Positions 1 through 39,307 of a DNA stretch of 39,307 nt are shown in pieces (positions within the stretch are counted from its first letter, which is position 1; every line of letters starts with the position of its first letter). The translations under genes were made by a program, and so were the position numbers. The stretch spans positions 1 through 39,307 of the forward strand of contig NZ_AFNV02000031.1 of the NCBI RefSeq assembly GCF_000215955.2, given 5' to 3'. Source of the DNA: Salinisphaera shabanensis E1L3A (lineage in GTDB: Bacteria > Pseudomonadota > Gammaproteobacteria > Nevskiales > Salinisphaeraceae). Below the pieces are notes generated by a model. It saw nothing but the letters and a program-made list of their open reading frames with translations, had not been told where the DNA came from and ran no database searches.

Positions 1-984
1 AACGGCTGGCCTCGCAGCTTGTTGATCGCTTCCACGCCGGTTCATCCCCGCGCCTGCGGGGAACGGGAAGTTGGTACTCATTGCCTTTCTCCGTTGCGCG
101 GTTCATCCCCGCGCCTGCGGGGAACGGGCGCAGACCTTCTTGTCGATGATCTGCTCGTGACGGTTCATCCCCGCGCCTGCGGGGAACGGGACCCCGAACA
201 ACCCATACCCGCAGCCTCGACACGGTTCATCCCCGCGCCTGCGGGGAACGGACTACTCCTGTGCGGATCATGTCGGTTACACGCGGTTCATCCCCGCGCC
301 TGCGGGGAACGGTGGCTTGAGACCTCCCGGTCTCTCGGGCCTCGCGGTTCATCCCCGCGCCTGCGGGGAACGGGCGTGCTGCGCGCTTCGGCGCATGAAT
401 TCGAGCGGTTCATCCCCGCGCCTGCGGGGAACGGTGCGCCCACCGCCACGTCATCGCGAAGCCGGTCGGTTTATCCCCGCGCCTGCGGGGAACGGGTTAA
501 GCGCAGACGCTTTAGATAGCGGTCATCCGGTTTATCCCCGCGCCTGCGGGGAACGGATTGCGAAGGTACGGCGGCGCAGCCTCCGTGCCGGTTTATCCCC
601 GCGCCTGCGGGGAACGGGCTAGCAGGAGCGAAAAGAGCGTGTCTAAGCTCGGTTTATCCCCGCGCCTGCGGGGAACGGCGGAGACGGTCAACCGGTCGTG
701 AGTCACCAGTGCGGTTTATCCCCGCGCCTGCGGGGAACGGTTGTGCAGGACGTGGAGGCGGTCGACAAACAACGGTTTATCCCCGCGCCTGCGGGGAACG
801 GATCGCATGAAAATCCCTCTCGTTGGATCCCTGCGGTTTATCCCCGCGCCTGCGGGGAACGGCGACGTGTACGACGTCGATCGCGATGCGCGCACGGTTT
901 ATCCCCGCGCCTGCGGGGAACGGCGGACAGGCCGAGAAAGTGTTTTTTGAATTCGCGGTTTATCCCCGCGCCTGCGGGGAACGG
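1..984 (-). CRISPR. Type I-E CRISPR array, leader-proximal part (16 full repeats, 16 spacers)
   Basis: Sixteen 29-nt repeats end at 66, 127, 189, 251, 312, 373, 434, 495, 556, 617, 678, 740, 801, 862, 923 and 984. Bases 1-5 (AACGG) are the end of a further repeat, so the array continues left of the window. Spacers are 32 nt, except three of 33 nt (128-160, 190-222, 679-711). The core CCCCGC-GCCT-GCGGGG forms a 6-bp hairpin. On the minus strand the repeat ends in GATAAACCG, the E. coli I-E 5' handle, so transcription is leftward and the leader is on the right. The seven leader-distal repeats have TTCATC and the nine leader-proximal ones TTTATC; otherwise the repeats are identical. The overlapping reading frames here are repeat translations, not genes. 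No cas gene is visible. Confidence 0.98.
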
Positions 985-1100
985 TCTAATCATAACTGCT
1001 TATTTTTAAAGACCGAATAGCGCGCATGAATTTCCACCAACCTGAACGACGCATTCAGGTTTCAGGCACGCCGCTCGAAACGGCACATCGCTGTCTTTGC
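985..1100 (-). promoter_or_regulatory. CRISPR leader (transcribed leftward)
   Basis: The AT-rich stretch directly after the last repeat is where the I-E leader should lie, given the repeat orientation. On the minus strand TATGAT (989-994) sits 17 nt from a weak TTCGGT (1012-1017). This would start transcription at the repeat edge, so it is only a tentative promoter. An 8-bp perfect hairpin (AACCTGAA, 7-nt loop, TTCAGGTT) lies at 1039-1061 and could be a protein site or leader structure. No clear IHF consensus was found. The leader's outer limit is not defined. Confidence 0.65.
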
Positions 1101-1170
1101 CAAGACTGGAACACTGCAAATTCGAAAAGGCAAGACCGTACGCCCGTCGGCACGGAAATCGACGCGCCAC

Positions 1171-1199
1171 TTGCCAGCCTATTGCTGCGCTGCTATAAA
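1171..1199 (+). promoter_or_regulatory. Sigma-70-like promoter for the MFS-PlsC gene
   Basis: TTGCCA (1171-1176), a 17-nt spacer and TATAAA (1194-1199) make a good vegetative promoter. Transcription would start near 1206, leaving a leader of about 25 nt before the ATG at 1232. The site lies between the CRISPR leader and the gene. Confidence 0.6.
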
Positions 1200-1231
1200 C
1201 TGAACACCGTTTAATTAATTCGGACCGCAGC

Positions 1232-3166
1232 ATGGCTTCCGGACAGTTCAAGCTTCTTGGCGAGCGGCGTTTTTCGCCGTTCTTCTTTACCCAGTTTCTG
1301 GGCGCGTTCAACGACAATCTGTTCAAGAATGCGCTGGTGATCCTGATCGCGTTTCAGGGTTCGAGCTGGGCAATGACGGAAGGCGGCATGAGCGCGAACG
1401 TGCTCGTGAACGTGGCAGCCGGCTTGTTCATCCTGCCTTTTTTCCTGTTTTCGGCCACCGCCGGGCAGATCGCGGACAAGTACGACAAGGCTACGCTCAT
1501 GCGCTGGATCAAGGCGCTGGAAATCGTGATCATGGCCGGCGCAGCCGTGGCTTTCGCCCTGCACAGCCTGGCGCTGTTGATGGTGCTGCTGTTTCTCATG
1601 GGCGCACAGAGCACGTTGTTCGGGCCGGTGAAATACGGCTATCTGCCCGCCCATCTGGATAATCGCGAGCTCACCGGCGGTAACGGCATGGTGGAGCTGG
1701 GCACCTTTCTCGCCATTCTGCTGGGCACCATCGCAGGCGGGCAGCTGGTGCATGCCGTGGGCGATCGTACGTTGGTGATCGGCATCAGCGTGCTGGTTTT
1801 CGCGGTGCTCGGATGGCTGGTGAGTTTGCTCATTCCCCGTACCGCGCCTAGCGCGCCCGATCTCAAGCTCAACTGGAATCCGGTAAGCGAAACGATCCGC
1901 ATCGTCGGTTATGCACGCGAGAACCGCACGATTTTCCTGTCGATCATGGGTATCAGCTGGTTCTGGGCAGTGGGCGCGATGTATCTGGCGCAGCTGCCTA
2001 ACTACGTGCGCGTGGATCTGGGCGGCGACGAAACGGTGGTGACCCTGTTGTTGGCGTTGTTCTCGCTGGGCATCGGCATCGGCTCGATGCTGTGCGATCG
2101 GCTTTCCGGCGGGCGTATCGAGCTGGGTCTGGTGCCGTTCGGGGCGGCGGGGCTGGTGTTGTTCAGCTTACACCTGGGATTTGCCGGCGTAGCCGAACAC
2201 GCCAATGAGGTGGGCCTGAGCGCTTTTCTCGCGCTCGACGGCAGCTGGCGCGTGCTCGCCGATCTGGGCCTGATCGGGTTGTTCGGCGGCTTTTATATCG
2301 TACCGCTGTATTCCCTCATCCAGGAGCGCGCCCCGCGCGAACGACTGTCGCGCATCATTGCGGCCAACAGCGTCATCAACGCGCTGTTCATGGTGCTGGC
2401 CTCGCTGTATGCCGTGGGCGCGCTGCAGCTCGGCTTGAGTATTCCCGGCCTCTTTCTCGCCACCGCGGTGATGACCGCGGCCGTCGTGGTGTTCATCTTT
2501 ACGCTGGTGCCCGAGTTCACCATGCGTTTCATCATCTGGTTGCTGGTGAGCACGGTTTATCGGGTCAGAAAACGCGGGCTCGAGAACATCCCGGAGGAAG
2601 GCGGCGTCCTGCTGGTATGCAATCATGTGAGCTTCATGGACGGACTCATTCTCGGCGGCTCGGTGCGCCGTCCCGCCCGGTTCGTGATGTATCACACCAT
2701 CTTCGATGTACCCGTTCTGTCGTTCATTTTCCGGACCGGCAAGGCCATTCCCATTGCCCCCGCCAAAGAAGATCCGGGACGGCTGGAGGCGGCTTACGAT
2801 GCGATTGCGCGCGAGCTCGAAGACGGCCAGGTGGTGTGCCTGTTCCCGGAAGGCGCAATTACCCACGACGGCGAGCTGCAGGCATTCCGTCAGGGCGTGG
2901 AACGCGTAGTGCAGCGCACGCCGGTGCCGGTGGTGCCTATGGCGTTACGCGGCATGTGGGGCAGCTTCTTTTCACGCAAGGGCGGCGCGGCCATGAAGCA
3001 ACTGCCGCAGCGTTTTCGTTCGCGTATCGAACTGATCGCTGGCAGTGCGATCGCCCCAGAGCAGGCTAGCGCGGCCGAGCTACAGCGCCGCGTACAAATC
3101 ATGCTCGATAGCGGCGAACCGTGCGAAACGCCTGTCAACGCGCATCAGCCGGCGCCGCGCGCATGA
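1232..3166 (+). CDS. MFS (LplT-like) transporter fused to PlsC-type acyltransferase
   Basis: The 644-residue protein has two parts. Residues 1 to about 425 form a multi-pass MFS domain of the lysophospholipid transporter LplT type (N-terminal QFLGAFNDNLFKNA). Residues about 430-630 form a PlsC/AGPAT acyltransferase. Its HX4D motif is in NHVSFMDG (H465), followed by FPEG (538-541) and VPVVPMAL. The same pair makes the first two-thirds of LplT-PlsC-AAS fusions; the acyl-ACP synthetase third is absent. The likely role is flipping lysophospholipid across the inner membrane and re-acylating it, using acyl-ACP or acyl-CoA made elsewhere (inference). The ribosome site before ATG 1232 is weak. The gene overlaps the convergent TetR gene by 32 bp at its 3' end. 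Confidence 0.88.
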   Translation: MASGQFKLLGERRFSPFFFTQFLGAFNDNLFKNALVILIAFQGSSWAMTEGGMSANVLVNVAAGLFILPFFLFSATAGQIADKYDKATLMRWIKALEIVIMAGAAVAFALHSLALLMVLLFLMGAQSTLFGPVKYGYLPAHLDNRELTGGNGMVELGTFLAILLGTIAGGQLVHAVGDRTLVIGISVLVFAVLGWLVSLLIPRTAPSAPDLKLNWNPVSETIRIVGYARENRTIFLSIMGISWFWAVGAMYLAQLPNYVRVDLGGDETVVTLLLALFSLGIGIGSMLCDRLSGGRIELGLVPFGAAGLVLFSLHLGFAGVAEHANEVGLSAFLALDGSWRVLADLGLIGLFGGFYIVPLYSLIQERAPRERLSRIIAANSVINALFMVLASLYAVGALQLGLSIPGLFLATAVMTAAVVVFIFTLVPEFTMRFIIWLLVSTVYRVRKRGLENIPEEGGVLLVCNHVSFMDGLILGGSVRRPARFVMYHTIFDVPVLSFIFRTGKAIPIAPAKEDPGRLEAAYDAIARELEDGQVVCLFPEGAITHDGELQAFRQGVERVVQRTPVPVVPMALRGMWGSFFSRKGGAAMKQLPQRFRSRIELIAGSAIAPEQASAAELQRRVQIMLDSGEPCETPVNAHQPAPRA

Positions 3167-3755
3167 CCAGACCGGCCAGATAATGCGTAACCAGGTCGTC
3201 GGTCAGGTGCTCAGTCGCCTGGCCGCCAACCATATGCAGTTTGCCGGTGAGGGTGAGGATGCACACGCCGTGCACCCCGCTCCACAGCGACTGGGCCGCG
3301 GCATCGAGCGCTGCGCCTTCGGCCCCCGACACCCGGGCCAGCGGCGCCATGATGAGCTCCACCAGCTGGGCGATCCGGGCGTCGATGAAGTCCGGGCCGG
3401 CCACGTCTTCGGGCAGGCGATGTTCGAAACAGGCCCGCCACAGGTTGGGGTGGCTGCGTGCAAAGTCGGCATAGGCCCGCGCGGCGCCCAGCAGCTGCTG
3501 CTCGGGGTCGTCGGTCGCGGCCACCGCGGCCTGCATGGGGACCCGTAGCCGGTCGAGCGTGCGGGCGTTCACGTGCAGGATGAGTTCGTCGAGGTTGGCG
3601 AACACCAGGTAGATGGTGCCCGGCGTGTAGCCGATCTGGCGGGCGATGGCACGGGCGCTCAGCCCGGCCAGGCCCTTGTCGACGATCAGCTGCTCGGCGG
3701 CCTCGAGCATGAGATCGCGCAGCTGTTCGCGGGTGTGTTCACTGCGGCGTGCCAT
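3135..3755 (-). CDS. TetR/AcrR family transcriptional regulator
   Basis: A 206-residue protein starting at ATG 3755 (MARRSEHTREQ). A TTG 18 nt upstream would add six residues but is less likely. The N-terminal helix-turn-helix (about residues 10-55) includes LSARAIARQIGYTPGTIYLVF, typical of TetR proteins. The C-terminal part resembles the WHG-type ligand-binding domain, with a conserved tryptophan in LWSGVHG. It lies just downstream of the SDR gene on the same strand, and its 3' end overlaps the convergent MFS-PlsC gene. A 13-bp palindrome about 40 bp upstream of the start may be its own operator. The ligand is unknown; control of the neighbouring SDR or the lipid gene is possible. Confidence 0.88.
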   Translation of the reverse strand: MARRSEHTREQLRDLMLEAAEQLIVDKGLAGLSARAIARQIGYTPGTIYLVFANLDELILHVNARTLDRLRVPMQAAVAATDDPEQQLLGAARAYADFARSHPNLWRACFEHRLPEDVAGPDFIDARIAQLVELIMAPLARVSGAEGAALDAAAQSLWSGVHGVCILTLTGKLHMVGGQATEHLTDDLVTHYLAGLVMRAAPADAR

Positions 3756-3796
3756 GGATAATCGTCCGGCCAAATAAAGCCAGCATAGCGCGATGG

Positions 3797-3809
3797 TGAA
3801 CGGCGTTCA
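3797..3809. promoter_or_regulatory. Palindrome, candidate TetR operator
   Basis: TGAACG-G-CGTTCA is a perfect 13-bp palindrome in the gap between the SDR stop and the TetR start, about 42 bp upstream of the TetR ATG. Position and symmetry fit an autoregulatory TetR site. The assignment is inference only. Confidence 0.35.
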
Positions 3810-3874
3810 TTATCGGCCGCACATGAACACCACGACCCGGCTGCCAGGCAACGACCACCAGGCAGCGCACCTGA

Positions 3875-4642
3875 CTACAGCGTGGACTGCAGGTGGCCGC
3901 CGTCAACCGTGATGGTACTGCCGGTCATGTAGCGGCCGGCGTCCGAAGCCAGCAGCAGCAGCGGGCCGACTAGGTCGTCGACTTGGCCGAGATGACGCTG
4001 CGGAATACGCTTGAGCATCTTCTGGCCCGCGTCCGTTTCGAAAAAGCCGCGGTTGATATCGGTCGAAATATAGCCCGGCGCGATCGCGTTCACGCGGATG
4101 CCGTGACGGGCCCATTCCAGCGCCAGGCTGCGGGTGAGCTGCTCCAGCGCGCTTTTGGAGGCCGCATAGGGCGCCAAAGCGGCCGCCACGCGGTGGCCGA
4201 GGATCGAGGTGATATTGATCACGCTGCCCGGTTTGTCGGTCGCGCGCAGACGGCGACCGGCTTCGGTGGCCACCCGCCAGCAGCCGTTGAGATTTACGTC
4301 GATGGTCTTCAGCCAGTCGGCCTCCTCCATGTCCATGGCCGGGGCGGCCACGGCCACGCCGGCATTGCAGACCACTACGTCCACCGTGCCGAAGGCCTGT
4401 TCGGCGGCATCGAAACCGGCCGCGACCGACTCGGCATCGCTCACATCCATGGGCACCACCATGGCTTCGCCGCCGGCTTCGCGTACCACGTCTGCGGTGG
4501 TCACGAGCGGGCCTTCGCGACGCCCGCAGAGCACCGCCTTGGCGCCGGCCTCGGCCAGTGCGGTGGCAAAGCCGCTGCCCAGGCCGCCACCTGCGCCCGT
4601 GACCAGCGCAATACGGCCGGTCAGATCGAATCGATCGGTCAT
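3875..4642 (-). CDS. SDR family oxidoreductase
   Basis: This 255-residue classical short-chain dehydrogenase/reductase has the nucleotide-binding TGAGGGLG (15-22), NAG in VCNAGVA (91-97), and the catalytic set Asn117, Ser146, Tyr159 and Lys163 (YAASK). It ends in a normal TVDGGH segment. R41 and R42 after the second beta strand suggest NADP(H), as inference. A strong ribosome site (AAAGGAGAG) precedes ATG 4642. The gene lies 49 bp downstream of a LysR gene on the same strand, so the two may be co-transcribed. Resemblance to gluconate 5-dehydrogenase or 3-oxoacyl reductase types is generic, so no substrate is assigned. Confidence 0.92.
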   Translation of the reverse strand: MTDRFDLTGRIALVTGAGGGLGSGFATALAEAGAKAVLCGRREGPLVTTADVVREAGGEAMVVPMDVSDAESVAAGFDAAEQAFGTVDVVVCNAGVAVAAPAMDMEEADWLKTIDVNLNGCWRVATEAGRRLRATDKPGSVINITSILGHRVAAALAPYAASKSALEQLTRSLALEWARHGIRVNAIAPGYISTDINRGFFETDAGQKMLKRIPQRHLGQVDDLVGPLLLLASDAGRYMTGSTITVDGGHLQSTL

Positions 4643-4691
4643 GAAACTCTCCTTTTGTTCTTTGAAATCGCGGCAGACGCCTGCCCGGCTG

Positions 4692-5609
4692 TCAGCTTAA
4701 ATGTTCGCGGGCGATGGCGATAATGCGTTCGCGCAGCCAGCGGTGCGCCACGTCGTGATGATCGAGCGCGCCCCAGGTCATGCCAATATGGAATTCGGGC
4801 AGCTCAAGCGGCGGATCGAGCACGGCCAGGCCAAGATGGCGGGCCTGATAGCGGGCAATACGCGCCGGCAGAGCCACGATCATGTTGCTGTTCGCCACCA
4901 GCTCTCGCGGCAGCTGATAGTGACGGGTGAGCACGCTTATCTGGCGCGACTTGCCGCTATCGGCCAGTACTTCGTCGATCCGGCTCAGGCCAACGCCCGT
5001 CTGTGTGATCAGAATATGTTTCTCGGACAGGAAAGTTTCGAGTGTCAGCTCGCCATTGGCCTCGACCAAGGCCGGATGATCCTTGCGGATCAAGCACGCC
5101 ATGCGATCGCTCCAAAGCTGCTGCTGATGGAAATTGGCCGGCAGTTTGCCGAAACGATTGACCAGCAGATCGGCTTCGCCACGCTCGATCTGGTCGATTG
5201 CATCGCTGCCCGCACTCAGAATATTGAGCGCGATATTCGGCGCCTCCTGCTCAAGCACACCCACAACATGGGGCATGAGCACGGACGCCGCATAGTCGGT
5301 GATCAAAATAGTGAAAAGCCGTTCGGCTGTCGCAGGCTCGAAAGCGCGGTTGGGCGCGATCGCGCTTTCCAATTGGGCCAAGGCATTGCGCACCGGCCGC
5401 TGGAGCTTGAGCGCGCGGTCGGTAGGCTGCATGCCATTGGCAGTACGCACCAGCACCGGATCGCCCAGAAGTTTGCGCAAGCGTCGAAGCGCATTGCTCA
5501 TCGCCGGCTGGCTGAGATCCATCGCCAGCGCAGCCTTGGTTACGCTGCGCTCACGTAAAAGCGCGTCGAGGAAGACGAGCAGGTTCAGGTCAATGTCCCG
5601 AACATTCAT
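4692..5609 (-). CDS. LysR-type transcriptional regulator (NodD/NahR-like)
   Basis: A 305-residue protein beginning MNVRDIDLNLLVFLDALL. The winged HTH occupies residues about 6-65 (SVTKAALAMDLSQPAMSNALRRLR), followed by a periplasmic-binding-like effector domain. The DLNLL start and the GDPVLVRTANGMQPT segment are typical of the NodD/NahR/LinR branch, which often senses aromatic or hydrophobic compounds. The SDR gene follows 49 bp downstream on the same strand and is a natural target, although LysR proteins more often control divergent genes. The divergent side holds a tiny zinc-ribbon gene and then the flavodoxin-fold gene. Confidence 0.92.
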   Translation of the reverse strand: MNVRDIDLNLLVFLDALLRERSVTKAALAMDLSQPAMSNALRRLRKLLGDPVLVRTANGMQPTDRALKLQRPVRNALAQLESAIAPNRAFEPATAERLFTILITDYAASVLMPHVVGVLEQEAPNIALNILSAGSDAIDQIERGEADLLVNRFGKLPANFHQQQLWSDRMACLIRKDHPALVEANGELTLETFLSEKHILITQTGVGLSRIDEVLADSGKSRQISVLTRHYQLPRELVANSNMIVALPARIARYQARHLGLAVLDPPLELPEFHIGMTWGALDHHDVAHRWLRERIIAIAREHLS

Positions 5610-5671
5610 TCAGTGAATACATGCGCCTGGGAATATGGCGCAAGGATAGCATCAAGCCAATATGAGAACGC

Positions 5672-5833
5672 CTAGCGACGACGCTGAAGGAACCGATGTC
5701 CGCAGTCGACGCAGCGGTAGTAGTTACGCAGATTCATCATTTTCCTGAAGCCGTGCCGACGCAGCGGCAGCACGCCATAGCTCTCACACTTAGGGCATCT
5801 TTCGCGATTGCGTTCAGCAACTTCAGCTGTCAT
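5672..5833 (-). CDS. 53-residue zinc-ribbon protein
   Basis: Minus-strand reading from ATG 5833 to TAG 5672 gives 53 residues: MTAEVAERNRERCPKC, then CESYGVLPLRR, and YRCVDCGHRF near the end. Two CxxC knuckles (C13/C16 and C41/C44) lie 24 residues apart, a complete zinc ribbon with a very basic tail (QRRR). The pattern resembles the N-terminal zinc ribbon of transposases such as the IS1 InsA type, but no other transposase part is nearby. It could be a stand-alone nucleic-acid-binding protein or an IS remnant. There is no clear Shine-Dalgarno sequence, only an A-rich upstream stretch. The cysteine spacing is the main evidence that this frame is real. Confidence 0.6.
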   Translation of the reverse strand: MTAEVAERNRERCPKCESYGVLPLRRHGFRKMMNLRNYYRCVDCGHRFLQRRR

Positions 5834-6193
5834 TTGAAACTTTTAGATGGCTACAAATGGGACACGACGTTTTCTGATCGCGCAATAGCCAGAAACCGTA
5901 CACCGCTTCGCGGAATACAAGAACGATAAATCTTTTACAATTTAATTTGATGTCATGGAAAAAGAGCGCCAACCGTGCTGCATTATTTTCTGTACCGCCC
6001 GTTCTGGCGCCTGAATGGACCGCAGTCCTCTATTCAAACCTGACGACATCGCCATATAACCATTATGCACCAATAGTCGACGCTGTCTTTTTTTTTTGCG
6101 CGTCGTGTATCGAACCGATCACCGTCGCATTAATTAGTTACCGGGCCATTAAATTCCAAACATTTTAATTTTCTTTTCTAAGGATTTACGCCC
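5834..6193. other. AT-rich intergenic region, no confident gene
   Basis: The 360 bp between the zinc-ribbon start and the flavodoxin-fold gene are clearly richer in A/T than the surroundings and include a run of ten T at about 6090. A plus-strand frame at 5947-6168 has no recognisable domain and atypical composition. The region probably carries divergent promoters, but no single site stands out. Confidence 0.4.
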
Positions 6194-6667
6194 ATGAGTC
6201 AACCCGTGCGCCAGGTCGCCGTAATCGCCCATGCGCCGTCAAAGAACACGCGTCGCTTGCGTGACGCCGTGCTGCGCGGCATTGCAAATCCCGATATCGA
6301 TAACGTCACAGCACGGTGGATCGCACCCCTGGAAGCGGGGCCCGAGGATGTACTCACCGCGGATGCCGTCATTCTTGGCACGCCCGAAAACCTCGGCACC
6401 ATGAGCGGCGCGCTCAAGGATTTTTTCGATCGCAGCTATTACCACTGCTTGGAACACACCGATGCGCTGCCGTTCGCGTTCTATGTCCGCGCGGGCCAGG
6501 ATGGCACCGGCACACGCCGCGCAGTCGAAAGTATTACGGGCGGGCTTCGCTGGAAAAGCGTACAGGAACCGCTGATATGCCGCGGGCCGTTCGATCCCGC
6601 TTTCGAAATACAGTGCGAAGAATTGGGCCTGATGATGGCAGCAGGCCTGGAGTCCGGTTTGTTTTAG
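6194..6667 (+). CDS. Flavodoxin-fold / FMN reductase-like protein
   Basis: A 157-residue protein of the flavodoxin family. HAPSKNT (13-19) lies where the FMN phosphate loop is expected. GTPENLGTMSGALKDFFDR (62-80) is the second FMN-contacting segment typical of flavodoxin and NAD(P)H:quinone-type proteins. A third loop (YVRAGQDGTGTRRA) also fits. The likely role is FMN-dependent electron transfer or quinone/nitro reduction in the cytoplasm; the substrate is unknown. AAGGA about 10 nt before ATG 6194 is the ribosome site. The urea operon follows 193 bp downstream but has its own sigma-54-type promoter, so a functional link is not implied. Confidence 0.75.
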   Translation: MSQPVRQVAVIAHAPSKNTRRLRDAVLRGIANPDIDNVTARWIAPLEAGPEDVLTADAVILGTPENLGTMSGALKDFFDRSYYHCLEHTDALPFAFYVRAGQDGTGTRRAVESITGGLRWKSVQEPLICRGPFDPAFEIQCEELGLMMAAGLESGLF

Positions 6668-6683
6668 CAGTTGCCGAACGCGC

Positions 6684-6700
6684 TGCACCACATACGGGCA
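6684..6700. promoter_or_regulatory. NtrC-like upstream activator site
   Basis: TGCACC-ACATA-CGGGCA matches the 17-bp NtrC consensus TGCACY-N5-RGTGCA at 10 of 12 defined positions. Its centre lies about 146 bp upstream of the transcription start predicted for the sigma-54 promoter at 6811-6828, within the usual enhancer distance. Only one copy was found; NtrC enhancers are often paired, which lowers confidence. Confidence 0.5.
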
Positions 6701-6735
6701 GAAGCTGTTTTAGCGCCCTAAAAAAGGTCGAATAC

Positions 6736-6793
6736 GATCTAGTCCGCTACTAGATCATCTGGCAACCGCGCCAGAACAGACCCGCATCGTCTG
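6736..6793. other. Three tandem stem-loops upstream of the urea operon
   Basis: Three perfect inverted repeats follow one another with single-base gaps: GATCTAGT/ACTAGATC with a 5-nt loop (6736-6756), TCTGGC/GCCAGA with a 6-nt loop (6758-6775), and CAGAC/GTCTG with a 7-nt loop (6777-6793). They lie between the NtrC-like site and the sigma-54 promoter. They could be binding sites or an end structure for the preceding flavodoxin-fold transcript. No U-tract follows, so a classical intrinsic terminator is not supported. Confidence 0.45.
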
Positions 6794-6810
6794 CAAACCG
6801 TAGATTCGTG

Positions 6811-6828
6811 CTGGCACATGCGTTGCAT
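6811..6828 (+). promoter_or_regulatory. Sigma-54 (RpoN) -24/-12 promoter of the urea operon
   Basis: CTGGCAC (6811-6817) and TTGCAT (6823-6828) match the RpoN consensus TGGCACG-N4-TTGCW. The invariant GG (6813-6814) and GC (6825-6826) are exactly 10 nt apart. Transcription would start near 6838, about 23 nt before the allophanate hydrolase ATG. Together with the NtrC-like site this predicts induction under nitrogen limitation. No convincing sigma-70 promoter overlaps the site. Confidence 0.75.
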
Positions 6829-6834
6829 ATCCGT

Positions 6835-6842
6835 TGTATACA
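6835..6842. promoter_or_regulatory. TGTATACA palindrome, candidate GntR operator
   Basis: This 8-bp palindrome lies at the predicted transcription start, nested inside a wider inverted pair TGCATA (6824-6829) / TATGCA (6849-6854) with nearly the same centre. FadR-type GntR regulators often bind TGTATACA-like sites, and a GntR/FCD gene lies in this operon at 12313. Steric repression of the sigma-54 promoter is an inference. Confidence 0.45.
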
Positions 6843-6860
6843 TACCTGTATGCAGCTCAT

Positions 6861-8681
6861 ATGACGATTTCGACCCTCGCCGACTGGCACACCGCTTATG
6901 CCGACGGCGTAAAGACGCCGCGCGCCGCGCTCCATACCTTGCATGAGACGCTTTCGCCCGACGATCCAGCCTGGATTCATATTATTAGCGGCGTCGAGTT
7001 GGACGCCCAGCTGGATGCGCTCGAGGCACGACTCGAACGCGCAGAAGGCAGAGAATCTGCGCTACCGCTTTACGGTGTTCCCTTTGCGGTCAAGGACAAT
7101 ATCGACGTCGCCGGGCTACCCACAACGGCCGCGTGCCCGGACTATAGGTACACACCCGAGCGATCGGCCCATGTGGTCGAAAAGCTGCAGGCCGCGGGTG
7201 CGATCCTGCTGGGCAAGACCAATCTCGACCAGTTCGCGACCGGGCTTGTGGGTACCCGCTCACCGTATGGCGCGGTTCCGAATGCATTCGACACCACTTA
7301 TATAAGCGGAGGCTCGAGCTCGGGTTCTGCATCGGTAGTCGCACGCGGGCTGGTGGCGTTCTCGCTAGGGACCGATACCGCCGGCTCGGGACGCGTGCCG
7401 GCCGGATTCAACAACCTGGTAGGCGTTAAAGCAACCTGCGGTGCCATCAGCGCCCGCGGTGTGTTGCCGGCCTGCAAGTCACTGGACTGCGTATCCATCT
7501 TCGCGCTGGACATGAGCGACGCCGACGCCGTGCGCGATGTACTCGTCGAGTTCGATACAGAAGACGCTTATTCGCGTCGCAAACCCCATGACGCGCCCGG
7601 CGCACAGGCCAGCGCCACAACGCCGCGACTGGGTGTTCCGACCGAACCGCAATTCTTCGGCGACGATGAAGCACGCGCCGCGTTCGAAGCCGCTATAGCA
7701 CGCTGGCGACAGACCGGCGCCGAGATCGTTGAACTCGACTTTACACCGTTCCACGAAGCCGCCGCCCTGCTCTATCAAGGCCCCTGGGTCGCCGAGCGCT
7801 ATGCCGCGGTGGGCGAGTTCATCGATGCGAATCCCGATGCCGCCGAGCCGGTGGTGGCCGGCATTATTACCGGCGGCAAGAACGCCAGCGCGGTCGACGC
7901 CTTTCGGGCCCAGTACGCGCTGTCGGCGCTCAAGCGCAAAGCGGACGCTCTCATCGAAAACGTCGACGCGCTGCTCGTACCCACATCGCCGAGCATCTAT
8001 AGCCAGGCCGAGATCGAAGCCGAGCCGGTCGAACTCAACAGCCGCCTGGGCACTTATACCAACTTCGTGAATCTGCTCGATTACTGCGCGCTCGCCCTGC
8101 CGGGTGGTTTTCGCGAGGACGGCCTGCCCGCCGGCATCACGCTCATTGCACCGGCATGGCACGACGATCGTCTCGCCGCGCTCGGTGCGCGCTGGCAAAA
8201 CCATCAGCCGTGGCCGCTGGGCACGGGCGAACGCCTCGCGTCGCAAGTCACGATCACAACGGTCACAGCACCAGCGACGGACATGATCCGTGTGGCCGTG
8301 GTCGGCGCACACCTGCGCGGCATGCCGCTGAACTGGCAGCTCACCGAACGCGATGCGGTCTTCGTGGAACAGACCGAAACCGCGCCCGAATACCGTCTTT
8401 TGGCGCTTGCCGGCACCACGCCACCCAAGCCGGGGTTGATCCGCGGCGACAGCGGCGCAGCGATTCAGGTCGAGCTCTGGGATGTGCCCGTGGCGGCGTT
8501 TGGCTCATTCGTTGCACTCATTCCAGCACCGCTGGGCATCGGCACGTTGACGCTGGCCGACGGCCGCGAAGTGAAAGGTTTCATCTGTGAAGGCTGGGCC
8601 GCCGAGACCGCCCGCGACGTGACCGAATTCGGCGGCTGGCGCGCCTATATCGCAGACCAGAAAGCAAAGGCGAACGACTAA
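6861..8681 (+). CDS. atzF: Allophanate hydrolase
   Basis: This enzyme hydrolyses allophanate to ammonia and CO2, the second step of urea amidolysis. From ATG 6861 it has 606 residues; an in-frame start 27 nt upstream would precede the predicted transcription start. The amidase-signature domain (about 1-450) has Lys78 (FAVKDNID), cis-Ser152 in GGSSSGSA and nucleophile Ser176 in GTDTAGSG. The C-terminal domain (about 475-600, starting MIRVAVVGAHLRGMPLN) is the one specific to AtzF/DUR1 allophanate hydrolases, which separates it from general amidases. Its stop codon overlaps the next start (TAATG), so translation of the two enzymes is probably coupled. No strong Shine-Dalgarno sequence is seen. 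It is the first gene of the urea operon. Confidence 0.95.
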   Translation: MTISTLADWHTAYADGVKTPRAALHTLHETLSPDDPAWIHIISGVELDAQLDALEARLERAEGRESALPLYGVPFAVKDNIDVAGLPTTAACPDYRYTPERSAHVVEKLQAAGAILLGKTNLDQFATGLVGTRSPYGAVPNAFDTTYISGGSSSGSASVVARGLVAFSLGTDTAGSGRVPAGFNNLVGVKATCGAISARGVLPACKSLDCVSIFALDMSDADAVRDVLVEFDTEDAYSRRKPHDAPGAQASATTPRLGVPTEPQFFGDDEARAAFEAAIARWRQTGAEIVELDFTPFHEAAALLYQGPWVAERYAAVGEFIDANPDAAEPVVAGIITGGKNASAVDAFRAQYALSALKRKADALIENVDALLVPTSPSIYSQAEIEAEPVELNSRLGTYTNFVNLLDYCALALPGGFREDGLPAGITLIAPAWHDDRLAALGARWQNHQPWPLGTGERLASQVTITTVTAPATDMIRVAVVGAHLRGMPLNWQLTERDAVFVEQTETAPEYRLLALAGTTPPKPGLIRGDSGAAIQVELWDVPVAAFGSFVALIPAPLGIGTLTLADGREVKGFICEGWAAETARDVTEFGGWRAYIADQKAKAND

Positions 8682-11600
8682 TGGCAGAACTGGATACCGT
8701 ACTCATCGCCAACCGCGGCGAAATCGCGGTGCGCATCGCGCGTACGCTCAAGACGATGGGCGTGAAAAGCGTCGCCGTCTATGCCGATTCCGATCGCGAC
8801 AGCGGCCATGTCAGCGCGGCCGATCAGGCGATTGCCCTCGGCGGCGATTCCGCGGCGGACAGCTATCTGAATGTTGACGCCGTGCTGGCGGCCGCTCGTG
8901 AAGCAGGCGCACAGGCGATCATTCCGGGTTACGGTTTTCTGTCCGAAAACGCGGATTTCGCCCGCGCCTGTGAAGATGCCGGCATTGCCTTTGCCGGCCC
9001 CACGCCCGAGCAGATCGAACAGTTCGGCCTCAAACACACCGCACGCGAGTTGGCCGAGAATGCCGGTGTGCCGCTGGCCCCCGGCACCGGCCTGCTCGAC
9101 AGCCTGGATGACGCGAAGACAGCCGCAGCCGAGCTCGGCTATCCGGTGATGCTCAAATCCACCGCTGGCGGCGGCGGTATTGGACTGTCGCGCTGTAATG
9201 ACGAGCCGGAACTGGAAGCGGCGTTCGAAAAAGTGGCCCGGTTGGGCCAGAACTATTTCTCCGACGACGGCGTGTTTCTGGAACGCTTCATCGAGTCCGC
9301 TCGCCATGTGGAAATTCAGATCTTTGGCGACGGCAACGGCACGGTGGTGGCGCTGGGCGAGCGCGACTGTTCGCTGCAAAGACGCAACCAGAAAGTCGTC
9401 GAAGAAACGCCGGCGCCGCATCTGCCGGCGGCCACCCGCGACGCCATGATGGCGGCTGCGATCAGTCTGGGCGAATCCGTAAATTATCGCTCGGCCGGCA
9501 CGGTGGAATTCATCTACGACGGCGCCCGCGACGAATTCTATTTTCTGGAGGTCAACACGCGCCTGCAGGTCGAGCATCCGATTACCGAAGCCGTGACCGG
9601 CGTCGATCTCGTGGAATGGATGGTGCGCACTGCGGCCGGCTCACCGCCCGATCTGAGCGCCTTCGAGGCCAACCCCCAGGGTTGCGCGATCGAGGTGCGT
9701 ATCTATGCTGAACAGCCGGCGCGCGACTTTCAGCCGTCCCCGGGCGTTCTGACCGAGGTCGTGTTCGACGAACATGCGCGCGTGGACACCTGGGTCGCAG
9801 CGGGCACCGAGGTGTCGTCGCATTTCGATCCGATGATCGCCAAGCTGATCGTGCATGGGGATACCCGCGACGAAGCCCTCGCCCGGCTGGCGAACGCGCT
9901 GGATGCCACCCGGCTGTCCGGCATCGCCACCAATCTCGACTATCTGCGCCAGATCGTGGCGAACGAAAAATTCGCGGCCGGCAAAGTCTCGACCGCCTTT
10001 CTGGCCGATTTCGACTATGAGCCGCCGTTTCTCGAAATCATCAAACCCGGCACCTACACCAGCATCCAGGATTTCCCCGGCCGTACCGGTTATTGGCATA
10101 TCGGCGTGCCGCCGTCCGGGCCGATGGACGACTATGCCTTTCGTCTGGCCAATGCCATCGTCGGCAACGACGCCTCGGCAGCGGGCATCGAATGCACCAT
10201 CCTCGGGCCGACGATTCGCTTTCATACCGATGCTGTAATCGCGCTCACTGGCGCCAAGACCGCCGCCACGCTGGACGACCAGCCGGTCGATTCCTGGGCA
10301 CCGATCGAGGCCAAGGCCGGGCAGACGCTGGTCGTTGGCAAGGCCGAATCCGGCTGTCGCACCTATATCGCGGTACGCGGCGGCATCGACGTGCCAGACT
10401 ACCTTGGCAGCAAGTCGACCTTTGCCCTGGGCCAGTTCGGCGGTCATGCCGGTCGGCCGCTGCGGGCGACCGACATGCTCGCCGTTTGCGATGCGTCCAA
10501 ACCCAACGCACCGACGCCCGCCCCGATCCGCGAGCCGCAGACGGCCCCCGACGCGCTCGTGCCGGACTATGGTTCGCATTGGGAAATCGGCGTGCTCTAT
10601 GGCCCGCACGGCGCGCCCGATTTCTTTACGCAGGACTCGATCGCCCGCTTCTTCAAAACCGACTGGGAAGTCCACTACAACTCGAACCGGCTCGGTATTC
10701 GTCTGAACGGGCCCAAGCCGACCTTCGCCCGCGAAGACGGCGGGGAGGCCGGCCTGCATCCGTCCAATATACACGATACGGAATACGCGGTCGGCAGCAT
10801 CAATTTCACCGGCGATATGCCGGTGATCCTCACCCGCGACGGGCCGAGCCTGGGTGGCTTCGTCTGCCCAGTGACCATTGCCGCGGCCGAACTCTGGAAA
10901 GTCGGCCAGGTGGCTCCGGGCGATACGATTCGTTTTGTGCAACTCGGCTTCGACGAGGCGGCCGCACTGCAGCGTGAACAAGACGCTGCCTGCGACGATC
11001 TCGTCGTGCCGGCGCAACGCGAGCCGGAGGCCCTGCCCGCGCCGGCAGACACGGTCTCGCCCTGCGTGCTGGCCGAACGCCCGGCCGAAGGCAGCCGTCC
11101 CGCCGTGGCGTATCGCCAGGCGGGCGATCGCTATATTCTGATCGAGTACGGGCCCAACGTTCTGGATCTGCGTTTTCGGCTGCGCGTTTATCTGCTCATG
11201 CAGGCGCTGGAGAAGAACCCGGTCGACGGCATTCTCGAGCTCTCGCCCGGCGTGCGCTCGCTACAGGTCAACTACGACGGCCGGCGTATCCACCAGCGCG
11301 ATCTGATCGACGCGCTGCTCGCCATCGAGGCCGACCTGCCCGACGTCGACGACCTCAAGCTCAATACGCGCGTACTGCACCTGCCGCTGGCGTTCGAAGA
11401 CAGCGCCACGCTGGATGCCGTATCGCGCTACCGCCAGTCGGTACGCGATACCGCGCCGTGGCTGCCGAACAACGTCGATTTCATCCAGCGTATCAATGGC
11501 CTGGATACGCGCGAACAAGTACAGGACACGATTCTTGCGGCCAGCTATATGGTGCTCGGCCTGGGCGATGTATACCTCGGCGCGCCTTGTGCGGTGCCGA

Positions 11601-12310
11601 TCGACCCACGCCATCGTCTGGTCACGTCGAAGTACAACCCGGCGCGTACCTATACCGCCGAAGGCACCGTCGGTATCGGCGGCGTGTATATGTGCATCTA
11701 CGGCATGGATTCGCCGGGTGGCTATCAGCTCGTCGGCCGTACCCTGCCGATCTGGAACAAGTTCGGGCACAACGAACAGTTCGACCCGGGCGAACCCTGG
11801 CTACTGCGCTTCTTCGACCAGGTGCGTTACTACCCAGTCGACGAAGACACGCTCACCAAGATGCGCGCCGAGTTCCGGGCTGGCCGGCTGCACGCCGAAA
11901 TCACCGAGGAAGTCTTCGACTTCGCCGAGTACCGGCAGTTTCTCGACAACAACGCCGACGACATCGCCGCGTTTCGCGAGCGCCAGAACGACGCCTTCGC
12001 CAAGGAGGTCGAACATTGGCAAGCCCAGGCCGAAGCCGAACCCGAGGAAAAAGCCGGCCCCGCGGCCGCACCGGCCGATGAGGCCATCGACGGCGAAGCC
12101 ATTACCGCGGACGTGTCCGGCAATGTTTGGAAGCTGCAGGTCGAGGAAGGCGCCCGGGTCGAAGCCGGTGACACGCTGGTAATCGTGGAAGCGATGAAAA
12201 TGGAATTCGCGGTCGAAGCGCCCTGTGCCGGCACCGCGAAATCGCTGCGCTGCGACCAGGGCACGCTGGTGTCGGCCGGCGATGTACTGCTCGTGATCGA
12301 AGCCGATTGA
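8681..12310 (+). CDS. uca: Urea carboxylase, biotin-dependent
   Basis: This 1209-residue enzyme carboxylates urea to allophanate using ATP and bicarbonate. Domain order is biotin carboxylase (about 1-450; IANRGEIAVRIA, ATP-grasp loop AGGGGIG near 161), a KipA/AHS2-type carboxyltransferase half (about 455-770; GPMDDYAFRLAN), a KipI/AHS1-type half (about 800-1020) and a biotinyl domain (about 1135-1209). The biotin site is Lys1173 in EAMKMEF. This order and length match bacterial urea carboxylases. Many relatives are guanidine carboxylases, but those sit with carboxyguanidine deiminase (DUF1989) genes and often a guanidine riboswitch. Neither is present, and a urea transporter follows, so urea is the better substrate. 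Confidence 0.95.
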   Translation: MAELDTVLIANRGEIAVRIARTLKTMGVKSVAVYADSDRDSGHVSAADQAIALGGDSAADSYLNVDAVLAAAREAGAQAIIPGYGFLSENADFARACEDAGIAFAGPTPEQIEQFGLKHTARELAENAGVPLAPGTGLLDSLDDAKTAAAELGYPVMLKSTAGGGGIGLSRCNDEPELEAAFEKVARLGQNYFSDDGVFLERFIESARHVEIQIFGDGNGTVVALGERDCSLQRRNQKVVEETPAPHLPAATRDAMMAAAISLGESVNYRSAGTVEFIYDGARDEFYFLEVNTRLQVEHPITEAVTGVDLVEWMVRTAAGSPPDLSAFEANPQGCAIEVRIYAEQPARDFQPSPGVLTEVVFDEHARVDTWVAAGTEVSSHFDPMIAKLIVHGDTRDEALARLANALDATRLSGIATNLDYLRQIVANEKFAAGKVSTAFLADFDYEPPFLEIIKPGTYTSIQDFPGRTGYWHIGVPPSGPMDDYAFRLANAIVGNDASAAGIECTILGPTIRFHTDAVIALTGAKTAATLDDQPVDSWAPIEAKAGQTLVVGKAESGCRTYIAVRGGIDVPDYLGSKSTFALGQFGGHAGRPLRATDMLAVCDASKPNAPTPAPIREPQTAPDALVPDYGSHWEIGVLYGPHGAPDFFTQDSIARFFKTDWEVHYNSNRLGIRLNGPKPTFAREDGGEAGLHPSNIHDTEYAVGSINFTGDMPVILTRDGPSLGGFVCPVTIAAAELWKVGQVAPGDTIRFVQLGFDEAAALQREQDAACDDLVVPAQREPEALPAPADTVSPCVLAERPAEGSRPAVAYRQAGDRYILIEYGPNVLDLRFRLRVYLLMQALEKNPVDGILELSPGVRSLQVNYDGRRIHQRDLIDALLAIEADLPDVDDLKLNTRVLHLPLAFEDSATLDAVSRYRQSVRDTAPWLPNNVDFIQRINGLDTREQVQDTILAASYMVLGLGDVYLGAPCAVPIDPRHRLVTSKYNPARTYTAEGTVGIGGVYMCIYGMDSPGGYQLVGRTLPIWNKFGHNEQFDPGEPWLLRFFDQVRYYPVDEDTLTKMRAEFRAGRLHAEITEEVFDFAEYRQFLDNNADDIAAFRERQNDAFAKEVEHWQAQAEAEPEEKAGPAAAPADEAIDGEAITADVSGNVWKLQVEEGARVEAGDTLVIVEAMKMEFAVEAPCAGTAKSLRCDQGTLVSAGDVLLVIEAD

Positions 12311-12312
12311 TC

Positions 12313-13038
12313 ATGAGCACCGCGCACACAATCCGAATTGCCAAGCCCCCAAGCACAAAGCGTGTGAACCTGGCCGATCGGGTCTATGCACAACTCAAGG
12401 CCGAGCTGTTCGATTTTCAGCTCATGCCCGGCGATCCCATTTCCGAAAACGAGATCGCCGAACGCACCCAGGCCAGCCGTACGCCCGTACGCGAAGCGCT
12501 GTTCCGACTACAGCGCGACGGCTATGTCGACGTGCAGGCCCGGAACGGCTGGTACGTCAAACCGCTGGACTTCGACGCGTTCGACGAACTCTACGATGTA
12601 CGCATCACGCTCGAATGCGTGGCCGCGCAGCGGCTGTGTGCACTCGACAACCGCCCGCCGGCGTTGACGGGACTCGATGCGACCTGGGGTATCGACACGG
12701 CCCGCCGCGAAACCGACAGCACGACGCTCTGGCAGTTAGACGAACAGTTTCATGCCGAAATCGTCGCGGCCGCGGGCAATCGCGAAATGGCGCGTATTCA
12801 TCGCGATGTGACCGAGCGCATTCGCATCGTGCGACGCCTGGATTTCGTCAAGCCCGCCCGCGTGGATGCGACCTACGATGAGCACGCAGCGATTCTACGG
12901 CTGCTGGGCGAACGGCATGCCGAGCCCGCCCAGCACCTGCTCGAAGCCCATATCAAGGCCAGCCGCGACGCGGTTCGCCAAATCACCTTGCACGGGCTTT
13001 TCGAGGCCCGCGATGCGATACGCACGGGCGCGGCCTGA
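12313..13038 (+). CDS. GntR family regulator, FCD (FadR-like) type
   Basis: From ATG 12313 the protein has 241 residues; a TTG at 12307 overlapping the previous stop is less likely. The N-terminal winged HTH (about 18-85) contains SENEIAERTQASRTPVREAL, typical of GntR proteins. The C-terminal all-helical FCD domain (about 90-225) has the acidic and histidine positions of the metal- and ligand-binding family members (DELYDVR, DEQFHAEI). It sits between the catabolic genes and the transporter, 2 nt after the carboxylase stop and 48 bp before urtA, so it probably senses urea, allophanate or a related metabolite and tunes this operon. TGTATACA at 6835 is a candidate target. Confidence 0.92.
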   Translation: MSTAHTIRIAKPPSTKRVNLADRVYAQLKAELFDFQLMPGDPISENEIAERTQASRTPVREALFRLQRDGYVDVQARNGWYVKPLDFDAFDELYDVRITLECVAAQRLCALDNRPPALTGLDATWGIDTARRETDSTTLWQLDEQFHAEIVAAAGNREMARIHRDVTERIRIVRRLDFVKPARVDATYDEHAAILRLLGERHAEPAQHLLEAHIKASRDAVRQITLHGLFEARDAIRTGAA

Positions 13039-13086
13039 TAGGCGCTCGTCACGACTTCTGTCATCAATCGAAGAACGGAGGAACCC

Positions 13087-14409
13087 ATGTTGAAGAAAAC
13101 GACACGCCACAAACTCGTCACGCGCGTACTCGCGCCGGCGCTACTGACGTTCGGCGCCTTTACCGGCGCCCATGCCGCAGAGGATGCCAAGGCGGATTGC
13201 CCGATCAAGGTCGGCGTACTGCATTCGCTGTCCGGCACGATGGCCATCAGCGAGTCCACGCTCAAGGACACGGCCCTCATGCTGATCAAACAGCAGAACG
13301 AAAAAGGCGGCTTGCTTGGCTGCCAGCTCGAGCCGGTGGTCGTGGACCCGGCCTCGAATTGGCCGCTGTTCGCGGAAAAAGCCCGTCAATTGCTCGCTCA
13401 AGACAAGGTCGACGTGGTGTTCGGCACCTGGACGTCCGTATCGCGCAAGTCGGTTCTGCCCGTATTCGAAGAGTTGAACGGTCTGCTGTTCTACCCGGTG
13501 CAATACGAGGGTGAAGAATCCTCGCGCAATATCGTCTATACCGGTGCCGCGCCCAACCAGCAGGCCATTCCGGCAGTGAACTATTTGATGAACGAAGTCG
13601 GCGTCGAGCGCTGGGTGCTGCTGGGCACGGACTATGTCTACCCGCGTACCACCAACAAGATCCTCAAGCAGTATCTGATGGACCAGGGCGTGGCCGAATC
13701 CGACATCATGATCAACTATACGCCGTTCGGGCATTCCGACTGGCAGAGCATCGTCTCGCGTGTGAAGGCCTTCGGTTCGGTCGGCAAGAAGACCGCCGTG
13801 GTTTCCACCATTAACGGCGATGCGAACGTGCCCTTCTACAAGGAACTCGCCAACCAGCAGATTTCGGCCGCCGATATTCCGGTCGTGGCGTTCTCGGTGG
13901 GCGAACAGGAGCTTTCGGGCATCAACACCGGGCCGCTGCTCGGGCATCTCGCGGCCTGGAACTATTTCCAGAGCATCGATACGCCGGCCAACGAACAGTT
14001 CATCGAGAACTGGCATGCGTACACCGGTGACGACAATCGCGTGACCAACGATCCGATGGAAGCCACCTATATCGGTTTCAATCTCTGGACCAAGGCGGTC
14101 GAGAAAGCCGGCACCACCGATGTCGACACGGTCATCGACACCCTGCCCGGCCTGAAGGTCGACAACCTGACCGGTGGCACCGCCGAATTGCTGCCCAACC
14201 ACCACATCACCAAACCGGTCTATATAGGCGAGATTACCGACGACGGTCAGTTCTCGGTGGTATGGGAAACCGACGACGAAGTCCCCGGTGATGCCTGGTC
14301 CGACTTCCTGCCGGACAGCAAAAAGCTCAAGGCCGATTGGGCCGATCTGGACTGCGGTCATTACAACACCGAAACCGAGTCCTGCACCGGCCAGAGCGCC
14401 GAGCAGTAA
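13087..14409 (+). CDS. urtA: Urea ABC transporter, substrate-binding protein
   Basis: A 440-residue periplasmic binding protein. A Sec signal peptide (about 1-30; LAPALLTFGAFTGAHAA) precedes a type I periplasmic-binding fold of the FmdD/AmiC/UrtA kind. Motifs include IKVGVLHSLSGTMAISE, the FYPVQYEGEESS segment and TWTSVSRKSVLPVFE, all characteristic of UrtA. It captures urea in the periplasm for UrtBCDE. GGAGG five nt before ATG 13087 is a strong ribosome site. It follows the GntR gene by 48 bp and is followed by a 10-bp hairpin before urtB, which would favour higher levels of this stoichiometrically abundant component. Confidence 0.96.
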   Translation: MLKKTTRHKLVTRVLAPALLTFGAFTGAHAAEDAKADCPIKVGVLHSLSGTMAISESTLKDTALMLIKQQNEKGGLLGCQLEPVVVDPASNWPLFAEKARQLLAQDKVDVVFGTWTSVSRKSVLPVFEELNGLLFYPVQYEGEESSRNIVYTGAAPNQQAIPAVNYLMNEVGVERWVLLGTDYVYPRTTNKILKQYLMDQGVAESDIMINYTPFGHSDWQSIVSRVKAFGSVGKKTAVVSTINGDANVPFYKELANQQISAADIPVVAFSVGEQELSGINTGPLLGHLAAWNYFQSIDTPANEQFIENWHAYTGDDNRVTNDPMEATYIGFNLWTKAVEKAGTTDVDTVIDTLPGLKVDNLTGGTAELLPNHHITKPVYIGEITDDGQFSVVWETDDEVPGDAWSDFLPDSKKLKADWADLDCGHYNTETESCTGQSAEQ

Positions 14410-14450
14410 CAGTCGCGCCGCGTCTTCGACGCAACGCGTGACGACACCTC

Positions 14451-14475
14451 GCACCGGGCCCTCGTGGCCCGGTGC
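14451..14475 (+). promoter_or_regulatory. Intercistronic hairpin between urtA and urtB
   Basis: GCACCGGGCC (14451-14460), a 5-nt loop and GGCCCGGTGC (14466-14475) form a perfect 10-bp, very GC-rich stem in the 90-bp gap after urtA. No T-run follows, so it is more likely a 3'-end stabiliser or partial attenuator than a full terminator. It covers the GTG at 14464, which argues for the urtB start at 14500. Confidence 0.6.
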
Positions 14476-14499
14476 CTTCGGCTACCCAATGACTCCGCC

Positions 14500-16323
14500 A
14501 TGGACAGATTCAGAACAACCGGCGCAGCGCGCAGACTGATCGCGATACTTGTCGTGCTTGGCATCGCGTTCGCCACGACCGCGGCAATGGCCAAGGGCGA
14601 TACGACCGGCGACCCACCGAGCGCCGGCGCCGCGACGCCTGACGCGCAAAGCACGCCCGATACACCGGCGCCAGCGCAATCAGCCACGCCGCCTGTATCA
14701 CCCGCCGCGGGCGACGACGACGCTGCCGCCCCGAGCGCGACCGACGATACCGCCCCCGAAAACGAAGGCTTCGACTATGCGGGCACGGTCGCCGCATTGG
14801 GCGAAGCGAACTACCCGGAAAAACGGCGCATCGTGAGTGCGCTCGCCAGTCACCCGCAGGCGCATACCGCCGAACTGCTGGCGGCCTTTGCCGATAACCG
14901 GCTGGTCGCTCGCGAATCGGACGGCAAGGTTTTCGTGGCCGAAGAAAACGGCAACGACTACGACCTGCGCGACCCGATCACTTTCGAACCGGCCGGCCGC
15001 GCTTCGACGCGCGATTTCGACCCGGTACGAACCAATATCGGCCTGCGCCAGAACATAGGCGCGGCCCAGGCCCAGCTCAAACTCAGCGCCGAGGACGCCG
15101 AGACCCGGCTGGCCGCCGTCGAAACCATGTCGGAAAAGCTCGACGACAACGCCGCCGACGCCATGCGCGCGCATCGGGCCAGCGAAACCGACGACGACGT
15201 ACTCGAAGCCATCGATCGCGCATTGGCGATCAACGATCTGAACACCGGCGACAACGACGCCAAGCTCGCCGCGATCGAGCGGCTGTCCGGCGACAACAGC
15301 CAGATGGTCTACAACCGTCTCAAGAACATGCTCATCCTCATTCCCGAGGACACGGCCGACGCCGATCAGGCGCGCCTGCGTGCGGCCGCGGCCGAACAGG
15401 TCGAACGTATCGACTGGTGGCGCACGGTCTACGATTACCTGGAAACCCTGTTCTTCGGCCTGAGCCTGGGCTCGATTCTGGTGCTCGCCGGTATCGGCCT
15501 GGCGATCACATTCGGCGTCATGGGCGTGATCAACATGGCCCACGGCGAGCTGATCATGCTCGGCGCCTATACCGCCTTTGTCATGCAGCAGTTGTTGCCC
15601 GGTCATATTGGCCTGGCGCTCGTATTGGCTGTGCCGGCGGCATTTATCGTGTCGGGGCTGGTCGGCATTCTCATCGAACGCTCGATCGTGCAGTGGCTCT
15701 ACGGGCGCCCGCTGGAAACGCTGCTGGCCACCTTCGGTGTGAGCCTTTTCCTGCAGCAACTGGTACGCAGCGTGTTTACCCCGCTCAACCGGTCGGTCGC
15801 CTCGCCCGAGTGGATGAGCGGTTTGATCCGGTTCAACGACCTGTTCGCGCTCACCGCCAACCGGCTCGTGATTCTGGCGTTCTCGATGGCCGTTTTCGCG
15901 GCCCTCATTCTGGTGATGCAAAAGACGTCGCTGGGCCTGAAAGTGCGTGCGGTTTCGCAGAACCGCGATATGGCACGGGCGATGGGTATACGCACGCAGC
16001 GCCTCGATGCCCTGACCTTCGGCCTGGGTTCCGGTGTGGCCGGTATCGCGGGCGTAGCGCTGAGCCAGTTGACCAACGTCGGCCCGAACCTGGGCCAGAG
16101 TTACATCATCGACTCGTTCATGGTGGTGGTCTTCGGCGGGGTCGGCAATCTTTGGGGCACGCTCGTCTCGGGTCTGTCGCTGGGCGTATTGACCAAGTTC
16201 ATCGAGCCCCAGACCGGCGCAGTGCTGGCCAAGATCATCGTGCTGATCTTTCTCATTCTGTTCATTCAGCGGCGACCGCGCGGGTTATTCCCGCAGAAAG
16301 GCCGCACGGCGGAGGGCAGCTGA
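14500..16323 (+). CDS. urtB: Urea ABC transporter, permease UrtB with long N-terminal domain
   Basis: A 607-residue protein from ATG 14500. It begins with a signal-like segment (LIAILVVLGIAFATTAAMA), then an Ala/Pro/Thr/Asp-rich linker (about 30-85), a helical periplasmic region (about 88-300; NYPEKRRIVSALASH, then VETMSEKLDDNAADAM) and a LivH-type permease of about 300 residues. The permease part has GLAITFGVMGVINMAHGELIML and GLKVRAVSQNRDMARAMGI, typical of UrtB. An extension of this kind is known in proteobacterial UrtB, but the acidic, low-complexity linker makes this one long. The stop overlaps the urtC start (TGATG), implying translational coupling. Confidence 0.94.
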   Translation: MDRFRTTGAARRLIAILVVLGIAFATTAAMAKGDTTGDPPSAGAATPDAQSTPDTPAPAQSATPPVSPAAGDDDAAAPSATDDTAPENEGFDYAGTVAALGEANYPEKRRIVSALASHPQAHTAELLAAFADNRLVARESDGKVFVAEENGNDYDLRDPITFEPAGRASTRDFDPVRTNIGLRQNIGAAQAQLKLSAEDAETRLAAVETMSEKLDDNAADAMRAHRASETDDDVLEAIDRALAINDLNTGDNDAKLAAIERLSGDNSQMVYNRLKNMLILIPEDTADADQARLRAAAAEQVERIDWWRTVYDYLETLFFGLSLGSILVLAGIGLAITFGVMGVINMAHGELIMLGAYTAFVMQQLLPGHIGLALVLAVPAAFIVSGLVGILIERSIVQWLYGRPLETLLATFGVSLFLQQLVRSVFTPLNRSVASPEWMSGLIRFNDLFALTANRLVILAFSMAVFAALILVMQKTSLGLKVRAVSQNRDMARAMGIRTQRLDALTFGLGSGVAGIAGVALSQLTNVGPNLGQSYIIDSFMVVVFGGVGNLWGTLVSGLSLGVLTKFIEPQTGAVLAKIIVLIFLILFIQRRPRGLFPQKGRTAEGS

Positions 16324-17449
16324 TGACACGCACCCATGCCAACCACGGCCCGGTACTCACGCGCATGCTCGGCGATACCGGCAGCCTGATCTTCGTGGTC
16401 GTGCTGATCGCGCTGACCGTGGCGATTCCGCTGTGCAATCTGGTGGCCGAACCCGGCAGTGCATTGCACGTTTCGAACTTCACGGTCGCGCTCATCGGCA
16501 AGTATCTGACCTATGCCCTGCTCGCGGTAGCGCTCGATCTGATCTGGGGCTATTGCGGCATTCTGAGTCTTGGCCATACGGCCTTCTTCGGGCTCGGCGG
16601 CTATGCCATGGGCATGTATCTGATGCGCCAGATCGGCGATCGCGGCGTCTACGGCAACCCGGTTTTGCCGGACTTCATGGTATTTCTGAACTGGGACACG
16701 TTGCCCTGGTACTGGCACGGCATGGATATCTTTGCCGTGGCCATGGCCATGGTCGTTTTCGTGCCAGGCCTGCTTGCGCTGGTGTTCGGCTGGCTGGCAT
16801 TTCGCTCACGGGTGACCGGCGTGTATTTCGCCATCATCACCCAAGCGATGACCTATGCCCTGATGCTGGCGTTCTTTCGCAACGAAATGGGCTTCGGCGG
16901 CAACAATGGCCTGACCGATTTCAAGGACATTCTCGGCTACAGCTTGTCGTCAGACGGTACCCGCGTCGCTTTGTTCGTGGCCTCTGGCGTCGGGCTGCTG
17001 ATCGGTTTTCTGATCGCGCGCTTTATCGTCACATCGCGCGCCGGACGCGTGCTCGAAGCCATTCGCGACGCGGAAAGCCGCACCCGTTTCACCGGCTATC
17101 GTGTCGAACTCTACAAGGTCTGGATCTTCACTATCTCGGCCATGCTTGCCGGCGTGGCGGGCGCGCTCTACGTGCCGCAGGTCGGCATCATCAACCCGAG
17201 CGAGTTCTCGCCCATCGCCTCGATCGAGGCCGTGGTGTGGGTCGCGGTCGGCGGGCGCGGCACGCTTTACGGCGCGGCTCTTGGCGCCGGCGTGGTGAAT
17301 TTCGCCAAGACCTGGCTGACCGGGGCCTTTCCGGAAATATGGCCATACGCACTGGGCGCGCTGTTCGTGGCCGTCACCCTGTTTCTGCCCAAAGGCATCG
17401 TCGGACTGGTTTCACAACTGCGCCGGCAGATTCGCCGAAAGGAGCCGTC

Positions 17450-17453
<4 letters not shown>
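16323..17453 (+). CDS. urtC: Urea ABC transporter, permease UrtC
   Basis: A 376-residue LivM-type inner-membrane permease from ATG 16323, which overlaps the urtB stop. A longer open frame continues upstream inside urtB but is out of frame with it and not real. Several hydrophobic segments are visible. The family sequence YCGILSLGHTAFFGLGGYAMGMYL marks the N-terminal half, FGGNNGLTDF lies in the middle, and AIRDAESRTRFTGYRVELYKV is the cytoplasmic loop that contacts the ATPases. It pairs with UrtB to form the urea channel. The 3' end overlaps urtD by 4 nt (ATGA). Confidence 0.95.
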
Positions 17454-18275
<822 letters not shown>

Positions 18276-18283
<8 letters not shown>

Positions 18284-19004
18284 TGCCGTACAAAAAATCG
18301 ACACCGCGCCGAGTCTGACGATCCGTGGGCTCGACCAGTATTACGGCGGCAGTCATATCCTCTGGGATGTCGATCTGGACGTCACGCCGGGGGCCATCAG
18401 TTGCTTGATTGGTCGCAACGGCATGGGCAAGACGACCCTGCTCAAGACCGTCATGGGCCTGGTACCCGCAACCGGCGAGATTCGCTTCGGCGATACCGAT
18501 CTGCTCAAACTGCCCGCCGACAAGCGCGCGGGGCTGGGCATCGGCTATGTGCCGCAGGGCCGTGAAATCTTCGGTCAGCTTTCGGTCGCCGAAAATCTCG
18601 AACTGGGGCTATACGTACGCCGCGATCGTTCGCGCGCAGCGCTCGATCGCATATTCGAACTGTTTCCGGTATTGAAGGACATGCGCAGCCGTCGCGGCGG
18701 CGATCTGTCCGGCGGTCAGCAGCAACAACTGGCCATCGCACGGGCGCTGGTATTCGATCCGACGCTGCTGATTCTCGATGAGCCCTGCGAAGGCATTCAG
18801 CCGAATATCGTGGCCCAGATCGGCGACACGCTGGAAAAACTCAACCGCGAGGACGGCCTTACCGTACTGCTGGTCGAACAGAAACTGCCCTTCGCGCGGC
18901 GCGTGGCCGACGAATTCCGGATTCTCGACAACGGGCGGCTGGTCGCCCAGGGTAATATCGACGAACTCACCAACGAAATCGTGAACCGACATCTGAGCGT
19001 TTGA
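18276..19004 (+). CDS. urtE: Urea ABC transporter, ATP-binding protein UrtE
   Basis: A 242-residue LivF-type ATPase with Walker A GRNGMGKTT (46-54), signature LSGGQQQQLAIARAL and Walker B LLILDEPCEGIQPN. GRNGMGKTTLLK is characteristic of UrtE. The start is a GTG at 18276 that overlaps the urtD stop by 8 nt; GGAGGT at 18262-18267 supports this choice. The N-terminus carries about 14 residues before the ABC core. It is the last recognisable gene of the urea operon; an unrelated small gene follows 87 bp later with no terminator visible between. Confidence 0.95.
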
Positions 19005-19090
19005 CCGAGGGCACGAAATTGAATTGCATCGCTCTTGTATCCAAGCGGCACAATGCGCATTATCAACTCTTGAAAGTGAAAGAGGTGGAT

Positions 19091-19288
19091 ATGTCAGACA
19101 CTAAAAAACGTCGCACGCACTCCGGATCGCGGTCTGACGATAATCCTGGCTTCGTGACCGTTAATCGTCGTGGCGGCTGGCAGACCGACATCCCGGCTCT
19201 GGTGAATTCGAAGGCTTATCAACAGCAATTGGATGCCGTGAAGGATCTTGTTAAAAAAGGCCATTTCACGAATAGAAAATCTGCCTAG
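19091..19288 (+). CDS. Small basic hypothetical protein, 65 residues
   Basis: From ATG 19091, preceded by AGAGGTGG, the frame encodes MSDTKKRRTHSGSRSDDNPG, then FVTVNRRGGWQTDIPALVNS and a lysine-rich helical tail. It is hydrophilic, basic and has no signal peptide. The family was not recognised. A longer reading from TTG 19001 overlaps urtE and is less likely. Base composition is noticeably more A/T-rich than the urt genes. The next gene starts 10 nt later, so the two form a pair. Function unknown; nucleic-acid or membrane-partner binding would be guesswork. Confidence 0.6.
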   Translation: MSDTKKRRTHSGSRSDDNPGFVTVNRRGGWQTDIPALVNSKAYQQQLDAVKDLVKKGHFTNRKSA

Positions 19289-19297
19289 CAAAGACGA

Positions 19298-20068
19298 ATG
19301 GGCAACGATGCGCCGTTCCTGCTGTTGTTGCCGGCCGCGGGGGCATACTGGCTTCTAACAAGATCCTGGCAATTCTGTTATCGACTACGGCATGAACGGC
19401 CAGGTCTAATCGCCTATCAAGTCGTTCTTTTCGGCACTATTCTTCTTGCCCTGGGCTTGCTCACGAACAAGCTCTTCGCAGCGATTTCGACGTCACCGTA
19501 TGCGGTCTTTATCGATGCTTTGGCCGACGTCATTGCCCCGGCCATCAAACCCGGAAACGCATCATTCGCGATCGTATGCCTATATTCACTGGGCTTTGGG
19601 ATTATCGCACCCAGCGCGCTCAATAAGGCAGCTCAATGGCGGGGACGTAGTCGAGACATTTACTATCTGCGCGCCAACCGCGACGATGCTTTCGAGGCGC
19701 AATGGTACGCAGCGCACCAGCCGACCAACTTCCGGCTTGTCCAGCTCACACTGGATACCAATAAAGTCTATATCGGCACCATCGCGGAATGCCCTGCCAC
19801 CGAAGCCGGTCACCGCCGCAGTATAGAATTGTTGCCGTTGGCCAGCGGCTACCGCGATCCAGAAACTCAAACGCTGACCTTGACAACCGATTACGTCGAG
19901 GCCAGTCGTCAGATCGAATCCGATGCCTCGGCCGCAAGCCGTTTCGAAGTAGTCATACGTGCCGATCGAATCGTCTCGTCTTCACCGTTCGATTTCGTTC
20001 TATATGCGCGCTTCTGGCAAGAACACAGCGCTACGTCCTCGACAGACGTACACCCACCCCCATCTTAA
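19298..20068 (+). CDS. Hypothetical membrane protein with C-terminal soluble domain
   Basis: A 256-residue protein with three likely membrane segments (about 6-22, 40-60 and 92-112) and a soluble C-terminal half. The second half has a beta-rich stretch (VQLTLDTNKVYIGTIAE, LLPLASGYRDPETQTL, TTDYVEA) that looks like a small barrel. The family was not recognised with confidence; the layout recalls DUF6338-like membrane proteins only loosely. It starts 10 nt after the 65-residue gene and shares its more A/T-rich composition, suggesting a two-gene unit acquired together. No catalytic motif is visible. Confidence 0.6.
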   Translation: MGNDAPFLLLLPAAGAYWLLTRSWQFCYRLRHERPGLIAYQVVLFGTILLALGLLTNKLFAAISTSPYAVFIDALADVIAPAIKPGNASFAIVCLYSLGFGIIAPSALNKAAQWRGRSRDIYYLRANRDDAFEAQWYAAHQPTNFRLVQLTLDTNKVYIGTIAECPATEAGHRRSIELLPLASGYRDPETQTLTLTTDYVEASRQIESDASAASRFEVVIRADRIVSSSPFDFVLYARFWQEHSATSSTDVHPPPS

Positions 20069-20495
20069 GCCCGTCTTGATAGGAGACCATCCGAATGCTG
20101 ATGGTCTGGCGGACCCAGCGCTGGATCACCTGGCGTCAGATCAACGCAACTCAGGCTGTACGGGCGCCCCCCTGATGGCCTGAGCTGATTTTCGCGTCTC
20201 TTGGCTTCCGTCGATCGATTATTCATCCAACACCCGGCAGCAGGAATAACGGCTATCTGTCGATGCTATCGAAAAATACGGCGCAGGAACCGGCTGGTAG
20301 CTTTGGTAGCGAGCGTGTCGACTCGTTAATCCGCCCTAGTGCGGCATTGTAAAGCTATATCGGATAAGCCCGCCTCGCCGGCTTTTTTCTGCGCTGAGAG
20401 CAAATGATCCGTATCCACCAGTTGAACTGGACCCCATAATTTCTACTTCGACCCACAGCCGCGACCGCAGGCGGCTTAACCTAGCAGGTCATCAC
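20069..20495. other. Intergenic region, no gene seen
   Basis: The 427 bp between the membrane protein and the broken locus have no frame with coding character. The region holds a terminator-like hairpin (20366-20388) and the left arm of a short inverted repeat (20421-20437). No tRNA was found despite some short GC-rich stems. Confidence 0.5.
20366..20388 (+). terminator. Candidate intrinsic terminator
   Basis: AAGCC and GGCTT pair around an inner GC/GC step with one C-C mismatch, and six T residues follow (20383-20388). It faces plus-strand transcription and would end the transcript of the two-gene unit at 19091-20068, about 300 bp upstream. The stem is imperfect. Confidence 0.45.
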
Positions 20496-20541
20496 TTAAA
20501 AATCGCTGCGGACTGTCCAATGGATGGGGTCCAGCTCAAGT
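20421..20541. repeat. Short inverted repeat resembling IS ends
   Basis: TTGAACTGGACCCCAT on the plus strand (starting 20422) and, inverted at about 20524-20539, TTGAGCTGGACCCCAT match at 15 of 16 positions. The sequence recalls IS3-family ends (TG-x-ACTG-x-ACCCC). The 120 bp between them hold no transposase, and the right arm lies inside the 3' end of the minus-strand gene. It may be a solo IS scar or chance similarity. Confidence 0.35.
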
Positions 20542-22070
20542 AGCGCCGTGAGCGCATCGCCGGCCAGCCGTTGCAGACCTTGAAACTGGTCGTGATTCGG
20601 GAGAATGCGCTCGTTGACCAAGCTCACGGCGAACTGCACGAAGAAATTGTCGAGCGTGTCGCCCTCAGCGTACGCGGCCACGATACTGTCTCGCCTGGTG
20701 CCGTTCTCAAAGGCAACGCCGAGCGTTGCGCCCTTGCCATCGTCGCTTTCGACGAGCACCTGCATGAAGTCGTTCACGATGCCTTCGATATTGTTCGGAA
20801 TCGCGATATCCACCAGGCCCGTGGGTATGAAACCCAGTGCCGCGCCGCCGACTTCGATCTGTGGCGGCTGCGTGATACGCGCCGCGTAATCAGCACCGCG
20901 AGCGGTGCGCCGGTAGCGCCAGCCGATCGGCCACTGGTTGAGATCGACGCGCACCCCCAACGCCTTGAGCTGAACATCGGCCACGGATCGATACGACAGC
21001 CGATTGAGCGGCGCTGATGTATCCACGACTTCGATACGGGGTTCGCCGCCACGCACGGGCACCAGATGGCCGTTGTGCACTCAGCCATCGAGGGTCAGGC
21101 GTTGCGCCACACTATCCAGATCCACGCTCAACCAGCGACCGGCCTCGTTCTCGATCGCCACGTGTGCGGATATGAAACCCTTGATCTGGGCCAGATAGTC
21201 GGCAACTGCCGGGTAGTGTTCACGCAGCCCGTCATCGATCTGCACCACCAGACGCAGATGCTGTGCCGGCGCGCGCGCACTATCTGCCGCCAGGATATCC
21301 GGAATCTCGGCGATACCCAGATACCAGCGAAAGAAATTCGCAAAGCCCGGCTGCAGCTGGGCCAGGATTTCGGCATCGCTGCCGGTGCCGCCAAAAAAGC
21401 CGCCACCGCCCGGCGTGGGCAACGCCGCTGTCGTGGTGAGCTGGTCGAGCCCGGCCCAGGTTGCACGCAACACGTCAGGCCATTGAATCGCGCCGATATC
21501 GGCGCGCAGCCGTGCTCGCAGCGTATAACGATCACCGCCTGGCCCATCTCGCGGCACAGGTCGCGTGCGCATGGCAAATTCGGCGGTGGTATCGCCCAGC
21601 GCGTCCAACGGTTTATCGAACGCGCCGGGGGCGATCGCCGCCACGCGGTAATGCGCCGGCCGCAGTTGACCCGCGAGGGTGAAGGTGCGCCATTCATCGT
21701 GTGTGTCGGGCAGCACGTCGTAGAGCTGGCCCAGATTGAAATCGCGCACGGCGGCCCAGAGCGCGTCTTTTGTCTGTGCTGCCTGCGCATCAAGCCGTGT
21801 TGACGTGACCACCGCTTGTTGCCAATGCAGATGCTCGCGCAGCAACGATACGGCCTCGGCGTCGGATACGTCGCCGGCAAGCAACAGCGGTGGATGCCAG
21901 GCGCGTAGCGTGAGCGCAACCTCGCATGCCGCTTGCTGGGCGGGCGTCATCGCAAGTGCCATGGCCGGCGAGATCAACCCACCGAAGGCCAGAACGGTAA
22001 CGGCACACCGATAGCGCCACGTAACGCGTACGCGAGCGCGGCGCAAGCGGCGGGGACGGGATCGGTTCAT
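20496..22070 (-). pseudogene. Unrecognised exported protein interrupted by in-frame TGA
   Basis: Read leftward from ATG 22070, the frame gives a secreted-looking protein with signal-like segment AVTVLAFGGLISPAMALA, ending at TGA 21081-21083. The same frame resumes immediately (GTG CAC AAC) and runs to 20496, 525 codons in all. Flanking residues read RLTLDG*VHNGHLVPVRGG, so a single Arg CGA-to-TGA change would explain the stop. The predicted protein mixes beta-strand-like and helical segments with a Gly-rich patch (PTPGGGGFFGGTG); no family was recognised. The upstream lipoprotein frame runs 281 bp into this one and may be its true N-terminus after a frame change. Read-through or two separate proteins are alternatives. 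Confidence 0.55.
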
Positions 22071-22623
22071 GGCAGAGCGGACGCTCGACGATTTCGAAGC
22101 CGTCGGCGGCGGCCGCGCCGGACACACCCTCGGTGGTGAACGACAGGAGCGTGTCGCCGTCGGAGAGGATGCTGTAGTCGGTGGCGGGTTGCAGCGCCGG
22201 GCGTCCGAGGTCATCGCTGTCGTCGGCCTCGGCCACCTGCAGCCGCACAATATTGGGCTGGTCTTCGTCCTGGATCACATCGGTGGGCACGGCCTCACCG
22301 TCGGCCGCGAGCGTAAGACCGTCGATCCGACCCGAGGCATCGTCGGCGAAACGCAGCACGATCTGTGTTTGCGTAAACACGTCGCGTTGGTCGCGCGGCG
22401 GATAGCTGAATTGCAGGCCGGCATCGGCGCTTGGGCCACCGCCGCCCCCACCGCCAATCACATCGCCGCCATCGTCGCGGCCACCGTCGCCGCCCCCGCC
22501 CGAAGAACAGCCGGCCAGCGTGATTGCAAGCAGGCAGGCAGCCATGCCGGTGCGTAGGGGGTGATGGTGTGCATGCCCCTTGATATACGGCGCGCCCGGC
22601 GCCTGGTCGATTGCTTTGGTCAT
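21790..22623 (-). CDS. Lipoprotein with Ig-like (Big_5) domain, 3' part probably out of frame
   Basis: From ATG 22623 the frame encodes a lipoprotein signal (MAACLLAITLAGC, lipobox LAGC), a Gly/Asp-rich linker and a beta-rich domain. FSYPPRDQRDVFTQTQIVLRF and PATDYSILSDGDTLLSFTTE resemble the SbsA Ig-like repeat of surface proteins. After about FEIVERPL the frame becomes Arg/Ser-rich with no domain character, and coding signal moves to the frame of the overlapping gene from 22070 leftward. One frame change near 22060-22090 would join the two into a surface lipoprotein of about 710 residues. The 3' 300 bp of this frame are therefore doubtful. Start codon choice is uncertain. Confidence 0.55.
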   Translation of the reverse strand: MTKAIDQAPGAPYIKGHAHHHPLRTGMAACLLAITLAGCSSGGGGDGGRDDGGDVIGGGGGGGPSADAGLQFSYPPRDQRDVFTQTQIVLRFADDASGRIDGLTLAADGEAVPTDVIQDEDQPNIVRLQVAEADDSDDLGRPALQPATDYSILSDGDTLLSFTTEGVSGAAAADGFEIVERPLCHEPIPSPPLAPRSRTRYVALSVCRYRSGLRWVDLAGHGTCDDARPASGMRGCAHATRLASTAVACRRRIRRRGRIVAARASALATSGGHVNTA

Positions 22624-22863
22624 CGCGTATTCGGCGGTTTCGCCGACTCCCTCGTGGCTTTGTACCGACTGGCAGTCTGTAGACGGGATGTCGTTCAACA
22701 TGTCCGACCGCCAGTACCCCAAGTTTTCAGTTCGCCAGAGCGGTAGCCGACCCGTCTATTACGAAAACGACAGGCCTTGCTGTCGCTTTGGTCACGCTGC
22801 CCGGGCGAGCGATTGCAGGACCTGCTGTACCGTGCGCCGCTGTTGCGACGGCACACGATGACG

Positions 22864-23862
22864 CTACCGGTAACAGGTCGGGCTCATGCCGGTCCACTCA
22901 CCGAAGGCGCGGCAAAACGCGCTGCGTTGGCTGAAGCCGGCATGAAAGGCGATCTGATCGATGGATTCGTCGGTGCGTGCGAGCAGACGCCGGGCAACGG
23001 CAAAACGCGTGCGGCGTACGATTTCGCGAAAAGTGATGCCGGCCTCGCCGAGTTCGAAGCGCAGGCGCCGGCTGCTCGTCGACAACTCGTCGGCGATAGC
23101 GTCGAGCGTGGCCCCGCCGTTTTCCGAGTCGCCGCTGGCGAATGCCTGGAACAGACACAGGCGTATATCGTCGATGAGGTCCTGACGGCGGATGTCGTCG
23201 AGCTGAGATTGTGCCAGCGCTCGGTGGGTGCGCAGCATTGCGGGGCTGTAATGCGGCGACGGTGCATCGAGCACGGCGTCGTCGACCCATATCTCGCTTT
23301 CGGCACCATCGAAAGCCACCGGACAGGCAAAGACGTCTTCGTACTCCGCGCGTTCAAGTCGTGCGGGTGCGCGCAATGTCACTGCACTGAGCTCAAACTG
23401 GGTGTTCGTTACACAGCGCATGGTCTTGATGAAGCCGTAACAGAAGCAGATTTCCGAGTGGCGCAACGCGGGGGCGTCGTTGGTGGTGCCGACGAGCACG
23501 ATGCGGTTACCCCCCGGCTCGCGTACGAGATCCATATGGAATGCATCGCTGACCAGACGCCGGTAGTCCAGCACCGCGTTCAGGCCGTCGGCCAGCGTGG
23601 GGCTGCTCAGGAAGATGTATTCCATGGCATTGCCACGAAATGCCGGCAGATACGGACACAAGGTCAGACCTATGTCGGTATCACCCGTCACCCGTTCTGC
23701 GGTAGCCCAGAACCATTTCTGGATCTCGTGGCGTGTGCGGTGTTCCGGCTCGGCCAGTGTGTCGGCGGTATATTCAAGTTCCGCGTAGATCGCTTCGTAA
23801 TCGACCCCGGCGCCGACCATGGCCGTATGCACCAGCCGCAACAATTCTTCTGAATCGCGCAT
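22864..23862 (-). CDS. AraC family regulator with OruR/ArgR-type N-terminal domain
   Basis: A 332-residue protein. Residues about 15-210 match the Arabinose_bd-type N-terminal domain of OruR-like AraC regulators (LSSPTLADGLNAVLDYRRLVSD is characteristic). Residues about 235-330 are the double HTH, ending FHAGFSQRSAFCRAFGEWTGMSPTCYR in two parts. GAGGGGAGAC just before ATG 23862 is the ribosome site. A paralogue with the same layout lies upstream on the same strand but is broken. Proteins of this kind often regulate adjacent catabolic or lipase genes; the secreted lipase at 25607 and the lipoprotein locus are candidate targets, as inference. Confidence 0.93.
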   Translation of the reverse strand: MRDSEELLRLVHTAMVGAGVDYEAIYAELEYTADTLAEPEHRTRHEIQKWFWATAERVTGDTDIGLTLCPYLPAFRGNAMEYIFLSSPTLADGLNAVLDYRRLVSDAFHMDLVREPGGNRIVLVGTTNDAPALRHSEICFCYGFIKTMRCVTNTQFELSAVTLRAPARLERAEYEDVFACPVAFDGAESEIWVDDAVLDAPSPHYSPAMLRTHRALAQSQLDDIRRQDLIDDIRLCLFQAFASGDSENGGATLDAIADELSTSSRRLRFELGEAGITFREIVRRTRFAVARRLLARTDESIDQIAFHAGFSQRSAFCRAFGEWTGMSPTCYR

Positions 23863-24226
23863 GTCTCCCCTCGTTATCGACGCGGGCTCGAGATGGCGTG
23901 TACTGCCACCGGCCGGCGTGACGACTCTGTGGCCGTTGACTCGATCAAAGCGTGACCGGGAGCAGAAGACAATGGCCTGAGTGACAGCGCCATGTTGTCA
24001 CTCAGGCCAACTCGACATCGCGATCGCTGCGCCGCAGGCGTTTCAGGCCGGGACCGATGCAATCACGTCGCACACTGCGCGGCTATCAATCGGGAAAAAA
24101 GCAGACCGGGCGTGGGCAATCGTGTGCGCGCCTTTCATCACGCCAGGCCGGCGGATCGCGCGTTCGGCTTTATCGGCTTGCCGGGCGCTCTTCGCAGCCG
24201 GCCATTCTTAGAGTTGATTTACCGGG
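23863..24226. other. Intergenic region between the AraC genes
   Basis: The 364 bp hold the perfect inverted repeat at 23973-24009 and a smaller imperfect one, TTGACTCGATCAAA, just before it. No frame shows coding character. The promoter of the intact AraC gene must lie here, but no convincing -35/-10 pair was picked out. Confidence 0.45.
23973..24009. promoter_or_regulatory. Perfect 14-bp inverted repeat
   Basis: TGGCCTGAGTGACA (23973-23986), a 9-nt loop and TGTCACTCAGGCCA (23996-24009) are fully complementary. The element lies in the gap between the two AraC genes, about 110 bp upstream of the intact regulator's start. It has no T-run. It may be an operator for an AraC-type or other dimeric regulator, or an RNA-end hairpin for the upstream broken gene. 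Confidence 0.5.
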
Positions 24227-25270
24227 CTAATAGCGTCTGCCGGCGCGGGCGCGCGGCGCTTTATCTGCACGATAAGCGGTCGGCGTCAGCCCGAAATAAC
24301 GTCGAAAAGCGCGCGAAAACGTGCTCGTTTCCGAAAATCCCAGGCGAGCGGCAATATCGTCAATACGATCGACCGTATCTTCCAGAAGCCGCTTGGCGTA
24401 CGACAGGCGTGCTCGCCGAAAAAGATCACGGAAATTCGTATCGATCTCCCCAAGCTCGAAACGTAAACGCCGTTCCGAAAGACCGAGGTCGTATGCGGCC
24501 TGCGCGAACGTATGGGTTTCATCGCCGACCATATCACCCGACTCGAACTGCGCCAGCAGATAGTGAAACACTTCGTCCATCTTGTCGTGACGTGCGACGT
24601 CAGCAAGGCGCCGATTCGCATGCTGACAGTGTAATTTCAGGAGCTCCGGGTCGCGAAGAAAAAGCTCCGTATCCAGTGCGCCCCGGGCGAGCCATATTTC
24701 GCTCATGGTTGTACCGAAGCCTACCGGGCATTAAAAGACCGTACGGTAGCGATTTGGCTCTTCGGACGACGAAAAGCAAAAATTAATGCGTTGGGGCGTG
24801 ACGATATTATCGGTCGCGGTGGCCAGCGTCTGCACGAACACCTGAGCAACACAGGCTTCGGCGTGGCGACGTACAACCGAATCGTAAGCGGTCCCCTTCA
24901 ATAATACCCGAGGCCCCTGCGCGTCTTCGACAACTTCAATTTCGAACGCATCGCTAATTAGCCGCCGGTATGCGTGCAGGTTCTCAAGCCCCTCGCGCAG
25001 CGTATGGCTCGCGAACAGCACATATTCCAACCCACGCCCACGATACGGCGGTATATAGGGACAAAGGCTCAAGCCGGCCTGCGGATCGCCCGTCATTTCT
25101 TCGACGGCGTGCCAAAACCCCTGCTGCAGGCTATGTCGCGGACGAGAATCATATAACGGCAGTTCGCGGACGTCGTATCCCAGCCGAGCATACAGCGTGT
25201 CGACGTCCCAACCGGCCGAGACCATGCTGCGGTGGATAAGGAGTGTGAGATCCCCTGAATCGCGCGTCAT
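24227..25270 (-). pseudogene. AraC family regulator broken by in-frame TAA
   Basis: A second OruR-type AraC protein, paralogous to the one at 22864. It reads from ATG 25270 through 179 codons (MTRDSGDLTLLIHRSMVSAG, then ASHTLREGLENLHAYRRLISD) to TAA at 24731-24733. The same frame then continues CPVGFGTTMSEIWLARG and ends with a complete HTH (LGFSETSTFSRAFRRYFGLTPTAYR). Aligned with the paralogue, YRTVF*CPVGF corresponds to YEDVFACPVAF, so the stop replaces exactly one residue with no frame change. The two halves total 348 codons including stops, the family's normal length. Recent inactivation is most likely; the C-terminal part could still be expressed from ATG 24706 as a free DNA-binding domain. 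Confidence 0.8.
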
Positions 25271-25606
25271 GGTAGTACCCCCTACGACTCTCTAGGTCGA
25301 CTTCTTCGCGATGCTTTTTCATGTGGCTTGCCAGCCAGCCGCTCGGCATACTCGTTATCTATGGACTTCCTTTCCGGGCTGCAAAAACCAATTCACGATG
25401 CATGCACACAATACCGCCGTATACTATCCTTCGATGTACAGGATTAGAAAAAACGCACTCTAATCACCTAAAAATCTCAATTAAAAGACCTATTAATACT
25501 ATTTTTCGAGCAATATTTACGCATCTCATTAATTAACTCGATATTATATATCTATCCCCAAAACCGACCGTTCCGCGTACCGGCCACCCTTTCCGAACCA
25601 ACGGCC
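25271..25606. other. AT-rich intergenic island upstream of lipase
   Basis: About 25320-25560 is strikingly A/T-rich compared with the window and contains many TTAATT and TATA-like stretches, so single promoter boxes cannot be chosen. It separates the divergent broken AraC gene and the lipase gene and probably holds both promoters. AT-rich islands of this type are typical H-NS/MvaT or AraC targets. No coding frame was accepted. Confidence 0.5.
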
Positions 25607-26962
25607 ATGGCGGGTTTTGCGGTATTCTCGGAGCTGGGATCGGGTGCCCGATTGAGGCTTTGTTTGCGTTCGCTACGTCTTCATATTCTGTGCTTGGCGC
25701 TGCTGGGTTCCGGTTGTGCGTGGCAGCCGCCCGCTCGCGATTTTTCGGTGCCGCCGCAACCGATCGCCGATACCTCAGCGCGCTTTGCCCAACCCGACGC
25801 ACCGTTTTCCGAACCCGACAACGACGCGTTTCACGCCCAGCCTTCGCCTGCCGAATTGGCAGCGTCGGCGCCCGGCACGGTTTTGCGCTATCGCCCGATT
25901 TCGCCCGAGGCGTATTACTTTTTCGGCGTCAATGCGCGTGCCTGGCAGGTGGCGTACACCACGGCCGACGGCGACGGCAGGCCGCAAGTCGACGTGGCCA
26001 CCATTCTGGTTCCGGACGCGCCGCAGCCACGACTGTTGTCGTATCAGGTGGCCTACGACGCGCTCACGCGTCGCTGTGCGCCGTCCTACGAAATTCTGAG
26101 CGGCTCGATGGTCGAGCACATGCTCATGGACAAGGCGCTACGCCGTGGTTGGGTGGTGGTCATTCCCGATTATGAAGGCCCGCAGGCGCAGTTTCTGGCC
26201 GGCCGTAATTCGGGCCAGGGTGTGCTCGACGGTATTCGTGCTGCACAGGCGTTCCTGCCCGATACCTGGGTCGATACCGAGACACCGGTCGCCTTATGGG
26301 GGTATTCCGGCGGTGCGTTCGCCAGCCTGTGGGCGGCCGAAATAGCGGCCGACTACGCACCGACGATTCCGCTCGTGGGCGTGGCGGCCGGCGGCCCGCC
26401 GGCGCATCTGGCCAGTTCGGCCGAATCGGTCAACGGCGGCATTTTCGCCGGTATGTACTTCGCGGCGGTCGTGGGTCTGTCGCGCGCCTACGATTCCATC
26501 GATACCGAAAAACTCATGAACACCGACGGGCGCGAGATGTTGGCCGACGTGGGCGAGAGCTGCATCGGCCAGGAACTGGCCTGGGTAAAAGACCCGGTGC
26601 TCTCCTACGCCTTCAACGACATGCAGGACTACACCACGGTCGACAACCTGCTCGACGTCCCCGTTATCAAGAAAGTGATCGCCGAAAACCGCCTCGGCCA
26701 GAAAGGCTTTGGGGCGCCCTTGTTCTACTATCACGCGATTTTCGACCAGGTCACGCCGCGCGAGGATGCAAAGACACTCGCGGCCACCTACTGTGCGGCC
26801 GGCGTACCCGCGGTCAGTTTCAACTACGCCCTGGGCGAACACATCAGCGCCGCGCTCACCCATGCATCGGCCGCGGTGGATTATCTGGCCGATCGCTTCG
26901 ACGGTAAATCGCCGCCCAACGAATGCGCGCAATTAATGGAACGGCTCGACCGGCCCGAGTGA
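25607..26962 (+). CDS. Secretory lipase / esterase (LIP family), probable lipoprotein
   Basis: A 451-residue alpha/beta-hydrolase of the LIP (secretory lipase) family known from fungal and actinobacterial triacylglycerol lipases. Nucleophile Ser234 is in WGYSGGAF; Asp380 (IFDQVTP) and His412 (LGEHISA) complete the triad. A signal segment ends in LLGSGC, a lipobox with Cys near residue 37, so the mature enzyme may be lipid-anchored. Start ATG 25607 has a weak ribosome site; a TTG at 25652 nearer the signal peptide is an alternative. It probably cleaves acylglycerols or esters in the periplasm or at the cell surface. The AT-rich upstream region and adjacent AraC genes suggest regulated expression. 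Confidence 0.88.
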   Translation: MAGFAVFSELGSGARLRLCLRSLRLHILCLALLGSGCAWQPPARDFSVPPQPIADTSARFAQPDAPFSEPDNDAFHAQPSPAELAASAPGTVLRYRPISPEAYYFFGVNARAWQVAYTTADGDGRPQVDVATILVPDAPQPRLLSYQVAYDALTRRCAPSYEILSGSMVEHMLMDKALRRGWVVVIPDYEGPQAQFLAGRNSGQGVLDGIRAAQAFLPDTWVDTETPVALWGYSGGAFASLWAAEIAADYAPTIPLVGVAAGGPPAHLASSAESVNGGIFAGMYFAAVVGLSRAYDSIDTEKLMNTDGREMLADVGESCIGQELAWVKDPVLSYAFNDMQDYTTVDNLLDVPVIKKVIAENRLGQKGFGAPLFYYHAIFDQVTPREDAKTLAATYCAAGVPAVSFNYALGEHISAALTHASAAVDYLADRFDGKSPPNECAQLMERLDRPE

Positions 26963-26990
26963 CGACTGCCGTCGTCAGGGTTGGTAACCC
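26960..26990 (+). terminator. Two small hairpins at the lipase 3' end
   Basis: TGACGAC/GTCGTCA with a 4-nt loop (26960-26977) includes the lipase stop codon, and GGGTT/AACCC with a 3-nt loop (26978-26990) follows directly. The gap to the convergent acetyltransferase is only 58 bp. No T-run is present, so termination strength is doubtful. Confidence 0.3.
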
Positions 26991-27020
26991 CAGCACTCTG
27001 GATATGGCTTTGCCGAACGA

Positions 27021-27875
27021 TTATCCGGCGTGCCCGGCTCTTGCCGCTATATCCGCAATCAGCGGTTGCCAGTCGTCGCCCACTGGCAGGCCGAACCTTT
27101 CGACAAGCGTTCGTGCCAACGCGGGCTCGTCGAGTATCTGTTCGTACTCACCCGCGTCAGCGTGGCGTATCTTGAAGCGGTTGTTGGACAGTGTATAGCG
27201 CGCCTCGCTTTCGGTTCGCGCCACCATGAGTTCATGCTTGAACAGCGACTCGGGATGCGTCGCGACATAATGATTGGCGATCTTGAAATCCACCGCTGCC
27301 CAGTGGAAGTCGAGTATTTCGTACAGCGGCGACCAACTATTGTCGTACCACGATTCGAGCATGTAGCCATCACGGGTTTCCACGATCCGGAACGTACCGA
27401 ATGGTGTGTGCTGCACTTCGTCCGGCAGCCACGCCAATGGTGAGTTCGGCATGAAACCGCCGAAGCCCGTATCGACAAGCCAGAGCCGCCCGTCGGCCTC
27501 GACCTTGAGCGAGGCATGATTGGCTGCAGGCGCGGGGCCATCGATATTGTCGAAGATCCATACCCGGGCGAGATGCTGCTCGAGCGTAAAGCCAATCGCC
27601 TGCAAAGCACGGCGTAGCAGGCTGGCGTGCTCGAAACAATAACCGCCCCTGCGCTGATCGAGCATCTTGCAGTCGATCGCGGCCGGATCGAGGTCGACGC
27701 CATGTCCAAGCATCACGTCGATCGCTTCAAACGGGATCGACGCCATATGTCGGCGCACCACGGCCTGCAATACCGCAAGCGTCGGCGCCACCGGCCCGTC
27801 GTAACCAATACGCTCGAGATAAGCGTGCAAATCAATCGTCTCGCCGGTCAGGTCGGCGCATGAACTCGGTTTCAT
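27021..27875 (-). CDS. nat: Arylamine N-acetyltransferase
   Basis: A 284-residue NAT enzyme that transfers acetyl from acetyl-CoA to arylamines or hydrazines. The catalytic triad is visible: Cys80 in RRGGYCFE, His120 in NHASLKV and Asp135 in LVDTGFGG. Start ATG 27875 is chosen because AGGGA lies nine nt upstream; ATG 27884 directly follows that sequence and is unlikely. The gene is divergent from soxR, and a SoxR-type operator lies between its -35 and -10 elements on the minus strand, predicting induction by redox-cycling compounds. It is convergent with the lipase gene. Confidence 0.94.
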   Translation of the reverse strand: MKPSSCADLTGETIDLHAYLERIGYDGPVAPTLAVLQAVVRRHMASIPFEAIDVMLGHGVDLDPAAIDCKMLDQRRGGYCFEHASLLRRALQAIGFTLEQHLARVWIFDNIDGPAPAANHASLKVEADGRLWLVDTGFGGFMPNSPLAWLPDEVQHTPFGTFRIVETRDGYMLESWYDNSWSPLYEILDFHWAAVDFKIANHYVATHPESLFKHELMVARTESEARYTLSNNRFKIRHADAGEYEQILDEPALARTLVERFGLPVGDDWQPLIADIAARAGHAG

Positions 27876-27980
27876 CGCAAACATTCCCTGGTTGAGCACA
27901 ATACGTGTATCGACAGCACGGTAACCGTGCCTAGGCAAAGCACCGACCGTAATCGGATGTATCGTCTAATCGATAGCGCA

Positions 27981-28011
27981 AACGTACGACCTGAAGTAAG
28001 GTTGAGGTCAA
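27981..28011 (-). promoter_or_regulatory. SoxR box within a 19-bp-spaced promoter of the acetyltransferase gene
   Basis: On the minus strand TTGACC (28006-28011) and TACGTT (27981-27986) are separated by 19 bp, the over-long spacing typical of MerR-family promoters. Between them lies the dyad ACCTGAA...TTGAGGT (27989-28008), resembling the SoxR box CCTCAAGTTAACTTGAGG. Layout and spacing match the E. coli soxS promoter. The gene read from it is the arylamine N-acetyltransferase; soxR lies on the other side. Confidence 0.7.
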
Positions 28012-28074
28012 CAAGTCGTTGGCTAGATATTTAACGACCCGCGCCCGGCCCGCTTGAATTCGCGCTGAACCTGC

Positions 28075-28563
28075 ATGAAACAACACGCCAACTCGGCCCA
28101 CCGTAAAGAACTTTCGGTTGGAGAGGTCGCGCATCGAAGCGGCGTGGCCGTATCCGCACTGCATTTTTACGAGTCGAAAGGCCTGATCAGCAGCCGCCGC
28201 AATACCGGCAATCAGCGCCGTTACACCCGCGACGTGCTACGTGTGGTTTCGCTCATCAAGGTCGCACAGCGGGTCGGCATTCCGCTTGCGGAAATAGGCG
28301 AGGCGCTGGCAACGCTACCCGAGCGCCGCGCGCCGTCGGCCGACGACTGGCGACGGTTGTCGGACCATTGGAAAAACCGATTGGAAGAGCGGATCGACCA
28401 CTTGGTGAAACTGCGCGATCAGCTCGACGGCTGTATCGGTTGCGGCTGTTTGTCGCTTGAAGCATGCCCCCTGCGCAACCCTGACGACATCGCGGCTCAG
28501 GCCGGCCCCGGCGCGCGCCTGTTTGACCCGCACAAGCCACCCGACACCACGACTTCTGCCTGA
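28075..28563 (+). CDS. soxR: Redox-sensitive transcriptional activator SoxR
   Basis: A 162-residue MerR-family protein. The N-terminal HTH (about 13-55; [20 protein letters not shown]) is followed by the dimerisation helix and the [2Fe-2S] motif C120-x2-C123-x-C125-x5-C131 ([14 protein letters not shown]), diagnostic for SoxR. Oxidation or nitrosylation of the cluster activates target promoters. The divergent arylamine N-acetyltransferase has a SoxR-like box, so it is the likely first target; no soxS is visible, in line with the single-regulator systems of most non-enteric bacteria. The gene ends 8 bp before the convergent phosphatase stop. Confidence 0.96.
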
Positions 28564-28570
28564 AGGCCGG

Positions 28571-29329
28571 TCAGACACGGGACCAGCCTCGGCGGCATTG
28601 GTCGAGATCGCTCGATAACGACCACACCTCGCCGCTCACGCCCAGCTCGGCGATCGACAACGCGCCGCCCATGAACGCGCCGGTGTCGAGCCAGCGTGTA
28701 TTGGCACACGCGGTTGCCTGGCGCATCGACGTATGGCCGAAATAGATCACGTCGACGTCATCGACGACGACCGTTTCCGTCGTTGCATGCCCACCTTCGA
28801 GCACATGCGCACGGCTGCGATCCCACAGTAGCGTGGAAAGCTCGGCGGCATCCGACGACGAACACGAAAGCAACGCGCGGGTACGGGCCCAGCTGTTGCC
28901 AATCACGTTGGCATGGACCAGCGCTGCCGTTGCGCCGTCGGCCAGTTCGACCCCGGCCGCCATCGGTAGCGTACGTATACGTTGGTAGAGCGCGTCGGCT
29001 GTGGCGGCATCAAGTGCTTCAAACCACTCGCCGCCGTTCATGCGCCAGAGCGCACGGACCTGGCCGCCCTCGTCCACGGCGTCGAGCAGCATCTGTTCGT
29101 GATTGCCGCGGATCGCATGAAACCACGGCGCATCAATGAATTCGGCGGCGCGCTCGCTATCCGGGCCGCGGTCGATCAGATCGCCGACCGAGAACAGCCG
29201 ATCCCGGGCCCTGTCGAAATCCAGGCGCTCAAGTAGCGCATCGAGCATATAAAAACAGCCATGGATATCGCCGACTACGAAATCACGGCCCGTCGTATTG
29301 GCATCGAAATAATGGATTAGCTCGGGCAT
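28571..29329 (-). CDS. PPP-family metallophosphatase (PrpA/PrpB-like)
   Basis: A 252-residue calcineurin-like phosphatase with the full metal-binding set: GDIHG (20-24), GDLIDRGPDS (49-58), GNHE (75-78) and a later GHT. Length and motifs match bacterial serine/threonine phosphatases of the PrpA/PrpB and lambda-phosphatase group, cytoplasmic and dependent on two metal ions such as Mn. Targets are unknown. It converges with soxR, the two stops lying 7 bp apart, and no operon partner is apparent. Confidence 0.92.
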   Translation of the reverse strand: MPELIHYFDANTTGRDFVVGDIHGCFYMLDALLERLDFDRARDRLFSVGDLIDRGPDSERAAEFIDAPWFHAIRGNHEQMLLDAVDEGGQVRALWRMNGGEWFEALDAATADALYQRIRTLPMAAGVELADGATAALVHANVIGNSWARTRALLSCSSSDAAELSTLLWDRSRAHVLEGGHATTETVVVDDVDVIYFGHTSMRQATACANTRWLDTGAFMGGALSIAELGVSGEVWSLSSDLDQCRRGWSRV

Positions 29330-29430
29330 GAGACACCGCGCTTGCGCGCGTTCACCTGGGTAGTTCTACGTGTTGGCGCAATGCACGACAGTGCCAGAAT
29401 CGAGTCCGTTATTCATACCGAGGCAAGCCA

Positions 29431-29694
29431 ATGGCTAAAAGTAACGATAGCGATCGCAGCAGCATCAAGGACCCGGAACAGTACGAAGCGCTGCGCGACG
29501 AGGGTATGAGTAAGGAAAAGGCCGCGCGCATCGCCAACACCTCACGCAAGAAGGCCGGCAAGAAAGGCGGCAAGCATCCCGAGCACGAAGAATGGACACG
29601 CGAGCAGCTTTACGAAAAGGCGCAGCAGATCGGTATTGAAGGCCGCTCCGATATGGACAAGAACGATCTCATCAAGGCGCTGCGCTCGCATTGA
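29431..29694 (+). CDS. Small Rho_N/SAP-like protein
   Basis: An 87-residue, highly charged protein. The first half (KDPEQYEALRDEGMSKEKAA, then RIANTSRKKAGKKGGKH) matches the small DUF7218-type domain seen in stress-associated proteins. The second half (WTREQLYEKAQQIGIEGRSD, then MDKNDLIKALR) is a Rho termination-factor N-terminal/SAP-like helix-extended-loop-helix. Such proteins are widespread, often near stress genes, and are thought to bind nucleic acid. It stands alone between a divergent phosphatase and a convergent DoxX gene. Confidence 0.82.
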   Translation: MAKSNDSDRSSIKDPEQYEALRDEGMSKEKAARIANTSRKKAGKKGGKHPEHEEWTREQLYEKAQQIGIEGRSDMDKNDLIKALRSH

Positions 29695-29752
29695 GCGCGC
29701 GCCCGCGAGTCAGGCCGATTGAGACCCGACCGTTGCGCCGTGTTGCCGCTTG

Positions 29753-30166
29753 CTAATAGAAATCGCCGTAGCCGCTACGGGCACGACGCATCGCAAACCC
29801 GATCCAGACCAAGATCACAAGCTGCAACGGCAGGCGAGCATAAAGCAGCCATGGTGCGAACTGGCTGAACTGTTCCGGGTTCTGCGCCATATAGATATTG
29901 GCCGGGAATACCGCCAGCGTGAGCAGCAGCAGACCGAAGCCGGCGATACGGCGCGTACGCCGCATAAGAATGCCGATGGCGCCCAACAGCTCGCCCAGGC
30001 CGCTGATCGCGACCATCAATGCCGGCATGGGGATATAGTCCGGCACGATCGCGAGGAACAAGTCGGGAAACATGAAATGCCCGATACCGCTTGCGAAAAA
30101 GAACGCCGCAATACCCAGCAGCGCCAGCAAATGGGTTCTCGAATGGGTCGACAGGGCATGACTCAT
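29753..30166 (-). CDS. DoxX-like membrane protein
   Basis: From ATG 30166 (MSHALSTHSRTH) the protein has 137 residues with four likely membrane helices (LLALLGIAAFFFASGIGHF, then VAISGLGELLGAIGIL and two more). The GIGHF and GELLGAIGILMRRTR segments are typical of the DoxX/DoxD family. Upstream in-frame codons would add an Arg-rich stretch with no family support. Function in this family is poorly defined; links to redox or respiratory complexes are known for some members. It lies 123 bp downstream of the MATE gene on the same strand. Confidence 0.8.
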   Translation of the reverse strand: MSHALSTHSRTHLLALLGIAAFFFASGIGHFMFPDLFLAIVPDYIPMPALMVAISGLGELLGAIGILMRRTRRIAGFGLLLLTLAVFPANIYMAQNPEQFSQFAPWLLYARLPLQLVILVWIGFAMRRARSGYGDFY

Positions 30167-30289
30167 GAACGGGTCTCGTCGGGTCGCAGAAAATCGGGGC
30201 TTACTGCATAGCCTACGCGCTGTTGCCGGGTTTGCCATGCGAACAGGCATAGCCGGCCCGCGGCCAGCCCGACTTAGCAAGCCAGTACG

Positions 30290-31717
30290 CTAACGCAGCG
30301 TCGTATTGGTCACACTGCCCGGCCGATATGTGGATACCGCGCGCTCGGGTTCTGGAGCTTCGATCACGCTACGGTGTTTCCAGGTGCCGCGCGAGAACCA
30401 CACCACTACAATCAGCGCGGTAAGAACATTCTGGATCGGGTAAGCGATCCAGATACCGGTCGCGCCCAGGCCGCTGCGCTCGGCCAGCAACCAGGCAATG
30501 GGAAACTGCAGCATCCACTGCGACACCAGAGCGATCGCCATGGCGATCAGCGTATTGCCGGAACCACGAAAGGCGCCGGTCAGCACGATCTGAGCCCCGA
30601 CCACGCCATAGGCCAGCGCCGTGATGCGCACGAACAGGCTGCCGGTTTCGATCACGGCCGGCGCGTCGGGCACGAACAGGGTGATGATCGGCCGGGCGAA
30701 CACGAACGACACCACGCCCACCAGCGACAGCAGCACGAAGCCGATCGCGGCACTCAGCCAAGCCGTACGCTCGGCACGGTCGATACGCTGTGCGCCGATG
30801 TTCTGGCCAATAAGCGCCGAGCTGGCCTGTGACAGCCCCAAGGCGGGAATGATCACGAAACTGAGCATGCGCGTGCCAATGCCGTAGGCCGCCAGGGTGA
30901 TGGTACCGAAACCGGCCACCAATACCGTCATGAGCATCAATCCGAGCGCGCGCGTGGATTGCTCCACGGCCGCCGGCAGGCCCAGCTTGAGCAAACGCCA
31001 GATCAGAGCGAAATCGGGGACCAGATGCGCGCGTACCAGACGGATGCCGTAGCCCCCGGAAAACAGCATGGCCAGACCCACCATCGCCGCCAGACCCTGG
31101 GTGATGACCGTGGCCAGCGCCGCCCCGCTCACGCCCATACCGGGCACCGGCCCCCAGCCCAGAATGAACAGCGGGTCGAGCACGAAGTTCAGCGCCACCG
31201 TGCCGGTCACGATCAGCAGCGGCGTACGCGCATCGCCCACGCCGCGCATGAGCGATTGAAAAATCACATAGGCGAACAGAAACGGCAGGCCGACGAACGA
31301 TACGCGCAGATACTGCGTGGCCAGCGGCAGCACATCGTCTGTCGCCCCCAGAAATGCGACCACGGCATGCGCGCCGATGAAACCGAGGACGGCAAGCACC
31401 AGCGAAATGGCGACCACGCCGATCAGGGCCTGAGCCGACACACGGTTGACCATCGCGGTATCGCCGCGGCCCTGATACTGGGCCACCAGAATCGTACCGG
31501 CCACCGCCAGGCCGAGCCCCAGCGAGATCAGGAAAAAGATCACCGGAAAGCTCAGCGAGACGGCCGCCACCGCGCTCGCGCCGAGCCGGCCCACCCAGAA
31601 CGTATCGATAAGCTGATAGGCCGTCTGCAACAGGTTGGCGAAGACGATGGGCACCGCCAGCGAAAACAGCGCGCGCACGATTGAGCCCTCGGTGAGCGTA
31701 GGCGCTACGCGTGGCAC
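30290..31717 (-). CDS. MATE family multidrug/Na+ efflux transporter
   Basis: A 475-residue protein with about 12 membrane helices in two MatE repeats (IVFANLLQTAYQLIDTFWVG begins the first; the second begins near KLGLPAAVEQSTRA). The start is a GTG at 31717 with GGGAG about seven nt upstream. MATE proteins export cationic drugs or metabolites in exchange for Na+ or H+. The N-terminal sequence and length place it in the DinF/NorM-like bacterial group, without closer assignment. A DoxX gene follows on the same strand. Confidence 0.93.
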   Translation of the reverse strand: MPRVAPTLTEGSIVRALFSLAVPIVFANLLQTAYQLIDTFWVGRLGASAVAAVSLSFPVIFFLISLGLGLAVAGTILVAQYQGRGDTAMVNRVSAQALIGVVAISLVLAVLGFIGAHAVVAFLGATDDVLPLATQYLRVSFVGLPFLFAYVIFQSLMRGVGDARTPLLIVTGTVALNFVLDPLFILGWGPVPGMGVSGAALATVITQGLAAMVGLAMLFSGGYGIRLVRAHLVPDFALIWRLLKLGLPAAVEQSTRALGLMLMTVLVAGFGTITLAAYGIGTRMLSFVIIPALGLSQASSALIGQNIGAQRIDRAERTAWLSAAIGFVLLSLVGVVSFVFARPIITLFVPDAPAVIETGSLFVRITALAYGVVGAQIVLTGAFRGSGNTLIAMAIALVSQWMLQFPIAWLLAERSGLGATGIWIAYPIQNVLTALIVVVWFSRGTWKHRSVIEAPEPERAVSTYRPGSVTNTTLR

Positions 31718-31797
31718 CAGGCGGCTCCCGACCGGGCTCGTTCGACTGCCGGCTGGTGACAGCGCACCGCATCGCAGTTGATCGAGCTAAACACGGC

Positions 31798-32340
31798 TCA
31801 AGCGCGCGCCGTTAGCGTCAGGCGCTCGTAGTCCTTGACTACCCGCTCGGCGTCAATCGCGCGCCCGTGCATGACCGCATGGACGCCGGGCGCCAACAGC
31901 CGGGCGGCCATCAGCGCCTGGGCGATATTCTGTGCTGCGTCGCTTGCGGCCACGCGGTACGGACGCATCGCGCCGGTAATGACGACCGGCACCCCCGGCG
32001 AGCCGAGGGCGACGTGCAAGGCCACCGCCGTCTCGGCGAGCGTATCCGTACCGTGGGTGATGACCAGCGCATCGACCCTGCCCTGTTCGAGCACCGCTTG
32101 AGCGGCATAGACAATCGCCTGCCGGTCGGCGTCGGTGATATCGAGCGAATCCTTGGCCATCAGGCGTTCGATGCGTACCGAGACGTCCGGCATGTCGAGG
32201 CTTTCGAGCAGACCCTCGATTACCGGCACGGCCAGCGACAGCTGACCGGAATGCGGGTCGTAGCTTTTTTCGATCGTGCCGCCGGTGGCGAGCAGCACCA
32301 CGTTGAACGGCGAACGGTCGACGGATTCGGTTGCCTTCAT
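31798..32340 (-). CDS. Single-domain asparaginase-like protein
   Basis: A 180-residue protein that covers only the N-terminal catalytic domain of L-asparaginase. TGGTIE (19-24) supplies the first nucleophile threonine and HGTDT the second catalytic threonine/aspartate pair; GAMRP follows. The C-terminal domain of classical asparaginases (about 330 residues) is absent, and no frameshift was found downstream. Short versions of this kind exist as annotated 'asparaginase domain' proteins, so this may be intact. The family's catalytic site is completed across the subunit interface, so activity cannot be assumed. It follows the MDR oxidoreductase gene by 26 bp and is probably co-transcribed. Confidence 0.85.
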   Translation of the reverse strand: MKATESVDRSPFNVVLLATGGTIEKSYDPHSGQLSLAVPVIEGLLESLDMPDVSVRIERLMAKDSLDITDADRQAIVYAAQAVLEQGRVDALVITHGTDTLAETAVALHVALGSPGVPVVITGAMRPYRVAASDAAQNIAQALMAARLLAPGVHAVMHGRAIDAERVVKDYERLTLTARA

Positions 32341-32366
32341 TGGCCGACTCGATGGGAAGCGATGGG

Positions 32367-33371
32367 TCAGATCGTAATACCGATCTTGCCGAAATGCTGC
32401 CCGCTTTCCTGCTGGCGAAATGCGTCAGCCAGTTCATCGAGCGCAAAGCTCTGGTCGACTACCGGTTCGATGCCGCTGGCTTCGATCGCGCGGATCATGT
32501 CCTGTTGCTGCGCCCGGCTGCCGACGGTAATACCGGTCATGTTGAGATTGGAATAGAAGAAGGCCGCGGTGGGAACTTCGCCGGCCAGACCGGTCAACAC
32601 GCCAATCAGGCTGATATGTCCGCCCATACGACATGCCGCGATCGACTGGGCCAACGTGCCCGGGCCACCGATTTCGACCACGGCATCCACGCCGCGACCG
32701 TCGGTGAGGCGCTTTACAGTCTTGCCCCAGTCCGGATCCTGCGCGTAATTGATTGTGGCATCCGCGCCGAGCTCACGCAGGCGTTCGAGCTTGGCATCGG
32801 AGCTGGAGGTCGCAACCACCCGGGCGCCGGCGGCCCGCGCGAACTGTAGTGCAAAGATCGACACCCCGCCGGTGCCCATGATAAGCACGGTATCGCCCGG
32901 TTTGATACGCGCTTCGACCATCAACGCGCGCCATGCGGTCAGTGCGGCACAGGGCAGCGTGGCTGCCTGCGCCGCGGAATAACCGGCCGGCGCCCGGGTA
33001 AAGGCGTTCACTGGCGCGGTCACATATTCTGCGGCCATGCCCTCGCCGCGATCTCCCGGCGTGCCATCGCGTTTCGCCGGCGTGATCGGTCCGTCCTGCC
33101 AGTTCGGAAAGAATGTCGATACAACGTGATCGCCCTTTGCGAATTCGGTTACGCCCACGCCGATTTCCACCACTTCGCCCGCGCCGTCGGACATCAATGT
33201 CAGTCCGTCGGTCACGGGTATGCTGCCGTTGGCTACGGCATAGTCGTGAAAATTCAATGAGCTGGCGGCGATACGTACACAGACCTCGCCGGCCTGCGGC
33301 GGCTGCACCTCGCGCTCGGCGATCTCGATACGGTCAAGCCCACCGGGGGCACGCAATACGGCTGCTCTCAT
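32367..33371 (-). CDS. Zinc-free MDR oxidoreductase (quinone oxidoreductase-like)
   Basis: A 334-residue medium-chain dehydrogenase/reductase. The GroES-like half has SLNFHDYAVANG in place of the catalytic-zinc cysteine segment, and no structural zinc cysteine cluster is present. The Rossmann half starts VLIMGTGGVSIFALQFA. This places it in the zinc-free MDR group that reduces quinones or enones with NAD(P)H; substrate not assigned. AGGAGG six nt before ATG 33371 is a strong ribosome site. It is first in a two-gene leftward unit with the asparaginase-like gene. Confidence 0.92.
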   Translation of the reverse strand: MRAAVLRAPGGLDRIEIAEREVQPPQAGEVCVRIAASSLNFHDYAVANGSIPVTDGLTLMSDGAGEVVEIGVGVTEFAKGDHVVSTFFPNWQDGPITPAKRDGTPGDRGEGMAAEYVTAPVNAFTRAPAGYSAAQAATLPCAALTAWRALMVEARIKPGDTVLIMGTGGVSIFALQFARAAGARVVATSSSDAKLERLRELGADATINYAQDPDWGKTVKRLTDGRGVDAVVEIGGPGTLAQSIAACRMGGHISLIGVLTGLAGEVPTAAFFYSNLNMTGITVGSRAQQQDMIRAIEASGIEPVVDQSFALDELADAFRQQESGQHFGKIGITI

Positions 33372-33591
33372 TCATGGCCTCCTGTTCGAACGACGGCCTC
33401 TGTGACCGGCGTCGCAATTTCGTGTAGCCGTCGACCATAGCAGTTCGACACCACGAAACGCCGTGCAGCAATCGGCTAATCTGCTAAATTATGAGCGAGC
33501 GGTTTGATACGAGGGGCGGATCGCCTGTCGTGATTTCGCAGGCTTTGCCGGAATCGCGCTTCCTATTGTTTTGTCCGTCCCGAGGTTCGGT

Positions 33592-34725
33592 ATGTCGCCG
33601 CCCATGCTGTCTGCGCCCAATGCTTATCATGCAACGACGCTCGAGCGTTGCGCATGGTGGCTGGCCAGCCTGTTCCTTGCGCTGTTTCTAAGCTGTCTGC
33701 GTCTGACCACGACCCGGCCGTTCGAACTGACAACCTTCAAACAGCTCGTGAATTTCGAAGCTGTCGAACCGTTCCAGCACCGAGTGCTGCTGCCGGCGAT
33801 CGCGGCGGGCATCCAGCAACTCGCGCCGGTTGGCGAAACGCTGCTGTTCGCGTTGATGGAAGTCGCGGGCTGGATGTTGCTTATCGCGGTTGCGTACCGG
33901 GCGCTGGTGGTATTCGAAGTCGGGCGCAGCGAACCGGTACGCCGTCTTCTCGCCTTCACCGTGCTGGTACCGATGCTGCTGCACCTGATCGCCCCCGATC
34001 TGCAGATGGCCGCCGCGCTGTCTTCAGACCGCCCGCTACTCGATATCGGCGGTTGGACGCCGCGCGCGATCTTCTACTACGTCTACGATCTGCCGGCGGC
34101 CATGTTCACGCTGGCACTCATCCTTTCGATGGTGCGCCTGACACGTACACCGAGCGCGCGCTGCTTCGCGCTATATCTCGCCGTATTCGTTCTGGCGACG
34201 CTCAATCGCGAAACCACGTTGTTTCTGGTCCCGGCGTTCGCCCTCATGCTCTGGCCCGTGGTCGGCGCTCGGCGCACGCTGCTCATGGTGGCCGCGCAGA
34301 CGGCCATTTTTCTCGCGATCCAAATTCCGCTGACGGCGTTGTTCGCAGGCAATACAAACCCGAATGCGCATCTCGCGCATACCGCCTACGAGTTCCATCT
34401 TTTCTATAACCTCGAGACGCTGTCGAACCCGCTCTATCTGGTCACCTACATGGCCCGGTTCACGGCGGCACTCTATCTGCCGGTGTTGTTATGGCACCGC
34501 TATCTCGACCGTCGGCTGGGTATCGCGCTGATTTTCTTCGCCCTGCCGTTGGCCCTGATCGCGATTGTGGTCGGGCGCATGGTCGAACAACGTATCTTTA
34601 TCGAGATCGTGCCGCTGGTATGGCTGGCCGCGCTCCAGGTCATCGCGACCCGAACAGCGGGGCTGGAAAGCCCTGCAGGGCGACCGCAGGAGCCTGCCGG
34701 GTTCGCGCCCAGAACACCCGGCTAG
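33592..34725 (+). CDS. Multi-pass membrane protein, function unknown
   Basis: From ATG 33592 (MSPPMLSAPNAYH; GAGG six nt upstream) the protein has 377 residues with nine or more hydrophobic helices. FEAVEPFQHRVLLP after the first helix, an Asp-containing loop (DLPAAMFTLALIL) and LNRETTLFLVPA look like conserved elements. The layout resembles GT-C-type polyprenyl-phosphate glycosyltransferases or EpsG-like polymerases, but no diagnostic motif is secure. The C-terminus is a short cytoplasmic tail. It stands alone, divergent from the MDR gene and convergent with the EamA transporter. Confidence 0.75.
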   Translation: MSPPMLSAPNAYHATTLERCAWWLASLFLALFLSCLRLTTTRPFELTTFKQLVNFEAVEPFQHRVLLPAIAAGIQQLAPVGETLLFALMEVAGWMLLIAVAYRALVVFEVGRSEPVRRLLAFTVLVPMLLHLIAPDLQMAAALSSDRPLLDIGGWTPRAIFYYVYDLPAAMFTLALILSMVRLTRTPSARCFALYLAVFVLATLNRETTLFLVPAFALMLWPVVGARRTLLMVAAQTAIFLAIQIPLTALFAGNTNPNAHLAHTAYEFHLFYNLETLSNPLYLVTYMARFTAALYLPVLLWHRYLDRRLGIALIFFALPLALIAIVVGRMVEQRIFIEIVPLVWLAALQVIATRTAGLESPAGRPQEPAGFAPRTPG

Positions 34726-34800
34726 CTTACCGCGCCGCACGCGCGGCAGAACGCCGGCCATCGAACCGTCTCAGATGAAACGATTGGCGCGCCGAGCCGG

Positions 34801-35658
34801 TCAGGCGTGCCGTGTTCCGGCACGCCGGCCGATTATGAGTGCCAACACCATGATCGACGCGCCGGCAATCAGACGCCCGATATCGGCATCGTGATTCCAG
34901 ATCAGCAGGTTCACGGCCAGTCCCGCCGGAATCAGGGCATTGTTCATGACTGCAAGCGTGCCGGCATTGACGCGCGTGGCGCCGATATTCCAGGCATAGA
35001 AACCCAGTCCCGACGCGCCCAACCCGAGCCATAGCAATACGCCCCATTGCAACGGCGTCGTAGGCAGCGCACCGAAGTCGCCAAGCATCCAGAAGAGCAA
35101 TAGCGACAAAGGCCAGGCGCCGGCGAAGAACCAACCGAACAGCGCATGGCGCGGCATATCCACCGGCAATACCGAATTCAGGCGCCGATAACCGACCTGA
35201 CCGGCCGCGAAGCACAGATTCGCGCCCTGCACGATCAGAAACCCATGCCAGTAGTCGGCGCTGATCGGCTGATAGCGAATCACTGCCGCGCCCGCGACAG
35301 CGCCACCGGCAGCAAGCAGACAACGCAGATCGAATCGGCGCTTGAGCGCGTCGTCCAGCAGCGAGATATAGATCGGCGTGAAAATCGTAAACAGCAACAC
35401 TTCCGGCACGGAAAGCCAGAGAAACGACTGATAGAAAAAGAAATACATTAGCCCCAACTCGACCGCGCCCACGGCCATCAGACCCGTGGCCAGTCGCCAG
35501 CCGAGCCCGTGCAGGCGCATCATGGGCGCGAACACCAGCAGTGCCAGCGTGATGCGTGTGAGCACCGCAAACGTCGCATCGACCTGGCCGGACAGATACA
35601 CGCCGATCAAACTGAACGAAAACGCCCACAGCCCGGTTACGCCTAACAGTATCGCCAT
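34801..35658 (-). CDS. EamA/DMT family transporter
   Basis: A 285-residue membrane protein from ATG 35658 (MAILLGVTGLWAFSFSLIG) with ten predicted helices in two EamA repeats; the second begins about GFLIVQGANLCFAAGQVGYR. Family members export amino acids or other small metabolites across the inner membrane. The start codon overlaps the divergent DUF6314 start within the tetranucleotide CATG. Upstream in-frame codons have only a non-standard start, so ATG 35658 is preferred. Confidence 0.9.
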   Translation of the reverse strand: MAILLGVTGLWAFSFSLIGVYLSGQVDATFAVLTRITLALLVFAPMMRLHGLGWRLATGLMAVGAVELGLMYFFFYQSFLWLSVPEVLLFTIFTPIYISLLDDALKRRFDLRCLLAAGGAVAGAAVIRYQPISADYWHGFLIVQGANLCFAAGQVGYRRLNSVLPVDMPRHALFGWFFAGAWPLSLLLFWMLGDFGALPTTPLQWGVLLWLGLGASGLGFYAWNIGATRVNAGTLAVMNNALIPAGLAVNLLIWNHDADIGRLIAGASIMVLALIIGRRAGTRHA

Positions 35659-36142
35659 GCCTCGAGCTGCCCCATCCCAAATCAACGAATCCGCGATTAT
35701 AGAGCTGCGCGCGCGTCTGACCGATATTCGCCAGCTGAGCTTTAGCGCAAAACCGGGCCCCTATTCCCGAACCGGCTGGGCCGGCCGCGGCGAAGCCCGT
35801 GTGCAGGCCAGCGACGATGATGACGGCCTGCGCTTTAACGAAAGCGGCGAATTCACGCCGGCAGCCACCGGCGTTGCGGTCGCGTTTCGCAACGTCTATC
35901 GATGGGTCTTGCATGCCGATCGCATCTCGCTGTGGCACGAGCGCTTCGGCCGCGACGCTGCGGTATGGCTATTCGACCTCGTCCCGACCACGCCCAGAGA
36001 AATGGTTGCGGCTAAGAGCCACCGGTGCGGTGACGACCGCTACGAGGCCCGGTTGCGGGTCGTTGACGAGGGCTTCGACCTGCGCTGGGCGATCGCCGGC
36101 CCGCGAAAGGACGAAACGCTAATGTACAAGTATCGCCCCTGA
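35657..36142 (+). CDS. DUF6314 family protein
   Basis: A 161-residue protein from ATG 35657. The features RTGWAGRGEARVQ, LRFNESGEF, FRNVYRWVL, SHRCGDDRYEARL and WAIAGPRKDETLMYKY follow the DUF6314 pattern, a small beta-barrel-like family of unknown function with conserved His, Cys and Asp near the C-terminus. No signal peptide or membrane segment. Codons upstream of 35657 read as the reverse of the EamA gene and are not coding in this frame. Its only neighbours are the overlapping divergent EamA gene and the isomerase 180 bp downstream. Confidence 0.78.
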   Translation: MPRAAPSQINESAIIELRARLTDIRQLSFSAKPGPYSRTGWAGRGEARVQASDDDDGLRFNESGEFTPAATGVAVAFRNVYRWVLHADRISLWHERFGRDAAVWLFDLVPTTPREMVAAKSHRCGDDRYEARLRVVDEGFDLRWAIAGPRKDETLMYKYRP

Positions 36143-36322
36143 ATACGCGTTTAGCCGCTTTATAACGATAATCCGGCGTACCGCTATGCGCTCGATCGGA
36201 AAGCCGGCATTCTGGAGCAGAAATCATATGGCCGGCAGCCACCGGCGCTGTACGTCGGCCGCATGGCAGGCCCGCGTAACCGCTATCAGGCCGTGAAAAA
36301 GCACCTTACAGGGATATCGACC

Positions 36323-36934
36323 ATGGCTGACAATCGCTCCGATAAAACGCTGGAATTCTTCTTCGATTTTGGCAGCCCGAATGCCTATTTCGCCTATGCG
36401 CGACTCCCCGGCGTGCTCGAACGTACCGGCGCGCGGCTGGTCTGGCGCCCCATGCTTCTAGGGGGCGTGTTCAAGGCAACGAACAACCAGTCGCGGGCGC
36501 TGATCGAATGCGCGCCCAAACGCGAATATCTCTGGCGCGACATGCAGCGCTTCGTCGACCGCTACGATATCGACTTCCAGCGCAACGACGCGTTCCCCAT
36601 CGACACACTCGCGCTCATGCGCGGCGCGATTGCTTACCTGGGCACGCCGAACTTCGAGCCCTATGTGAGCGCGATCTTTCGCGCTCTGTGGGTCGATAAC
36701 CGCGATCTCAGCGATATTCACGAATTGAGATCGACGCTCACCGGGGCCGGCCTGGATGTCGCAAACTTCGAAGCGCAGATCGAAGACGAGACGACCAAGC
36801 AGGCGCTCAAGGATGCAACGGCTGCCGCGGTCAGTCTGGGCATCTTCGGTGCGCCAAGCTTCATCGTCGACGGCGAATTGTTCTTCGGCCAGGATCGACT
36901 GGATTTCGTAGAACGTGCGCTTGTCCATGCCTGA
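36323..36934 (+). CDS. DsbA-fold 2-hydroxychromene-2-carboxylate isomerase-like protein
   Basis: A 203-residue protein from ATG 36323; 60 nt of in-frame upstream sequence is not needed. FFFDFGSPNAYFA has Ser18 where NahD-type isomerases bind glutathione, and GIFGAPSFIVDGELFFGQDR is the cis-proline region of the DsbA-like fold. The family isomerises 2-hydroxychromene-2-carboxylate in naphthalene breakdown, but no other aromatic-degradation genes are present, so the substrate may be another glutathione-linked compound. The AcoR-type activator downstream might control it. Confidence 0.86.
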   Translation: MADNRSDKTLEFFFDFGSPNAYFAYARLPGVLERTGARLVWRPMLLGGVFKATNNQSRALIECAPKREYLWRDMQRFVDRYDIDFQRNDAFPIDTLALMRGAIAYLGTPNFEPYVSAIFRALWVDNRDLSDIHELRSTLTGAGLDVANFEAQIEDETTKQALKDATAAAVSLGIFGAPSFIVDGELFFGQDRLDFVERALVHA

Positions 36935-37019
36935 GGCGCAACCGCATGACGGTTGCAGCCGCCGTGCGCGACAGCAATAGTGACACGCAGAATCAGACGC
37001 CGGCCTCCGGCACGCCAAG

Positions 37020-38944
37020 ATGACGCAACCACACAGTGAAACCGTCCGCCGGGTCATCGACTCCGGCCAGATCGTTGCTCGCGAACACGGCGAGCGACTC
37101 ATACGCGAATCGTGGCTGCGTTGTGCGCGCGAGTACGGCCTGCAGCCCGAGCACAACCCCGGCATTCGGGAAGTCAGCGCGACCGATCTGCACGAGCGCC
37201 GGCAGCGGGTTGGCGAATATCTCGATATCGCCCGTACCGGCATGGACCAGCTCTATGATCATATCGCGGGCCAGGGCTATATCACCATGCTCGCCGATAG
37301 CGAAGGCATCGCACTGGAATGCCGCGGCGGCGAACGTGCCGATCCGGCCCTGCAGGCGGCCGGACTGCGTGCCGGCACGATCTGGGGTGAAACCGTGGTC
37401 GGCACCAACGGCATCGGCACCTGTATTGCGAGCAGCGAACGCTGACCTGCCATCGCACCGATCATTTCTATGCCGGCAATCTGGATCTGAGCTGTACCGC
37501 ATCGCCCCTCCACGACCCCCACGGTCGCGTGGCGGCGGTGCTCGATATCTCGGCGCTATCGGTGCCGGGCGCGCGCGAGGGCCAGCAATTAGCCTGGCAC
37601 CTCACATCGCTCTACGCCCGCCTGATCGAGGACAGTTATTTCAGCCATCACTTTCGCGATCACTGGCTGCTGCGCCTGGGCCGTAATGCCGCATTCGTCG
37701 ACAACCATGCCGATCTGATATTGGCCGTCGACGACGACGGCATGATCGTGGGCGCAAATACCGGCGCGCGACAAACCCTGCAATCGCCCAACGGCGAAAG
37801 CCTGTTGGGGCATGGTGTCGGCGCTTTCTTTCGCGACGGCAATGCACGTATTCATTCGCTCAAACAAGACCACGACGGCGTACGCCTACGCAGCTGGTCG
37901 GACGACACATTCCATGCGGCGATATCCCAACCGCGCCGCCGCAGCAAAAGCACCCCACGCAACCAACCCATCCCGGCGCACACGGGCCCGCTGCAGGCCA
38001 TGGCTGGCGACGACGCCACCATGCAACGTCTGATTGCTCAGGCAGCGCGTCTGGCAAACAAGCCGATCGACCTGCTCATTCAGGGCGAGACCGGCAGCGG
38101 CAAGGAAGTGCTCGCTCGTGCACTGCACGCCGCGAGCCCGCGCTCGAACGCGCCTTTCGTGGCGATCAACTGCGCGGCCCTGCCCGAGTCGCTGATCGAA
38201 AGCGAGCTGTTCGGCTATGCCCCCGGTACGTTTACCGGCGCGCGCCAACAAGGCATGAAAGGTCTGTTGCAACAGGCACATGGCGGCACGCTTTTTCTCG
38301 ACGAGATCGGCGACATGCCGGTGGCGCTACAGACCCGGTTGCTGCGGGTGCTGGCCGAACGCGAGGTATTGCCGCTGGGCAGCGATACGCCGGTCGCCCT
38401 CGACGTGCGCGTGATCACAGCGACCCATCGTGATCTCGCCGCGCTGGTTGCCGCGGGTACGTTTCGCGAGGACCTCTACTACAGGCTGGCTGGCGGCACA
38501 CTGGCCCTGCCGGCCCTGCGCGAGCGTGCCGACATCGGCTGGCTTATCGATCGCTTGCTCGAACACGAAGCCGAGGCGCTGGGTTGCCGCGCCCGCCTCA
38601 AACCGGATGTACGCGAGCGTCTGCTCGCCCACAACTGGCCGGGCAACATACGCGAGCTGCGCAACGTGCTGCGCTTCGCGCTTGCGCTGGCCGACGATGA
38701 GGGCATCGATATGGCCGACCTGCCGGCCTCGCTGGCGACGGTCGATACGGCGGCCCTGCCCGGCGAACGGGTCACGTCGCCCGCCGACGAACAACCCGCT
38801 ACACCGCGTGACAGTCTGCTTGCCCATCTGGGCGAGCGTGACTGGAATATCGCCCAGGTCGCGCGTGATCTGTCCGTCGCCCGTTCGACGATTTATCGGC
38901 GTATGGCCCGGCTGCAAATCGTCGACCCCAAATACCGGCACTAG
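37020..38944 (+). pseudogene. AcoR-type sigma-54 activator with a single-base frameshift
   Basis: From ATG 37020 the frame encodes the start of an AcoR/DhaR-type activator (ESWLRCAREYGL, GAF-like part, GETVVGTNGIGTC) and stops at TGA 37443-37445. The protein continues in the +2 frame (LTCHRTDHFYAGNLDLSCTA, then PHGRVAAVLDISA), so one base is missing near 37440. The remainder is complete: a sensor segment, AAA+ domain with Walker A GETGSGKE (38084-38107), GTFTGA (38225-38242) in place of the usual GAFTGA, FLDEIGDMP, and a Fis-type HTH (WNIAQVARDLSVARSTIYRR). The total length fits the family. Decay or sequence error are both possible; the ATG at 37529 would give a protein lacking most of the sensor. 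Confidence 0.85.
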
Positions 38945-38974
38945 AGGCTGCAGCAACATCATGCTGTACGCATG

Positions 38975-39005
38975 AAAAAAGGCCGCGTCGGATGACGCGG
39001 CCTTT
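38975..39005. terminator. Bidirectional intrinsic terminator
   Basis: AAAGGCCGCGTC and GACGCGGCCTTT form a 12-bp perfect stem with a 4-nt loop (core 38981-39002), preceded by six A and ending in TTT. It closes the sigma-54 activator gene 30 bp after its stop and could also terminate leftward transcription entering from the right. Confidence 0.88.
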
Positions 39006-39013
39006 GTTGCTAA

Positions 39014-39286
39014 GGAACCTCTGATCTATTCATCCACGGTCGCGTTTGAGTCCCAAAAGGCCGCGATACAAGGCGCATGGCGCCGCGTCATAGCCACTCT
39101 ATGATCCAGCCATGCAACGCCGTAGCGCGGCCTTTTGGGCCAAACCGCTTAGCGGCCGGGCTTTTGCGCGCGCCTGAGCGGCGTTGCCGCTCGCTTATTT
39201 GCATTCAGCAAACGGCGCTCGCGGCGTCTTGTCAGACGCGCGCAAAAGACACCGGCGCGACCGTAGATGAATAGATCAGAGGTTCC
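39014..39286. mobile_element. MITE-like element with 31-bp terminal inverted repeats
   Basis: The left end (39014-39044, GGAACCTCTGATCTATTCAT...) and right end (39256-39286) are inverted copies matching at 30 of 31 positions. The 273-bp element has no coding frame. Inside, CCCAAAAGGCCGCG (39052-39065) and CGCGGCCTTTTGGG (39126-39139) form a perfect 14-bp inner stem around a smaller TCATAG/CTATGA dyad. Flanks are CTAA (39010-39013) and CTAG (39287-39290), both fitting the YTAR target of IS5-group elements, with one mismatch if they are a target duplication. It is probably mobilised by a transposase elsewhere. Confidence 0.8.
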
Positions 39287-39307
39287 CTAGGGCGTGTTGC
39301 CGTTTCA

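Follow-up and report, generated by a model that had tools for sequence, protein, structure and literature searches.

Introduction

Among described systems, the closest in regulatory design to the locus considered here is Pseudomonas hut, a system with a sigma-54 promoter, with HutC as the repressor and NtrC or CbrB as the activator (PMC8871633). For the pathway itself, two things are already known: a predicted NtrC control, of the allophanate hydrolase gene (atzF) in Rhizobiales and, in several groups, of urt transporters (PMC5343134), and a gene order that includes a GntR-type regulator, the cluster atzF-uca-gntR-urtABCDE having been described in Ectopseudomonas guguanensis G3 (PMC13296017). 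In P. pseudoalcaligenes, an allophanate hydrolase gene likewise adjoins a GntR gene and ABC genes (PMC6368324). Transcription of a urea carboxylase gene is down in a B. cenocepacia ntrC mutant (log2 -6.0), and this gene adjoins an entry named ‘urea carboxylase-related aminomethyltransferase’ (PMC5491218); as a gene with such a neighbor may be of the guanidine type, it lends weak support to NtrC control. Enzymes annotated as urea carboxylases have been divided by an active-site residue, which is Asp in guanidine enzymes and Asn in urea enzymes (PMC12186494).

Allophanate hydrolase (AH) is the shared last step in the use of nitrogen from urea (without urease), guanidine, biuret and cyanuric acid. 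Cyanuric acid is converted to biuret and biuret to allophanate, the AH substrate, and the allophanate produced by the guanidine carboxylase route also goes to AH. Here we consider the control region of an AH operon within a stretch of 39,307 nucleotides from Salinisphaera shabanensis E1L3A (contig NZ_AFNV02000031.1; hereafter the window). Sequence comparison leads us to regard it as probable that positions 6684-6861 form a two-input switch, in which activation by NtrC and sigma-54 is combined with GntR repression at the transcription start, the ligand being most likely allophanate. The GntR-type operator on the start and the likely allophanate signal would be additions to a known kind of control.

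Results

The preliminary description of this locus had placed a complete operon for urea uptake and amidolysis directly downstream of the promoter, and family models agree with it for AH, urea carboxylase and UrtA-E (Table 1). The third operon gene, which encodes a GntR-FCD regulator, had gone unmentioned. In this regulator D145, H149, H193 and H215, presumably the metal-binding Asp and three His of the FCD domain, are invariant (43/43). A whole-genome search of 11 genus genomes (E <= 1e-40) found orthologues with at least 62% identity in six (the window's own, G003, G004, G008, G011 and G012), all of which carry the AH unit; at the same threshold G001, G005, G007 and G013 gave no orthologue, and neither did G006, where the AH match is incomplete. 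An additional GntR paralogue of 36-38% identity is present in G004 and G012.

Table 1. Features of the AH operon and its control region (positions in the window).
Feature	Position	Strand	Basis
NtrC-like enhancer site TGCACCACATACGGGCA (17-mer)	6684..6700	+	11/14 to TGCACCA-N3-TGGTGCA
Perfect inverted repeat GATCTAGT-N5-ACTAGATC (8-bp), between enhancer and promoter	6736..6756		Direct reading
Sigma-54 -24/-12 promoter CTGGCAC-N5-TTGCAT	6811..6828	+	Direct reading and conservation
Putative GntR-type operator TTGTATACATACCTGTATGCAG	6834..6855		Conserved palindrome after -12
Allophanate hydrolase (AtzF type), first gene	6861..8681	+	PF01425 and PF21986; TIGR02713, 842.9 bits
Urea carboxylase, Asn708 at K. 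lactis N1330 position	8681..12310	+	TIGR02712, 1939.9 bits; alignment to 3va7/5i8i
Predicted repressor of the GntR family with an FCD domain (ATG at 12313)	12307..13038	+	PF00392, 61.9 bits; PF07729, 68.9 bits
urtA, urea-binding protein	13087..14409	+	TIGR03407
urtB, permease	14464..16323	+	TIGR03409, matching residues 327-614 of frame
urtC, permease (model-matched stretch)	16464..17408	+	TIGR03408, 439.3 bits
urtD, ATPase (model-matched stretch)	17555..18283	+	TIGR03411
urtE, ATPase	18276..19004	+	TIGR03410

Upstream of AH, whose start codon is the ATG at 6861, the plus strand reads CTGGCACATGCGTTGCAT at 6811-6828. A sigma-54 promoter had been proposed here on the strength of its invariant GG and GC exactly 10 nt apart, and direct reading gives that spacing (GG at 6813-6814, GC at 6825-6826), which places the predicted +1 near 6838. 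Positions 6812-6827 agree at 11 of 11 consensus positions with TGGCAC-N5-TTGCW, which we take to be the sigma-54 consensus. Within the window alone, the pattern with at most one mismatch is seen twice against 1.40 expected and is not enriched. It is conservation that gives the case its strength. The -24/-12 element is kept in all six of the closest same-genus AH orthologues (L003-L008, 70-85% identical), at a constant place 49 nt before the start codon; four of them have 11/11 consensus bases, and two (L004 and L006) have TGGCAT for TGGCAC, a C-to-T change.

The wider comparison used the best 80 AH matches among those listed, together with relatives, and the lineages in such a set are therefore not independent. 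The AH-first group comprised 56 loci, in which AH is followed by carboxylase and/or GntR, and the other-order group comprised 32 loci with the carboxylase upstream of AH; a further 22 AH loci, among them the window's own copy (L002), fall in neither group and were left out of the counts. When GG and GC were required, at least 10 of the 11 consensus bases were found in 42/56 AH-first loci and in 1/32 of the other order, and without this requirement the counts were 45/56 (shuffles 1.0%) and 1/32 (shuffles 0.2%), respectively. As the stretch tested in the 32 other-order loci lies largely within the last part of the carboxylase gene, they serve as a control for chance only and have no bearing on that operon's own promoter. 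Fewer than nine consensus bases, with GG and GC required, were present in L044, L045, L062, L068, L069 and L073; L062, L068 and L069 have TTGGCAC or ATGGCAC and then a weak -12 (TTGA/TTGT), and L045, an AH-GntR locus, has the box described below and no -24/-12 match. Conservation of the promoter spans gamma- and betaproteobacteria, and RpoN is encoded in the window's genome (PF04552, 220.3 bits). By this comparison CTGGCAC-N5-TTGCA (6811-6827) is the conserved sigma-54 promoter of the AH operon, as had first been read.

Directly after the -12, the aligned relatives have a palindrome in common with the window, where it occupies 6834-6855 and would cover about -4 to +18 if +1 is 6838. When all 4096 12-bp palindromes were compared over the 45 nt after the -12 in 50 loci, CTTGTATACAAG ranked first, with a mean best match of 10.80 against a median of 6.30 over all 4096; it is matched at 10/12 or better in 45 of the 50, and the box begins 4-16 nt after the promoter's last base. 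At a threshold of at least 9/12 the box lies upstream of AH in all 45 AH-first loci that show a GntR gene, in 9/11 AH-first loci without GntR in the stretch examined, and in 1/32 loci of the other gene order. This operator-like site overlaps the predicted transcription start, as in a hut-type repressed promoter, and is a candidate operator; we infer that the palindrome is bound by the GntR protein of this operon, a likely repressor. The preliminary description is incomplete to this extent, since it mentions neither the conserved GntR-type operator at the predicted start nor the regulator gene within the operon. In an open-access literature search, conducted partly from incomplete listings, no published account of this GntR operator was found.

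The likely ligand of the regulator is suggested by the distribution of AH and of the carboxylases. The window's genome has one AH (E <= 1e-80), as well as a separate Asp-type carboxylase behind a Guanidine-II riboswitch and two UAAP/DUF1989 genes, and no AH match was found in the 17.5-kb stretch that contains this guanidine operon. Ten genomes (completeness not stated) that have AH-GntR but no adjoining carboxylase gave one AH each (E <= 1e-60) and one carboxylase each elsewhere (E <= 1e-150), the latter with Asp in 10/10 (that of L172 is partial, with an internal stop), and a Guanidine-II riboswitch is present in nine of these ten. At carboxylase loci of the genus, the Guanidine-II riboswitch was found in 8/8 Asp-type examined and in 0/4 Asn-type, and G008, a near-complete genus member, has AH-GntR and only an Asp-type carboxylase. 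Eleven genomes, then, keep AH-GntR although only guanidine-type carboxylases were found in them, and GntR appears to stay with AH whatever route makes allophanate. Given these eleven genomes, and one AH for the urea, guanidine and biuret/cyanurate routes, the regulator probably acts as a repressor and most likely senses allophanate, to which the urea, guanidine and biuret routes all lead; its invariant Asp and three His would suit a carboxylate ligand.

There is a substantial possibility, if not the one that we favor, that within the same architecture GntR responds to urea or to some other signal, such as biuret, 2-oxoglutarate or glutamine. FCD domains bind many small molecules, and allophanate is a ligand that we infer. 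However, GntR is kept with AH where a guanidine carboxylase is the only member of the carboxylase family found, which makes urea unlikely as the sole signal, and allophanate is common to all of the routes.

The same combination of sites was sought elsewhere in the window's genome, where YTGGCAY-N5-TTGCW has 12 matches against four for a reversed control. Of the 11 matches other than that of the AH operon, four stand before or at the beginning of genes with a likely role in nitrogen use, which encode biuret amidohydrolase, aliphatic amidase, a binding protein of the NMT1 type and a response regulator with an ANTAR domain; the remaining seven show no obvious connection or fall within a reading frame. 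A composite of the sigma-54 site and TGTATACA, a pattern written after all three sites had been seen, occurs three times in this genome (the AH operon, C34:56840 and C34:70796) and not at all in the control. Across 17 genomes of the family, a slightly looser composite gave nine matches, with none for the reversed-pattern control; these are the AH promoter of the seven genomes with the AH unit and the two C34 sites, and the other ten genomes of the 17 gave no match. C34:70796 precedes a biuret amidohydrolase gene (NF050097, 402.9 bits, cut-off 370), and C34:56840 precedes the NMT1-type binding protein gene of a cyanuric-acid cluster that includes a Rieske oxygenase, 8-oxoguanine deaminase, cyanuric acid amidohydrolase and urate oxidase. 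Both C34 boxes carry ACGTTG in place of TGTATGCA on the right-hand side of the core, so that a second regulator could bind there. The short TGTATACA core is specific when it adjoins a sigma-54 site. A longer operator pattern, allowed up to three mismatches, had 33 matches in this genome and its control 16, and it was rejected because it discriminates too little to delimit a regulon.

These sites raise a wider proposal, which we hold at just under an even chance: an allophanate-sensing GntR might gate sigma-54/NtrC promoters where the breakdown routes of urea, guanidine and cyanurate/biuret meet, such that one sensor of an intermediate, combined with nitrogen hunger, opens several unrelated nitrogen pathways, guanidine being separately sensed by a riboswitch upstream of the same node.

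The second input to the proposed switch would come from the region upstream of the promoter. A 10-of-12 NtrC-like site had been noted about 146 bp before the predicted start, and both figures stand: TGCACCACATACGGGCA matches TGCACC-N5-GGTGCA at 10/12 by eye, and its center is 146 nt upstream of 6838. Its 11/14 match to TGCACCA-N3-TGGTGCA, which we take to be the NtrC consensus, was equalled in 19 cases when the 230 nt upstream were dinucleotide-shuffled 2000 times. The earlier view that promoter, enhancer and pathway were unlikely to be paired by chance gains from conservation across relatives; within the window itself the promoter pattern is at chance level. An alignment of 10 relatives showed no base-by-base conservation of the site, which was therefore examined as a motif. 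Among 16,384 seven-N3-seven palindromes, the NtrC palindrome ranks first in the regions upstream of 50 homologous promoters, and over 55 promoters including that of the window its mean best match is 9.89/14, against 8.27 +/- 0.19 (highest 8.91) for 150 permuted palindromes at the same promoters; the match in same-genus relatives is 8 to 12 of 14. Scanning related genomes for both sites, the check that had been suggested, found the promoter conserved and the enhancer recoverable as the top upstream motif of the family, although the window has a single, imperfect copy that resists base-by-base alignment. Of the elements originally proposed, the enhancer is the less secure. The perfect inverted repeat that lies between enhancer and promoter was not seen in the 10 aligned relatives.

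Activation by an enhancer-binding protein other than NtrC would account for the imperfect site, and NtrC matches reach only 8-9/14 at four further sigma-54 sites linked with likely nitrogen genes in the same genome (L119, L120, L122 and L123), which points either to a consensus ill suited to this genome or to another activator. Candidates are available, as Pfam matches the sigma-54 activator domain 13 times in the genome, with scores above 120 bits in 10 cases. However, the first rank of the NtrC palindrome upstream of the homologous promoters makes another activator unlikely, and the one activator-domain gene noted within the window (37529-38944) lies 30 kb away and encodes a protein below the cut-off of every listed NCBIfam model. 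NtrB/NtrC are encoded in the genome above curated cut-offs (NF008176, 716.4 against 620; NF008293, 335.4 against 240).

It could also be argued that sigma-54 and NtrC alone control the operon, the palindrome being irrelevant or part of the leader and GntR regulating something else. RpoN and NtrC are present in the genome and the promoter is conserved, as this would require, and the 11 AH-first loci without GntR in the stretch examined (seven short stretches and four full-length, L044, L058, L061 and L073) include two, L058 and L061, which carry the box and where a search for GntR gave nothing even at E 0.01; the regulator of these two may be elsewhere or absent. However, L044 and L073 have neither box nor GntR orthologue (a 35% match at the edge of L073 is only partial), and a palindrome that leads all 4096, at so narrow a distance from the promoter and in company with GntR in 45/45 loci, makes control without it quite improbable. 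A GntR-bound operator is thus the reading that we retain.

The carboxylase itself was examined at the position that distinguishes the two substrates. Asn708 of the window's enzyme, within GSINFTGD, aligns with the substrate-specificity Asn of K. lactis, presumably N1330 in that numbering. Asn is found in 35/35 readable carboxylases of 57 AH-first loci (here with the window's copy included), the other 22 having no carboxylase or not covering the site, the window's short copy L002 among them. Of 32 carboxylase-before-AH loci, 23 were readable, with Asp in 22 and Asn in one (L104), and nine lack coverage of the site. Four further same-genus carboxylases beside AH (L178-L181) have Asn. No riboswitch or leader RNA was found in the window by Rfam at gathering scores, and no DUF1989 protein was found among the operon genes scanned. 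By comparison, then, the operon is for urea, and the preliminary reading of a true urea operon under nitrogen control is upheld by Asn708, by the lack of a guanidine riboswitch in the window and by the presence of RpoN and NtrB/NtrC. That it is really a guanidine operon misannotated as urea, as many ‘urea carboxylases’ are in fact guanidine carboxylases (PMC12186494), is scarcely credible and was rejected on Asn708, the lack of a riboswitch in the window and of a DUF1989 protein among the genes scanned, the urea transporter genes, and the separate Asp-type guanidine operon in the same genome.

Discussion

The comparisons allow a model to be proposed for the control of this operon. Under nitrogen limitation, phosphorylated NtrC would bind upstream, with 6684-6700 as the best candidate site, and would activate sigma-54 polymerase held at 6811-6828, giving an AH-urea carboxylase-GntR-urtABCDE mRNA that would start near 6838. 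The GntR/FCD protein encoded by the third gene, a repressor that would thus be made from its own operon, may bind the palindrome at 6834-6855 across the start and block transcription until its ligand appears. With NtrC activation and a GntR block combined in this way, the operon would need both nitrogen hunger and substrate flow. What the sequence comparison supports is the conservation of promoter and palindrome, their order and spacing, the co-occurrence of palindrome and regulator, the urea-type enzyme and the presence of RpoN and NtrC; that NtrC is the activator of the AH operon promoter is a reasonable reading of the upstream motif.

A conserved sigma-54 promoter with a repressor-type operator would provide a testable rule for when bacteria open the AH step, and the two-input switch predicts a sensor for allophanate. 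As current annotation mixes urea-type and guanidine-type operons, promoters of this kind would also help to tell them apart.

The AH operon may be placed under a dual control resembling that of hut, HutC itself belonging to a different GntR subfamily. Of the other systems, the cluster of E. guguanensis G3 has the same gene order as the window, GntR gene included, and is described in the accessible part of that account as synteny, without a promoter or operator (PMC13296017). The accessible part of the NtrC regulon predictions likewise does not give a GntR operator, urea carboxylase or AH-GntR unit for the pathway (PMC5343134). Guanidine carboxylase operons encode an enzyme of the same carboxylase superfamily; however, they are characterized by Asp, a riboswitch and the DUF1989 pair, whereas the window operon has Asn and the sigma-54/GntR arrangement (PMC12186494). 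Pseudomonas hut is alike in being a catabolic nitrogen operon with upstream sigma-54 activators and a substrate-specific repressor, which in hut is released by the intermediate urocanate (PMC8871633). However, hut serves histidine, whereas the window operon has an FCD-type GntR, with its palindrome at the predicted start or immediately beyond it, and would act at a pathway node shared by several nitrogen compounds.

Other Loci of the S. shabanensis Genome

Elsewhere in the assembly, a separate guanidine operon (locus L177) encodes an NMT1 binding protein, a permease, an ATPase, two UAAP/DUF1989 proteins and an Asp-type (guanidine-type) carboxylase, and contains a Guanidine-II riboswitch. As no match to allophanate hydrolase was found in L177 (C13:20000-37500), the operon appears to depend on the allophanate hydrolase of the window. 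A further cluster (L198) comprises genes for formamidase, a Rieske oxygenase, 8-oxoguanine deaminase, cyanuric acid amidohydrolase, urate oxidase and biuret amidohydrolase, together with a xanthine dehydrogenase-like protein scoring below its cut-off, and looks like a route from oxidised purine through cyanuric acid to biuret. Two of its promoters carry the composite of a sigma-54 promoter and the GntR-type operator core TGTATACA. Within the window itself, the enhancer-binding protein scores below the cut-off for all NCBIfam models listed for it.

Features of the window and of other loci in the same genome
Feature	Sequence	Positions
Inverted repeat	window	6736-6756
Sigma-54 enhancer-binding protein gene	window	37529-38944
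Single reading frame, MFS transporter domain then acyltransferase domain	window	1232-3166
Separate guanidine operon (L177)	C13:20000-37500	3256-11311
Purine/cyanuric acid/biuret-type gene cluster (L198)	C34:54000-73500	

Variation Among the Compared Loci

Where the carboxylase precedes allophanate hydrolase, 23 loci are readable at the specificity position, and a single one of these (L104, a Verrucomicrobiota MAG) has Asn there, not Asp. At L058 and L061 the operator lies upstream of allophanate hydrolase, and no GntR match was obtained at E 0.01 in the 17.8-kb stretch covering either locus; the regulator gene may be located elsewhere or have been lost. The window has an 8-bp perfect inverted repeat, GATCTAGT-N5-ACTAGATC, flanked by the NtrC-like enhancer and the promoter; this repeat was not seen in the aligned relatives. 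In several species (L036, L041 and others) the operator just downstream of the -12 element is, by eye, longer and forms a dyad of ~30 bp with outer arms such as GAATTC.../GGAATTC; this extension suggests either two dimers or a larger footprint.
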